From assembly GCA_021811185.1 (NCBI GenBank), contig JAJZPL010000022.1, forward strand, positions 1 through 51,870: a DNA stretch of 51,870 nt. Direction: 5' to 3'. This document shows positions 1 through 51,870 of the stretch, piece after piece. How positions within the stretch are numbered: the stretch's first letter is position 1; each line of letters opens with the position of its first letter. This DNA comes from a bacterium (GTDB lineage: Bacteria; Elusimicrobiota; Elusimicrobia; Elusimicrobiales; UBA9959). A model generated the notes under the pieces. That model had not been told where the DNA came from. It ran no database searches and saw nothing but the letters and a program-made list of their open reading frames with translations. The translations under genes were made by a program, and so were the position numbers.

Positions 1-647
1 GATCTCACTTCGGGCCGCGCCGGGGAAGTGAGCTCCCGGTACAGGGCCGGGGCCAGCCGCCGGTGTTCCGGCTCCAGCAGCAGGTTCCGCGAGCTCATGG
101 CCAGGCCGTCGGCCTCCCGCCGCGTGCGGCAGGGGATTATTTCGGTGTCCAGGAAGAAGGCCCCGGCCATGCCTTTTATCAGGTGGTACTGCTGGTAATC
201 CTTCTCGCCGAAATAGGCTTTGTCCGCCTTTACCAGGTTCAGGAGTTTCAGCACCACGGTCAGTACGCCTTCGAAATGCCCCGGCCGGTGCGCGCCGCAC
301 AGGGCGCCGCTTTCGGCGGTCTCGCTTACCCTGTACGTGTAGCCGTCGGGGTACAGGTCCGCGGCCGGCGGGAGCAGCAGAAAATCCGTCTTCGCTTCTT
401 CAAGCTTCTTGAGGTCTTCCTTCAGCGTGCGGGGGTAGCGCTCCAGGTCGCGCTTGTCGTTGAACTGCGTCGGGTTCACGAAGATGCTGGCCGCGGCCAG
501 GTCGTTCTCGGCCTTGGCGCGCTTGAGCAGGGAAAGGTGCCCGGCGTGCAGCGCGCCCATGGTAGGCGCGAAGCCCAGGGTCTTACCCGCGAACAGCGAG
601 CTTGTACGGAGCTTCTTCCACGCCGCCGCGCTTTTCAGTATTTCCAT
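1..647 (-). CDS. panC: Pantothenate synthetase (pantoate-beta-alanine ligase), 3' end outside window
   Basis: Reading from an ATG at 647, the minus strand is open to the window edge (about 215 codons; the family is usually near 280 residues, so the C-terminus is cut off). PanC joins pantoate to beta-alanine using ATP, the last step of cytoplasmic pantothenate synthesis. Visible motifs are PTMGALHAGH near residue 28 (ATP-binding HxGH), FVNPTQF, FGEKDYQQ and the MSSRN signature near residue 190. The start lies 65 bases inside the end of panB, so the two are translationally coupled in the order DUF2520-panB-panC. Confidence 0.95.
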   Translation of the reverse strand, partial: MEILKSAAAWKKLRTSSLFAGKTLGFAPTMGALHAGHLSLLKRAKAENDLAAASIFVNPTQFNDKRDLERYPRTLKEDLKKLEEAKTDFLLLPPAADLYPDGYTYRVSETAESGALCGAHRPGHFEGVLTVVLKLLNLVKADKAYFGEKDYQQYHLIKGMAGAFFLDTEIIPCRTRREADGLAMSSRNLLLEPEHRRLAPALYRELTSPARPEVR

Positions 648-1419
648 TTTTAGCCTCCGGGAAAACAGAATCTTTAACTTCGCCGTCGAAGGCGTTAAGG
701 GCCTCCACCACCAGCCTGCGGCCGTCCAGGTATTTCTTTACGAAGGAGGGCGGCTCGCCGTAAAGGCCCAGCAGGTCCTGCATTACCAGCACCTGGCCGT
801 CGGTATGCGGGCCGGCGCCTATGCCTATGACGGGGATCTTCAGCAGGGCGGTTACGCGTTCGGCCAGGGCCGCCGGCACGCATTCCAGCACCAGCGCGAA
901 GCAGCCGAGCCGCTCCAGTTCCAGCGCCTCCGCCGCCAGCTTTTCCGCCGCGGCCCGGTCTTTGCCCTGCGTCCGGTAGCCGCCGAACCCGTTTACCGAC
1001 TGCGGCGTGAGGCCCAGGTGCCCCATCACCGGGATGCCGGACTTTATGATGTGCGAAATAATGCCGCCGTGCCCGTCCAGGCCTTCGATCTTCACGGCCT
1101 GCGCGCCGGCCCGGCTGAGTTTTTCCACGGCGTCCATGGCGGGGCCCAGACCTTTGCGGACGGAAAGAAAGGGCATGTCGCCCACAAGGAGCCTGTCCGT
1201 TACGGCGCGGGCCACCGCGGCGGTATGCAGGGCCATCAGGTCCGCGGTGGCCGCCAGGGTGGACGGGTGCCCGTGCATCACCATGGCCAGGCTGTCGCCC
1301 ACCAGCACGCAGTCCACGCCCGACTCCGCCGCGAGCGCGGCCAGGGTGTAGTCGTAAGCCGTGACCATGGAGATCTTCCGGCCGGGCTTCCTGTAGTTGT
1401 AAAAGTCAGTTATTTTCAT
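583..1419 (-). CDS. panB: 3-methyl-2-oxobutanoate hydroxymethyltransferase
   Basis: 278 residues, close to the usual length. PanB makes ketopantoate from 2-oxoisovalerate and methylenetetrahydrofolate, the first committed step to pantothenate. The family metal and substrate motifs are present: VGDSLAMV with MHGHPST, GDMPF, KIEG, GHLGLTPQSVNGFGGYRTQG, LECVP and IGIGAGPHTDGQVLV. The last 20 or so residues, charged and Gly/Glu-rich, extend past the conserved barrel and are encoded in the 65-base overlap with panC. The start overlaps the end of the upstream DUF2520 gene by 14 bases, so this is a tight operon. Confidence 0.96.
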   Translation of the reverse strand: MKITDFYNYRKPGRKISMVTAYDYTLAALAAESGVDCVLVGDSLAMVMHGHPSTLAATADLMALHTAAVARAVTDRLLVGDMPFLSVRKGLGPAMDAVEKLSRAGAQAVKIEGLDGHGGIISHIIKSGIPVMGHLGLTPQSVNGFGGYRTQGKDRAAAEKLAAEALELERLGCFALVLECVPAALAERVTALLKIPVIGIGAGPHTDGQVLVMQDLLGLYGEPPSFVKKYLDGRRLVVEALNAFDGEVKDSVFPEAKNGNTEKRGGVEEAPYKLAVRG

Positions 1420-2092
1420 AAATTCTTGCGAAAGCCGAGTAGATCCCGGCGAAGGGGGCCCCCAGCGCTTTAACGTCGGACCTTATGGTGCGGGAGTCCC
1501 GGCGGGCTATGGGGCCGCTGAGCGCGGCGGCCGGGTTCTCCTTGAAGTTGTCCAGCGAGGCCCGGAAGTACCGTTCCACCAGCGCGCGCGGGATGCCGAA
1601 CTTCCCGTTCAGGTCCAGCAGGGCTTTTTGCCACAGCAGGACCGGCAGATTGGCGCCGAGCGCGCAAAGCGCGTGGTAAAGTTTTTTATCTTTTCCGCTT
1701 ATCTTAAAGGCCGGGTTGGAGAATTCCGGCACCAGCTCCTTAAGCGTTGCGCCGCCGTCCAGCGCGAAAGGGATGGCCCGGTATTCGGCGAGCGTCAGCC
1801 GCCTCGCGGCCAGCGGCATGAAGGGATGCATGCCGCTGGCGCCTTCGATGTTCAGGCTGCCGGAGAAGTGGATAAGGGTCTTCCCCTTAAGGAACGGGTT
1901 GCCGGAGATGAAGCGCGCGATGGCGCCGTCGGAGATAAGGATGAAGATGGTGGAGCAGCCGCCCAGCGCCGTTTCGGGCGCAAGCCCGCCGCGCCGGTGC
2001 CAGAGTTTATAAGGTATTTTAAGAAGCCTGAGATAGGCTTGCAGGTGCGTGGATGCCCGGCCGTTGCCGGCTATGCCGTAGGTTCTTTTCAT
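1406..2092 (-). CDS. Rossmann-like / DUF2520 dehydrogenase-type protein, candidate ketopantoate reductase (PanG-like)
   Basis: 228 residues. The N-terminus (YGIAGNGRAS) is a degenerate glycine-rich Rossmann loop, and the C-terminal half is helical and resembles the 6-phosphogluconate-dehydrogenase-type fold of DUF2520 proteins. It is the first gene of the panBC operon. An apbA/panE-type ketopantoate reductase is not seen in the window. A non-PanE reductase, PanG, has been described in Francisella; I recall it as related to this family but cannot check. Position and fold suggest NAD(P)H-dependent reduction of ketopantoate to pantoate. The DUF2520 call is firm, the reaction is inference. Upstream of the ATG is only a weak ribosome site, inside a repeated CCTGTCCCGGTT motif. 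Confidence 0.75.
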   Translation of the reverse strand: MKRTYGIAGNGRASTHLQAYLRLLKIPYKLWHRRGGLAPETALGGCSTIFILISDGAIARFISGNPFLKGKTLIHFSGSLNIEGASGMHPFMPLAARRLTLAEYRAIPFALDGGATLKELVPEFSNPAFKISGKDKKLYHALCALGANLPVLLWQKALLDLNGKFGIPRALVERYFRASLDNFKENPAAALSGPIARRDSRTIRSDVKALGAPFAGIYSAFARIYENN

Positions 2093-2247
2093 AACATGGG
2101 TACCTGTCCCGGTTTCAGGATCAAGTCCGCGAATTAATTATAGCAAAAGCCGGCGTAGAAGCGCCGCGGACGGCCGGGCGCGGTCAGCCTGGGATACCTG
2201 TCAAACTTACTGTAAATTGACTTTAAATATCTTATAGAATACCGTAT

Positions 2248-4413
2248 ATGAGCGAAATCTGGCGTTTTAAGGACGAATGGCTGCTGCGGGCGCTGGCGGG
2301 GGTTAAGGGCGCGGACGAGGCCTTTATCTCTAAAATGCGCGCGGAGAAGAATCCATATCTTTCGCACGCCCTGCTGGACGCCGGCATACTGACGGAAGAG
2401 CAGCTGGGTAAAGTTGTGGAGCTTACTTTTAAAATCAAGTACCTGCCGCTGGCCCCGGAGAACGCCGACAAGTTCGGGCTTACGCTGCTGCCGGAGAAAG
2501 CCTGCCGGAAATACGGCATGGTGCCGGTCGGGGTTTCCGAGGACGCGGTACGCCTGGCGCTCGCCGATCCCATCGACCTCGACTCGCAGTCCGACGTGGA
2601 GGCCATCACCGCCCGCCGCGTAGTCCCGTTTTATTCCCTGCCGCGGACGGTCTACTCCTGCCTGGAACAGCTTTTCAACTCGGATACGGTCATTTACGAC
2701 CTGCTGAAAAAAGTGGAGGCGCCCGACGAGATACAGCTGCTGGGCGGGGATGTCGCCGCGGTCGGGGGAGTTAATATTTCCACCCCGATGGTAACGCTGG
2801 TCAATTCCATAATTTCGCAGGCCTACCGCAAGCATTCTTCCGACATTCATATAGAACACGAGCAAAAAATGAGCCACGTGCGCATCCGCATAGACGGCGT
2901 GCTTAAGAACATCATGAGCATCCCGCGGCACATCGCCAACGGGCCGCTGGTGTCGCGCATCAAGATCATGGCGGACCTGGACGTGTCCAACCACATGCGC
3001 CCGCAGGACGGCAGGGCCAAGCTCAGCATAGGCGGGGCCGAGGTGGGCCTGCGCGTCTCCACGCTGCCCACGTCCTACGGCGAGAAGGTCGTAATGCGCA
3101 TCCTGGATCAGCGCGCGGCGGAGGTTCCTTTCGATAAACTCGGTTTCGCGCCCGAAGTTTCCGCCGTGCTGGAGACCTGTATGGCGGCCTCCCAGGGGAT
3201 CATTCTGGTCACCGGCCCCACCGGTTCCGGCAAGACAACCACGCTTTACTCCGTGCTGAACAAGACCCGCAGCGAAAAGACCAATATCGTCACGGTGGAA
3301 GACCCGATAGAATACAAACTGGCCGGCATCAACCAGGTGCAGGTCAACGAGAAACAGGGGCTCACCTTCGCCGCCGTGCTGCGCTCGGTGCTGCGGCAGG
3401 ACCCCGACGTTATCATGGTGGGCGAGATCCGCGACCGCGAGACCGCCGACATCGCCTTCCAGGCCGCCATGACCGGCCACATGGTCTTTTCCACCCTGCA
3501 CACCAACGACACGGTCTCCACCATCAGCCGCCTTACGGACATGGGGCTGGACCGGTTCAAGATCTCTCCCGCGCTGCTTGCCATCACGGCCCAGCGGCTG
3601 GTGCGCCGGCTCTGCCCGGTCTGCGCTGAAAGGGTTCCCAAGGGCGAAATAGACAGCACGCTGCTGGACGCTATGGGCGGTTACGGCCTCGAAAAGGCCG
3701 TTTACCGTGGGACCGGCTGCAAGAACTGCGAGGGCAGCGGCTACGTGGGCCGCACTTCCATGGTGGAAATCCTGCAAGTAACCCCGAGGCTGAAGGACCT
3801 GATTAATTCCGGCGCGAGCGCGGCCGAGATAACCAGGGCGGCCCTGGAAGAGAAGGCCCTGCGCACCATGACGCAGGACGCGCTCTGGCATCTGTCCGCC
3901 GGTCATACGGACCTGGCGGAAATAGCTCCGTATATAACACTCGAGAAGAAAAGCGCCGCCACGGAGATAGTTCCGCCGCTGGTCCCCGCCCGGGCCGAGG
4001 CGCTCCCCGCTGCCCCGCCTGCAGCCGGCAGGCTGCGCATCATGGTGGCCGACGACGACGCGGTGATACGCATGCTGCTGAAGAAATTCCTGGAAGGCGC
4101 CGGCTACGCCATTGTGGAGGCCGTGGACGGGGAAGAGGCGCTAACCGCCATAGCTTCCGGAACGCCCCCGGACATGCTGCTTTCCGATATCAACATGCCG
4201 AAGCTTGACGGGCTGGCCCTGGTAAAGGGCGTACGCGAGACGCTGGGGCTGTCCGACCTGCCCATAATAATGCTGACCACGGAAAACTCGGACAAGAGCC
4301 AGGAACTGGCCTTCAAGCTGGGCGCGGACGACTATATAATAAAGCCGTTCAAGGCCCCGCTGGTGATAGCCAGGATCAACGCCGCGCTCCGCCGAGCCGG
4401 GAAACTTAAGTAA
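2248..4413 (+). CDS. GspE/PilB-type secretion ATPase with C-terminal receiver domain
   Basis: 721 residues; typical GspE/PilB proteins have about 560. Residues 1-150 look like the N-terminal MshEN/GspE-N domain. The ATPase core has Walker A GPTGSGKTT at 323, the Asp-box/Walker B stretch DPDVIMVGEIRD and the His box STLHTND. A zinc-type tetracysteine follows (CPVC about 60 residues later, then CKNC). An Ala/Pro-rich linker near 575-590 leads to a full CheY-like receiver with acidic residues VADDD, phosphoacceptor Asp647 (LLSDINMP), a Thr (MLTTE) and Lys (IIKPF). The ATPase powers type IV pilus or type II secretion pseudopilus assembly at the inner membrane. The fused receiver suggests direct phospho-control of the motor. 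No pilus partner genes are adjacent, and no clear ribosome site precedes the ATG. Confidence 0.92.
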   Translation: MSEIWRFKDEWLLRALAGVKGADEAFISKMRAEKNPYLSHALLDAGILTEEQLGKVVELTFKIKYLPLAPENADKFGLTLLPEKACRKYGMVPVGVSEDAVRLALADPIDLDSQSDVEAITARRVVPFYSLPRTVYSCLEQLFNSDTVIYDLLKKVEAPDEIQLLGGDVAAVGGVNISTPMVTLVNSIISQAYRKHSSDIHIEHEQKMSHVRIRIDGVLKNIMSIPRHIANGPLVSRIKIMADLDVSNHMRPQDGRAKLSIGGAEVGLRVSTLPTSYGEKVVMRILDQRAAEVPFDKLGFAPEVSAVLETCMAASQGIILVTGPTGSGKTTTLYSVLNKTRSEKTNIVTVEDPIEYKLAGINQVQVNEKQGLTFAAVLRSVLRQDPDVIMVGEIRDRETADIAFQAAMTGHMVFSTLHTNDTVSTISRLTDMGLDRFKISPALLAITAQRLVRRLCPVCAERVPKGEIDSTLLDAMGGYGLEKAVYRGTGCKNCEGSGYVGRTSMVEILQVTPRLKDLINSGASAAEITRAALEEKALRTMTQDALWHLSAGHTDLAEIAPYITLEKKSAATEIVPPLVPARAEALPAAPPAAGRLRIMVADDDAVIRMLLKKFLEGAGYAIVEAVDGEEALTAIASGTPPDMLLSDINMPKLDGLALVKGVRETLGLSDLPIIMLTTENSDKSQELAFKLGADDYIIKPFKAPLVIARINAALRRAGKLK

Positions 4414-4469
4414 AACCTCCGGCCGCGGCGGTTTGAAACCGGAACGCAGCCCCGCGCGTATTAACGTTA

Positions 4470-5021
4470 ATGGGTGAAACCGACATAGACCTGGCGCGCC
4501 GCTGTCTCGGGGGAGACAGTTCGGCTTTTGCCGGCATTCTCGAAGTCTACCAGGACCGCGTCTACAGCTTCGCGCTGCGCCTGCTCAGGGACCCGGCCGC
4601 CGCCGAGGACGCGGCGCAGGAGGCTTTTGTAAAAGCTTTCCGCGGCCTTGCCTCGTATAACCCCGCTTATCCCTTCTCCTCGTGGCTGTTCCGCATAGCG
4701 CATAACGCCTGCATGGACGCGCTGCGCGCGGGCAATAAGACGGTTTCCCTGGACAGCGAGGATTTCCCGGACCTGCCGGACCCGGCGCGGGGCGTGGCGG
4801 ACAGCGTAGCCGAGTCCCTGGATGCCGAGCGCATAGAAACTTTGCTGGCCTCTCTCCCTCCTATCTACAGCGAAGTGCTGCTGTTGGCCTACCGCGAGGA
4901 CATGGGACCGGCCGAAATAGCCCGCGTGATAGGCGCGCCGGAAGGCACGGCAAAAGCCAGGCTGTTCAGGGCGCGGGAACTTGTAAAGGCGAAACTCGCC
5001 GCCGCGGACGCAACCGTTTGA
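4470..5021 (+). CDS. ECF-type RNA polymerase sigma factor
   Basis: 183 residues, normal for the sigma-70 ECF family. Region 2 is clear (YQDRVYSFALRLLRDPAAAED, then AQEAFVKAFRGL and SSWLFRIAHNACMD), followed by an acidic linker and region 4 (LPPIYSEVLLLAYREDM, then an HTH ending in GTAKARLFRARELVK). It should redirect RNA polymerase to a small regulon in response to an envelope signal. The next gene, 16 bases downstream, encodes a small membrane protein that is the natural anti-sigma candidate. The region before the ATG lacks a strong ribosome site but holds the palindrome TTAACGTTAA at 4460-4469. Confidence 0.93.
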   Translation: MGETDIDLARRCLGGDSSAFAGILEVYQDRVYSFALRLLRDPAAAEDAAQEAFVKAFRGLASYNPAYPFSSWLFRIAHNACMDALRAGNKTVSLDSEDFPDLPDPARGVADSVAESLDAERIETLLASLPPIYSEVLLLAYREDMGPAEIARVIGAPEGTAKARLFRARELVKAKLAAADATV

Positions 5022-5037
5022 AGCACAGGAACGTATT

Positions 5038-5508
5038 ATGGATATGGACGCCTCGAAGACCGATAAACTTATAGCCGCAGCGATAGCGGCCCTGCCTTAC
5101 CGCAGGCCGTCGCCGGCTTTTGCGGCCAGGGTGATGGCGGGGATAGCGGAGGCCGGAGCGCCGCAGCCCTGGAACGCCCGCCTGCTTAAGGCGGCGGAGC
5201 TGACGGTAACGGTCTGGACCGCCGCGCTGGTCATTGCGGCGGGCAGGCTTGTTTACGCCAACCTCCCAGAAATAGCGGACCTGGCGCTTAGGCCCGGCGG
5301 GCCGGCGCGGGCGCTTAACCAGCTTGCGGCATACGCCGCCCTTACGTTCGCGAAGCTGGCCGGGGCGGTTTCTTTCGGTTCGGACCTGCTGGCCGCGGCG
5401 GGCGCGGGCCTTCCGGCCTGGTACGAGGTCGCCGCGGCTTCGCTGGTATGCTGCGCGGCCATAGCCGCGCTGTCGCGGAAAGGGCGCCTGGCGGCGCGCG
5501 GGGTTTGA
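5038..5508 (+). CDS. Small membrane protein, possible anti-sigma factor
   Basis: 156 residues. It has a cytoplasmic N-terminal helix (about 1-55), a membrane segment around residues 62-82 and one or two further hydrophobic segments towards the C-terminus (AAASLVCCAAIAAL near 135-147). It directly follows the ECF sigma gene, the usual place for an anti-sigma factor. The classical zinc anti-sigma motif HxxxCxxC is absent, so the role rests on context and topology. The sequence is otherwise not recognised. Confidence 0.6.
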   Translation: MDMDASKTDKLIAAAIAALPYRRPSPAFAARVMAGIAEAGAPQPWNARLLKAAELTVTVWTAALVIAAGRLVYANLPEIADLALRPGGPARALNQLAAYAALTFAKLAGAVSFGSDLLAAAGAGLPAWYEVAAASLVCCAAIAALSRKGRLAARGV

Positions 5509-5528
5509 GATCTAAAAGGGGAAATGAT

Positions 5529-6623
5529 ATGAAAAATATTAAAAGTTGCCTGATGTTCGCGGCGGCGCTTGCCTGCCTGGGGCAGGCGGCCCAGGCGAGC
5601 CGCAACGAGCTGCTGCACGAAGACGTGGTGATAGCTAAAGGGCAGACCATGCGCGGCGACGTGGCCACCGACAAGTCCATAATCGTGGACGGCGTGCTGG
5701 ACGGCGACGCGGTCTCGGTGGGGGGCGCTTCCGTAACGGTCAACGGCGAGCTCACCGGCGACCTGGTGGCTATCGGCGGGACCGTCAACGTAAGCGGCCT
5801 GGCCAAGGGTGACATCGTAAGTATAGGCGGGCCGGTGGCTGTCAGCGGCAAGGTCAACGGGGACATAACCAGCGTGGGCGGCGGCGTGGCCCTTAACGAC
5901 GGCGAGATAAACGGCGGGATCTCCGTGCTCGGCGGTTCCTTCCTGAAAGGCCCGAAGGCGGTGTTCAAGGGCGACGTGCGCAGCTTCGACCTGGGCGCGC
6001 TGCGCACGGTGCTGCCCCGCGTGCTCAAGGCCGCGCGCTACTCCGGCGGCAGGGAGCACGGCCCCAACCCGTGGCTGGTGGGCGGTTTGGTAGGCCTGGG
6101 CCTGCTCTTTTTCTTCTCCATGCTGGCCACCGGCGCCATCCTGCTGCTGCTGCCCGCCGTCTTCTTCCCTAAGAACGTGGAGAACGCCGCCGCGGTAATT
6201 TCCGGCGACATGTGGCGCGCCTGCGGCATAGGGGCGCTGCTGCTGGTGGGCTTTTTCCCCGGGCTGCTTATGATGGTGGTTTCGGTGCTGGGCATCCCGC
6301 TGGTGCCGTTCGCGCTGATGCTGTACGCCATAGCCGGCGCGCTGGGCCTGAGCGCTTTCAGCGTGGTGCTGCAGGGCAGGTTCTTCGAAGGCATAAAGAA
6401 GGCCGGCCCCGTAGGGCTGCCCGGGAAGGTGGCGGCCGGCTACGCCCTGATGGCGGGCCTGGTGCTCTTCGGCAAGCTTATCCCGCTCGTAGGCGGTGTG
6501 CTTACCCTGATAGGCTTCATGCTGCTGTGCTTCGGGACAATGCTGGGCCTTGGCGCGGCGTGGCTGACCCGGATGGGCAACCAGAAGCCCGCGCTGCCGC
6601 AGGCCGTGCCGCCTGTTCAGTAA
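5529..6623 (+). CDS. Secreted/membrane bactofilin-like polymer-forming protein
   Basis: 364 residues from the ATG at 5529, chosen because an AAAAGGGG ribosome site precedes it and a signal peptide follows (MKNIKSCLMFAAALACLGQA). Residues 30-145 are short repeats of the type GDxVxVGGxVxVxGxxxGD, as in the bactofilin beta-helix, which polymerises. The C-terminal half holds four or five hydrophobic segments separated by Gly/Pro turns. A bactofilin-type repeat placed after a signal peptide and before a membrane domain differs from cytoplasmic bactofilins. As third gene after the sigma factor it may be part of the envelope stress output. Confidence 0.8.
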   Translation: MKNIKSCLMFAAALACLGQAAQASRNELLHEDVVIAKGQTMRGDVATDKSIIVDGVLDGDAVSVGGASVTVNGELTGDLVAIGGTVNVSGLAKGDIVSIGGPVAVSGKVNGDITSVGGGVALNDGEINGGISVLGGSFLKGPKAVFKGDVRSFDLGALRTVLPRVLKAARYSGGREHGPNPWLVGGLVGLGLLFFFSMLATGAILLLLPAVFFPKNVENAAAVISGDMWRACGIGALLLVGFFPGLLMMVVSVLGIPLVPFALMLYAIAGALGLSAFSVVLQGRFFEGIKKAGPVGLPGKVAAGYALMAGLVLFGKLIPLVGGVLTLIGFMLLCFGTMLGLGAAWLTRMGNQKPALPQAVPPVQ

Positions 6624-6641
6624 AACGTTAAAGTCGAAAGA

Positions 6642-6673
6642 AGAGCCTTCCGAAAGCGGGAGGCTCTTTTTTT
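6642..6673 (+). terminator. Intrinsic terminator after the sigma/bactofilin operon
   Basis: A ten-pair stem (AGAGCCTTCC with GGGAGGCTCT, one G-T pair) around a GAAAGC loop is followed by a run of T at 6667-6673. It lies about 20 bases after the stop of the bactofilin-like gene. Confidence 0.9.
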
Positions 6674-6749
6674 GCCTGTCGCCAACACGACACGCCCTTG
6701 TCGGGTTCGTCTGCTATGCTATTTCAAACTTCGGGGTAAAGGGGGGCGT

Positions 6750-7424
6750 ATGAAAGGAGCGGGAGCTATTCAGGACATGCCTAGGGTGGAGCGGCCGCGC
6801 GAGAAACTTATGCGCTACGGCCCGGAGAAGCTGGCCGAAGAGGAACTGTTGGCCATCATATTGCGCACCGGCAACCGCGGCAGGAACGTGCTGGACCTGG
6901 CCGGGGACCTGCTGAAAAAATTCGGGCGTGGCGATATCGCCAAGGCCGGTTTCGCCGAACTGCGCAGCGCGCCGGGCCTGGGCCCCGCGCGGGCCTGCGA
7001 GATCCTGGCGGCCTTCGAGCTGGGCCGCCGCTTCCTTAACGGCAAGAAGGCCGGCATCTACCTCAAGCCGCGCGACATCTGGGAGGAACTGCGTGACATC
7101 CGGGACCAGAAAAAGGAGCACTTCGTGGTGTTCTACCTGGACACCCGCAACCAGGAGATCAAGCGGGACATCGTCTCCATCGGCACGCTGAACTACAACC
7201 TGGTGCACCCGCGCGAGGTGTTCGAGCCGGCGGTCAAGAACCTGGCCGCCAGCGTTATAGTGGCGCATAACCACCCGTCCGGCTGCCTGGAGCCTTCCGA
7301 CGAGGACCTGTCGCTCACCAAGCGGCTGAACCAGGCCGGCAAGCTCCTCGGCATAGAGGTGCTGGACCACGTGATCGTCACCCGGGAGGGCTTCATGAGC
7401 TTCAAACAGAAGGGGCTGATGTGA
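6750..7424 (+). CDS. radC: RadC/UPF0758 JAB-domain protein
   Basis: 224 residues from the ATG at 6750, which has the strong ribosome site AAGGGGGG five bases upstream; longer in-frame starts would run back into the terminator. An N-terminal helix-hairpin-helix region (SAPGLGPARA) precedes the MPN/JAB domain with the metal motif HNHPSG (His173) and a downstream Ser-Asp (PSDEDLSLT). The family was named for a DNA-repair phenotype since questioned; its in-cell role is unsettled, although the metal-binding residues suggest a hydrolase. It stands as a single gene between two terminator-like hairpins. Confidence 0.93.
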   Translation: MKGAGAIQDMPRVERPREKLMRYGPEKLAEEELLAIILRTGNRGRNVLDLAGDLLKKFGRGDIAKAGFAELRSAPGLGPARACEILAAFELGRRFLNGKKAGIYLKPRDIWEELRDIRDQKKEHFVVFYLDTRNQEIKRDIVSIGTLNYNLVHPREVFEPAVKNLAASVIVAHNHPSGCLEPSDEDLSLTKRLNQAGKLLGIEVLDHVIVTREGFMSFKQKGLM

Positions 7425-7437
7425 CGGGATAAAATAC

Positions 7438-7465
7438 GGGGGCCGGGAGCTTGGTCCCGGCCTCC
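7438..7465. terminator. Hairpin between convergent genes, likely bidirectional terminator
   Basis: An inverted repeat (GGGCCGGGA with TCCCGGCC and flanking pairs) lies between radC and the convergent TPR gene. T-rich sequence after the stem is poor in both directions (GTATTTTAT on the minus side), so termination is likely but not strongly supported. Confidence 0.55.
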
Positions 7466-7498
7466 GGTTGTTGACTGCAAGTTTTGCGCCTGTCCCGG

Positions 7499-9124
7499 TT
7501 AATCGCCTGTTTTGAACTCGTCGCAGTTCTTAAGGCCGCTTATCCCCGGTTTTTCCTTGTCGACCGCGAATTTAATTTTCTCGCAGGCTTGTTTCCGCGA
7601 GTCCACTTTGGCCACGTAATACGGGGGCATCTGGCCGGTGTACACCACGCAGTAGCAATCTTCCTGCGTCAATCCGGAAGACTCCTTGGGGCGGGCGTTC
7701 GCCCTGGCCGGTTCCGCGGGGGCGCTGTCCGCGTCGTAGAGCTTTAACATCTCGCGCGCCATGGCGCGCGTGTTCTTGCTCCTGGGGGAGACGTTGGAAG
7801 CTACGGATTTCCTGATGTTCTTGTTTACCTCCGGATCGGCGTCCATCGTGGAGGCGAAAAGCTCCAGGCCTTCGGAGCGGCGGCCGGTGCGCATGTATAC
7901 GAGCGCCAGGTCTATGGTCGCCATTGAAGAGCCTGGGTTCTTCTTAAGTACTTCATTAAGGTCAGCTTCGGCGCCTTTGTAGTCCCCGGTTTCAAGGCGG
8001 GTCTCCCCTCGCAGGAAATACATCTCTGTGTTCTTGGTGCCGGTGGAAATAAGAGTCGTAAAGCCCGCTTCGGACTCTTTGGGATCGTCGCTTAAGGCCT
8101 TAAGCCTTGCCAGCCTCTCCCGCAAGTCGGCGCGCTGCGGGGACAGTTCGACGGCTTTTTTAATGGCCTCCAGCGCCAGGTCGTTGCGCTTCTTGTTGAC
8201 ATAGACAGTTGAAAGCGCGTCGTACGGATAGGTCTGTTTCGGGAAGTATCTGGAGTAACGCTTGTAAGCGTCTTCCGCCTTGTCGTAGTCTCCGGCGTAG
8301 AAGGAGGCCGCCGCAAGCGAACCCAGGGCCGTCTCGTTACCGGGGCTGATCCCCAGCGCCGTTTCGGCGTCCGCTATGGCTTTCCGGTATTCCTTTAGCT
8401 TCAGGTATAACCTGGACCTGCGGGCATATACGTTCGGCGCGTCGGGGATCATCTCTTCGGCGGTTTTGTAGTCCGCCAGGGCTTTCTGATAGTCTTTCTT
8501 GCCGGCATAGGCGTCGGCGCGGTTCATATGCGCCATAGCGAAGTCGCTGGTCTTCAGCGCCGCGTCGAAATCCGCTATCGCCTTGTCGTATTCTCCGCGT
8601 TTTGCGTAGAGGTTGCCGCGGTTATTGTGTGTGAAGGCCTCATTAGGATCCATCTCCAGCGCCTTGTTGTAGTTCCCCATCGCAGCTTCATATTGCCCGA
8701 GAGCATTCTGGGCGTCGGCGAGGCCCTGGTAAGACATGGCTTTTTTAAATCCCAGGCTTATGGCTTTTTGGTAACCTTCCAGGGCTTTCTCGTTCTGCTT
8801 CAGGTCCAGGTAGGCGTGGGCCCTGTTGTAATAAGCCACCGCGATGGTGGGGTCCAGCTCCAGGGCTTTGCTGTAGAGCAAAACGATCTCGCCCGGGGCC
8901 AGGCGGTCGGCCATTACCAGCAGGGCCGTGCGGCTGGCGATGCCGAAGGCGGAGTCGGGGGAATCTTCGGCTATTTTGGCGCGCAGCTGCGCGCGCAGGC
9001 GCAGGTCTTCGGTATCCACCGATTGTTGGAACATCTTTTTTATCTCGGCCGCGGAATATTTCCCGGCCGCGCAAGGCGCCGCCAGCAAAACCGCCAGTAC
9101 TGCCGCCGCAAGCTGTGTTTTCAT
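7499..9124 (-). CDS. Secreted tetratricopeptide-repeat protein
   Basis: 541 residues with a clear signal peptide (MKTQLAAAVLAVLLAAPCAA). Some ten TPR units follow (for example AVAYYNRAHAYLDLKQNEKA, AFTHNNRGNLYAKRGEYDKA), covering about residues 85-440. A short C-terminal segment includes CYCVVYTGQMPPYYVAKVDS and further cysteines. TPR arrays act as protein-binding scaffolds; this one should be periplasmic. It is transcribed divergently from the CsgG-TPR pair, and both divergent starts share the ribosome-site context GGGGCGAC, which hints at related expression. No enzyme domain is seen. Confidence 0.85.
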   Translation of the reverse strand: MKTQLAAAVLAVLLAAPCAAGKYSAAEIKKMFQQSVDTEDLRLRAQLRAKIAEDSPDSAFGIASRTALLVMADRLAPGEIVLLYSKALELDPTIAVAYYNRAHAYLDLKQNEKALEGYQKAISLGFKKAMSYQGLADAQNALGQYEAAMGNYNKALEMDPNEAFTHNNRGNLYAKRGEYDKAIADFDAALKTSDFAMAHMNRADAYAGKKDYQKALADYKTAEEMIPDAPNVYARRSRLYLKLKEYRKAIADAETALGISPGNETALGSLAAASFYAGDYDKAEDAYKRYSRYFPKQTYPYDALSTVYVNKKRNDLALEAIKKAVELSPQRADLRERLARLKALSDDPKESEAGFTTLISTGTKNTEMYFLRGETRLETGDYKGAEADLNEVLKKNPGSSMATIDLALVYMRTGRRSEGLELFASTMDADPEVNKNIRKSVASNVSPRSKNTRAMAREMLKLYDADSAPAEPARANARPKESSGLTQEDCYCVVYTGQMPPYYVAKVDSRKQACEKIKFAVDKEKPGISGLKNCDEFKTGD

Positions 9125-9168
9125 GGTCGCCCCTATATCGCAGTTCGAACGCGCTAACCCGTATTCTT

Positions 9169-9197
9169 ATTATAACTGTCTGCGCGGTTCCCGGCAA
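9169..9197 (-). promoter_or_regulatory. Sigma-70-type promoter for the TPR gene
   Basis: On the minus strand TTGCCG (9192-9197), a 17-base spacer and a perfect TATAAT (9169-9174) lie about 45 bases before the ATG at 9124. Confidence 0.65.
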
Positions 9198-9274
9198 ATA
9201 CGGGCCGGCGGTTTAACTGGCCGCCGCAATTGTCTACAATATGATCAGAGTAACGGGTTGAACGAGGGGCGACA

Positions 9275-10945
9275 ATGAGATCTTCCGCAGAAAAAATTCG
9301 GTATTCCGCATTGTGCGTTTTTCTTTGCGCCGGGGCCGCAGTAGCCGCTCCCTACGGCGAGGCCGCGGAGAAAATAGCCGCCGGGCTGGGCAGCAACAGC
9401 AGGGTGGCCGTGCTGCCTTTCCTTTATATCGGCGAAGAAGAAAATTCCCGCGGCGGGCAGGTGGTGTCGGAACGATTGGCCACGGAACTGGCCGGGAACA
9501 AGAACATAAAACTGCTCGAGCGAAGCCTGCTGACCAAGGTACTGGGGGAGCTCAAGCTGCAGGGCGGCGCCCTGTTCGACGAGGACGAGGCAGGCAAGGC
9601 CGGCAAGCTGCTGGCGGCCGACTACGTGGTGATCGGCAGCCTGTTCCGCATAAAGGACGGCGCGCTGGGGCTCAACGTGCGGGCCGTGGAGACGGAGACC
9701 GGCAGGATAAAAAGCGCGGCTTACGTTAAGATAGCCGAGGACTGGATCGAAAAAATGCCGGAGTTCCCCGGCGGCGTTATGCCGGATAACGCCAACTTCA
9801 GGGACTGCTGGGCGGGCCGGCGCGCGCTGGACGGGGGCGATAAAGACAAGGCCGTGGAGCTTTTCAGCAAGGCTATAGCCGCGGACAGAACGGGGGCTTG
9901 CGGCCTGGAAACCCCGGGGTTCGCCTATTTCGGCCGCGGCGCCGCGTACGCCGCCATGGACGAATATGAGATGGCGCTCAAGGATTTAGACGCCGCCATC
10001 AAGGCCGACCCCCGCAACTCGCAGTTCTACCTGCACCGGGCGCGCGTCTACACCATCCTCGACCAGGACGCGAAGGCCCTGGCGGATTATGGCAGCTACG
10101 TGCGGCTGAACCCGGAAGCGCCGGAAGGCTACCTGAGGCGCGGGCTGGCGCTGGCCCTGCTGAAAAAGGACGAGGCGGCCTTGAAGGACCTCACCAGGGC
10201 GATCGACCTCGGTTCCAGGGAAGTCGAAGCGTATTGCGTCAGGGCCGGGCTGCTGGCGTTCGCGGGGAAATATGAAAAGGCGGAGGCCGACCTGGACAAG
10301 GCGGCGGAGCTGGCCCCGGACCTCCCGGAAATATATTTTACCAGGGGCACGCTGTACGCCAGGCAGCGCCGCTGGGAGAAAGCCCGGGAAGCGTATGATT
10401 CGCTGGTGGAGCTGGAGCCCTGGAACGCCAAGAATTATTTCGAACGGGGCGGCGTGCTGGCGGCCCAGCGCAAGTTCGACGGGGCGCTGGCGGATCTCAG
10501 CAAGGCCATAGAGCTCAGTCCCGATTACGCCCCGGCCTACTGCTCCAGGGGCATCCTTTACCGGACGCGGCTGCGCAACAAGGAGGCCCTGGCTGACTTT
10601 GACCGGGCGATAGGGCTGAAGGAAGACTACGTTACAGCCTATGCCGCGCGGGCCTACGCCTACCTGGATACGGGCCGGCCCGGGGAAGCCGTGGCGGACA
10701 TGGACAAAGTCATAAAACTGGAGCGGCCGCTTAAGGCCGAAAGATATTTCGACCGGGGCGTGATGCTGGGGCGGATGGAGGACTACGGGCGCGCGCTCGC
10801 GGACTTCAACAAGTACATCAAGCTGGCGCCCGGCAAAGCCGCGGCGTACCAAGCGAGGGGCTTCCTGTTCGAAAAACTCGGGCAGCCAGCCAAGGCCCGG
10901 GCCGATTATAAAAAGTACGCCGAACTGGCGGGGGCGGGCAAATGA
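9275..10945 (+). CDS. Secreted CsgG/FlgO-like domain plus TPR protein (first of a tandem pair)
   Basis: 556 residues with an N-terminal signal segment ending near AGAAVAAP. Residues 40-160 form a CsgG/FlgO/LpoB-like alpha-beta domain: RVAVLPFLYIGEE, then SERLATELAGNKNIKLLERS and ADYVVIGSLFRI. The rest is about ten TPR units. Such domains occur in periplasmic or outer-membrane-associated assembly and secretion proteins. There is no lipobox cysteine. The gene overlaps the next by four bases (ATGA), and that neighbour has the same architecture, so the two arose by tandem duplication and may form a hetero-complex. Function not known. Confidence 0.82.
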   Translation: MRSSAEKIRYSALCVFLCAGAAVAAPYGEAAEKIAAGLGSNSRVAVLPFLYIGEEENSRGGQVVSERLATELAGNKNIKLLERSLLTKVLGELKLQGGALFDEDEAGKAGKLLAADYVVIGSLFRIKDGALGLNVRAVETETGRIKSAAYVKIAEDWIEKMPEFPGGVMPDNANFRDCWAGRRALDGGDKDKAVELFSKAIAADRTGACGLETPGFAYFGRGAAYAAMDEYEMALKDLDAAIKADPRNSQFYLHRARVYTILDQDAKALADYGSYVRLNPEAPEGYLRRGLALALLKKDEAALKDLTRAIDLGSREVEAYCVRAGLLAFAGKYEKAEADLDKAAELAPDLPEIYFTRGTLYARQRRWEKAREAYDSLVELEPWNAKNYFERGGVLAAQRKFDGALADLSKAIELSPDYAPAYCSRGILYRTRLRNKEALADFDRAIGLKEDYVTAYAARAYAYLDTGRPGEAVADMDKVIKLERPLKAERYFDRGVMLGRMEDYGRALADFNKYIKLAPGKAAAYQARGFLFEKLGQPAKARADYKKYAELAGAGK

Positions 10946-12384
10946 AGCGCCGCGCCCTCCCGCTTTTTTTAATGCTGCTGCTCCCGGCCGCGGCCGGGGC
11001 GGACGCGTACCGGACCGCGGCCGCGAAATTGGCCGGCGGCCTGCCCGCCGCTGGCAAAGTCTGCGTGCTGCCCTTCCTTTACATAGGCGCAGGGCCGGGC
11101 TCCAGGGGCGGGGCGGTAGTTTCGGAAAGGCTCAGCACGGAGCTGATCAAGCAAGGCCGCCTGAAGGTGCTGGAGCGCGCCCTGATAGCGAAGGTGCTTG
11201 GCGAATTGAAGCTGAAAAGCGGCGCTACGCCGGACGAGGCCCAGGCCAAGAAGGCGGCGCGCCTGCTGGGGGCGGATTACGCGGTGACAGGCAGCCTGTT
11301 CAAGAAGACCGGCGGCGCCCTCGAGTTCAACGCCCGCGCCATCGAGGTGGTTACGGGCGAGGTGAAGGCGGCCGTTAAGGCCGATATCGGCGAGGACTGG
11401 GTGGAAAAGTTCCCGGAAACGGCGGGGGAGGGGGCCGGCGGCGAGGCGTTCGCGCTGTGCCGGTCCGGCATACAGGCGCTGGACGACAGGGAGTTCGCGA
11501 AAGCGGCGGACTGGTTCACGAAGGCCATCGCCGCGGATGAGAACGGGGCCTGCGGGGTCAATATCCCGGGCCTGGCTTACCTGGGCCGCGCCAAGGCGTA
11601 TAAGCAGAAAAGCGGGCCGCTGGACGCCGCGGACGAAGAATTCCTGGGCGCGCCGGCCGGCTACACGATGAAAGACCAGGGAAGTATCGACGGCGAGGCC
11701 GCGGAGAACGCCAGGCAACTGGCCAGGTACAGCGCGCTGATCAAAGCCATGCCCGATAACGCCGCGGCTTATTTCGAGCGCGGGGTGATCCTGGCCAATA
11801 CGAAACGCTACCGCGAAGCCAGGAAAGACCTCGACGCCGCTATCAGGCTGGAGCCCCGGGAGCCGAAGTATTACGAGGCGCGCGGTTACGCCCTGGCCGC
11901 GCTCGGCCTGGCCGATAACGCCCTGCTGGATTTCGACGCCGCGGTAAAGCTCGACCCCGGCTATGCGAGCGTGTATAACGCCCGCGGCAATATTTACGGA
12001 GGTACCGGCCAATGCGGCAAGGCCCTGCCGAACTTCGCCAGGGCCATCGCGCTGTCCCCCGGCGAGGCTTTGTATTATTTGAACCGCGCCCGCTGTTTTC
12101 TCATACTGAAGAAGTACGAGGCCGCGCTCAAGGATTGCGACAAGGCCCTGGCGCTGGATCCCGGTTTTGTCGAGGCTTATTACCGGCGGGGCTACGTCCT
12201 GATCGGGCTGGGACAGTACGACAAGGCTATAAAGTCTTTCGACAAAGCGCTCGAGCTCAAGCCGGGCAACGAGCAGCTGCTCGCCGCCCGCACCGAGGCC
12301 GCGGACAGGAAGAGCGGCAAGTTCGCGAAGTACGACAGCGACGAGAAGAAAGGCCGCGGCTTGCTCAACGCCGGCGGCAACTAG
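10942..12384 (+). CDS. Secreted CsgG/FlgO-like domain plus TPR protein (second of a tandem pair)
   Basis: 480 residues, a diverged copy of the preceding gene: signal peptide (LFLMLLLPAAAGADA), then VCVLPFLYIGAG, SERLSTELIKQGRLKVLERA and ADYAVTGSLFKK, followed by GEDWVEKFPE, which is nearly the same in the partner. TPR units start after residue 260; an insert near 210-250 interrupts the repeat array. The last 25 residues are charged. The four-base overlap means the pair is made together. Probable periplasmic scaffold or assembly factor, partner unknown. Confidence 0.82.
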   Translation: MKRRALPLFLMLLLPAAAGADAYRTAAAKLAGGLPAAGKVCVLPFLYIGAGPGSRGGAVVSERLSTELIKQGRLKVLERALIAKVLGELKLKSGATPDEAQAKKAARLLGADYAVTGSLFKKTGGALEFNARAIEVVTGEVKAAVKADIGEDWVEKFPETAGEGAGGEAFALCRSGIQALDDREFAKAADWFTKAIAADENGACGVNIPGLAYLGRAKAYKQKSGPLDAADEEFLGAPAGYTMKDQGSIDGEAAENARQLARYSALIKAMPDNAAAYFERGVILANTKRYREARKDLDAAIRLEPREPKYYEARGYALAALGLADNALLDFDAAVKLDPGYASVYNARGNIYGGTGQCGKALPNFARAIALSPGEALYYLNRARCFLILKKYEAALKDCDKALALDPGFVEAYYRRGYVLIGLGQYDKAIKSFDKALELKPGNEQLLAARTEAADRKSGKFAKYDSDEKKGRGLLNAGGN

Positions 12385-12404
12385 GGTCAGGCGGCGCCCG
12401 GGAA

Positions 12405-12443
12405 TAAAAAAGGAGCGCAGGTGTTATCAGCGCCTGCGCTCCT
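12405..12443. terminator. Bidirectional terminator between convergent genes
   Basis: A strong stem (AGGAGCGCAGG with CCTGCGCTCCT) lies between the stop of the CsgG-TPR gene and the convergent cysteine-rich gene. Read on the minus strand it ends in TTTTTTATT, a good intrinsic terminator for the cysteine-rich gene; on the plus strand only CCTTTC follows. Confidence 0.8.
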
Positions 12444-12455
12444 TTCAGGAACCGC

Positions 12456-14318
12456 CTAGTTGCGCGGGTTTACGGCCGGGAACGCTTCCGACGCGCTGCA
12501 GATCGGGTGCGAAAAGGCGTTTACGACTCCCGCCACGCCGGTAGGGTCCACGGCTGCGATCATCGCCAGTCCGTTCTTTTCCGTCTGCTGGAGGTCGCTC
12601 TGCGTCATCAGGCTCAGGTTGCTGAGCGCGTACTGGCGCTTGACCCAGGCTTTAGCGTTGGGGTATCTAGCGAACCTCTCGTCCAGCTTATCTTTAACCT
12701 CTTTCGTGGTCACCCTGTCGAAATGCGCTAGATAATCCTCCACCCAGAGGTCGACGGTTTTTCCGTACTGGTAGGCTACTGTGCCGATGGCTTTCGCCTC
12801 TTTGGCCATCTCTATCTCGGTTTTATAGGTGGCGGCGGCTTTCTTGGCAGCCATCACCACTTTGTTCGTGGACGCGGTCGCGGCCGAGCCGCTCCCGGCG
12901 GTGGCAATGTTGATGGCCAGCATGGTCGGGGACACCACCATGTCGGCGATGCTGCTGGCGCAGGAGCTCTTGCTGTTGGCGCAGCCGGCGCCGCAGCTGG
13001 TCTTGCCCGAGGGGCAGCCCAGCCAGCAGACCGGGCCTACGCCGGTGTAGCCGGAGCGGCAGGGCGTGTAGCAGAGCCCGGCGTCGTACTGTTCATTGGA
13101 CTTGCAGCCCATGGGGCTGCCCGCGCCGCGGCCGTACGAGCCCTTCATGGGGTCGAGCCCGGTGCCGTGATAGCCCTTAGGCGTGGAAGGCGTTTTAAGC
13201 GCGCAGCCCACGGCCACGTTGACGTACCCTTTGGGACAGTCCGGCCCCCACATATAGCAGACGCCCCATTTACTGTGTTTGCATTCCCACTTGGGCTCCA
13301 CCAGCAGGGCTTTTTTTATGTGGCAGATCGCCCCCATGTCCCTGTAGCCGGCGGGGCAATGCTGCCAGCACACCGGGCCTACGCCGTAATAGTTGGGCTT
13401 CTTGCACTTGGGATAACAGAGCCAGCCGTTCTTCTCGTCGCCGGAGGAGCAGTCGCTCACGGGCTTGCCTACGCCGCGGGTATAGCTGTCGAGGTAGCAA
13501 TAAGGCTGCCGCGAGGAGGCGACGCGCCCTGCGATCCAGCTCAGCACCTCCAGGGTGTCCTGGTTGGAGAGGGCGGCGGATAACTGTTTGTTGCGGGCGG
13601 CAGCTAACTGCGGGCCAGACCTCATCGCGGTTCTCGCGGCCATAACGGCGCCTTCCCGTGCCTGCTGGTCTTTTATTTCCTGCGCCGACTTCAGCTCCGC
13701 GGCCTTGACCAGAGCGGCCTGCTCCGCCTGCTCTTTGTCCTGCTGCGCCTCAACCGCGCGCAGCTCGGTGAGGAACGGGGAGTCGAACTCCGGGGCGCCC
13801 TCCGAAGTAACCCCGGCTTCGCCGGTGAAATGATCCCGCAGCGCCTTCTCCGCAAAGGGCTGGATCTCCTCGTTGGCGGTAAGAGCGCTGACGGCCTGCT
13901 GCAGTTTTACCGCCGCGTCGTGATATTTGGCGGCCGCGTCGCCTGCCGGCGCGGCGTCCTTTTCACTGAGCTCGGTATCGGCCAGCTTTGCAAGGAGGGC
14001 TTCGGAATCTTTGAAGGCGGCCGCGTAGGACTTGCCGCAGGCTTCGATTTTGCCCGCCTGGGCGTCCATGCGGTCGAGGAACGCCTGGTCCGCGGCCGGG
14101 ATCTCGACCAGCTTCGCGCCTACCTGCGCGTTGGTGAAAGCCGCCGCTTTCGCGGCGTCCAGGCCTTCCGGGGCTTTTATGGCCGCGGTCTCGTTCATGA
14201 TGCCGGCGCATTCGCCCATTACGGCGGCGGCCCGGTTTATCGGCGCGAGGTCCGGCGGCGCGGCCAGCAGGACCTGCGGCAGCAATAATACGGCGATAAC
14301 GGCGAATACTGATTTCAT
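12456..14318 (-). CDS. Large secreted cysteine-rich protein with repeated GVGPVCW units
   Basis: 620 residues with a signal peptide (MKSVFAVIAVLLLPQVLLAA) and a good ribosome site (AAGGGGG). Three parts are visible: an Ala-rich helical/coiled-coil region (about 20-255); a cysteine-rich region (about 270-450) with two clear units of the form CYxxCxxxYxGVGPVCWxxCPxG plus a related middle unit (GVCYMWGPDC); and a helical C-terminal part (about 455-620) with an aromatic patch DLWVEDYL and a closing DPTGVAGVVNAF followed by a late cysteine. It has more than 20 cysteines, fitting disulfides outside the cytoplasm. From memory this repeat and C-terminal pattern recall secreted proteins of oomycetes and other protists; I cannot verify that. 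Function unknown. Confidence 0.75.
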   Translation of the reverse strand: MKSVFAVIAVLLLPQVLLAAPPDLAPINRAAAVMGECAGIMNETAAIKAPEGLDAAKAAAFTNAQVGAKLVEIPAADQAFLDRMDAQAGKIEACGKSYAAAFKDSEALLAKLADTELSEKDAAPAGDAAAKYHDAAVKLQQAVSALTANEEIQPFAEKALRDHFTGEAGVTSEGAPEFDSPFLTELRAVEAQQDKEQAEQAALVKAAELKSAQEIKDQQAREGAVMAARTAMRSGPQLAAARNKQLSAALSNQDTLEVLSWIAGRVASSRQPYCYLDSYTRGVGKPVSDCSSGDEKNGWLCYPKCKKPNYYGVGPVCWQHCPAGYRDMGAICHIKKALLVEPKWECKHSKWGVCYMWGPDCPKGYVNVAVGCALKTPSTPKGYHGTGLDPMKGSYGRGAGSPMGCKSNEQYDAGLCYTPCRSGYTGVGPVCWLGCPSGKTSCGAGCANSKSSCASSIADMVVSPTMLAINIATAGSGSAATASTNKVVMAAKKAAATYKTEIEMAKEAKAIGTVAYQYGKTVDLWVEDYLAHFDRVTTKEVKDKLDERFARYPNAKAWVKRQYALSNLSLMTQSDLQQTEKNGLAMIAAVDPTGVAGVVNAFSHPICSASEAFPAVNPRN

Positions 14319-14433
14319 TCAGCCCCCTTGGATTTTTAGAGACGCATGTAAAACAACGGCTTTCCTACTTTAGATTTATACCTGCGGGAAGTCAAGCCTA
14401 TAACTGTGCCGTAACAAGCGCTATGCGCATCAA

Positions 14434-14465
14434 ACGGCCAGACGGCCAGAAGGCCAAACGGCCAA
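14434..14465. repeat. Short tandem repeat of ACGGCCAG-like units
   Basis: Four imperfect copies of an eight-base unit (ACGGCCAG, ACGGCCAG, AAGGCCA, ACGGCCAA) lie in the 236-base gap between the divergent cysteine-rich gene and tex. They could be an operator array or replication slippage; nothing else in the gap reads as a gene. Confidence 0.6.
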
Positions 14466-14483
14466 GCCTCCACCGAGCGTGAA

Positions 14484-14512
14484 TTGGCCCGGGAGGGGGA
14501 CTATTTTATATC
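14484..14512 (+). promoter_or_regulatory. Candidate promoter for tex
   Basis: TTGGCC (14484-14489), a 17-base spacer and TATATC (14507-14512) stand 42 bases before the tex ATG, in the AT-rich part of the gap. Each box matches the sigma-70 consensus at four of six positions. Confidence 0.4.
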
Positions 14513-14554
14513 CTATAGGTAAGATTTGAGCCGTAAAAATTCCGGAGGACATCA

Positions 14555-16843
<2,289 letters not shown>

Positions 16844-16851
16844 AGCGTGAA

Positions 16852-16900
16852 AAATGGGGACAGGCTACTTTATTTTAAATAAAGTAGCCTGTCCCCATTT
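16852..16900. repeat. 49-base perfect palindrome with 24-base arms (REP-like / possible terminator)
   Basis: The arms 16852-16875 and 16877-16900 are exact reverse complements around a single central base, with outer AAATGGGGACAGG and AT-rich centre. It starts eight bases after the tex stop. It could end tex transcription, but the arm sequence (GGGGACAGG and related) resembles REP-type palindromes linked to RAYT/IS200-like transposases, and CCTGTCCCGGTT half-sites recur at 2103-2114 and 7489-7500. Confidence 0.9.
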
Positions 16901-17018
16901 CCTGTTCTAGGCCCTTTGGGCCCAGCCCGGCCGGGCCCATAAGGCCTTGCGGATTCCGGTTCCGTCTATTAAACTATTAGCGTTGAGTCTATCATGGTTT
17001 TTTGGCAGAGAGACTATT

Positions 17019-18299
17019 ATGAAAAAAATAATTTTAGCGGCGATAGCGGCGGCGGCCCTTAATACGGCTTTGCTGGCCGGCGATTTCGACCTGTCTTCCC
17101 TGGGCGTCTCGGACCTTAAGGCCTCGGCCTCCCAGGATACTATACAGGCTGTTCCCGTTTCCGGACAGCAGGCCGCGCTTGCGGGTATGACCAAGTCCCC
17201 CAATATGCCGGCCCCGGCCCTGGACATGACCATCAAGCTGCCTTTCAGGGACGTCAACAAGCGCCTTATCACCATCAGCGACGACATGAAGGTAATAGAT
17301 CCTTCCCGTCCCGTGCTCTCCCGCCAGGGCGACCACCTGCTCTTCACTAACGTTACCGTAGTCTATAAAGGAATAGAGTGCGAGCCTTCCATCCAGCTCA
17401 AGCCAGTGTTCGAAGGCAATAACCGCCTTGGAATCAGGTTCCTTAAAGTTGACGTGGATATAGCTTTCGGCCCCAACAAGGGTTTCGGCATGGACCAGCT
17501 GAACAAGGACGACGTCATGGCTTTCCTGACGCAGACCCTGACCGGCAGCATGATGGAATCCATGGACGAGGCTTTCGCGGGCAACAAGGTGGCCCTCAGG
17601 GCCAAGGATATCGTCTCCTTCACTTATGACAAATCCGCCTGGAACCTGCGCGCCTTCATCACCCCGGGCTTCGTGGCGCCGCTCTTGCCCGGCCTGATCA
17701 GCAACGTGAGTCTGAGCGCTTTCAGCTTCGACGATTCCGGCTTCGCCCTCAGCGTGAAGTCGGGCTCCGCCAACGCCATAGCGCAGCTGCCCGGCTACAA
17801 CCTGGCGCTGTCCGACGGCCTGCTGGACAACTTCATCGGCCAGTTCACCAAAGGCAGCGATTTCGAATCCCATCCCGCCGGCCACGAGGGCGGGCTTAAG
17901 TTCCGCGCCGACGGCCGCCTGGAGCTGGCGGGCAAGTTCTACGCCCGCGACGTGACCCTGAAACCCAACGTGTTCTTCAAGGCCACTATCCTGCCCACGC
18001 TGACCGGCCCCAACACCATCAACGTCCGTATCGAGCGCGTGGACGTGGACAAGGCTTTCGGCATAGGCATCCCCGGCTTCATCAATAACTGGATCCAGGC
18101 CAAGGTTATAGGTTCCGTGGTGTCTACCCTGCTCACCAACCAGGAGCTGGCCAAGGTGATGACCGCCCGCAAGATCGACGACAAGACCGTGGAGCTGAAG
18201 CTCAAGAACAGCGCGTTCCTGCCCTCTTTCGCCGCCGGCGCGGTCATAAAGAACATGAAGATAGGCAACGGCCTGCTGTACCTGGGCTTCCAGCTGTAA
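17019..18299 (+). CDS. Secreted two-domain beta-rich protein, TULIP/DUF2993-like (tentative)
   Basis: 426 residues from the ATG at 17019 (start chosen for the signal peptide MKKIILAAIAAAALNTALLA). The mature part shows two similar halves rich in alternating hydrophobic residues: the first includes IQLKPVFEGNNRLGIRFLKV and IVSFTYDKSAWNLRAF, the second ITLPTLTGPNTINVRIERV-like strands and IPGFINNWIQAKVIG. The first half matches the next gene product closely (KPxxEGxxxLxIxxxxIxxxV; DIVxFxYDKxAWxL). Long amphipathic strands plus a helix suggest a lipid-binding tubular fold, but this is a guess from pattern. Likely periplasmic; partner of the next gene. Confidence 0.6.
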   Translation: MKKIILAAIAAAALNTALLAGDFDLSSLGVSDLKASASQDTIQAVPVSGQQAALAGMTKSPNMPAPALDMTIKLPFRDVNKRLITISDDMKVIDPSRPVLSRQGDHLLFTNVTVVYKGIECEPSIQLKPVFEGNNRLGIRFLKVDVDIAFGPNKGFGMDQLNKDDVMAFLTQTLTGSMMESMDEAFAGNKVALRAKDIVSFTYDKSAWNLRAFITPGFVAPLLPGLISNVSLSAFSFDDSGFALSVKSGSANAIAQLPGYNLALSDGLLDNFIGQFTKGSDFESHPAGHEGGLKFRADGRLELAGKFYARDVTLKPNVFFKATILPTLTGPNTINVRIERVDVDKAFGIGIPGFINNWIQAKVIGSVVSTLLTNQELAKVMTARKIDDKTVELKLKNSAFLPSFAAGAVIKNMKIGNGLLYLGFQL

Positions 18300-18320
18300 G
18301 GCTAAGGACGGAGAAAATTT

Positions 18321-19091
18321 ATGAAAAAGATAACCTTTAAAGTAATGGCCCTCGTTGCGGCGCTCGGCTGCGGCGGCAGCGCGCTGGCTTCGGAGTTCGA
18401 CCTGCAGGGCCTGGACTCCGACGGTATCCGCGGCATAGGCATGAAAGTCGCCCCGGTCACGGCCCCCGACACGGACGATACTATAGGCATCGACGCCGCT
18501 ATCCGCATTCCCTACAAGACCATAAAGAAGGGCATGATCATGATGACCATGGCCAACAGGCAGATCTCGATCATCGACGGCGCGGAACCCATCATGCTCC
18601 GTTCCGGCGAGTTCATGAAGATCCTGAATATCCGCGTCAACCTGAACGGCATCCTGGTTGAGCCCGTTATTACCCTGAAGCCCTACCTGGAAGGCCGGGA
18701 CAAGCTGGCGATCAAGATCCAGCGGATCCAGCTGCACGTTTCCATGTCGCCCACCCCCGGCAGGTCTTCGGCCCAGGCCCCTATCCCGGCCCCGGTCCAG
18801 GGCGCGGAATCCGACTTCAACAAGGAGCAGATGATGGCCGACGTGATGAAGGCCATGACCGACGGCATCACCGGGGCCATTAACGACGAGTTGGCGGCCA
18901 ACGGCAGCCCGCTCCGGGCGGCGGACATCGTAAACTTCAAGTACGACAAGGCGGCGTGGGTCCTGCATACCCGCATCTCCACCTCCGCCATCAAGCGCTA
19001 CCTGCCCGGCGGCTACATGGGCGACCTGCACCTGACCGCGCTGGCGTTCAACGACAGCGCCATTTCCCTGAAGTTCAAGACCGACAAATAA
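18321..19091 (+). CDS. Secreted single-domain paralogue of the preceding protein
   Basis: 256 residues with signal peptide (ALVAALGCGGSALAS) and ribosome site GGAG. It corresponds to one domain of the preceding protein: VEPVITLKPYLEGRDKLAIK, a Pro/Ala-rich linker (about 148-170), then INDELAANGSPLRAADIVNF and YDKAAWVLHTRI. A 21-base gap separates it from its larger paralogue, so they share an operon, together with the PAS gene 24 bases downstream. The product is probably periplasmic; function not known. Confidence 0.6.
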   Translation: MKKITFKVMALVAALGCGGSALASEFDLQGLDSDGIRGIGMKVAPVTAPDTDDTIGIDAAIRIPYKTIKKGMIMMTMANRQISIIDGAEPIMLRSGEFMKILNIRVNLNGILVEPVITLKPYLEGRDKLAIKIQRIQLHVSMSPTPGRSSAQAPIPAPVQGAESDFNKEQMMADVMKAMTDGITGAINDELAANGSPLRAADIVNFKYDKAAWVLHTRISTSAIKRYLPGGYMGDLHLTALAFNDSAISLKFKTDK

Positions 19092-19115
19092 GCGCGGGAC
19101 GAGGCCGGGAGAAAC

Positions 19116-19523
19116 ATGCTTTTCGACAGGATGAACGCGGAGCTGGTGAAGGCGATGATCGAGGCCATGCCGGCCGAGCTAACCGTGATAGACGCCGACG
19201 ACGAGGTGGTGGGCTGGAACAAGCACGAGACCCGCGTGTTCCGGCGGCCGATGACGGCCATCGGGATGAATTTCCGCCAGTGCCACCCCGAACACAGCCT
19301 GCCCATGGTGGAGCGGCTGATTGGCGAGATGAAGGCGGGGGAACGGGACAAGGCCGCTTTCTGGATAGACCTGGAAGTGGTCAAGGGCGAGCCCAAACAC
19401 AAGATGCTGATCGAGTTCTTCGCCCTGCGGGGCGTGAACGGCAAGTACCTGGGCTGCCTGGAGTTCACCCAGGACGTGCAGGCTATCAGGGAACGGCAGG
19501 GACAGAAGCGCCTGATGGATTGA
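19116..19523 (+). CDS. Single PAS-domain protein (DUF438/PAS_10 type)
   Basis: 135 residues, all one PAS fold: MPAELTVIDADDEVVGWNK at the start, a conserved FRQCHPEHS motif, AAFWIDLEV, then GKYLGCLEFTQDVQAIRE at the end. The Cys-His pair and the closing QD(I/V) helix are typical of the PAS domain found at the C-terminus of DUF438 proteins, which may bind haem or another cofactor. There is no output domain, so it would act through a partner. It is cytoplasmic, yet sits in an operon with two exported proteins, which is unusual. Confidence 0.8.
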   Translation: MLFDRMNAELVKAMIEAMPAELTVIDADDEVVGWNKHETRVFRRPMTAIGMNFRQCHPEHSLPMVERLIGEMKAGERDKAAFWIDLEVVKGEPKHKMLIEFFALRGVNGKYLGCLEFTQDVQAIRERQGQKRLMD

Positions 19524-19536
19524 ATTTGAAGGGAAT

Positions 19537-19567
19537 AAAAAAGCCGGACCCCGGTCCGGCTTTTTTT
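19537..19567. terminator. Bidirectional intrinsic terminator
   Basis: AAGCCGGACC pairs with GGTCCGGCTT, flanked by AAAA on the left and seven T on the right (19561-19567), between the PAS gene and the convergent lipoprotein gene. It should work in both directions. Confidence 0.9.
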
Positions 19568-19579
19568 ATTTAAGGACTG

Positions 19580-20212
19580 TTACTTAACCTTGTAAAGTTC
19601 CGGCCAGATCGGCTCCAGGGAGCTTATGAAGGCGTCCGCTATGGCGGTCATGGCCGAGGTGGTGTCGAAACCCTCGTAGGACATGGAGGCCGACCAGAGG
19701 ATGGAGCCGGTCTGGACGTCGACCATGCGGGACAGCATCGAGACGTTGGCGGTGGTGCTGAGCAGCTGCGAATTGGGCATGCCCATCACGGACCCCTCGG
19801 AATAAATATTGTTCCCGCTCACCTGCGTCACGTTGGTAACGATGGGGTCCTTCGAGCCGCTTACGATGTAGGAACTGGCGGGCGTGCTCTCTCCCACCGT
19901 GCCCACGAACAGCGCGTCCACGCCCAGGAGTTTCCCGAGCTGTTTGGCGGTGGCCGGGTCGAAGGCGCTGGAGGCGGTGAGGGACTGCTCCCGCATCACC
20001 GAGTCCAGGCGCTGGCGCTCCACCACGTCGGCGCCGCGCGCTATCAGGCTCTGGGTCAGCAGGTCGGCCGCCAGGTCGCCCCTGGGACCGCTGAAAGAGA
20101 GCACCGCCACGCGCTTAATGGCCGAGAAATTGGCGCGCGGATTTATAGCCACGTTAGGCGTAGCGCAGGCGGAGACGAAGAGAAGCGCAGGAAGAAGTAT
20201 CCGGTATTTCAT
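19580..20212 (-). CDS. CsgG-like lipoprotein
   Basis: 210 residues with a lipoprotein signal peptide and lipobox (LLFVSAC, Cys16). The mature part has the CsgG-type alpha-beta order: IKRVAVLSFSGPRG, LIARGADVVERQRLDSVM, AKQLGKLLGVDALFVGTV, a Ser/Gly-rich loop and SRMVDVQTGSILWSASMSYE. CsgG lipoproteins form the curli export pore, but many relatives, including short ones like this, have other envelope roles. No curlin genes are near. It follows a small secreted TPR protein by three bases on the same strand, so the two probably work together. Confidence 0.82.
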   Translation of the reverse strand: MKYRILLPALLFVSACATPNVAINPRANFSAIKRVAVLSFSGPRGDLAADLLTQSLIARGADVVERQRLDSVMREQSLTASSAFDPATAKQLGKLLGVDALFVGTVGESTPASSYIVSGSKDPIVTNVTQVSGNNIYSEGSVMGMPNSQLLSTTANVSMLSRMVDVQTGSILWSASMSYEGFDTTSAMTAIADAFISSLEPIWPELYKVK

Positions 20213-20215
20213 GGT

Positions 20216-20620
20216 TTAATCCCGTGTGAGGTGGTGGATATGCCTGACGGCGGTTTCGCGCAGGCGAGGGTCCTGCGTGTTTTCCAGGCAGGCTTTCCAG
20301 GCGGCCAGGGCCTTCTCGCGCATGCCTTTCTTCTCGTAGATGAGCCCCAGCATATAGTGGGCTATGGCCTTTTTAGGGTCTAGGGTTACGGCGGCCTCGA
20401 AGGCCCGCTGCGCGTCGTCCGCCTGGCGCAGGCGGGCGTAGGTGAAGCCCAGCTTCACGTAAAGTTCGGTGTCCTTGGGCGAGGCTTTTACCTGCTGTTC
20501 CAGCGCGGCCGCCTCTTTTTTTAGCTGCTCTATTTTTTCGGGCGAGTCGTTGAACTCCGGGCGCTCGGCGGCCAGCAGGGCCGGCGACGCCAGCAATAAC
20601 GCCATTAAAAGGTATTTCAT
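20216..20620 (-). CDS. Small secreted TPR protein
   Basis: 134 residues from the ATG at 20620, chosen because GCGGAGGA lies just upstream and a signal peptide follows (MKYLLMALLLASPALLAAE); a longer reading from 20683 has no such signal. After a short coiled-coil (EKIEQLKKEAAALEQQV) there are two or three TPR units (DTELYVKLGFTYARLRQADD, AIAHYMLGLIYEKKGMREKA). It is the first gene of a two-gene operon with the CsgG-like lipoprotein and probably helps it assemble or recruits a client in the periplasm. Confidence 0.8.
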   Translation of the reverse strand: MKYLLMALLLASPALLAAERPEFNDSPEKIEQLKKEAAALEQQVKASPKDTELYVKLGFTYARLRQADDAQRAFEAAVTLDPKKAIAHYMLGLIYEKKGMREKALAAWKACLENTQDPRLRETAVRHIHHLTRD

Positions 20621-20718
20621 AGTTATGGTCCTCCGCTCCCCCAAGCATATAATATTGCGGACAAATTGGGTAGTGCTCCGCAAGATTTTGTAACATAATT
20701 GAAGTTAACGGAGGTCCC

Positions 20719-21273
20719 ATGGACGTTTTAAAAATAGGTCTGGTAATTTTAGCCGCGGCCGCGGCCGCCTGCGCCGGGGCGGTGGTCCTTAAGGTCTCCG
20801 ACGGCGAGGCCTTTTACTACGGCCAGGTCTCTTTCTTCTCGCCCGACGGCAAGCTGCCCTACGGCGAAACGGAATCGGCCGTGAAGCGGGAAGTGCTGGA
20901 GAACGGCGCCCGCATCGTGGAGACGGTCACGCAGCCCGGCCGCGCGCCCGGCATGCGCCCGGTGGAGATAGTTACGCAGCTCAGGCGGCGCGGCAAAACC
21001 CTGGCTTACGACGCCGCGGACGCCGCCGGCACTTTTACCGGCAGGCTCGTTTTCAAGGACGTCGGCCTGAAGGCCTGGACTTACGACATAAAGCTTAAAG
21101 AAGGCGGCACGATAACGGGGACCGGCGAGCTTACTCCCGCGGGCATCAGGACCGCCAAACAGCTTGCCGGGACCGCCCGCGCGATGCTCATAAAGGAAGA
21201 CCTGGGCGCGATCAAGGCCGCCGAGTACGCGAGGCGCGTGGCGGAAATGGCGCCGGCCAGGGGGGCGGAATGA
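20719..21273 (+). CDS. Exported protein of unknown function
   Basis: 184 residues, with an N-terminal hydrophobic segment (IGLVILAAAAAACAGAVVL) that is a signal peptide or possibly a lipoprotein signal (AAAC). The mature part is beta-rich (LENGARIVETVTQPGR, LVFKDVGLKAWTYDIKLKEG) and ends in a helix, a size and shape that recall small lipid- or ligand-binding periplasmic proteins, without a recognisable motif. GGAGG precedes the ATG. Its last four bases overlap the VOC gene, and a zinc-ribbon gene follows, forming a three-gene operon. Confidence 0.65.
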   Translation: MDVLKIGLVILAAAAAACAGAVVLKVSDGEAFYYGQVSFFSPDGKLPYGETESAVKREVLENGARIVETVTQPGRAPGMRPVEIVTQLRRRGKTLAYDAADAAGTFTGRLVFKDVGLKAWTYDIKLKEGGTITGTGELTPAGIRTAKQLAGTARAMLIKEDLGAIKAAEYARRVAEMAPARGAE

Positions 21274-21641
21274 AGTTCAAGTTCTCCCACAACAATCTGA
21301 ACGTTTTCGACCTGGAGAAGAGCCTGGCTTTTTATAAGGAAGCCCTGGGCCTGGAGGAGGTCCGCCGCAAGACGGCTCCCGGAGGCAGCTTTATCCTGGT
21401 TTTCCTGGGCGACGGGGCCACGGCCCACACGCTGGAACTGACCTGGCTGCGCGACCGGAAGGAAAAATACAATCTGGGCGACAACGAGATCCACCTGGCC
21501 TTCACCGTGGCGGATTACGCCGCCGCGCACGAGCTGCACAAGAAGCTGGGCTGCATCTGCTACGAGAACGAAGCCATGGGCATCTATTTCATAGAGGACC
21601 CCGACGGCTACTGGCTGGAGATCCTGCCGGAGAAACGCTGA
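21270..21641 (+). CDS. VOC/glyoxalase-family protein, lactoylglutathione lyase-like
   Basis: 123 residues, one vicinal-oxygen-chelate domain pair. The four metal-ligand positions seem intact: His7 (FSHNNLNV), Glu in HTLELTW, His in NEIHLAF and Glu in YWLEILP. FYKEALGLE and IEDPDGYWLE are typical of glyoxalase I, which converts the methylglyoxal-thiol adduct to a lactoyl thioester. The exact substrate cannot be read from sequence. Overlaps both neighbours (ATGA upstream, TGATG downstream). Confidence 0.87.
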   Translation: MKFKFSHNNLNVFDLEKSLAFYKEALGLEEVRRKTAPGGSFILVFLGDGATAHTLELTWLRDRKEKYNLGDNEIHLAFTVADYAAAHELHKKLGCICYENEAMGIYFIEDPDGYWLEILPEKR

Positions 21642-21877
21642 TGCGCTGCCCTAAATGCGGTACGGAGATGGCCGAGGGGACGGCTTATTGTTCCAACCCT
21701 TCCTGCGGCGCGGTGCCAGGGCGGCAGGCGCCGCAGGCAACCCGCTATATCAAGATAGAAAAGAACATAAAACTTGATTTTAAGCTTAACTTCGTGACCT
21801 TGGCCAGGCTGGCGGCTTTTATTATAGCCGGCCTGGCTTTCGCCTACCTCTTCTTCGGCGTAAAAGCCCCTAAATAG
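21641..21877 (+). CDS. Small zinc-ribbon membrane protein
   Basis: 78 residues: an N-terminal zinc ribbon with CPKC and CSNPSC, a basic linker, and one C-terminal membrane helix (about 52-72, LARLAAFIIAGLAFAYLFFG). The start codon shares a base with the stop of the VOC gene. Its 3' end overlaps the convergent M28 peptidase gene by 34 bases. Probable tail-anchored cytoplasmic zinc ribbon; role unknown. Confidence 0.75.
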   Translation: MRCPKCGTEMAEGTAYCSNPSCGAVPGRQAPQATRYIKIEKNIKLDFKLNFVTLARLAAFIIAGLAFAYLFFGVKAPK

Positions 21878-22875
21878 CGCCCGTTTTTTTCAGCAGCCGC
21901 CAGGTCGTCCAGCACGCCCTTCATGCCGTCGAGGAATGCCGCCATGTACGTATAATTGAGCGTGGGCGGCAGGTCCGAACGCTTGTGATAGTTAGGATTC
22001 CTGTAGAAGGAAGTGTCCGTGAACATCACGGCCGGATAGCCGGCCGCCCAGAAGCTGGCATGGTCAGAATAGTCTATCCCCTCCACGAAGGTAGGGAGGG
22101 AAACCGTCTCTATCGGCAGGGAAGAGGCGGCCTTGAAGGCGGCGTCCGCCCTCCTGGCCAGCGCGCGCGAACTGAAATTGGAAACCTGGGCTATGAAGTT
22201 CCCCCTGCCGGGGAAGAAGGGCCCTATCAGCGGCGGGTAACGCTGCGAAACGCTCGCTTCCGTGTAGTAGCCCGTCATTTCAAGGATCAACGCGGCCTTT
22301 ATATTTTCTTTGCGCGCGGCGGCCGCTTTAGCATAGACGACACTGCCCATCCCGGCTTCCCTGAAGAAAGGCGGCTCCTCGTTAACGAAGGCTGTGAATT
22401 TTATCGTTCTGCCGTATTTCCCCGGCGCCGCGTACTCGGCCAGCTCCAGCAGGCCCGCTATGCCGCTGGCGTCGTCGTCCGCCCCCGGGTTGTTGAAGGT
22501 GTCGTAATGGGCGCCGACTATAATTATTTCCTTCGGTGCGGCGGCGCCGGGCTTGACCGCGATGATGTTCTTAACCTTAACTCCGGACGAGAGGTATTCC
22601 TGGAATTCCACCTTGTAACCGGCCTTCCTCAGGCGCGCGGTTATATAAGCCTCGGTTCTCCTCAGCCGGGCCCTGTTGTTGTTATAGAGGTCGCGCGGGC
22701 CTATCTCTACGGCCAGCGCGGTTACTGTCGCGCTGAGTTTTTCGGGCCGGGTGCGCGTCGGGCCGCCGGTATAGGCGGGGGACATGAAATTCCAGCCCAG
22801 CGTGGTGACTTTTACCGCCAGGAAGGCCGCCGCCGTAAAGCGGAGCAGGTTCCAGATGTATTTCTTCGATATCAT
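21844..22875 (-). CDS. M28-family metallopeptidase (aminopeptidase-like), exported
   Basis: 343 residues with an N-terminal membrane/signal segment (IWNLLRFTAAAFLAVKV). The M28 zinc ligands are in order: His in VGAHYDT, Asp in GADDDASGIAG, the Glu pair in VNEEPPFF, and His in DYSDHASFW. The family cleaves N-terminal amino acids or related amides; some relatives are glutaminyl cyclases. The mature domain should face the periplasm. The gene stands alone, convergent with and overlapping the zinc-ribbon gene. Confidence 0.88.
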   Translation of the reverse strand: MISKKYIWNLLRFTAAAFLAVKVTTLGWNFMSPAYTGGPTRTRPEKLSATVTALAVEIGPRDLYNNNRARLRRTEAYITARLRKAGYKVEFQEYLSSGVKVKNIIAVKPGAAAPKEIIIVGAHYDTFNNPGADDDASGIAGLLELAEYAAPGKYGRTIKFTAFVNEEPPFFREAGMGSVVYAKAAAARKENIKAALILEMTGYYTEASVSQRYPPLIGPFFPGRGNFIAQVSNFSSRALARRADAAFKAASSLPIETVSLPTFVEGIDYSDHASFWAAGYPAVMFTDTSFYRNPNYHKRSDLPPTLNYTYMAAFLDGMKGVLDDLAAAEKNGRYLGAFTPKKR

Positions 22876-22984
22876 TTTTTGAATAATATCATAAATCCGA
22901 TCCCCGGGCCGAGGCCGTAGAGATATGGCGCCCTGAAGGGCCAGCGCTGTTGATTTAGCGGGATATCTTTAATAGGATTTTAAC

Positions 22985-24145
22985 ATGGAAAGGCGCATAG
23001 TGCACGTGGACATGGACGCTTTCTTCGCGGCCATCGAACAGCGCGATAACCCCGCGCTCAGGGGCAAGCCCGTCATCATAGGGGCGGACCCCAAGGGCGG
23101 GCGGGGGCGCGGCGTGGTCTCCACCTGCTCCTACGAGGCGCGCAAGTTCGGCGTGCGCTCGGCCATGCCCATTTCCGAGGCCTGGCGCCGCTGCCCGCAG
23201 GGCGTCTACGTCCATCCCGATTTTCACAAGTACGAGAAGGCCTCCGGCCAGATCCGCGAGATCTTCTTCGAGTTCACCCCCGACGTGGAACAGGTGAGCA
23301 TCGACGAGGCTTTCCTGGACATCACGCACAGCGCCCACCTGTTCGGCGGCCCGCTGGAGACCTGCCGGCGCATCAAGGCGCGGGTTAAGGAAGTGACCGG
23401 CCTGACCTGTTCGGTGGGCCTGGCTCCCACCAAGATGGCCGCCAAGATAGCCTCGGACTTAAAGAAGCCCGACGGGCTGGTGGAGGTGCGCCCGGAAGGT
23501 CTTAAGGCTTTCCTTGCCCCGCTCGACATCTCCAAACTTTGGGGGCTGGGCCCCAAGACCGCCGAGGCGCTGCGCGCCCGCGGGATAAACACCGTAGGGG
23601 AACTGGCGGCGGCCGGGCCGGGCGAGCTCGGCGGCCACGGCGCAGATCTCATCGCGCTGGCCCAGGGCGTGGACCCGCGCGAGGTGCGCGAAGATTCGGA
23701 AACCAAGTCGGTGGGCAACGAGGTAACTTTCGAAAAGGACACCGCGGACGAGCGGGAAATAAAGGGATCCCTGCTGGCGCTGGCGGATAAGGTCTCGTCC
23801 CGCCTGCGCGAGGCCGGCCTTAAGGGGCGCACCGTAACGCTGAAGCTCAGGCTGGAGGGGTTCGAGACTTACACCAGGGCTCGGACGCTCACGCTTTCCA
23901 CCAATTACACCGACGTGATAGCGCGCGAGATCATGGAGCTGTATTCGGCTTTCCAGAAAGGGCGCAAGAAGGTGCGGCTGCTGGGCGTGAAGGTCTCCGG
24001 GCTGATGCCGGCCGGGGAAAAGGAAAGCCTGTTCGAGGAAGAAGGCGACGCCAGGCGGGAAAAAGCGCATAAGGCCATAGAGAAGATCCGCGAAAAGTTC
24101 GGGCACAGCGCCATTTACCGCGCGGGCGGGAAAAAGGATATATAA
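22985..24145 (+). CDS. dinB: DNA polymerase IV (Y-family translesion polymerase)
   Basis: 386 residues, slightly longer than E. coli DinB. Catalytic motifs are intact: HVDMDAFFAAIEQRD (first Asp), YEARKFGVRSAMP, and EQVSIDEAFLDIT (Asp-Glu pair). Helix-hairpin-helix (WGLGPKTAEALRARGI) and little-finger region (KSVGNEVTFEKDT) follow. It copies past damaged bases with low fidelity. A thioesterase gene begins seven bases after its stop. No SOS box of the E. coli type was seen upstream, but the LexA site of this organism is unknown. Confidence 0.97.
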   Translation: MERRIVHVDMDAFFAAIEQRDNPALRGKPVIIGADPKGGRGRGVVSTCSYEARKFGVRSAMPISEAWRRCPQGVYVHPDFHKYEKASGQIREIFFEFTPDVEQVSIDEAFLDITHSAHLFGGPLETCRRIKARVKEVTGLTCSVGLAPTKMAAKIASDLKKPDGLVEVRPEGLKAFLAPLDISKLWGLGPKTAEALRARGINTVGELAAAGPGELGGHGADLIALAQGVDPREVREDSETKSVGNEVTFEKDTADEREIKGSLLALADKVSSRLREAGLKGRTVTLKLRLEGFETYTRARTLTLSTNYTDVIAREIMELYSAFQKGRKKVRLLGVKVSGLMPAGEKESLFEEEGDARREKAHKAIEKIREKFGHSAIYRAGGKKDI

Positions 24146-24152
24146 TATTCGT

Positions 24153-24593
24153 ATGGCTATCTCCAAAGTGATGGAATTCGAACGCAGCGTCGCCCCTGAA
24201 GAAATAGACGAGCTCGGCCACGTTAACAACCAGGTTTACCTGGAGTGGCTGATGGACGCGGCCACCCGGCATTCCAAGGCCGTGGGCTGGGAACTGGAGA
24301 AGCTGATCGGGCTGGGCGAGGGCTGGGTGGTGCGCCGGCATGAGATAGATTACCTGCAGCCGGTCCTGCTTGGGGAAGCGGTGATCATGCGCACCTGGGT
24401 GGAGACCGCCGAAAAAGCCTCTTCCGAAAGATATTACGAGATCGTCAGGAAAGCCGACGGCAGGAAGGTCTGCCTGGGCCGCACGATGTGGGTGTGGATA
24501 AACTACAAGACCGGCCGCCCTTGCCGCATCCCCGAAGCGCTGATAAAAGATTTCGTTAACTGGGACCCTTCCCCGCAGCTGCCCGCAAAGTAA
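24153..24593 (+). CDS. Acyl-CoA/ACP thioesterase, 4HBT hot-dog fold
   Basis: 146 residues, one hot-dog domain. The catalytic loop DELGHVNNQVYLEWLMDAAT is typical of the 4-hydroxybenzoyl-CoA thioesterase/FatA class (Asp and HVN/N), and RRHEIDYLQPVLLGEAV is the second conserved strand. It should hydrolyse an acyl thioester in the cytoplasm; chain length cannot be told. It is co-transcribed with dinB by position, without an obvious functional link. Confidence 0.88.
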   Translation: MAISKVMEFERSVAPEEIDELGHVNNQVYLEWLMDAATRHSKAVGWELEKLIGLGEGWVVRRHEIDYLQPVLLGEAVIMRTWVETAEKASSERYYEIVRKADGRKVCLGRTMWVWINYKTGRPCRIPEALIKDFVNWDPSPQLPAK

Positions 24594-24665
24594 GCGCGGT
24601 TTCCCGTTCCACCGGCCGTTCCGGCCATTTTTTAAAAATGCGATATTTATGATATTTGTTACTAT

Positions 24666-24692
24666 TTGACTTTAGTCGAATAGTTTGATAAA
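24666..24692 (+). promoter_or_regulatory. Candidate promoter before the histidine kinase
   Basis: The 216-base gap before the kinase is AT-rich at 24628-24710, unlike the rest of the window. It holds TTGACT (24666) and a TTGATAAAT stretch (24685-24693); spacing is short of ideal (15 bases to GATAAA). The small palindrome GACTTTAGTC overlaps the -35 box. No gene is seen in this gap. Confidence 0.3.
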
Positions 24693-24809
24693 TTCATTAA
24701 AGATACAGCTCCTGGGGGTAGGGGTTAACTTAAACTTCGATAGTCTTGTCTTGCGTACCCGCGCTCGCGCGCGGACGCATTGCGTATCTTCGCCGGGGGA
24801 ACCGCGAAA

Positions 24810-26024
24810 ATGACAAAAAAGATATCGGAAGAGGGGATAGGTGAGACTGAAGCTGCAATAGCGGCGCCGGAGGGCGGCGCCGGGGACCTTAGCGCCCCGT
24901 TGCTGCAGGCCGCCCTGTTCGGCCGGGCCGGAGGCGGCGCGGCCTCCCGGCCGCGCGGCGGCAAGGCCGTAGAACGGAAAAAACTCAAAGGCCGTGAGAA
25001 GGCCCTGTTCGGGAACGTGCCCGAGGTGGCGTGGGTTAAGGACCGGGAAGGCCGGTTCGTTACCGCCAGCGGCATGTTCGCCGAGGCCTGCGGCGTTTCC
25101 CAGCGCGACCTGGTCGGCAAGACCGATTGGGATATCTGGCCGCGCGACCTGGCCGAGCGCTATACTGCCAACGATAAGGAGGTCATGGACTCCGGGCAGC
25201 CCGCCAGCATCTCTTTCTCTTCGCCCGGGCCGGACGGTCTGGCCCGTTGGGTGGAGATAGTGAATACCCCTATAGTAGGCGAGAACGGCGAGGTGCTGGG
25301 TACGCTGGGCATCTCCCGCGACGTCAGCGCCTACAAGCAGGCGGCCAGCCGCCTGCAGCGGGTGTCCCGCCAGGTGATCCTGGCGCGGGAAGAAGAGAAG
25401 AAAAAGATCTCCAACATGCTGCACGACGAGGTCGGTTCGCTTATCATGCGGATAAACGCCGCTCTCTGTCTGGTAGAGGAGGAACTCGGCGAAAAGCCGC
25501 CCGGCAGCGCGCTGACGCGGATCCGCGAGGCGAAAGCCACGGTGGGGGACCTGGCCGCGGCTATCCGCGGCATCTGCTACGACATCCGGCCGCCTTCGCT
25601 GGCGGTGCTGGGGCTGGGCGGCGCGGTGACCGAACTTGTCCGCCGGCTGGGCCTGTGCACGGAGACCAGGATAGATTGCGATACCGCCCTCCTCGACGAG
25701 AAAAAAGGGGGGGACCTGGTGAAAATAATAATTTACCGCATGATCCAGGAAGCGCTTAACAACGCGCTGAAGCACGCCGGGGCTAAAACGGTAAAGGTCA
25801 GGCTGGGCTCCTCCGCCGGCCGCCTGCGCTTCTCGGTCAGCGACGACGGCAAAGGTTTCGACGCGGACAAGGTCCTGGCCGGTAAGGGGAAGCCCACCCT
25901 GGGCCTGCGGATCATGCGCGAGGAAGCCGGATCGGTCTGCGCCGAAGTCTCCGTCTCGTCCCAGCCGGGCTTCGGCACCGTGGTCAGCGGTGATTTCCCG
26001 CTCCGGGGGACGCATGCCGATTAA
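24810..26024 (+). CDS. PAS-domain sensor histidine kinase, NarL/DegS class (HisKA_3)
   Basis: 404 residues from the ATG at 24810; a TTG 30 bases upstream is an alternative start. No membrane segment is seen, so it is cytoplasmic. After a low-complexity Ala/Gly region, a PAS domain (about 65-180; VPEVAWVKDREGRFVTASG, ISRDVSAYKQ) leads to a HisKA_3 dimer helix with the phospho-His in NMLHDEVGSL and an HATPase domain (MIQEALNNALKHAG, SVSDDGKGFD, TLGLRIMREEAG). It signals to the response regulator whose gene overlaps by 11 bases. The signal, probably redox, oxygen or a small ligand, is not shown. Confidence 0.93.
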   Translation: MTKKISEEGIGETEAAIAAPEGGAGDLSAPLLQAALFGRAGGGAASRPRGGKAVERKKLKGREKALFGNVPEVAWVKDREGRFVTASGMFAEACGVSQRDLVGKTDWDIWPRDLAERYTANDKEVMDSGQPASISFSSPGPDGLARWVEIVNTPIVGENGEVLGTLGISRDVSAYKQAASRLQRVSRQVILAREEEKKKISNMLHDEVGSLIMRINAALCLVEEELGEKPPGSALTRIREAKATVGDLAAAIRGICYDIRPPSLAVLGLGGAVTELVRRLGLCTETRIDCDTALLDEKKGGDLVKIIIYRMIQEALNNALKHAGAKTVKVRLGSSAGRLRFSVSDDGKGFDADKVLAGKGKPTLGLRIMREEAGSVCAEVSVSSQPGFGTVVSGDFPLRGTHAD

Positions 26025-26667
26025 GGTGATGATAGCCGACGACCACGTTATAGTGCGGGAAGGCCTCCGGGCCCTGCTTTCGAAGTGGTCCCGCGAAATA
26101 GCCGTAACCGGCGAAGCTCCGGACGGGAAAGGGCTGCTGGAGCTGGCCAGGAAAAAACCCGCGGACGTTTACGTGCTGGACATCGCCATGCCCGGGCTTA
26201 ACGGCATAGAGACGGCTGCGCGGCTGCTGCGCCTGGACAAGAACGCCAGGATAATTTACCTGAGCATGTATAACGACAAGCCCACGGTGCAGAAAGCGCT
26301 GGAGGCCGGCGCCCACGGCTACCTGCTTAAGGAGAACGCGGGAGAAGACATCGTTAAGGCCATACGCGCGGTGCACGGAGGCGGCTATTACGTGAGCGCC
26401 GCGCTCTCCGGGTTCATGCTGGAAAGGCTGCATACCGTCCCGGGGCCGGGTCTTAAGGGCGAGCCGGCGTCCAGGCTCACCCCCAAGGAAAGGGAGATCA
26501 TCCAGCTTATCGCCGAAGGCCTGGCGGACAAAGAGATCTCCCGCCGGCTACATATCTCAGGCAATACCGTGCACGCCCACCGCAATAATATCTCGCGCAA
26601 GCTGGATATCCACAAGCAGACCGACCTGGTGCGTTACGCCATAAAAGAGAAGATAGCCGTAGTGTAG
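26014..26667 (+). CDS. NarL/FixJ-family response regulator
   Basis: 217 residues from the ATG at 26014 (PIKVMIADDHVIVREGL). The receiver has the acidic pair (ADDH), phospho-Asp in VLDIAMPGLNG, Ser in LSMYND and Lys in LLKEN; a LuxR-type HTH follows (LTPKEREIIQLIAEGLADKE, then ISGNTVHAHRNNI). It is the partner of the overlapping kinase. A direct repeat TAACCTTTTC at 26668-26677 and 26705-26714, just after the stop, might be a binding site controlling the next transcript. Confidence 0.95.
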   Translation: MPIKVMIADDHVIVREGLRALLSKWSREIAVTGEAPDGKGLLELARKKPADVYVLDIAMPGLNGIETAARLLRLDKNARIIYLSMYNDKPTVQKALEAGAHGYLLKENAGEDIVKAIRAVHGGGYYVSAALSGFMLERLHTVPGPGLKGEPASRLTPKEREIIQLIAEGLADKEISRRLHISGNTVHAHRNNISRKLDIHKQTDLVRYAIKEKIAVV

Positions 26668-26779
26668 TAACCTTTTCAGGCTAGACCTTTATTCCAGCGG
26701 GAACTAACCTTTTCCGATTATTCCAAAAGAGCCCTCGGAACCTGTACAGTGTCGTTGTAGGGGGCAGGGTTAGTAAGTT

Positions 26780-26906
26780 CGCAGCCTGCTGAAAAAGACT
26801 TTTCCGTTTCCCGACAAAGGCCAGGCGCGCGAGAAGCCGCCGGTGCCCGCGTCGAATGTCGGGGGGCATTAGCGATCCGGGAAAGTGCGTTTTTCAGCAG
26901 GCTGCG
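26780..26906. mobile_element. MITE-like element, 127 bases, 17-base terminal inverted repeats
   Basis: CGCAGCCTGCTGAAAAA at 26780-26796 is repeated exactly in inverse orientation at 26890-26906, and the similarity continues inwards (ACTTTTCCG against ACTTTCCCG). The inside has no gene. The size and perfect ends fit a non-autonomous transposon remnant; ends of the form GCCTGCTGAAAAA are common in IS elements. A target duplication was not evident. The element could also fold as a long hairpin and stop transcription after the response regulator. Confidence 0.65.
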
Positions 26907-26916
26907 GGGGGGAATA

Positions 26917-27087
26917 ATGAAAGCCAGACAAAAACTGCGCAACGCCGCCAGGGAGCGGCGGCGCTTTCCGGAAAAACGGACCGAAACTGGAGACGCCGCG
27001 TGGCGGCTCCTGCGGCTCGCCTTTTACTGCGTCGGAGGCGGGCAATTCGCGCGGGTCTCGGGCCGCCTGCTTTACGAAGTCTGTTGA
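26917..27087 (+). CDS. Possible small basic protein (56 residues)
   Basis: An ATG with the ribosome site GGGGGGG four bases upstream opens a 56-codon frame: a strongly basic N-terminus (MKARQKLRNAARERRRF) then LLRLAFYCVGGGQFARV. It ends 30 bases before the DUF4912 gene. Codon use is similar to neighbours. No homologue is recognised; part of its ribosome site is formed by the edge of the MITE-like element, so it may equally be chance. Confidence 0.35.
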   Translation: MKARQKLRNAARERRRFPEKRTETGDAAWRLLRLAFYCVGGGQFARVSGRLLYEVC

Positions 27088-27117
27088 ATAATAAATAAGT
27101 CCGGTGGGGGGAAGCAT

Positions 27118-27963
27118 ATGCCTTCGTCAGGCCAGTTAATAGAGAGAACGGAGCGGGCGGCCGGGGGGCCGGAGGGGCTGCCCGCGGGTTACGGGATCAC
27201 CATGGCCGCGCTGGTCCCCAGGGACCCCAACTGGATGTTCGCCTACTGGGAAATAACCGGCGGCACCAGGGCGGAACTGCTGCGCGCGCACGGCGCGAAT
27301 ATTTTCGAGGAAGGCCGCCAGGTGATCCGCGTCTACGACATGTCCTCGCCCGAAGAAGGGCGCAAGTGCCTGGACATGCAGGTCCTGTTCGAGGCCGGCA
27401 GCTGGTACGTGCACGTGCCTGAGGGGGGCAGGCCTTATTGCTGCGAACTGGGGCTGGCGCTGCCGGACGGCGCTTTTATCGGCATCGTAAAGAGCAATAC
27501 CGTGAACCTGCCGCAGAACCGCGTTTCGGACGTCGTGGACGGGAAGTGGATGGCGGTGACCGCGGATTTCGACAAGCTGCTGCAGCTTTCGGGCGTGGAG
27601 TATATCGGCAAAGGTTCTGGCGAGGTGGCCAAGTCGCTGGCCCAGCGCTGGGAAATGCTCCGGTCCGTATTTTCCAGGGCTTCGTCGTGGGGGATAAGTT
27701 CGCTGGCCCCGCAGGCCGAACATGGCCCCGCGGAAAAGAGCTTCAGGCTGGCCGCGGACTGCGAATTAATAGTATACGGAGCCACGGAGCCGGACGCCTT
27801 TGTGACCGTGTCCGGGCGCAAGATAAAGCTGAACCCGGACGGGACCTTCTCGCTGCGCTTCGCCCTGCCGGACGGGGACATGGAGCTGCCGGTAGCGGCC
27901 GCCTCAGCCGACGGCGCGGACCACCGCCATGTCGGAATCTCCATTACCCGCAGGACGGCCTGA
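27118..27963 (+). CDS. DUF4912-domain protein
   Basis: 281 residues. The DUF4912 signature is clear: YGITMAALVPRDPNWMFAYW at residues 25-44, later SWYVHVPEGGRPYCCELGL. A second beta-rich part (about 210-280; CELIVYGATEPDAFVTVSGR) looks like an immunoglobulin-type or carbohydrate-binding fold. In other bacteria DUF4912 genes often lie near glycan-metabolism genes such as GH57/DUF1957 proteins; none is here. GGGGGGAAG precedes the ATG. Its biochemical role is unknown. The stop is three bases from that of the convergent exonuclease gene. Confidence 0.85.
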   Translation: MPSSGQLIERTERAAGGPEGLPAGYGITMAALVPRDPNWMFAYWEITGGTRAELLRAHGANIFEEGRQVIRVYDMSSPEEGRKCLDMQVLFEAGSWYVHVPEGGRPYCCELGLALPDGAFIGIVKSNTVNLPQNRVSDVVDGKWMAVTADFDKLLQLSGVEYIGKGSGEVAKSLAQRWEMLRSVFSRASSWGISSLAPQAEHGPAEKSFRLAADCELIVYGATEPDAFVTVSGRKIKLNPDGTFSLRFALPDGDMELPVAAASADGADHRHVGISITRRTA

Positions 27964-27966
27964 GCC

Positions 27967-28473
27967 TCAGGCTTTCTTTTCTTTGCGGCACTGTTCCACG
28001 GTGATCATGATCTTCGCGCAGGCCTCGGCGTCCGAGAGCGCGTTATGGTGGTTGAGCGGGATGCTCAGGTGGTGGCAGACGTGGGAGAGCTTGGCCGGGT
28101 TGATGGCGAGCTCTTTTTTCGAAAGCTTTACCGTGCAGACGAAAGGCACCGGCGGCGGCTCCAGCCCGGCCGCGGCGCAGCAGGCGTTCAGCACGCCCTT
28201 GTCGAAGGGGGCGTTGTGCGCCGTGATGAACTCTATCCCTTCAAAAAGTTCCGCCAATCCCGCCCAGACCTCCGCGAACGGCGGCTCGTTCTCCACTTCC
28301 TCCCAGGTTATTCCGTGAATATAGGTGAAAAGCATCTCCGGGCGCGGCGGCCGGATCAGCCGGTACTCCTTGCGGACTATCTTCTCGTCCTCCACGCGCA
28401 CCAGCCCCACGGCGCAGGCCGAGTCCCTGCCGTTGTCGGCGGTCTCGAAGTCTATGGCTAGGAACTTGGACAT
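27967..28473 (-). CDS. DnaQ-like 3'-5' exonuclease (DEDDh)
   Basis: 168 residues, a lone exonuclease domain: Exo I AIDFETAD, Exo II HNAPFDKGVLN, Exo III HHNALSDAEACA with the DEDDh histidine. It resembles the epsilon proofreading subunit or small RNase T/DNA exonucleases; the exact substrate cannot be told. It begins 11 bases after the lytic transglycosylase gene on the same strand and is probably co-transcribed with it. Confidence 0.9.
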   Translation of the reverse strand: MSKFLAIDFETADNGRDSACAVGLVRVEDEKIVRKEYRLIRPPRPEMLFTYIHGITWEEVENEPPFAEVWAGLAELFEGIEFITAHNAPFDKGVLNACCAAAGLEPPPVPFVCTVKLSKKELAINPAKLSHVCHHLSIPLNHHNALSDAEACAKIMITVEQCRKEKKA

Positions 28474-28484
28474 TGACCGGGGGA

Positions 28485-29213
28485 TTATTTCAGGACGCCT
28501 GAAAAGTAATTGAAATATTCCGTGACTTTCTTTACGTAGCTGCGGGTCTCTTTGAAAGGGGGGACGTCGTTGTATTTGCGCACGTTCCCCTGGCCGGCAT
28601 TGTAGGCCGCTATGGCCATTTGCGCCGTCTTCTTATTCATGCCTTCGGGCGGGATGTCCGCGGAAGGCGCGTCGGCGAATTCGTCCCAGAGGTATTTCAG
28701 ATATTTTACGCCGTACTTTATATTCACGGCCGGGGTCGTGAGCTGCTCTTTCTTTTTCATGCCCAGCCATTTGGCGGTGGCAGGCATGAGCTGCATCAGG
28801 CCCACGGCTCCCACCGAACTGCGGGCTTTCGGATCGAAAGAGGATTCTTTCTGTATCACCGCGAGAACGAGCGCCAGGTCCATCCCGTTGGCCGCGGCCT
28901 CCGCCCTGGCGAGTTCCAGGAAAGGGATCTGCGGGGCTTTGCTCATGTCCGGAGCGGACTTCTCGGCCAAGCGCCAGGGGTTGAAGAGTTCGGCGCCGGG
29001 TTCGTGGGAGGCTTCGGGTTTTACCAGGAAGTCCACGTCCCGCTGCGAGTCTTCCGGGGCCGCCGCTGCTTCCCGGACGGGGGCGAGCTGCGGCGCCGGC
29101 GGCGCGGCCAGGTCGGCGCTCATCGATTCCGAGAGCTGGGAAAAAGACTGCGCGCCCGCGGGGAGCGGGGCGGCGGCCAAGAGGGCGAACGAGAGCAGGC
29201 AGAGCGCTTTCAT
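28485..29213 (-). CDS. Periplasmic lytic transglycosylase (SLT domain)
   Basis: 242 residues with a signal peptide (LCLLSFALLAAAPLPAGA), an Ala/Pro linker, and a C-terminal SLT domain from about residue 105: catalytic Glu in VIQKESSFDPKA, then GAVGLMQLMPATAKWLGM and AIAAYNAGQGNVRKYN. It cleaves the MurNAc-GlcNAc bond of peptidoglycan with 1,6-anhydro product formation. The ATG lies only 12 bases from a strong -10 box, so the transcript is leaderless or nearly so. Confidence 0.93.
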   Translation of the reverse strand: MKALCLLSFALLAAAPLPAGAQSFSQLSESMSADLAAPPAPQLAPVREAAAAPEDSQRDVDFLVKPEASHEPGAELFNPWRLAEKSAPDMSKAPQIPFLELARAEAAANGMDLALVLAVIQKESSFDPKARSSVGAVGLMQLMPATAKWLGMKKKEQLTTPAVNIKYGVKYLKYLWDEFADAPSADIPPEGMNKKTAQMAIAAYNAGQGNVRKYNDVPPFKETRSYVKKVTEYFNYFSGVLK

Positions 29214-29224
29214 AACGTGTCAAT

Positions 29225-29254
29225 AGTATAGTTGACGCGTCAAGAGGCTGTCAA
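29225..29254 (-). promoter_or_regulatory. Near-consensus promoter with internal palindromic operator
   Basis: On the minus strand TTGACA (29249-29254), an 18-base spacer and TATACT (29225-29230). The spacer contains the perfect palindrome TTGACGCGTCAA (29232-29243), well placed for a repressor. It drives the lytic transglycosylase gene. Confidence 0.75.
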
Positions 29255-29265
29255 GGGCCCCTGGC

Positions 29266-30387
29266 TTAAAAGCCCGGCAGTTTCTTTAGCCCGGCGATAA
29301 GGCGGTCGATGTCGGCGCGGTTGTTGTAGAAATGAAGCGAGATCCTGATCCCTTCGCCCCTGGCCGAGGCCATGATCCCCATCTTACCCAGCCTGGCTAC
29401 GGCCGCTGCCGGGTCTTTGGCCTTGATTATGGTTATTCCGGAGCGGCAGCTCCTTTCCAGCGGGGTGGCCGTGGCCGCGCCTATGGCGGTGAGGCGTTCC
29501 ACCAGGTAGTCGTTCAGTTCGAAGATGCGCCGCTGGATGTTCTCCACGCCCAGTCCGGACAGGAACTTCAGGGACGCGCCCAGCGCGAAGATATTCGGGA
29601 AATGCAGGCACCCCGCTTCCACCGCGGAGGCTTCCGGCTTCATCCGGCGGGCCAGGTTGTCCATTTTCTCCGGGGCGGCCACGGAGCGCCAGCCCGCCTC
29701 CGGGAACTTTATCGAAGGCAGATATTTTTTTGAGGCGTAGAGGCCCGCTGCCCCGTAGCCGGCCATGGTCCACTTGAAGCAGGAGAAGACCATGAAATCT
29801 ATGCTGGCCGCCTTTACGTCCACCGGCATGGCGCCCAGCGCCTGCGTGGCGTTCACCACAAAGATAACCCCGCGGCGGCGGCAGAGTTTGCCGAGCGCCT
29901 CCAGGTCCTGCCTGAAACCGGTGCGGTACTGCACGTAGCTGGTCACTAAAATTCTTACCCCGGCCAGGTTCTTCTCTATGCTTTTTAGGCCGTACTTGCC
30001 GTCCACAGGTTCCAAAAATTTAACTTTGAAGCCGGCGTTCAGCCAGGCCAGCGTGGAAGAGGGGAATTCGTCGCGCATGGTGAGCACCGTGCCGCGGCCT
30101 TTCAGCGCGCCGGCCACCAGGCTCATGCCGTGCGAGGTGTTCAGCGTGAAGGCGACTTCTTTGGGGGAGGCGTTGATGAAGCGCGCGAGGCCCGCGCGGG
30201 CGGCTTCCTGCCTTTCCAGCCATTTCTCCCAATAGGCGTCCCCGTGGGCGAGGGCTTCTTTGTAATACAGCGCCCCGGCTTCCGCCACCGGGCGGGCTAT
30301 GGGGGCGCCGCCGGCCGCGTTCACGAAGGTGTATTTCTTAAGCGCGGGAAAAAGCCGCCTTACGGCGTTCCAGTCCGTTTTTTTCAT
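29266..30387 (-). CDS. Class V aminotransferase (cysteine desulfurase-like PLP enzyme)
   Basis: 373 residues, a fold-type I PLP enzyme. The N-terminal FVNAAGGAPIARPV, the cofactor-contact segment NTSHGMSLVAGAL, and NATQALGAMPVDVKA are class V features; the Schiff-base lysine is in VFSCFKWTMAGYGAAG. An active-site cysteine loop as in IscS/SufS is not obvious, so it may be an isopenicillin-epimerase-like or kynureninase-like relative rather than a sulfur donor. It is a single gene between a terminator and the transglycosylase promoter. Confidence 0.88.
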   Translation of the reverse strand: MKKTDWNAVRRLFPALKKYTFVNAAGGAPIARPVAEAGALYYKEALAHGDAYWEKWLERQEAARAGLARFINASPKEVAFTLNTSHGMSLVAGALKGRGTVLTMRDEFPSSTLAWLNAGFKVKFLEPVDGKYGLKSIEKNLAGVRILVTSYVQYRTGFRQDLEALGKLCRRRGVIFVVNATQALGAMPVDVKAASIDFMVFSCFKWTMAGYGAAGLYASKKYLPSIKFPEAGWRSVAAPEKMDNLARRMKPEASAVEAGCLHFPNIFALGASLKFLSGLGVENIQRRIFELNDYLVERLTAIGAATATPLERSCRSGITIIKAKDPAAAVARLGKMGIMASARGEGIRISLHFYNNRADIDRLIAGLKKLPGF

Positions 30388-30413
30388 GATCCCGTCCTTC
30401 CGCCGAGGCTGTT

Positions 30414-30438
30414 AAAAACCCGGGGTTAAGCCCCGGGT
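30414..30438 (-). terminator. Intrinsic terminator of the CsgG-family gene
   Basis: Read on the minus strand, ACCCGGGG and CCCCGGGT form an eight-pair stem followed by TTTTTAA. It lies about 25 bases after the stop of the CsgG-family gene and just before the aminotransferase gene. Confidence 0.85.
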
Positions 30439-30459
30439 CCTTAACGCCGCCGGGCCTTA

Positions 30460-31374
30460 TTATTTCTCTTCCTTAAGGATGTCGGTCTTCCTGACGCCTA
30501 TGGTCTTGGTCTCGGCTATCGAATATTTGGGCGTGACCTTTACCACTTCCGCCGTGCCTATCTTTTCCTCTTCGGAACCCAGGGATTCGCCGGTGTCGGG
30601 GTCGGTCATCTCCTCGCCCAGGCGGTAAATGCCGTATTCGCGGCCTTCCTTCTCGCCGTCGGCGCCGCCGGAGTTTATGTAGAGCTGCTTGCCGTTTATC
30701 TTGACGATCTTCACCGAGCCGCCGCCGGCCTCGTCGAACTTCTTGGAGAGCTCGGCCGCCACGGTGTCCACGGCCTTACGCGCCGCCTTGCCCAGGATGG
30801 TCTCGTCGAAGCCTTCCTTGCCGAAGTCGAAACTGGGGGCGATGCTCACGTTGCCGGAGAACTCGGCGCTGGATTTTTCGCCCTCGCCTTTGGCCGCCGC
30901 CGTTATCTGGGCGGAGGTCGTGTCGATGGCGCGCACGTCTATTACCGCGCGGGCCTTGGTCTTGGACACCTTGGCCCCGCCGCCGAAGGGCAGCACTTTT
31001 TCCAGCCCGCCCACTCCTATCTTTGAATCCTTGATGCCGAACTCGGTGACCGAGCCGGTGATGATGTACTGGGCGCCCAGCAGGCGGCCTATCTTGGCGG
31101 CGGTCTGGGCCGTTACGGCTCCGGAGGCCCCGAGCTTCTGCTCGTCCAGCACGGCTTCCAGCTTGCTCCGCTCTATCAAAGTGTATTTCTTGGTGTCGGC
31201 CAGCGCGGTGACCAGCATTTCCGCCACGCCGGTGCCGATGTTGCGCCAACTGCCGTGCTGCCCGGATTTGTCCTCCAGGTCCATCACGCAGACTATCTTC
31301 TTAGCCCCGCACCAGCCGTTGACCGCGCCGGCAACCAGCAGTACCGCCGAAATAAGTTTCGCCCTGTTCCTCAT
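30460..31374 (-). CDS. Secreted CsgG-family protein
   Basis: 304 residues from the ATG at 31374, chosen for the ribosome site GGAGGAAAG and the signal peptide (AKLISAVLLVAGAVNGWCGA). The CsgG domain covers about 25-215: KIVCVMDLEDKSGQ, YTLIERSKLEAVLDEQKLGA, AKIGRLLGAQYIITGSVTEF, then ARAVIDVRAIDTTSAQIT. The C-terminal 80 residues are a small beta domain (VKIVKINGKQLYINSGG, EYGIYRLGEE) as found after CsgG/FlgT-type domains. Probable periplasmic or outer-membrane-associated assembly factor. It is one of four CsgG-type genes in the window. Confidence 0.87.
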   Translation of the reverse strand: MRNRAKLISAVLLVAGAVNGWCGAKKIVCVMDLEDKSGQHGSWRNIGTGVAEMLVTALADTKKYTLIERSKLEAVLDEQKLGASGAVTAQTAAKIGRLLGAQYIITGSVTEFGIKDSKIGVGGLEKVLPFGGGAKVSKTKARAVIDVRAIDTTSAQITAAAKGEGEKSSAEFSGNVSIAPSFDFGKEGFDETILGKAARKAVDTVAAELSKKFDEAGGGSVKIVKINGKQLYINSGGADGEKEGREYGIYRLGEEMTDPDTGESLGSEEEKIGTAEVVKVTPKYSIAETKTIGVRKTDILKEEK

Positions 31375-31476
31375 CTTTCCTCCTGAATCTTCTAACCCCA
31401 AACGTTTATTTTAAAATGATAGCAAAAAGCCGCGGGCCGTTTTTTGATAAAATAAAGGATAGTTCACGGAGGTCCT

Positions 31477-32367
31477 ATGTTCAACTTCGGCAAAAGAATA
31501 ATGCTTTTTCTGGCGGTCAACCTGCTGATCCTGGTGACCCTTTCCTTCACGCTCAACCTGCTGGGCATCGGCGCCTATTTCAGCGCCCGCGGCATAAATT
31601 ACAACGCGCTCATGGCCTTCTGCCTGGTGTGGGGCATGGGCGGCGCTTTCATCTCGCTGGCGCTGTCCCGCGTGATGGCCAAGTGGATGATGGGCGTGCA
31701 GGTCATAGACCCCGCTACCACCGACCCGGTGCTGTCCGGGCTGGTCTCCACCGTTCACAACCTGGCCAGGGCCGCCGGCCTGCCCAAGATGCCCGAGGTC
31801 GGCTATTACCCCAGCCCCGAGGTCAACGCTTTCGCCACCGGCCCCACCAAAAGCCGGGCGCTCGTGGCCGTTTCCGCCGGCCTGCTGGAGAGGCTGGACC
31901 AGGCCCAGCTGGAGGGCGTGCTCGGGCACGAGATCTCCCACGTGGCCAACGGCGACATGGTGACCATGACCCTGGTGCAGGGCATCATAAACGCCTTCGT
32001 GATGTTCCTGGCGCGCGTGATAGCTTTCTTCATCGCCAACCGAGGCAGCGACGAGGGCCGCAGCGTGTCGCCGAATTACCTGATCATTTTCGTGCTCGAA
32101 ATGGTGCTCAGCGTGCTCGGCATGATAGCCGTGGCGGCTTTCTCCCGCTACCGCGAGTTCCGCGCGGACGAGGGCGGCGCCCGCCTGGCCGGCCGCGAGA
32201 AGATGATCGGGGCGCTCGAGGCCCTGCAAAGCACCGTGGCCTACGCCGACCTTACTAACAAGGCTTCCCTGTCCGCGCTTAAGATCTCCGGCAAACGGCG
32301 CTTCGCGCTGTTCGCCACCCACCCGCCGCTGGAAGACCGTATCGAAAGGCTGAAGACCGCCGTTTAA
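31477..32367 (+). CDS. htpX: Membrane-bound zinc metalloprotease HtpX
   Basis: 296 residues, the normal HtpX length. Two N-terminal membrane helices, the zinc site HEISH at His151 (GVLGHEISHVANGD), two further helices (about 165-220), and the third ligand Glu in SRYREFRADEGGARL. HtpX degrades damaged or misassembled inner-membrane proteins together with FtsH. CGGAGG precedes the ATG; a strong terminator follows, so it is monocistronic. Confidence 0.96.
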   Translation: MFNFGKRIMLFLAVNLLILVTLSFTLNLLGIGAYFSARGINYNALMAFCLVWGMGGAFISLALSRVMAKWMMGVQVIDPATTDPVLSGLVSTVHNLARAAGLPKMPEVGYYPSPEVNAFATGPTKSRALVAVSAGLLERLDQAQLEGVLGHEISHVANGDMVTMTLVQGIINAFVMFLARVIAFFIANRGSDEGRSVSPNYLIIFVLEMVLSVLGMIAVAAFSRYREFRADEGGARLAGREKMIGALEALQSTVAYADLTNKASLSALKISGKRRFALFATHPPLEDRIERLKTAV

Positions 32368-32387
32368 GCCGGCTGGCGCTTTGAAAG

Positions 32388-32420
32388 TACCGCCCGGGGC
32401 AGACCGGGCGGTATTTTTTT
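32388..32420 (+). terminator. Intrinsic terminator of htpX
   Basis: TACCGCCCGG pairs with CCGGGCGGTA around a GGCAGA loop and is followed by seven T (32414-32420). Confidence 0.95.
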
Positions 32421-32498
32421 GCGCATGTTCTCCCGCCGGAGCGGAGCGTCCTTCCGACTAATTTGTATAATGATTTCGTGAGGTTCTACGGGGGAACT

Positions 32499-33233
32499 AT
32501 GTGCGGAAGATACTCTCAGACTCTTGACCTGGCCGAGGTTGTAAAACGCTTCGGCCTGAAGCAGGCGCCTTTCAGCGCCAAGCCCAGTTACAACATCGCG
32601 CCCGGAGCGCAGGCCCCGGTGGTCTGCCACGCCGGCGTGCGGCTGCTTAAGTGGGGATTTATCCCGGCCTGGTCCGTTAACTCCGCGGGACCCGGCGGCG
32701 CGCTGCCGCTGTTCTCCGCCGGCAATACCCTCGAGAAAAAATTTTCCCCCGACACCGCGCCGGAGACCGAGGCCGCCCCGCAGGAGAGGGAGGGCTTTAT
32801 TAACGCCCGGGCCGAAGGCATAGCCTCCCGCCCCGCGTTCAGGTCGGCCTTTTATCATACGCGCTGCATCATTCCCGCCGACGGCTTCTACGAGTGGCAG
32901 AGTTCCGCGGGCACGAAGACCCCTTACCGCTTCGAGATGCGCGACAAGTCCCTGTTCGGCATGGCAGGGGTTTACGAGGAGAAGACCGGTACTTACGCCA
33001 TCATCACCGCCGCCGCCAGCGCGCTGGTGCGCGCCGTGCACAACAGGATGCCGGTAATCCTGGAGCGCCGCCACGAGGCGCAGTGGCTGGATCCCAAATT
33101 CCGGGATATGGAAACGCTGCTGCCCCTGCTGCGCGCCTACGATTCCGCGAAGATGCACGGCTACCGCGTTACCGACGCGGTGAACGACGCGAAGAACGAT
33201 TCCCCGGACTGCCTGAAGCCCGCCCAGGGCTGA
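32499..33233 (+). CDS. SRAP-family protein (HMCES/YedK type), abasic-site DNA crosslinker
   Basis: 244 residues from the ATG at 32499, chosen because the family needs Cys at position 2 (MCGRYSQ) as the mature N-terminal nucleophile; ACGGGGG is the ribosome site. Other family residues are present: KPSYNIAPG, LLKWGFIPAW, NARAEGIAS, the catalytic Glu in DGFYEWQ, and His in VHNRMPVIL. The protein forms a thiazolidine crosslink to abasic sites in single-stranded DNA. An insert of about 30 residues (near 70-100) lies after the KWGFIPAW strand. A sirtuin gene follows 32 bases downstream. Confidence 0.94.
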   Translation: MCGRYSQTLDLAEVVKRFGLKQAPFSAKPSYNIAPGAQAPVVCHAGVRLLKWGFIPAWSVNSAGPGGALPLFSAGNTLEKKFSPDTAPETEAAPQEREGFINARAEGIASRPAFRSAFYHTRCIIPADGFYEWQSSAGTKTPYRFEMRDKSLFGMAGVYEEKTGTYAIITAAASALVRAVHNRMPVILERRHEAQWLDPKFRDMETLLPLLRAYDSAKMHGYRVTDAVNDAKNDSPDCLKPAQG

Positions 33234-33265
33234 CAGGACCCCGCGGCCTTACCGCACCGACCAAT

Positions 33266-34012
33266 ATGCCCAACGATCTCGAGACCGCCCGCGAACTCAT
33301 AAGGAAAGCCGAGAAGATTCTGGTCTTCACCGGCGCCGGAATTTCCACCGGCAGCGGCATCCCCGATTACCGCGGCCCCGGCGGGGAGTGGCTGAAGCGC
33401 GAGCCGGTGCTCTACCAGGAATTCATCGCTTCCACTAAGTCTAAGCTGGATTATTGGCGCTACAAGGCCGATACCTTCCCGGCTTTCTCCGCCGCCGTGC
33501 CCAACGCCGCCCACCTGGCGCTGGTGGCGCTGGAGAGAGCCGGCAGGCTGAGGGCGCTGGTCACGCAGAACATAGACAACCTTCACCGCGCCGCCGGTAC
33601 CCACACCGATAAACTGGTGGAGCTTCACGGGTCCGGGCTTTATGCCGAATGCCTGGACTGTTTTGAATGGGTGTCGATGGCGGAAGCCCTGGCGGCGTTC
33701 AAGAAGGACGGAGCCCCGCCCCAGTGCGTCTGCGGGGGCTGGCTGAAACCCGCGGTGGTCATGTTCGGCGAGCCGCTGGAGCGCGAGGACCTGATCAAAG
33801 CTTTCAGGGCGGCCGAAGAGTGCGACCTGGCCCTCTCCGTGGGCTCCTCTCTTTCGGTGGAGCCGGCCGCCTCGGTGCCGCTGGCGGCCAAGGCGGCGGG
33901 GAAACTCTACATCGTAGTCAACCGCGGGCCCACGGCCCACGACGGCGCGGCCGATATCAAGCTGGACGGCGACGCCTGCGAGATCCTGCCTTTATTGCTG
34001 CGCGGGTTCTGA
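33266..34012 (+). CDS. Sir2-family NAD-dependent protein deacylase
   Basis: 248 residues. The start ATG at 33266 fits the domain edge, though no ribosome site precedes it, so it may depend on translation of the SRAP gene. NAD motifs: FTGAGISTGSGIPDYRGP, VTQNIDNLH; catalytic His in ELHGSG; zinc cysteines in AECLDC and QCVCGG; SVGSSLSVEPAAS. The GIPDYRGP rather than GIPTFR form is seen in a subset of sirtuins. It removes acyl groups from lysines with NAD consumption. Its end overlaps the convergent SGNH gene by 21 bases. Confidence 0.93.
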   Translation: MPNDLETARELIRKAEKILVFTGAGISTGSGIPDYRGPGGEWLKREPVLYQEFIASTKSKLDYWRYKADTFPAFSAAVPNAAHLALVALERAGRLRALVTQNIDNLHRAAGTHTDKLVELHGSGLYAECLDCFEWVSMAEALAAFKKDGAPPQCVCGGWLKPAVVMFGEPLEREDLIKAFRAAEECDLALSVGSSLSVEPAASVPLAAKAAGKLYIVVNRGPTAHDGAADIKLDGDACEILPLLLRGF

Positions 34013-35872
34013 ACGCTCCGCGCGGCCGGGGGCGGTCCCCACCTGCGCGGCTCCCCGCAGCGCGTCGGCGGCCAGGCCCCGCGACCTGGCGTCGCTGCAG
34101 CGCGTCAGTGCGGCCCTGGCGGCCCTGGCGCATAGATTTACGGCGGCCGCGGAGTCTCCCTGCCGCCTCTTTAGGGAGCAGAGGCTTATCAGCGCCTCGG
34201 CGTTGTTCTTATCGGCCCGGAGCGCCGCGCGCAGCAGTTTTTCCGCGCCGGGGCTGTCGCCGGCCCGCAGCCGGGCTACGCCGGAGTCGCAGAGTTCTTT
34301 AGTGCCGCTGTCCCGCGCGTAAAAAGTGGAGACGTAACAGTAGTTCCCGGCGTCGAGCCCCAGCGCCGCGGCGAGGGCCGCCGCCGCCGGGCCGTATTCT
34401 TTATCCCCCGAAAAACCGGAGAGCACGGCGCCGGCTTCTTTCCCGCGCCCCAGGCGGAAAAGTATCCTTGCCTTTAGCAGCCGGGCCGGGGCGTTCCCGG
34501 GCAGGGAGGCAAGCGCCTTATCCGCCAGTTCCACGGCGCGTCCCGGGCTGCCGGCGCGCAGGTAAGCCAGGGCGGCATGGGCCTGGAACTCCGCGAACGC
34601 GGCTTCGGGGATCTCCTCCGGGCCCGGGTTCCAGAAGTCGCGGAGCGCCAGTTTCCGCAGGGCCTGTCTGGAGGAAACGGCTTCCGCCAGCGCGCGCCCG
34701 TCCTCCCGCGCCAGAGCCTCAAGTTCCGCCGCGGCCCTCTCGTTAAGCGTTTTTCCGTCCAGCCAGGAGAGGGCGTAGGAGATCCGTTTGGCCGCGGCCT
34801 TTTCCGGCGGGGGCGCGGTGTTGAAGCCCCCGTAAGCGGCGGCGGCTTTTATTCCGCAGCCGGCCGCCGCCGAGAAAAGGGCGTCCCAGGCGAGCTTGTT
34901 ATAGGAAGGCTGCCAGTGTATCCCGTCGTCGAACATGCCGAAGCCCGTAATGCCTCCCGGCGAGGCGTTCCTGAACGCTCCGTCCAGGTCCGCGAAGCAG
35001 GCGCCCCCGGCCGAAGCCGCGCGCCTGAGCATGGCGTTGCGGGCCGGGCCGGCGCGTTCGTAGGCCGGGGACAGGTCTTCGGCCGCGGCCAACAGCGGCG
35101 CCGCCCCGGCCTTATCTCCGGCGGCATAAAGCGAACGTCCGGCGAAATACACGGCCGCCGGGTCCCGCGGCAGCTCGCGGAAGGCGGCGGCGGCTTCGGC
35201 GTAGGCGCCTTTTTCGAACGAGACCAGTCCGTAAGCGTAGTCGGGGTCCGAAAGCGGCGCCAGGCTCTGCGGCGGCATCAGCAAATTGCCCGGGAGCGAG
35301 CAGACCACCAGCGGCACGCGCGCTTTAGCCGCGGCGGCGGCCATGCTCTTTACGCGCAGTTCCTGGGCTTTTATGAGCGCGTCGGTCAGCGCCGAACCGG
35401 AACCGGTGAAGGAATAATAGCGTTCCAGCAGTTTTAGTTCCCTGCGCCGCAGTTCAGGCTCGAGCCCGGGGCAGGGGTCGGCCCCGCTCTCGTTGTTCCC
35501 GCTCAGCAGCACGACCATGTCCGGCTGGTAATTCAGGATCTCTTTGAAGACTTCCCCGATGCGGTAGCTTTCATAGCCGCCCATTCCGCAGTTTATGATC
35601 TCGAGGCCCGGTCGCGACGGTCCGGCGGCTAGGATCATGGCGGCCGACTCCCCGGCTACGAAGACCCGGGTAACGCCGGCTGGTTTGGGCATACGGAAAG
35701 CCGCGGCGGAGGACCCTGGACGTGCAGGGGTTACCAGGCCGTCCCGCGACCGTTGGAAAAAAGGCTTTTTTATGTCCTCGCAGAAATAGGCCGAAGGCTT
35801 GTCGGCGGCGAATGCCGGGACGGCGGCCACGGCCAGGAAGAGGGCGGTCAAGGTCCTGAAGTCGTTTCTCAT
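33992..35872 (-). CDS. Secreted SGNH/GDSL hydrolase with TPR segments
   Basis: 626 residues from the ATG at 35872, chosen for the signal peptide (LTALFLAVAAVPAFAA); an upstream in-frame start adds 37 residues without sense. The SGNH blocks are present: Ser in VAGESAAM (about 75), Gly in NCGMGGYESY, Asn in LLSGNNES, and Asp/His in DDGIHW (about 310). A TPR-like segment lies between blocks III and V, and the last 250 residues are more TPR-like helices. SGNH enzymes of this kind remove or transfer acyl groups, often on polysaccharides. Divergent from the LTA-synthase-like gene at the edge of the glycan locus. Confidence 0.82.
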   Translation of the reverse strand: MRNDFRTLTALFLAVAAVPAFAADKPSAYFCEDIKKPFFQRSRDGLVTPARPGSSAAAFRMPKPAGVTRVFVAGESAAMILAAGPSRPGLEIINCGMGGYESYRIGEVFKEILNYQPDMVVLLSGNNESGADPCPGLEPELRRRELKLLERYYSFTGSGSALTDALIKAQELRVKSMAAAAAKARVPLVVCSLPGNLLMPPQSLAPLSDPDYAYGLVSFEKGAYAEAAAAFRELPRDPAAVYFAGRSLYAAGDKAGAAPLLAAAEDLSPAYERAGPARNAMLRRAASAGGACFADLDGAFRNASPGGITGFGMFDDGIHWQPSYNKLAWDALFSAAAGCGIKAAAAYGGFNTAPPPEKAAAKRISYALSWLDGKTLNERAAAELEALAREDGRALAEAVSSRQALRKLALRDFWNPGPEEIPEAAFAEFQAHAALAYLRAGSPGRAVELADKALASLPGNAPARLLKARILFRLGRGKEAGAVLSGFSGDKEYGPAAAALAAALGLDAGNYCYVSTFYARDSGTKELCDSGVARLRAGDSPGAEKLLRAALRADKNNAEALISLCSLKRRQGDSAAAVNLCARAARAALTRCSDARSRGLAADALRGAAQVGTAPGRAERSEPAQQ

Positions 35873-35975
35873 TTGCTCGCGCTGCGGGAACGGATTAATT
35901 CTATCAAATTGTCCCAGCCCGGCTGTGAAAGACCCGCAGGGCCGGCAGGACCGTCTATTTAGTAAAATATATGCG

Positions 35976-37883
35976 ATGATCAAAGACCGGCGCGGGCTTT
36001 TCCTGGATTTCTTCCTGCTCTTCCTCGGCTTCTCGCTGCTGACCAGGCTGACGCTGCTGGTTATGGCCTGGCCGGACCTGGACGGCGGGCCCTGGACGCT
36101 GATAAAGATCTTCTCCTCTGGCCTGGTTTACGACGCGGCCGCCTTCTCCTACGCCGGCGCGGCGCTGGCTCTGTACCTGCTGGCCGCGCCTGAAAAACTC
36201 TACGCCCACCGCTGGCACCGCCCGGCCGTGTACGTCCTCTTCTTCATAGCCGCCTTCCTGCTGGCCTTCAACCTGGCCGCCGAATATTACTTTTTCTTCG
36301 AGTTCGGGGTGCGCTACAACTTCATCGCCGTGGATTACCTCGTTTATACCAACGAGGTGGTGGGGAATATCCGCGAATCCTACAACCTGCCGGTGGTGCT
36401 GCCGCTGGTGGCCGCCCTGGCGGCCGGGACGCTGTGGCTTTTCAGGCGCCGGCTGGCCGCCCGCTTCGCCGAGCCGCTCTCCTTCCGCCGCCGCCTGGCC
36501 TGGGCGCTGCCCGCGCTGGCGCTCCCCGTCCTCTGCTTCTTCTTTCTCGACGGGCGCTTCGCGCAGGTCTCCAAGAACGAATTCGCCAACGAAGTGGCCA
36601 TGAACGGCCTTTATGCCTTCGGCTCGGCTTTTATCAATAACGAACTGCCCTACGACAAGTTCTACGCCACCAACGACCTGGCGGCTTCTTTCAAGACCCT
36701 GCGCGCCGACCTGGCGCAGCCGGGCGTTAAATTCAGGGACGACGGCCTGGATATAGCCCGCAGCGTGAAAGCCCGCGGGCCGCTGAAAAAGCTTAACGTG
36801 GTAGTGATAGCGGGCGAAAGCCTGAGCGCCGAGTACCTGGAGGCGTTCGGCGCGGTCAAAGGCGCCGGGACCCTTCCCAACCTGGACGCCCTGGCCGGCA
36901 AGTCGCTCTTCTTCAAGCGGTATTACGCCGCCGGCACGCGCACCGTGAGGGGGCTGGAGGCTATGACCCTCTCCATCCCGCCGCTGCCCGGCACCTCTAT
37001 CATAAAGCGCCCGGACAACGCCGGCTTCTTCTCCTGGGGCTCCGTGATGAAGGACCTCGGCTACGTCAACAAGTTCATCTACGGCGGGTACGGCTACTTC
37101 GACAACATGAACGCTTTTTATTCCGGCAACGGTTTCGGCATCGTGGACCGGGCCAATTTCTCCGGCGACGAGGTGAGCTTCGCCAACGTCTGGGGCGTCT
37201 GCGACGGGGACCTCCTTTCGAAGACGCTGAAAGAGGCCGACGCGGACGCGGCTTCAGGCAAGCCGTTCTTCTACATGGTAATGACCACCTCCAACCACCG
37301 GCCTTTCACCTATCCCGACGGGAAGATAGACATCCCTTCCTCTTCTATGAGCCGGACGGGCGCCCTGAAGTACGCCGACTACGCCATAGGCGAGTTCCTG
37401 GCCGCGGCGTCGAAGAAGCCCTGGTTCAAAGACACCATTTTCGTGCTGACCGCGGACCACTGCGCCAATTCCGCCGGCAAGACCGAGATCCCGGTGCAGA
37501 ACTACCACATCCCGCTGCTTATCTATTCGCCCGCGCACGTTAAGTCCGCCGTAGTGGAGACGCTCTCGGCGCAGGCCGACCTGGCCCCTACGGTGCTCGG
37601 CCTGATGAACGTTCCGTATGAAAGCCGTTTCTTCGGCAGGGATATGCTGGACGGCAAACCCGAAGGCCGGGCCTTCCTCTCTACTTTCCAGAAAGTGGGG
37701 CTCCTGAAAGACGGCCGCCTGGCCGTGCTGGGGCCCAAGAAATATATGAAGACCTACAAGTGGGACGAACCGGGCAGGACCATAACCGAGGTTCCCGACG
37801 ACAAGGCTCTGGAGGACGAAGCCGTCTCCTTCTACCAGGGCGCCAATTACGTTTACAAGAACCGTCTTGACAGGCTGAAGTGA
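35976..37883 (+). CDS. LTA-synthase-like membrane sulfatase/phosphoglycerol transferase (1)
   Basis: 635 residues from the ATG at 35976. Five membrane helices fill residues 1-215 (for example PAVYVLFFIAAFLLAFNLAA); the rest is an extracytoplasmic alkaline-phosphatase-superfamily domain. The nucleophile is probably Thr in YAAGTRTVRGLEAM, with metal-site residues in VIAGESLSAEY and VLTADHCANSAG. The family includes LtaS and OpgB, which move phosphoglycerol or phosphoethanolamine onto glycans. A YaiO-like barrel gene follows by 22 bases. A second member of the family lies at 40443-42848, so two modifications or a relay are possible. Confidence 0.88.
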   Translation: MIKDRRGLFLDFFLLFLGFSLLTRLTLLVMAWPDLDGGPWTLIKIFSSGLVYDAAAFSYAGAALALYLLAAPEKLYAHRWHRPAVYVLFFIAAFLLAFNLAAEYYFFFEFGVRYNFIAVDYLVYTNEVVGNIRESYNLPVVLPLVAALAAGTLWLFRRRLAARFAEPLSFRRRLAWALPALALPVLCFFFLDGRFAQVSKNEFANEVAMNGLYAFGSAFINNELPYDKFYATNDLAASFKTLRADLAQPGVKFRDDGLDIARSVKARGPLKKLNVVVIAGESLSAEYLEAFGAVKGAGTLPNLDALAGKSLFFKRYYAAGTRTVRGLEAMTLSIPPLPGTSIIKRPDNAGFFSWGSVMKDLGYVNKFIYGGYGYFDNMNAFYSGNGFGIVDRANFSGDEVSFANVWGVCDGDLLSKTLKEADADAASGKPFFYMVMTTSNHRPFTYPDGKIDIPSSSMSRTGALKYADYAIGEFLAAASKKPWFKDTIFVLTADHCANSAGKTEIPVQNYHIPLLIYSPAHVKSAVVETLSAQADLAPTVLGLMNVPYESRFFGRDMLDGKPEGRAFLSTFQKVGLLKDGRLAVLGPKKYMKTYKWDEPGRTITEVPDDKALEDEAVSFYQGANYVYKNRLDRLK

Positions 37884-37905
37884 GCGGCGGAAGATACCTT
37901 TAACT

Positions 37906-39489
37906 ATGTCAAAATCTTTTCCGGTCCTGTTCCTGTTCCTGGCCTGCGCTCCCGCTTTTGCCGCCGACACCGCGGTAAGCTCCGCCGCGGCGGCCGGGGC
38001 GCCGCCGGTTTCCTACGACTACGGCATGGGGCAGCGGGCCAAAGGCGATTACGCCGGCGCGAAAGCGACCTTTTTAAAGCTGCTCGAGAAGTCCCCGGAC
38101 AGCGGCGGCGCTCTGGAAGGGCTGTCCCTGGCCTGCATGTCCCTGGGCCAGTACGGCGAGGCTCTTCGCTACCTGGAGCGGTGGAACGCGCTCTCCCCGC
38201 GCAGCACCTATGTGCTGGGGCTGCTCGCCCGCGCGCAGAACAGGCTCAGGGACGACGAGGGGGCCCTGAATACCTACAGGGAGCTCGCGGCCTGCGACCC
38301 GCGCGACTGCGCGGTGAGGGACCGCCTGGATTCCGCCATGGAGCAGCTCCGGCCGGGAGTTTTTCCTTACGGCAGGACCTATAAGTCCTATTCCATGGAG
38401 GGCCTGGATACGCCGAACCCGCAGCGTATCCTTTACTCGGGCGCTACGGCCGGCAGTAATTTCCGGGCTTCGCTCAGGCCGGGGCTCGACCTTATCGGCG
38501 GCGCGGAGATCAGGGAAGAAGCCCAGAAGAACGACGGCAGGGGGTTCACTTATTACGACATCCGCGAGCAGGTTTACTCCGCCGGGCTGAACGGCCGGCC
38601 CAGCCGGGACCTCAGTTGGGAGGCCGAATACGGCCAGTCGGTGCTTTCCGACGTGCAGGGTTCGGCTGTGGGGAACACGCTTTTTAGCCGCGCGCGGCTG
38701 GCCGGCGAGCTGCACGCTTACGATACCGACTTCAAGCTTACGCTGACCCGCGCCCCCAAGTTCCTCCGCGGTTCCGGCGGCGCTAAGTTCTTTACGCTGC
38801 TCGCCGAGAACTCGGCGCGCGCCGAGGCGGGTTCCTCCCGGTGGGGCTGGGATTGGCTGGCCAGGGGCGGGGCGGACCATACTTCCGACGGGACCACGCT
38901 GGGGACCTATTCGCTCAGGGGCATAAAGGAAGCCGGCGCCAATATCTTCCAGGCCGGCTATTACCACGGCCAGCAGGAGTTTTACGGCGGCTCCGCTGAC
39001 GGTAAACTGCTTTACGTGAATACCGACAGGCTCGGCGCGGGCCTGCGGCACATTGTCGAGGATAAGTACCGCGCCGCCGTCTCCTACGACCAGACTTTTT
39101 TTTCCGACGCCAACCGGCTCGGCGAGCTGGGCGCGGAACTGACCGGGTGGTTCCCGTGGCAGAAGGAGTTCTACGCCACCTACCGTTATGCCCTGGAGGA
39201 TTTCGGCTCCGTGCGCTCCGGCTACAGTTCCATCGATACCCGGGCCCACTGGCTGGGCGCTTACTGGCGGCGCTGCCACGGCAAGAATTGGTCGGCCACG
39301 GCCGGTTACGAGCACGGCTTCCTGCGCGACATGAGCCGCGGCGGTTACGAGGGGAATAATTATATCGCCGAATTGGAGTGGTACCGCGCGGACAACGGCT
39401 CCGTCCGCGTGCAGGGCAGGCGAAGGAACACCACGGTGAGCGACCGTTCCTACTCGCTAGGGCTGCAGGCCCGCTACAGTTTCCGTTGA
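37906..39489 (+). CDS. TPR plus outer-membrane beta-barrel protein (YaiO/PgaA-like)
   Basis: 527 residues with signal peptide (VLFLFLACAPAFAAD). Residues 30-150 hold three TPR units (YDYGMGQRAKGDYAGAKATF, SLACMSLGQYGEALRYLERW). From about 165 on the sequence is alternating, aromatic-rich strands ending in SYSLGLQARYSFR, typical of a YaiO-type outer-membrane barrel. TPR followed by barrel is also the plan of the PNAG porin PgaA, though this barrel is shorter. It is the best candidate for export of the polymer made by the facing operon. Its 3' end overlaps the convergent glycosidase-like gene by 33 bases. Confidence 0.82.
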   Translation: MSKSFPVLFLFLACAPAFAADTAVSSAAAAGAPPVSYDYGMGQRAKGDYAGAKATFLKLLEKSPDSGGALEGLSLACMSLGQYGEALRYLERWNALSPRSTYVLGLLARAQNRLRDDEGALNTYRELAACDPRDCAVRDRLDSAMEQLRPGVFPYGRTYKSYSMEGLDTPNPQRILYSGATAGSNFRASLRPGLDLIGGAEIREEAQKNDGRGFTYYDIREQVYSAGLNGRPSRDLSWEAEYGQSVLSDVQGSAVGNTLFSRARLAGELHAYDTDFKLTLTRAPKFLRGSGGAKFFTLLAENSARAEAGSSRWGWDWLARGGADHTSDGTTLGTYSLRGIKEAGANIFQAGYYHGQQEFYGGSADGKLLYVNTDRLGAGLRHIVEDKYRAAVSYDQTFFSDANRLGELGAELTGWFPWQKEFYATYRYALEDFGSVRSGYSSIDTRAHWLGAYWRRCHGKNWSATAGYEHGFLRDMSRGGYEGNNYIAELEWYRADNGSVRVQGRRRNTTVSDRSYSLGLQARYSFR

Positions 39490-40446
39490 GGTCGAGGCCG
39501 CTCCCGGCGGCCCCGTTTTTTCGGCGGGAGCGCTTTCCAGCCATTTCCTGTAGCTCCTGAAGTGGTGGATGGCGAACCCGGCGAAAGCCGGTTCCCCGGC
39601 GAAGGCTTTCTCCGCCAGCCCCAGCTCCCGCTCCAGGTCCGTTTCCGTAAGGTGGTTGAAAGAAACTTTTTTCGGCTCGCCGGCGGAAGTGTCCACGCCT
39701 ATCACCACTTTGCGCCCGCGGCGCGCCCCGTAGCGCAGCTCCTCGGCGGCCAGCGAAGTCATGCTGTCGCGGCCCAGGGCGTGGTCGCGGTAATCCATCA
39801 GCGCCACGTAATCGTAGAGGTCCTGCACGTGCTCGTTGACCGGCTTTTTCCTGCCGTTCCAGGCCAGGGTTATGCCGTTAAGCCAGAACGGGATGGCCGG
39901 CCCTACCGCCAGTTCCGCCCCCGAGCGCCGCTTCAGCCGCATCAGCTTCCTGCCCATGTCGAGGTAGTCGAGCAGCAGCTTGTCCCGCTGCGTGGCCCAC
40001 TGGTCCAGGATATGCGGTTCGATATCCAGGTTCGCTCCGTCGAAGCGCTCTTCCGGCGCCGAAGCGGCGTTATACTTCAGCACGCGCCCGAGCATGGCCA
40101 GGGCGCGCTTCTGTTTGGGCGGCAGGACGTATTCCTCGGTGTGCAGGTAGGCGGAGCCGAGCAGGGCGTAGGCGCGCAGCCCGCTGCCGTGCAGGCGGCG
40201 GAGGAGGGCCCGGTACAGGTCCGGCCGGCTCTCTATCAGGTTCCTGCCGCCGAAAGCGTCCGCGTACAGGTAGACGATGTTTATTTTTTTGGATCTCAGG
40301 AAAGTTATGGCCTCTTCCGCCGCGGCCGTATCTTCCACGATCGCGTAGGAATCTTTCTCCCACGTCCAGACCGCGCGGTCCGCCTGCGCGGCCCGCGCCG
40401 GGGCGGCCGCCAGCAGCAGCGCGGAAACGAGCGCGTGGATCATCAT
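39457..40446 (-). CDS. Secreted TIM-barrel glycosidase-like protein
   Basis: 329 residues with signal peptide (HALVSALLLAAAPARAAQ). The remainder has barrel-like strand order: INIVYLYADAFGG, GLRAYALLGSAYLH, FDGANLDIEPH (an acidic DxxxxDxE-like strand end as in GH18 and related glycosidases), AELAVGPAIPFWLN, YDYVALMDYRDHA, KVVIGVDTSAGEP and FAIHHFRSYRKWL. The strand-end acids suggest a hydrolase acting on a glycan, comparable in place to the hydrolase domain of PgaB, but the exact family is not recognised. ATGA overlap with the upstream LTA-synthase-like gene. Confidence 0.68.
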   Translation of the reverse strand: MMIHALVSALLLAAAPARAAQADRAVWTWEKDSYAIVEDTAAAEEAITFLRSKKINIVYLYADAFGGRNLIESRPDLYRALLRRLHGSGLRAYALLGSAYLHTEEYVLPPKQKRALAMLGRVLKYNAASAPEERFDGANLDIEPHILDQWATQRDKLLLDYLDMGRKLMRLKRRSGAELAVGPAIPFWLNGITLAWNGRKKPVNEHVQDLYDYVALMDYRDHALGRDSMTSLAAEELRYGARRGRKVVIGVDTSAGEPKKVSFNHLTETDLERELGLAEKAFAGEPAFAGFAIHHFRSYRKWLESAPAEKTGPPGAASTSTETVAGLQP

Positions 40447-42848
40447 TGTAAACGTACCGGCACGCGGTAGCGACCGGCCCCTATGCTTTTGCCTGTGTCA
40501 GGGTGGGAGGGGATCACGGCCAGGAAGTACCGGCCGCCCTGGATCCCCGCGGACTTTACGTCCAGCTTCAGGGAGACCGTTTCGCCTGGCGCCAGCCGCT
40601 GCGCCGGGCCGTAGGTTTCCGTAAGTTCCGCGGCCCCGTCGGTCATCAGCACCACCAGCGGGACGAACAGTTCCGACCGCTCCGGGCCGGAGTTGGAGAA
40701 TTTTACTTCTATAGCAAGGCTGCCCGCCTTAGAACTTTCGGGGGCGCTGACTTCGCTTACCGCCACGCCCCGCGGCGCGTCCTCGTCCTCTTGTACTGAC
40801 GGCCTGAGCCTGGCCTCTTCGCGGTAAGGGGCCAGTTCTTTCTCCGTCCCTTCCGGCATCAGCGCCAGCGTGCGCGCCACCTCTTCGTTGGCCGCCAGGA
40901 AGGCGCCGAACTTTTCCTTCATCCGTTCCCTGGCGCCGCCGTCCCGCGTTTCCGTTATGCCCATGGCGTCGTTGAGTTTGTAGAGCGCGTCCTGGTTAAG
41001 GTACCAGGTCCCTGCGAGGAAGTCCACGAAGTTGGTCTTGGTCTGCTTCATGGGGATGACGTGCGTGTTGCGGAAGGAGGGCTCCAGGTCGAGCCCGGTG
41101 CCCAGCCAGGTTACGGCCTTGGGCGTGCGGATCCCGTAGTTGTGGGAAAGGAAAGCCAGCAGCGAAGGCGTCACGTCGAACTGCGAGGACACGGATTTGA
41201 TGCGGGCCGTGGTCTTAAGCAGCGGCGAGTAGATCAGCAGCGGGACATGGTAGCGGTCTATGCGCGTGACCATCGGGATCTCGGGCAGGCGGTGGTCGCC
41301 GGTGATCACGAAGATGGTGTTCCGGTAAGCAGGGTCCTTCCCGAGCCCTTCCAGGAAGCGCCCCAGCTGCTCGTCCGTATAAAGGATGGAAGTGTAGATG
41401 CTGCGGTAGGCGCGGTAGCCGGCCTTCTTCGCCTCCGGGATGCCCAGCTGGTCCAGGCGGCGCTCGAAGACCGCGTCGTAGGCGGCCTGCCCGAGGAAGG
41501 TGTACGGCGTATGCATGGTGGCGGTCTTCAGCAGGGTGATGAAAGGTTCTTTGTCGTCCTTCGCCTCCCCGGCCAGAACCCGGGAGAACAGTTCCCTGTC
41601 GGCGTAGCCCCAGCTGTTGCTCTTCTGGTACCCCGGGCCGAAGTTAAGTTCGTCCACCAGGCTGTCCACGCCGTTGCGGGCGTAGAAGATCCGGTCATTG
41701 TCGAAGTCGGAATTAAACCCGCTGTAAACCTTCAGCCGGTAGCCGCTATTCTTAAGCACGCTGAGCAGGGAGATGTGGCGCGGCATGCGCTCGCCCAGTT
41801 CGGCCAGGCCGTTGTCCCCGAAGGGCAGCGAAGCCAGCAGCGACGGCAGCACGCCGAAAGTGCGGCCCTGCGTAGCCAGGAAGTTCTCCCAGTAAAGGCC
41901 GCCGGCCGCCAGCCGGTCCAGGTTCGGGGTGAAGCTCCCCAGCGCCGCCCCCGGGCCGGAGAAAGAACGCCCCAGGCCTTCTACGATTATGAAAACGATG
42001 TTCGGCGGCCTGGCCGGGTTTATCTCGAAATAAGGCCCGAGCGCGTCGGGAGTCTGCTCGGCGCGCAGAAAAGGGTACTTAGGGTCCAGGTACTTCAGGC
42101 CCTGCCCCGAAGACAAGGCGGCGCGCGAGGAAGTTCCGCCTTTCAGCCATGAGGGCAAAAGGTAGGCGGCCGTATCGTTCAGCAGGAAAGAGGTTTTGTC
42201 GAGGGCGAGGTTATACGAATATTCGCCGGCCGAACCGGCCCGGCTGAATTGACCGGGCGCCGCCGCCAGCATAACCAGCCCCGCCGCCAGCGCCGCCGCG
42301 GCGGCCTTGAAGGAAAGCCAGGGGCGCTCCTTCCTTATTTGTCTTGCCAGTAATGTCCAGAGGGCGCCCAGGGCCAGGGCCAGGCCGAATACCGGCGCCG
42401 AGGGTAAGCCTCCGCCGCCCCTTATCGTGGCAAGGATCTCGGCCGGGCTATAACCTAAAAGGTCCGAGCCCAGCGGCACCCCGGCTTTAAAGAAATATAT
42501 AACCAGCGCCGCCTGCAGCAGGACCAGCAGGGACCAGGCCGCCCCCAGTCCCCAAAAGGAGCGCCGGGAACGGTTCAGGAGGAAAGGCAGAGAATAAAGG
42601 AAGAGGACCGGGAGGTACCGGGCCAGGCTGAGCAGATCGGAACCCAGGGCCTGGGCCGTTATCAGGGCGAGCTCGCCGGGTTTTGTCCCCGCCTGTGTCC
42701 CGGCGGCCAGCTCGGCGGCGCGCAGGCACAGGGAGGCCAGCGCCAGGGCCGGCAGCAGGTCGAAGAACCTGGCGGCGGCCGCGCCGGCCCTGGAATTCTC
42801 CAGGCGTTTAAAAAAAGGCGGGTTGGGTCCGGTGGTCATAGTTTTCAA
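40443..42848 (-). CDS. LTA-synthase-like membrane sulfatase/phosphoglycerol transferase (2)
   Basis: 801 residues. The N-terminal 245 residues contain about five membrane helices; the extracytoplasmic sulfatase-type domain spans about 280-600 with NIVFIIVEGLGRSFSG, probable nucleophile Thr in ATQGRTFGVLPS and metal residues in FVITGDHRLPEIP. The C-terminal 110 residues form an added beta-sandwich-like domain (AIEVKFSNSGPERSELFVP, LAPGETVSLKLDV), probably glycan-binding. It sits between the glycosyltransferase and the glycosidase-like gene with four-base overlaps on both sides, so it is made in step with them. Confidence 0.87.
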   Translation of the reverse strand: MKTMTTGPNPPFFKRLENSRAGAAAARFFDLLPALALASLCLRAAELAAGTQAGTKPGELALITAQALGSDLLSLARYLPVLFLYSLPFLLNRSRRSFWGLGAAWSLLVLLQAALVIYFFKAGVPLGSDLLGYSPAEILATIRGGGGLPSAPVFGLALALGALWTLLARQIRKERPWLSFKAAAAALAAGLVMLAAAPGQFSRAGSAGEYSYNLALDKTSFLLNDTAAYLLPSWLKGGTSSRAALSSGQGLKYLDPKYPFLRAEQTPDALGPYFEINPARPPNIVFIIVEGLGRSFSGPGAALGSFTPNLDRLAAGGLYWENFLATQGRTFGVLPSLLASLPFGDNGLAELGERMPRHISLLSVLKNSGYRLKVYSGFNSDFDNDRIFYARNGVDSLVDELNFGPGYQKSNSWGYADRELFSRVLAGEAKDDKEPFITLLKTATMHTPYTFLGQAAYDAVFERRLDQLGIPEAKKAGYRAYRSIYTSILYTDEQLGRFLEGLGKDPAYRNTIFVITGDHRLPEIPMVTRIDRYHVPLLIYSPLLKTTARIKSVSSQFDVTPSLLAFLSHNYGIRTPKAVTWLGTGLDLEPSFRNTHVIPMKQTKTNFVDFLAGTWYLNQDALYKLNDAMGITETRDGGARERMKEKFGAFLAANEEVARTLALMPEGTEKELAPYREEARLRPSVQEDEDAPRGVAVSEVSAPESSKAGSLAIEVKFSNSGPERSELFVPLVVLMTDGAAELTETYGPAQRLAPGETVSLKLDVKSAGIQGGRYFLAVIPSHPDTGKSIGAGRYRVPVRLQ

Positions 42849-44239
42849 TGCGACTGCCTTTTCTGCGTTCCCCAGCCGGTCTCCCTGAAAGAGAAACTGG
42901 CCCGCACCCTTTCCAGCAGCGTTATCTGCCGGTAGCCCAGGAACTCCACTACGGAAATAAAGCAGAGGCGGAGGATGTCCCGGTTCTTCTTATAGCGCCG
43001 GAAATTGTAGGTATCGAGGAAGATGGTGGCTATGTTTATGGAGATCCCCCAAAGGACGGCCACGGTGACGAACAGCAGCACGAACCTGATATTGAGCAGC
43101 CCGGCCAGGTACAGGATGGGGATCGAGAGGTAGCCGAGCAGTTCTATTACAGGCCCGAGGGCTTCCACTAATAAAAAGTAGGAGATCCCGAACAGGCTCA
43201 CGGCGCCGTATTTCGGGTTCAGGATCATGGCCCGGTTGTTTATCAGGCAGTCGATCAGGCCGCGGTGCCAGCGGTTGCGCTGCCTGCGCAGCATCTTCAG
43301 GGTAAAAGGCACCTGCGTCCAGCAGACCGGGTCCGGCACGAAAAATATTTTATAGGGGATCCTGTGGTCCAGGCAGTGCATGTGCAGGCGCATCACCAGG
43401 TCCATATCCTCGCCCACGGTCTTGCGGTAGCCCTTTATGGCCAGCACCATGTCCTTCCTGAACACCCCGAAGGCGCCGGAAATTATCAGCAGGCTTTTGA
43501 GGAAATTCCAGCCCGTGCGCCCCGACAGGAAAGCGCGCGTGTATTCCAGCACCTGGATGGTCTCCAGCGCGCTCTTCGGCAGTTCTATGTCTATCACCGC
43601 TCCGTCCTTCACGCGGCAGCCGTTCATCACGCGCACTATGCCGCCGGTGGCGATCAGTTCGTCGTCCTCTATGAAAAGTTTGGAGGCTTTCAGGACGGCG
43701 TCGGGTTCCAGCATGGAGTCGGCGTCTATCGAGCAGAACAGCGGGTACGAAGAGATGTTTATCCCGGCGTTGATGGCGTCGGCCTTGCCGCCGTTCTCCT
43801 TGTCGACCACCAGGAGGTTCGGGTAGTCCGCGGAAACGTAGATGTCCTTGATCGCCGCGTGAGGGACCTGCAGGCGCACCGGTTTGGTGTAGGCGCCCAG
43901 TTTGAAATCCTCTTTCAGCCTGGCCATGGTCCCGTCGCCGGAGCCGTCGTTTATCACTACGATCTCGAACTCGGGGTAATGCAGGTTCAAGAGCGACCGT
44001 ACGCTGCTGGAGATGACCGCCTCCTCGTTGTAGGCGGGCACTATCACGGAAACGGGCTTGTAGTAAGCGTCCGCGGTCAGCAGGCGCCGCGCGCCGCTCG
44101 AAGTGGAAAGATAAGAGTGCCGGATTATGTCCTTTAGCGCGAAAAGGATCAGCAGGGTATAGGTGGAATTTATCGCGAGGAAATACAGGAGGATGACCCC
44201 CTGCAGGTAGTAAGCGGCGGTGATAAGGGCGGGGGTCAT
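42845..44239 (-). CDS. Processive family 2 glycosyltransferase (BcsA/PgaC/HasA type)
   Basis: 464 residues. One N-terminal helix (about 8-32), a cytoplasmic GT2 domain and several C-terminal helices (about 345-420). GT-A motifs are complete: VSVIVPAYNEEAV, VINDGSGDGT, the DxD-like SIDADSML, GEDMDLVMR (general base Asp), and the processivity motif RRQRNRWHRG (QxxRW). Such enzymes polymerise and translocate glycans such as cellulose, hyaluronan or poly-GlcNAc. A C-terminal PilZ domain is absent, so c-di-GMP would not act directly on it. Overlaps of four bases with the HEAT gene and the transferase gene. Confidence 0.93.
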   Translation of the reverse strand: MTPALITAAYYLQGVILLYFLAINSTYTLLILFALKDIIRHSYLSTSSGARRLLTADAYYKPVSVIVPAYNEEAVISSSVRSLLNLHYPEFEIVVINDGSGDGTMARLKEDFKLGAYTKPVRLQVPHAAIKDIYVSADYPNLLVVDKENGGKADAINAGINISSYPLFCSIDADSMLEPDAVLKASKLFIEDDELIATGGIVRVMNGCRVKDGAVIDIELPKSALETIQVLEYTRAFLSGRTGWNFLKSLLIISGAFGVFRKDMVLAIKGYRKTVGEDMDLVMRLHMHCLDHRIPYKIFFVPDPVCWTQVPFTLKMLRRQRNRWHRGLIDCLINNRAMILNPKYGAVSLFGISYFLLVEALGPVIELLGYLSIPILYLAGLLNIRFVLLFVTVAVLWGISINIATIFLDTYNFRRYKKNRDILRLCFISVVEFLGYRQITLLERVRASFSFRETGWGTQKRQSH

Positions 44240-45333
44240 GCGGCGGCCTCCGCGCTGCTTAGCGCGTACCGCGCGGCGTCGGCGGCGAATTTGTCCGGGG
44301 AGGCGGTCTCGCTCCGCAGGATGTCCCGCCCTTCCCCGCCGAACCTGGCCAGGGCCAGCGCGGCGTTGATCCGCAGGTGGTAGTTCGCGTCGTGCAGCGA
44401 GTCTTTAAGCGCCGGGAGCACCTCGGGGCCGCACAGGTGCGCGGCTTTCAGGGCCGTAAGGCGGACCCGCCAGTCCTTATGGCGAAGGGCCGCCGGCAGG
44501 ACGGCAAGGTCGCCCATGCCGACCAGGGATTTTATGCAGGCGATCATTACTTCAGGCTCATCCTGGAACGTCCAGTAATATTCCATCACTATCAGGTCCA
44601 TCTGTTCGCAGCCGGCCGCGTGGCAGGCCGACAGGCAGTCGCGCTTCACCATGGCGAGGATCTCCGGGTCGGTCATGATGCGCTTCAGGAAAAATTTGAA
44701 TTCGGCCTCCCTGCCGGCGCCCTTCAGGGCGGTGATCGCGTTGAAGAAAACGTCCTCGGTATATTTCGCCGTCAGGTAAGGCAGGCCGGAGAGCAGCTTG
44801 CAGAGGGAATAGATGTACTCCTGGTCGCGGGCCAGCAGGCTCAGCCCGTAAATTATGCGGTACTTCACGTCGTTGGAGGTCTCCGCTTTGAAAAGGTCCG
44901 AAAAAAAATCCCTGTTCTTCGTGAGTTTCAGCGAGGAAAGGATGTCTACCGCGTGCGCCCGCTTGTACCAGGCCGGGTTCTTGCACAGGCGCTGGTAGTA
45001 GCGGTCGATCTTAAGTTTGTAGATAAGCTGGATGGCGCGCTCCGCTACCTCGCCCTGGAAACTCCCGATTATGCTGGCGACCGCTTCGCTGTAGGCCTCG
45101 TGATCCGTGGAATCCCGCGGCGCGGGAAGCAATTCCGACGGGTCGGTGACGGTTATTACGGCGGTGGTGATCCGGTGCTTGAGCAGTTCTTTTTTCGCCT
45201 CGGCCTTCTCCACGCGGCGCTTGTGGAGCAGCAGGAAGAGCACTTCGAAAACGTTGAAGGCCGCCAGCAGGCAGATCGCGATGTAGAGGAAGGTGTAAAA
45301 ATGGGGGGAGGAGGTAAGGCGCGTCAGGAACAT
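44236..45333 (-). CDS. Membrane-anchored HEAT-repeat protein
   Basis: 365 residues: one N-terminal membrane helix (about 13-38, FYTFLYIAICLLAAFNVFEV), a basic stretch, and a helical remainder with HEAT repeats, clearest near the C-terminus (ALRHKDWRVRLTALKAAHLC, LHDANYHLRINAALALARFG). HEAT arrays are binding surfaces; here the cytoplasmic array would hold or regulate the glycosyltransferase, whose gene overlaps by four bases. It follows the lone receiver gene, so a receiver-HEAT-transferase control chain is plausible. Confidence 0.82.
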   Translation of the reverse strand: MFLTRLTSSPHFYTFLYIAICLLAAFNVFEVLFLLLHKRRVEKAEAKKELLKHRITTAVITVTDPSELLPAPRDSTDHEAYSEAVASIIGSFQGEVAERAIQLIYKLKIDRYYQRLCKNPAWYKRAHAVDILSSLKLTKNRDFFSDLFKAETSNDVKYRIIYGLSLLARDQEYIYSLCKLLSGLPYLTAKYTEDVFFNAITALKGAGREAEFKFFLKRIMTDPEILAMVKRDCLSACHAAGCEQMDLIVMEYYWTFQDEPEVMIACIKSLVGMGDLAVLPAALRHKDWRVRLTALKAAHLCGPEVLPALKDSLHDANYHLRINAALALARFGGEGRDILRSETASPDKFAADAARYALSSAEAAA

Positions 45334-45382
45334 AATGCCGGCCGCCGGGAACTTCCGGGCTCAGCTTTGCCCGTGCAATCCC

Positions 45383-45760
45383 TTAGCAAGAGCCCCTTTT
45401 GTTGAGGAATCTGTCTATTTTTAATTTCAGGTGCTCGATGTTGGCGGGTTTGGTGATGTAATCCTCTATGCCCAGGTCATAGCCTTTCTTTATGTTGATC
45501 TCCTGCTTAAGGGAGGTCATCATAAAGATCGGGATACCCTTGGTTTCGGGATCTTCCCTGAGCCGCTTGGCCACTTCAAAGCCGGACAGCTTCGGCATAT
45601 TTATGTCAAGCAGGATCAGGTCCGGCTTGAAGACAGGGACTTTCTCCAGCCCCGCCGTACCATCGGAGGCCGTTTCGATGGTGTGGCCGGCTTTGGTCAG
45701 GTAGACCCGGCAGATCAGCGTAATGGATTCGTCGTCGTCTACCACGAGTATTTTAGCCAT
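45383..45760 (-). CDS. Stand-alone receiver (CheY-like) protein
   Basis: 125 residues, only a receiver: VVDDDES acidic cluster, phospho-Asp in LILLDINMPKLSG, Thr in MMTSLKQE, and Lys in YITKPANIEH. No output domain, so it must act by binding a partner; the membrane HEAT protein encoded 49 bases downstream is the obvious candidate. No histidine kinase is adjacent. A large hairpin ends ten bases before its start codon and no clear ribosome site is seen. Confidence 0.93.
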   Translation of the reverse strand: MAKILVVDDDESITLICRVYLTKAGHTIETASDGTAGLEKVPVFKPDLILLDINMPKLSGFEVAKRLREDPETKGIPIFMMTSLKQEINIKKGYDLGIEDYITKPANIEHLKLKIDRFLNKRGSC

Positions 45761-45770
45761 AACCGGTTCT

Positions 45771-45811
45771 CTGGCAGCCCGGTCCCGTCCGCACGGGGGC
45801 CCGGCTGCCAG
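45771..45811. promoter_or_regulatory. Large hairpin between the cyclophilin gene and the receiver/glycan operon
   Basis: CTGGCAGCC and GGCTGCCAG form the outer stem of a 41-base inverted repeat, with GC-rich inner pairing. No T run follows on either strand. On the minus strand it ends ten bases before the receiver ATG, so it could act as an attenuator or hinder ribosome access as well as end the cyclophilin transcript. Confidence 0.6.
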
Positions 45812-45827
45812 TCCTTATCGCTCCGTC

Positions 45828-46538
45828 TTAATTCAGCAGTTCCGCGCTCTTGATGTAGTCCATCTTGGGGAACTCGGCTTTCAGGTACTTGTTGCCCTGC
45901 AGCTGCACCAGGCCCTGGTCGGGGCCCATGCCGCTGGGGGCGCCTTCGCCGTAGCCGTTGTAGATGCTCTCTACCACGCCCATGCCTTCCACTACCTTGC
46001 CGAACGGGGAGAAGCCCATGCCGTCGAGGTTCCTGTTGTTGCCGTAGTTGATGAAGAACTGCGTGGTGCGGGTATTGGGGCCGGCCATCGCGTAGGAGAT
46101 GTACCCTTTGGCGTTGGACTGCGTTACGGGGTCGTCCTTGATGCGGGCGCCGCGCCAGGCCCCGGCGATCTCCGGGTTGCCGTGGATGCCGAACTGCACC
46201 ATGAAGCCTTCGATCACGCGGAAGAAAGCCACGTCGGTGAAGAACCCGGCCTTGACCAGGTTGTAGAAGCGGTCCGCGCCGAGCGGGGACCAGGCGCGGG
46301 TGACTTCCAGCGTGAAGTCGCCCTTCGTGGTCTCGAACTTCACCTTGAAGTTCTCGGGGGCTTTTTCAACGGCTTTCGCGGGGTTCTTGAGTATTTCCAT
46401 ATCTGTTTTTATCTCCTTGTTCGTCTGTGTCTGCGCCGCGGCCGGCCGCGGGTCCGGGCCGTTCTCCTGGGCTTTAGGGGCGCAGGCCGCCGCAAAGACC
46501 GCCGCTAAAGCGGCGATCGCTAAATTACGAGCTTTCAT
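45828..46538 (-). CDS. Cyclophilin-type peptidyl-prolyl isomerase, lipoprotein
   Basis: 236 residues. A lipoprotein signal with lipobox (AAVFAAACAPK) is followed by a Gln/Thr/Pro linker and one cyclophilin domain (about 60-236): FTLEVTRAWSPLGADRFYNL, DVAFFRVIEGFMVQFGIHGN, TRTTQFFINYGNN, GFSPFGKVVEGM. It speeds prolyl isomerisation of proteins outside the cytoplasm, tethered to a membrane. GGAGGTCC precedes the ATG. A gap of about 100 bases, AT-rich with TATAAT on both strands (46585-46592), separates it from the divergent OsmC gene. Confidence 0.93.
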   Translation of the reverse strand: MKARNLAIAALAAVFAAACAPKAQENGPDPRPAAAQTQTNKEIKTDMEILKNPAKAVEKAPENFKVKFETTKGDFTLEVTRAWSPLGADRFYNLVKAGFFTDVAFFRVIEGFMVQFGIHGNPEIAGAWRGARIKDDPVTQSNAKGYISYAMAGPNTRTTQFFINYGNNRNLDGMGFSPFGKVVEGMGVVESIYNGYGEGAPSGMGPDQGLVQLQGNKYLKAEFPKMDYIKSAELLN

Positions 46539-46637
46539 GTAGGGACCTCCTGGCTGTACGCGCTGCGGGGAAAGTTATATCATTATTATAATAGATTTGG
46601 CTCAAGAGCGGTTCAAGAAAAACTCCGGGGGCACTTT

Positions 46638-47039
46638 ATGGAATTTAAACTTAGCGCGGTTTACTCGGGCGACGGCCAGGTGGAGCTGACCCACGGCCTG
46701 AGCGGCAGCAAGCTGGTGACGGACCTGCCCCTGGACAACGGCGGCAAAGGGCGCACTTTCTCGCCCACCGACCTGGCGGCCGCTTCCCTGGCTTCGTGCG
46801 TGCTCACCATCATGGCAGGCGTGGCCGCGCGGGAGGGCATAAGGTTCGAGGGCGCTTCGTTCGAGATCGAGAAGCATATGCAGGCCAGCCCGCGCCGCAT
46901 AGGCAGGTTCACCGGGACCATAACGCTGCCCCCCGGCCTGGACGCGAAGCAGCGCGCCAAGCTGGAAGCCTGCGTGAGCGCCTGCCCGGTAGGCCGCAGC
47001 CTGCACCCGGATGTGAAACTGGATTTCAAGTTCCTCTGA
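46638..47039 (+). CDS. OsmC/Ohr-family protein
   Basis: 133 residues, one OsmC fold: TDLAAASLASCVLTIMAGVA with the first redox cysteine and ACVSACPVGRSLHP with the second. The family reduces organic hydroperoxides with these cysteines; the short CVSACPVGRSL form matches the OsmC/YhfA group. It has no signal peptide, so it acts in the cytoplasm. It opens a run of redox genes on this strand (rubrerythrin, flavoreductase, MsrA), though rubrerythrin seems to have its own promoter. Confidence 0.92.
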   Translation: MEFKLSAVYSGDGQVELTHGLSGSKLVTDLPLDNGGKGRTFSPTDLAAASLASCVLTIMAGVAAREGIRFEGASFEIEKHMQASPRRIGRFTGTITLPPGLDAKQRAKLEACVSACPVGRSLHPDVKLDFKFL

Positions 47040-47053
47040 CTTTTAGTTATAAT
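47025..47053 (+). promoter_or_regulatory. Candidate promoter for the rubrerythrin gene
   Basis: TTCAAG (47025-47030), 17 bases and a perfect TATAAT (47048-47053) overlap the end of the OsmC gene, about 40 bases before the rubrerythrin ATG. Confidence 0.5.
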
Positions 47054-47091
47054 CAGGGGGAAGTCTGAAAAACATACGAATGGAGGGGAAA

Positions 47092-47724
47092 ATGATAAAT
47101 GTAAAGAAACAGTTGTTCGCGCTTTCGGCGCTGGTCCTTGTGGCCGGCACGGCTGTCGCCGGCGAGAAGGCCGCGCCCGTCAAGCCCGAAACCACTACGC
47201 TCGAGAACCTGCAGACCGCCTTTAACGGAGAGTCCAACGCCAAGGCCCGCTACGAGGCCTTCGCGGCCAAGGCTGACGCCGAGGGTTACGCGGGCGTGGC
47301 CGGGCTGTTCCGGGCCGCCTCGCTCTCGGAGAGCATCCACGCCGCCAAGCACGCCAAGGCTATAGAGGCCCTGGGCGCCGTGCCTAAGGCCGACGTTAAG
47401 GCACCCGAGGTGAAGACTACCGCGGAAAACCTGAAAGCGGCCATTAACGGCGAGAACTACGAAGCCAAACATATGTACCCCGCTTTCCTTAAGAAAGCCG
47501 AGGCCGACAAGAACCAGATGGCTATGTACAGCTTCAAAGGCGCGCTGGCCGCCGAGAAGATGCATTCCAAGTACTACGCCCAGGCGCTGGCCGATCTCAA
47601 AGGCTGGAAGACCGCCAAGAAGTTCCTGGTCTGCCAGGTCTGCGGCTATACCACCATGGACATGAAGATCAAGGTCTGTCCCGTCTGCGCTTCGCCCCGG
47701 TCAAAGTTCACCGAAGTAATATAA
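47092..47724 (+). CDS. Exported rubrerythrin
   Basis: 210 residues from the ATG at 47092, which follows GGAGGGGAAA directly. It starts with a signal peptide (QLFALSALVLVAGTAVAGEK), unusual because rubrerythrins are normally cytoplasmic. The ferritin-like four-helix part has the diiron ligands (GESNAKARYEAF, SESIHAAKH, NGENYEAKHMY, AAEKMHSKYYA) and the C-terminal rubredoxin-like domain has CQVCGYTT and CPVCASP. Rubrerythrin reduces hydrogen peroxide with electrons passed through its rubredoxin iron. An exported form needs an electron source across the membrane; the next gene could supply it. Confidence 0.9.
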   Translation: MINVKKQLFALSALVLVAGTAVAGEKAAPVKPETTTLENLQTAFNGESNAKARYEAFAAKADAEGYAGVAGLFRAASLSESIHAAKHAKAIEALGAVPKADVKAPEVKTTAENLKAAINGENYEAKHMYPAFLKKAEADKNQMAMYSFKGALAAEKMHSKYYAQALADLKGWKTAKKFLVCQVCGYTTMDMKIKVCPVCASPRSKFTEVI

Positions 47725-47736
47725 GCACGCGGTCAG

Positions 47737-47763
47737 CCGGCGCCGTCTTACCGGCGGCGCCGG
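47737..47763 (+). terminator. Hairpin between rubrerythrin and flavoreductase genes
   Basis: CCGGCGCCG and CGGCGCCGG form a perfect nine-pair stem with a nine-base loop, followed by TTCAATTTT. It may end or attenuate the rubrerythrin transcript. The reductase ATG is nine bases later and has no ribosome site, so the hairpin may also control its translation. Confidence 0.55.
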
Positions 47764-47772
47764 TTCAATTTT

Positions 47773-49104
47773 ATGAAAAAGATCCTTCTTTTGGTTTTTC
47801 CAGCCGGCGCCCTGCTGGCCGTCCTGTTCTGGTACGGCAATAGCGTTGATTCCCCGGTCGGCAGCCTTTTCTCCGACCAGGCCGGGCTGCTGCTGGCCCT
47901 GGGCCGGCTGGCCGGCATAGTCGGCGCCCTTGGTGTTATGTCCCAGCTGCTGCTGGTCTCCCGGGCCAAGTGGCTGGAGCCGCTCTTCGGGCTGGACCGG
48001 CTGACCCGCCTGCACCACTTTAACGGGCTTATCATCCCTTTTGCCCTGCTTATCCACCCTCCGCTCATAGTCTGGTCCCATGCGCTGCAGAACGGCGCCG
48101 GTTTCTTCTCCCAGTACCTGGCCATCCTAAAGTGGGACGACATCCTCCCCGCCGCGGCCGGCGAGACGCTCATCCTGACGGCGGTCTTCCTGTCGCTGCC
48201 TTTCACCCGCCGCCGCCTCAGCTACGAGGCCTGGCACAGCGTGCACCTGCTGGCCTACGCCGGGCTGGCGTTCGCCATAGGCCACCAGCTGGAACTGGGC
48301 GGGGACCTGGCGGCCGAACTCCGTTATTTCGCCTGGACCTGGTACGGCCTGCTGGCTTTCACCGGAGTTACCGTGCTGTGGTACCGCCTGCTGCGCCCGC
48401 TGTGGTTCTATAAAAAGCATGGTTTCGTGGTGGACCGCACGGTCATGGAAACCCCCGACATCATGTCCGTCTACATAAAAGGGAACGGGCTGGAGAATTT
48501 TACGGTGGAGCCGGGCCAGTTCGCGCTGCTGCGTTTCTGGGCGCCGGGGTTCAAGCTGCAGGCGCATCCTTTCTCTTTCTCCCGGGCGGCGGACGGCAAA
48601 GAACTGCGCTTCAGCATCAAAAAGCTGGGCGATTTTACGGCTAAGCTCCACGCGGAGCTTAAACCGGGCACGCCGCTGCTGATCGACGGGCCGCACGGCG
48701 CGTTCACCGCAGCGCGCATGCGCACGGACAAGGCCCTGCTGGTGGCCGGCGGCATAGGCATCACGCCGCTGCGCGCGCTGGCGGAGCAGCTGGCCGCCCG
48801 GAAAATAGAAAGCGTGCTGGTGTTCTCCAACCGCGGCCGCAAAGACATCCCCTTCGAAAAGGAACTGGCGGAGCTGGAAAAGACCGGGGCGTTCAGGACC
48901 GTGCACGTGCTGAGCGAGGAGAGCGAATGGCCCGGCGAAAAGGGGCGCGTGGACGCCGAAAGGCTTAAGCGCCTGGTGCCGGACTTCGCGGAGCGCGACG
49001 CCTTCCTCTGCGGGCCCCCGCCGATGATGGCCGCGCTGAACGCCGGGCTCCGCAGGCTGGGGCTGCCGAAAAAGCAGGTGCACTTCGAGGCGTTCTCCCT
49101 GTGA
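47773..49104 (+). CDS. Ferric-reductase-like membrane flavoprotein (FAD/NAD(P)H oxidoreductase)
   Basis: 443 residues. About six membrane helices (residues 1-215) carry histidines fit for haem ([38 protein letters not shown]). The cytoplasmic half is a ferredoxin-NADP-reductase module: FAD site [13 protein letters not shown](P) site [15 protein letters not shown], and [11 protein letters not shown]. It should carry electrons from NAD(P)H to haem and an outside acceptor, as in ferric reductases, NADPH oxidases and MsrQ-type partners. The MsrA gene overlaps its end by four bases, and rubrerythrin precedes it, both with signal peptides. Confidence 0.9.
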
Positions 49105-49673
49105 GAAAGGCCGTAATTTTAATGCTGCTGCTGGGCCTGGCCGGCGGCGCGCAGGCCGGGAAAAAGGCGAAAACTAAAATGGAAAACAAACTGGAGACCG
49201 CTACTTTGGCCGGGGGCTGCTTCTGGGGCATGCAGGAGATCCTGCGCGCCGTGCCGGGGGTCGTTTCCACCAGGGTGGGCTATACCGGCGGCAAGACCGA
49301 AAACCCGGTTTACGAGGAAGTTAAGACCGGCGCCACCGGCCACGCCGAGAGCATCGAGATTAAGTTCGATCCCGCTAAAGCTTCCTACGGCGCCCTCCTC
49401 GACATGTTCTTCAAGATGCACGACCCCACCACGCCGGGCCGCCAGGGCAACGACGTGGGGTCCCAGTACCGCTCGGCCATCTTTTACCACGGCGAGGTCC
49501 AGAAAAAGGAAGCCGAAGCCGCGGTAAAAAGGGCGGCCGCTTCCGGGCTGTGGAAGCGGCCTATCGCCACGGAAATAGTCCCGGCCGTAAAGTTCTGGCC
49601 GGCGGAAGCGTACCACCAGGATTATCTTAAAAAGCATCCCGGCGGCTACACCTGCCACTTTATCAGGCACTGA
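49101..49673 (+). CDS. msrA: Exported peptide methionine-S-sulfoxide reductase
   Basis: 190 residues from a GTG at 49101 that overlaps the reductase stop (GTGA). A signal peptide ([17 protein letters not shown]) precedes the catalytic domain with nucleophile Cys in [39 protein letters not shown] and YHQDYL are family motifs. One C-terminal cysteine (TCHFIRH) may resolve the disulfide. MsrA repairs oxidised methionines; most are cytoplasmic, so the signal peptide places repair in the envelope. No MsrB domain is fused. Tight coupling to the membrane flavoreductase suggests that is its reductant source. Confidence 0.93.
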
Positions 49674-49676
49674 TAA

Positions 49677-50312
49677 TTATTTCTTGATCGCGAAAGGAAG
49701 CCCGTGGCGCAATTCTTTGGCGCCTCGGGCTTTTTCGTACACGCCTATGTGGTTGGCCATCCACATGTACGGCGGGCGTGAAACTTCGAGGCGCTTAAGC
49801 ACTCGGCCCGAAGCCTTGCGGTCATAGGCAAAACCCAGGCCCGCAAGTTTTTCCGCCCAGTAGCGGCGGGGCCGCTCGTTAACGTGGTGGTGGCCGCCCT
49901 GCCCGGGCGGGGCCGCCGACATTACCAGCCTGTCGCTGAAAGCGGTTATGTTCTTTAAAAAAATATCCGTAAATTCTTCCGGTATATGTTCGGCCACTTC
50001 CAGGCAGAGCGCCAGGTCGAACCGGCCCCAGGTATTCTCGAACGGCGCGGCCAGGTCGCGCTTTATTATTCCCACCGGGAAGGAGTTTTCGGCCGGGGGG
50101 ATAACCCCGTCGAGGGACAGGACTTTTACCCCCAGGCCGCCGAACAGGCTGCCGTAAACGCCGCAGCCGCAGCCCAGGTCCGCCAGGCTCGCCGGGCGGA
50201 AGACCCCGTAAACGGCGGCGGCCACAAGCTCCGCCGAGCGCAGGTAGTCCGCGTTGCCTTTGCCCCATTGCAGGAAGAAGGCGGGGTCGTAGATCTTTTC
50301 CAGTTTTTCCAC
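49677..50312 (-). CDS. Class I SAM-dependent methyltransferase
   Basis: 211 residues. SAM-binding motif I LADLGCGCGVYGSLFGG (about 42-58), then VLSLDGV, a motif IV region FDLALCLEVAEHIPEE, and MSAAPPGQGGHHHVN, a post-II loop seen in small-molecule or sugar methyltransferases. The substrate is unknown. It is convergent with msrA, with three bases between the stops and no terminator. Confidence 0.85.
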   Translation of the reverse strand: MEKLEKIYDPAFFLQWGKGNADYLRSAELVAAAVYGVFRPASLADLGCGCGVYGSLFGGLGVKVLSLDGVIPPAENSFPVGIIKRDLAAPFENTWGRFDLALCLEVAEHIPEEFTDIFLKNITAFSDRLVMSAAPPGQGGHHHVNERPRRYWAEKLAGLGFAYDRKASGRVLKRLEVSRPPYMWMANHIGVYEKARGAKELRHGLPFAIKK

Positions 50313-50343
50313 CCGTAAATGTTAACACATTCGCGCGGGCAAA

Positions 50344-50367
50344 TAAAAAACGCGCCGCGGGGCGCGT
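50344..50367 (-). terminator. Intrinsic terminator of the small membrane protein gene
   Basis: On the minus strand, ACGCGCC and GGCGCGT form the stem, followed by TTTTTATTT at 50350-50341. It follows the stop of the gene at 50391. Confidence 0.85.
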
Positions 50368-50390
50368 TCTTTATTTTGAAGGCTGGCCGC

Positions 50391-50705
50391 TTACTTAAGC
50401 TGCTTGCTGATATGCACCCAGGCGCCCTTGAGCTCCTCGGTCATGTGCTTCATCTCGGCGGCGCCCACGCGGCCCACCCTGGCGTAGCGGATGGCTACTT
50501 CGTCCACCAGCTGGAAGTAGGCTTCCTTGTTCATGTCCTTCATCTTTTTCATCTTCTCCAGCACTTCGCCCTTCATCTTCAGGGTCCAGGCCTCTATCTT
50601 CGCGCGGTTCTCTACGCCGCGCTTGCCGGTGAGAAAATAGGTAGCCGCCGCGGCTATGGCCGCCAGCGCAATGCCCGCCCCGATCATCTTCTTCGATTTT
50701 TCCAT
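50391..50705 (-). CDS. Small membrane-anchored helical protein
   Basis: 104 residues: short basic start (MEKSKK), one membrane helix (MIGAGIALAAIAAAATYFLT), then a charged amphipathic helix or coiled coil (IEAWTLKMKGEVLEKMKKMK) to the end. The layout recalls YtxH-like proteins. GGGAGG precedes the ATG. No function can be assigned. Confidence 0.75.
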   Translation of the reverse strand: MEKSKKMIGAGIALAAIAAAATYFLTGKRGVENRAKIEAWTLKMKGEVLEKMKKMKDMNKEAYFQLVDEVAIRYARVGRVGAAEMKHMTEELKGAWVHISKQLK

Positions 50706-50758
50706 GTCGCCTCCCTTTTTAACTTCTTCCCGTATGATACAAAAAAACGCGGCTTCCG

Positions 50759-51118
50759 TTATTTGCCCAGCTTGCGCTTCTGGCGCAGGATATATTTTAT
50801 GGTCTTGTAGACGGCTTCCTGCTCGTGGGTTTTGTAGCCTTTCAGCAGGTCCATGATCTTCTTTTCTACGGAGCGCGTTCCGGGGAGAGGTTCCTTTTGG
50901 TCGCCTTCGTTAAGGAATTCGGAGGAGCTTATGCCGAAAACCTGGCTTAAGCGTTTCAGGGTCTTGAAACTTGCGGACTTGATGCCCCGCTCCAGCTGGC
51001 CTATGAAAGAAGGGTGCAGGTCCAGCTTTTCGGCCAGTTCTTCCTGCGTCCAGCCGTGTTTCAGGCGTTCCTGGCGGACTTTCTTCCCGATAGCGGAGCG
51101 GTAATCGCTGTTGTTCAT
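50759..51118 (-). CDS. XRE-family transcriptional regulator
   Basis: 119 residues from the ATG at 51118. The N-terminal Cro/C1 HTH covers about 10-70: KKVRQERLKHGWTQEELAEK, LHPSFIGQLERGIKSAS, LKRLSQVFGISSSEFL. The C-terminal 45 residues are helical and charged. A TATACAAT sequence lies only about eight bases before the ATG on the minus strand, so the transcript may be nearly leaderless. It is divergent from the receiver gene and may control that promoter. Confidence 0.9.
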   Translation of the reverse strand: MNNSDYRSAIGKKVRQERLKHGWTQEELAEKLDLHPSFIGQLERGIKSASFKTLKRLSQVFGISSSEFLNEGDQKEPLPGTRSVEKKIMDLLKGYKTHEQEAVYKTIKYILRQKRKLGK

Positions 51119-51192
51119 GTTCAAATTGTATAACCTCTGTCTATCGCAATCCACACACCGCCGGTACTTAAGCAAGATACGCACCAGAGGTG

Positions 51193-51221
51193 TTGACACC
51201 GCCTGCGCCGACTGTTATACT
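51193..51221 (+). promoter_or_regulatory. Near-consensus sigma-70 promoter
   Basis: Perfect TTGACA (51193-51198), 17-base spacer and TATACT (51216-51221), upstream of the receiver gene with a leader of about 60 bases. It is the best promoter match in the window. Confidence 0.85.
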
Positions 51222-51288
51222 ATTAGCAGGGGATCGATCCATCTGCGTTCTGCCTTCTATGCGTTCCCGAAACGTATCAGGAGGGACT

Positions 51289-51684
51289 ATGTATAAAAGA
51301 TCTGTTTTGGTCATCGACGACGAACCGATCTGGCACAAGCTGCTTAAGAGCCTGCTGGGCGGCATGGGCTACACCGTATACGCCGCCGGCAGCTGCGCGG
51401 AAGGGCTTAAACTGGCGGGAAGCCATAAACCGGACTGCATTCTTCTGGATTTTTATCTCACCGATGGCGATGCCGTTTCCGTATGCTCGGCCCTTAAGGC
51501 GAACAATGCCGTTAAAAACATCCCGGTAATAATCTTCAGCTCCGACGCTACCGTAGAAGCGGCCGCTTACATCGACTGCGGGGCCGCCTGCTTCGTCCTG
51601 AAAGGCCCCAGGTGGCTGCGTGGGCTTTCAGTGGCTCTCGACCGCGTTCTGCCGCCGGCCTATTCTCCGCCGGTCAGCGGGTGA
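51289..51684 (+). CDS. Stand-alone receiver-domain protein
   Basis: 131 residues from the ATG at 51289, which has the strong ribosome site AGGAGGG. Receiver features: VIDDEP, phospho-Asp in ILLDFYLTDGD, Ser in IIFSSDATVEA and Lys in FVLKGPRW. The loop after the Asp is YLTDGD rather than the usual MPxxDG, and the C-terminal helix is Pro-ended. There is no output domain. Strong promoter and ribosome site suggest a plentiful protein; a terminator follows directly. Confidence 0.9.
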   Translation: MYKRSVLVIDDEPIWHKLLKSLLGGMGYTVYAAGSCAEGLKLAGSHKPDCILLDFYLTDGDAVSVCSALKANNAVKNIPVIIFSSDATVEAAAYIDCGAACFVLKGPRWLRGLSVALDRVLPPAYSPPVSG

Positions 51685-51700
51685 CCGAGGCGGTAACATG

Positions 51701-51731
51701 AAGAAGCCCCTCGCAAGAGGGGCTTCTTCTT
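51701..51731 (+). terminator. Intrinsic terminator after the receiver gene
   Basis: A perfect twelve-pair stem (AAGAAGCCCCTC with GAGGGGCTTCTT) around a GCAA loop is followed by CTTT. It may also serve the partial minus-strand gene at the window end. Confidence 0.85.
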
Positions 51732-51770
51732 TGCCAGACCGATAAATCTGGCGGGGTTTTCAGGATGAAG

Positions 51771-51869
51771 TTATAACCTTCTTTGCGCAACATCCCGAGG
51801 TAACATTATAAGTTCCACGTCCCCGCCCATCCTGGGATCGAAAAGGAAGGCCGATCTTATCCGCGAGAT
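51771..51869 (-). CDS. Possible 3' end of a minus-strand gene running off the window
   Basis: One minus-strand frame is open from the window edge to a TAA at 51773-51771 and reads FLFDPRMGGDVELIMLPRDV near its end, which looks like protein. Only 32 codons are visible, so the product cannot be named; the terminator-like hairpin at 51701-51728 lies beyond it in convergent position. Confidence 0.45.
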   Translation of the reverse strand: MSRIRSAFLFDPRMGGDVELIMLPRDVAQRRL

Positions 51870-51870
51870 G

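Follow-up and report, generated by a model that had tools for sequence, protein, structure and literature searches.

A candidate exopolysaccharide cassette with a HEAT-paired GT2 synthase in an Elusimicrobiota genome

Genes and predicted products at the locus

All eight genes listed by the initial annotation are present at their positions in the window, that is, the whole stretch of 51,870 nucleotides analysed, and are followed on the receiver side by a gene for a peptidyl-prolyl isomerase (PPIase) (Table 1). Four of them had been described as joined by 4-base overlaps. The HEAT/GT2 and LTA2/glycosidase junctions do overlap in this way, by the bases ATGA, whereas the overlap between GT2 and LTA2 exists only with a TTG start, since the next ATG, 9 bases further in, removes it. 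The lone receiver gene does precede them, 49 bases upstream of the HEAT gene. Short overlaps of this kind are by themselves commonplace in bacteria, and what goes beyond chance is the conservation of the gene block in relatives. The block is real, but the boundaries first drawn around it need trimming, as described below. Some neighbouring genes were called by a simple longest-frame rule, which is noisy in GC-rich loci.

Table 1 Genes of the locus and their assignment
Gene product	Positions	Strand	Model matches	Assignment
SGNH/TPR protein	33992-35875	-	PF13472, 27.2 bits (below cut-off of 32.9); TPR matches	Neighbour, non-member
LTA1, LTA-synthase-like	35976-37883	+	PF00884, E 1e-40	Resident backbone flank, non-member
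TPR-barrel, 527 aa, TPR and beta-rich C-terminal domain	37906-39489	+	TPR matches	Putative outer-membrane exporter
Glycosidase-like TIM barrel, 329 aa	39457-40446	-		Accessory; probably secreted
LTA2, LTA-synthase-like transferase of the alkaline phosphatase superfamily, 801 aa, C-terminal extra region	40443-42848	-	PF00884, E 5e-33	Accessory
GT2, membrane polysaccharide synthase, processive type, 464 aa	42845-44239	-	Pfam GT2 models	Predicted synthase
HEAT-repeat protein, membrane-anchored, 365 aa	44236-45333	-	Pfam HEAT_2, E 7e-14	Predicted synthase partner
Receiver (REC), stand-alone, 125 aa	45383-45760	-	PF00072, E 9e-28	First gene of operon-like run
Cyclophilin-type PPIase	45828-46538	-	Pro_isomerase model match in two relatives	Cassette flank, receiver side

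The GT2 protein combines Pfam GT2 matches and hydrophobic segments with residues D98, D172/D174, E277-D278 and Q320-x-x-R323-W324, which are invariant in 11 aligned sequences and which we take to be the motifs of processive GT2 enzymes. Its sequence thus points to an inner-membrane synthase of the processive type, as had been proposed. The HEAT protein agrees with its description as a membrane protein in having an N-terminal hydrophobic segment (residues 18-36), and a weak second hydrophobic peak (residues 262-280) lies inside the repeat region. It is probably a cytoplasmic partner or regulator of the synthase, with the receiver as its probable input switch.

The TPR-barrel protein gave a low-confidence model (pLDDT 58.7) with 20 strands, for which BcsC was the top Foldseek match. 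It had been named a TPR/YaiO barrel, of which the TPR part holds. The window's barrel did not match the YaiO family (PF19413; limit 0.1), nor did its orthologues at L009, L010, L011 and L032 (limit 0.5), and six barrels near HEAT-GT2 genes in distant relatives matched.

For the glycosidase, a confident TIM-barrel model containing conserved acidic residues was closest to Cwp19. GH18 chitinases and PgaB, the latter in fifth place, were among its best Foldseek matches; the VIA re-alignment put Cwp19 first, followed by mannosidases and glucosidases, and neither a chitinase nor PgaB is among the 50 matches listed. GH18 models were not matched in Pfam (limit 0.1) or NCBIfam (limit 0.01), and the active-site pattern that we presume to define GH18 was complete in only 2 of 17 sequences; membership in GH18 was rejected. 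The earlier description as a secreted glycosidase-like barrel is borne out as to the fold; the protein, in which no segment rises above the hydropathy threshold, is probably secreted judging from its N-terminus.

LTA2 belongs to PF00884 and scores far below the LtaS and OpgB equivalog cut-offs (39 versus 970 and 37 versus 572 bits, respectively). No polysaccharide deacetylase (PF01522) was detected among the eight genes of the window. The deacetylase said to be missing is thus absent from the cassette, but the genome holds five polysaccharide-deacetylase matches on other contigs.

Co-occurrence and an empty site within the genus

Among 25 genomes of the same genus, the GT2 and HEAT genes were found in the identical 12 (12/12 versus 0/13, p 1.9e-7; p values in this set are uncorrected for kinship). 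The TPR-barrel gene accompanied GT2 in 12/12 genomes and occurred in 1/13 without it (p 2.7e-6), the glycosidase gene in 8/12 versus 0/13 (p 4.6e-4), and LTA2, present at 5/12 GT2-positive loci, co-occurred only weakly (p 0.073). With the receiver gene also present at 12/12 of these loci, receiver, HEAT, GT2 and TPR-barrel stand together in every one of them; a lack of neighbourhood conservation, which had been named beforehand as refuting the proposal, was thus not observed. The minimal form, consisting of these four genes, is seen in G007 and G010 (L125 and L128). In the one exception, G021, TPR-barrel and LTA2 genes are present and GT2 was not found.

Two further genes, both absent from the window, were each found at 8/12 loci: DgkA, a diacylglycerol/undecaprenol-kinase-type protein, and c2, a membrane protein bearing a motif of the phosphatase type. 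The profile used to look for c2 more widely was built from seven Elusimicrobiota sequences, and its weak matches in L012 and L025 are not counted. DgkA occurs without LTA2 at L119, L120, L122 and L126 and was not found in the genome of the window, and c2 is fused with GT2 in one open frame in G017.

The flanks of the cassette behave differently. LTA1 did not co-occur with GT2 (Fisher p 0.69) and was found in nine same-genus genomes lacking GT2, where these counts exclude the matches at 43% in G015 and G022, taken as paralogues, and include G011 and G023, whose matches lie in two pieces at contig ends. The PPIase gene adjoins the receiver gene at all 11 other same-genus loci. Moreover, in five of the seven GT2-lacking genomes fetched (L129, L130, L131, L132 and L136), LTA1 adjoins the PPIase gene directly, forming an empty site; no simple empty site was seen in the other two, in which the PPIase and LTA1 genes are 7 kb apart (L133) or the stretch has no PPIase gene (L134). 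The best explanation is that the cassette was inserted between the resident LTA1 and PPIase genes. LTA1, which is present irrespective of GT2 and identifies the empty site, was rejected as a member, and hence, of the two LTA-synthase-like enzymes originally counted, only LTA2 is an accessory and the other is the product of a resident gene. The SGNH gene was likewise rejected, since no relative was found (E 1e-6) in two sets of related loci, of 15 and 10. There is thus no support for one unit that takes in LTA1 and the SGNH gene.

The HEAT-GT2 pair across phyla

The pairing extends well beyond the genus. At 79 loci taken from the best 80 of at least 464 GT2 matches, and hence biased to close relatives, a HEAT gene lay directly upstream of GT2 (same strand, ending 210 bp or less from the GT2 match) in 65. 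These HEAT-positive loci span 12 named phyla of both bacteria and archaea, including Bacillota, and the window, having a HEAT gene directly upstream of GT2, falls in the HEAT-paired group so defined. HEAT also adjoins GT2 at 20/20 Elusimicrobiota loci fetched and in 9/9 plasmid records examined. Among the former, L152 is less clear, its HEAT match lying in a frame that overlaps GT2.

In a tree of 78 rows, 62 HEAT-positive sequences and the window all lie to the same side of a single branch (support 81), and the HEAT label changes once, compared with a mean of 14 after shuffling; L068 (matched stretch interrupted by one stop) and L075 and L076 (short) were left out, YaiP was assigned as HEAT-negative by the analyst, and the rows include no Pga sequence. 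Because 55 of these loci and the window served to build the HEAT profile, they match it by construction. Of 56 upstream proteins chosen for a separate Pfam check, 55 contained HEAT_2; the check left out 24 of the 79 loci, namely near-duplicates, 10 without an upstream frame of 200 codons, and some whose upstream frames are unlike HEAT (for example, L074, L078 and L079).

A receiver-containing gene stands directly upstream of HEAT at 30 of the 65 HEAT-positive loci, leaving 35 without one in that place. Within 10 kb, receivers were found at 44/65 HEAT-positive versus 1/14 HEAT-negative loci (p 3.5e-5), two groups that also differ in phyla. Annotated records show the arrangement in several settings: HK-RR-RR-YaiO-HEAT-GT2-Hpt in Mesorhizobium, RR-TPR-HEAT-GT2 in Erythrobacter, RR-HEAT-like-GT2-YaiO-LTA2 in Emticicia, and RR-HEAT-GT2 in haloarchaea.

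It is conceivable, though improbable, that the locus consists of two neighbouring modules, of which one is a regulated core of HEAT, GT2 and barrel and the other a separate set for envelope modification (LTA2, glycosidase, c2 and DgkA). Accessory genes do vary while the core persists, G021 has LTA2 and TPR-barrel genes without GT2, and 16 HEAT-GT2 loci of more distant Elusimicrobiota (L143-L158) gave no match for the glycosidase, LTA2 or c2, with a TPR-barrel match at 4 of them. However, members of the LTA2 subfamily were found close to HEAT-GT2 in three further phyla (Stenotrophomonas L018, Ignavibacteria L024 and Emticicia L168), 16/65 HEAT-positive and 0/14 HEAT-negative loci have a GH-family gene within 10 kb (counts only), and GT2 and c2 share one open frame in G017. 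A further LTA2 match, in L032, proved to be LTA1.

The multi-phylum pair, DgkA and c2 go beyond the content of the initial annotation. In the portions of the open-licence literature searched (HEAT repeat with glycosyltransferase, exopolysaccharide or response regulator, and the YaiO family), no study of the HEAT-GT2 pair and no description of such a unit was found; in the text seen, mentions of HEAT in a Xanthomonas and a lipocone context refer to an effector and to beta-catenin, respectively.

Related systems and a predicted mode of action

Among the closest known architectures is that of the Pga/Ica poly-N-acetylglucosamine system, for which a membrane GT2, a TPR-plus-barrel protein and a periplasmic glycosidase-type barrel (PMC9384988) and control through PgaD and c-di-GMP (PMC7112194) are described. 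The cassette resembles it in its membrane GT2, its TPR protein with a putative barrel and its glycosidase-type TIM barrel, which would be periplasmic. It differs in that neither GT2 nor the TPR part reaches the equivalog cut-off of PgaC or PgaA, respectively, in that the cassette has no match to a deacetylase or to PgaD, and in that HEAT and receiver stand in place of PgaD/c-di-GMP. Bcs cellulose systems resemble it through the BcsC match of the low-confidence TPR-barrel model, and presumably in that cellulose can bear phosphoethanolamine via BcsG, an alkaline-phosphatase-superfamily enzyme; in contrast, GT2 scores 34 bits against CelA (cut-off 699) and has no PilZ domain among its Pfam matches. 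The yaiO-yaiX-yaiP-yaiS locus of E. coli likewise has the gene of the outer-membrane protein YaiO close to that of a putative glucosyltransferase, YaiP, which is 25% identical to GT2 over 296 residues and sits on a very long branch of the tree, but the annotation there gives YaiS as a putative deacetylase and names no HEAT or receiver in the stretch examined.

By description, a likeness also exists to NELoc-2 of Clostridium perfringens, reported solely as a disease-associated locus, which is said to encode a HEAT protein bound to the membrane and a glycosyltransferase, together with a polyphosphate polymerase, CotH and a deacetylase (PMC11677781). The clostridial HEAT-GT2 locus L063 (VTC-DUF4956-CotH-(weak GH72)-HEAT-GT2) resembles it in gene content, and its GT2 and HEAT may correspond to those of NELoc-2.

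Collectively, the locus is likely a synthase-dependent exopolysaccharide cassette, with REC-HEAT-GT2 and the TPR-barrel as its core and LTA2 and the glycosidase as accessories, inserted between LTA1 and PPIase. The proposed synthesis, modification and export system with Pga-like parts and HEAT/receiver control thus stands as the best inference, relieved of LTA1 and the SGNH gene. We infer that GT2 would polymerise a sugar, perhaps an N-acetylhexosamine, and extrude the polymer through the inner membrane, while the HEAT domain would lie against GT2 in the cytoplasm and pass on whether the receiver is phosphorylated, a role that falls to PgaD/c-di-GMP in the Pga system. In the periplasm, the TIM-barrel enzyme may cleave or trim the polymer and LTA2 may add a phospho-substituent, probably glycerol phosphate, before the putative TPR-barrel exporter passes it through the outer membrane.

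GT2 might instead make a lipid-anchored glycan or glycolipid, teichoic-acid-like, to which LTA2 adds glycerol phosphate while DgkA recycles the lipid and the TPR-barrel is otherwise employed. Such a product would suit the LTA-synthase-like enzyme adjoining GT2 in the window, the 8/12 loci with DgkA, and the HEAT-GT2 pairs of Bacillota and archaea, which are without an outer membrane of the Gram-negative kind. We consider it unlikely, however, since GT2 has residues of the processive type and PgaC_IcaA as its nearest model, it is accompanied by the TPR-barrel at 12/12 loci and by LTA2 at 5/12, and DgkA occurs where LTA2 does not and is absent from the genome of the window. That the cassette is simply a divergent Pga (PNAG) locus is more doubtful still: although PgaC_IcaA is the top NCBIfam match of GT2 (E 7.5e-37), the TPR part is matched by the PgaA model (E 4e-8) and the Foldseek matches of the glycosidase include PgaB, the scores reach 127 of 422 bits for PgaC and 32 of 367 for PgaA, the cassette has no deacetylase or PgaD match, and the HEAT-paired GT2 proteins form a group of their own in a tree drawn without Pga sequences.

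Returning to the exopolysaccharide cassette, we tentatively suggest, as a possibility somewhat short of an even chance, that bacteria and archaea share a synthase clade under direct two-component control, in which the phosphorylated receiver acts on a membrane-anchored HEAT scaffold gating GT2, and that versions with a stand-alone receiver do without a cyclic-di-GMP step. If so, HEAT-GT2, found in 12 named phyla of both domains, would be a polysaccharide synthase, little described so far, that has a partner protein of its own. It would suggest how matrix production can be controlled by a receiver that lacks a DNA-binding part, and the genes that vary around the pair (glycosidase, LTA2, c2 and VTC/CotH) would be candidate modifiers of the polymer. 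A hint of an amino sugar comes from sequence and fold comparisons, namely PgaC_IcaA as the best NCBIfam model and GH18 and PgaB among the Foldseek matches, and from Halosolutus, where glmS and a sugar nucleotidyltransferase gene follow GT2. Since glmS is found at only one of three annotated haloarchaeal loci, and the Legionella adelaidensis locus carries a nucleotide-sugar dehydrogenase and epimerases instead, the sugar may differ among loci.

Position and conservation of the cassette

The cassette, that is, the genes for a stand-alone receiver (REC), a membrane-anchored HEAT-repeat protein (HEAT), a membrane polysaccharide synthase of processive type (GT2) and a putative outer-membrane exporter (TPR-barrel), with an LTA-synthase-like transferase (LTA2) and a TIM-barrel glycosidase-like protein as accessories, is real and conserved, and it probably serves for exopolysaccharide synthesis and export. 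The window covers bases 1-51870 of contig 1 of an Elusimicrobiota genome, an assembly of 3.09 Mb in 79 contigs with 93.6% completeness and 5.2% contamination. Gene calls and family searches of the window placed all eight genes where the initial annotation had them; the 4-base overlaps reported among HEAT, GT2, LTA2 and the glycosidase-like gene were also found, one of them hinging on a TTG start.

Features of the window and of compared loci
Feature	Position	Strand	Remarks
REC, HEAT, GT2, LTA2, glycosidase-like gene	window	minus	in that order
TPR-barrel gene and LTA1 (resident LTA-synthase-like gene)	window	facing the REC-HEAT-GT2-LTA2-glycosidase run	
SGNH-like gene	window		divergent from LTA1
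Strong inverted repeat	window 45770-45811		between PPIase (cyclophilin-type flank gene) stop and receiver start; terminator or leader
Type II/IV secretion ATPase (T2SSE + MshEN)	window 2248-4413	+	C-terminal receiver domain
Two consecutive genes	window 9275-12384	+	4-base overlap; CsgG-like N-terminal part and many TPR repeats in each
Sulfatase-family (PF00884) matches	window's genome (G000), contig 69, 9363-20391		7 of the genome's 11, inside about 11 kb
GT2 and phosphatase-motif c2	G017, L127 7098-9617		one 839-codon open frame; natural fusion
LTA2 and TPR-barrel	G021, L135 8463-11920		together, near contig end
Locus of a Clostridia MAG	L063 3522-13672		VTC, DUF4956, CotH, weak GH72-like gene, then HEAT-GT2; EAL/GGDEF gene downstream

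The proposed co-occurrence was searched for with six proteins in 41 genomes (the window's own, 24 of the same genus and 16 of the same order), several of them incomplete (66–100%). GT2, HEAT and TPR-barrel were kept together in 12 same-genus genomes. By Fisher tests uncorrected for kinship, GT2 and HEAT occurred in the identical 12 of 25 same-genus genomes (p 1.9e-7), TPR-barrel in these 12 and G021 (p 2.7e-6), the glycosidase in 8 of 25, one listed with an internal stop (p 4.6e-4), LTA2 in 5 and G021 (p 0.073), and LTA1 in 16 of 25, namely 7/12 with GT2 and 9/13 without (p 0.69). The search of the 16 same-order genomes gave no close GT2.

Labelling by similarity of the genes in the remaining 11 same-genus loci with GT2 showed that PPIase-REC-HEAT-GT2 and TPR-barrel were kept in all. 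Eight of the 11 had separate genes for c2, a membrane protein with a phosphatase-type motif, and for DgkA, a diacylglycerol/undecaprenol-kinase-type protein, and two (G007, G010) had REC-HEAT-GT2-TPR-barrel alone. Both c2 and DgkA are absent from the window, and a genome-wide search found DgkA nowhere in its genome. In three sister-genus loci (L139, L140, L142), the cassette lies between the same flanks. Among seven LTA1 regions fetched from GT2-lacking genomes, LTA1 directly adjoined the PPIase gene in five (L129, L130, L131, L132, L136); the two were 7 kb apart in L133, and no PPIase was seen in the fetched L134 region. Comparison of the GT2-positive and GT2-lacking loci therefore places the cassette with PPIase as one flank and LTA1, or Sir2/SRAP in its absence, as the other. 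On the same comparison, LTA1 and the SGNH gene, originally counted as members of the system, fall outside the cassette. G021, with the empty site on one contig, LTA2 and TPR-barrel on another, and no GT2 found by search of the genome, is a counter-example to strict linkage.

The HEAT-GT2 pair across phyla

The HEAT-GT2 pair is much wider than the window's cassette. A scan of 84,980 species genomes gave at least 464 relatives, the best 79 loci of which were kept; in 65 of these 79, the GT2 match was preceded on its own strand by a HEAT gene ending no more than 210 bp away. Pfam HEAT_2 was present in 55 of 56 proteins upstream of GT2 (a set chosen by the analyst). Among 63 proteins scanned from the second gene upstream, the 25 families shown included no HEAT family, and therefore at most 2 of 63 could carry HEAT. 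A GT2 tree was built with 78 rows. A single branch (SH-aLRT 81) separated its 63 HEAT-positive rows, the window among them with 62 loci, from the rest, the HEAT label changing once versus a shuffled mean of 14. Twelve named phyla were represented among the 65 HEAT-positive loci: Bacillota (33 loci), Pseudomonadota (8), Elusimicrobiota and Actinomycetota (5 each), Bacteroidota (4) and seven more. Two of the loci were archaeal. Plasmids gave 165 records matching GT2, with HEAT detected by profile in 9/9 looked at.

Within Elusimicrobiota, GT2 was found in 42 of 294 genomes (E 1e-40), and HEAT adjoined it in all 20 loci fetched, 3 of which may already be among the 79. Sixteen of the 20 lay outside the window's family; there, the searches gave no match to glycosidase, LTA2 or c2, and TPR-barrel matched in four. 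On this pattern, the pair is old and the accessory set local or re-acquired.

Control, export and likely product

The gene directly upstream of HEAT (63 scanned) matched Response_reg in 27, GGDEF in 12 and YaiO in 5; with a receiver profile of our own, a gene containing a receiver was found immediately before HEAT in 30 of 65 loci, 11 being about lone-receiver size. Bacillus sp. EB01 has an Hpt-GGDEF-REC protein directly upstream of HEAT and a hybrid kinase downstream of GT2. Annotated plasmids of Mesorhizobium, Erythrobacter, Haloarcula, Salinirubellus, Halosolutus and Emticicia carry an upstream response regulator; those of Deinococcus and Legionella adelaidensis have a TPR or YaiO gene ahead of HEAT-GT2 and no receiver in the surrounding stretch, and the Paenibacillus record is without annotation there. 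The basic residues that come after the membrane helix point to a HEAT domain on the cytoplasmic side. Direct receiver-HEAT gating is plausible, though slightly less likely than not.

The general plan of the cassette is that of synthase-dependent systems, as outlined in PMC9384988 and PMC7112194; the latter lists five polymers of this type, and neither "HEAT" nor "YaiO" occurs in its main text. Judged by Pfam and NCBIfam matches, the window's genes do not belong to the Pga, YaiO, GH18 or LtaS families. The closest possible counterpart found in the literature was C. perfringens NELoc-2, whose genes, as reported in PMC11677781, resemble those of clostridial locus L063 in gene content.

Family search clearly identified the TPR part of the TPR-barrel protein. 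Its structure model was poor (pLDDT 58.7, 20 strands), and the top match of this model, the cellulose exporter BcsC (TM-score 0.26), is a hint only. Six barrels near other HEAT-GT2 genes matched YaiO. The case for an amino-sugar polymer is circumstantial, drawing on PgaC_IcaA as the best model for GT2, the Foldseek neighbours of the glycosidase and the Halosolutus neighbours, where glmS and a nucleotidyltransferase follow GT2. These two genes were not found after GT2 in two other haloarchaea looked at, and in Legionella adelaidensis their place near HEAT-GT2 is taken by a nucleotide-sugar dehydrogenase and epimerases.
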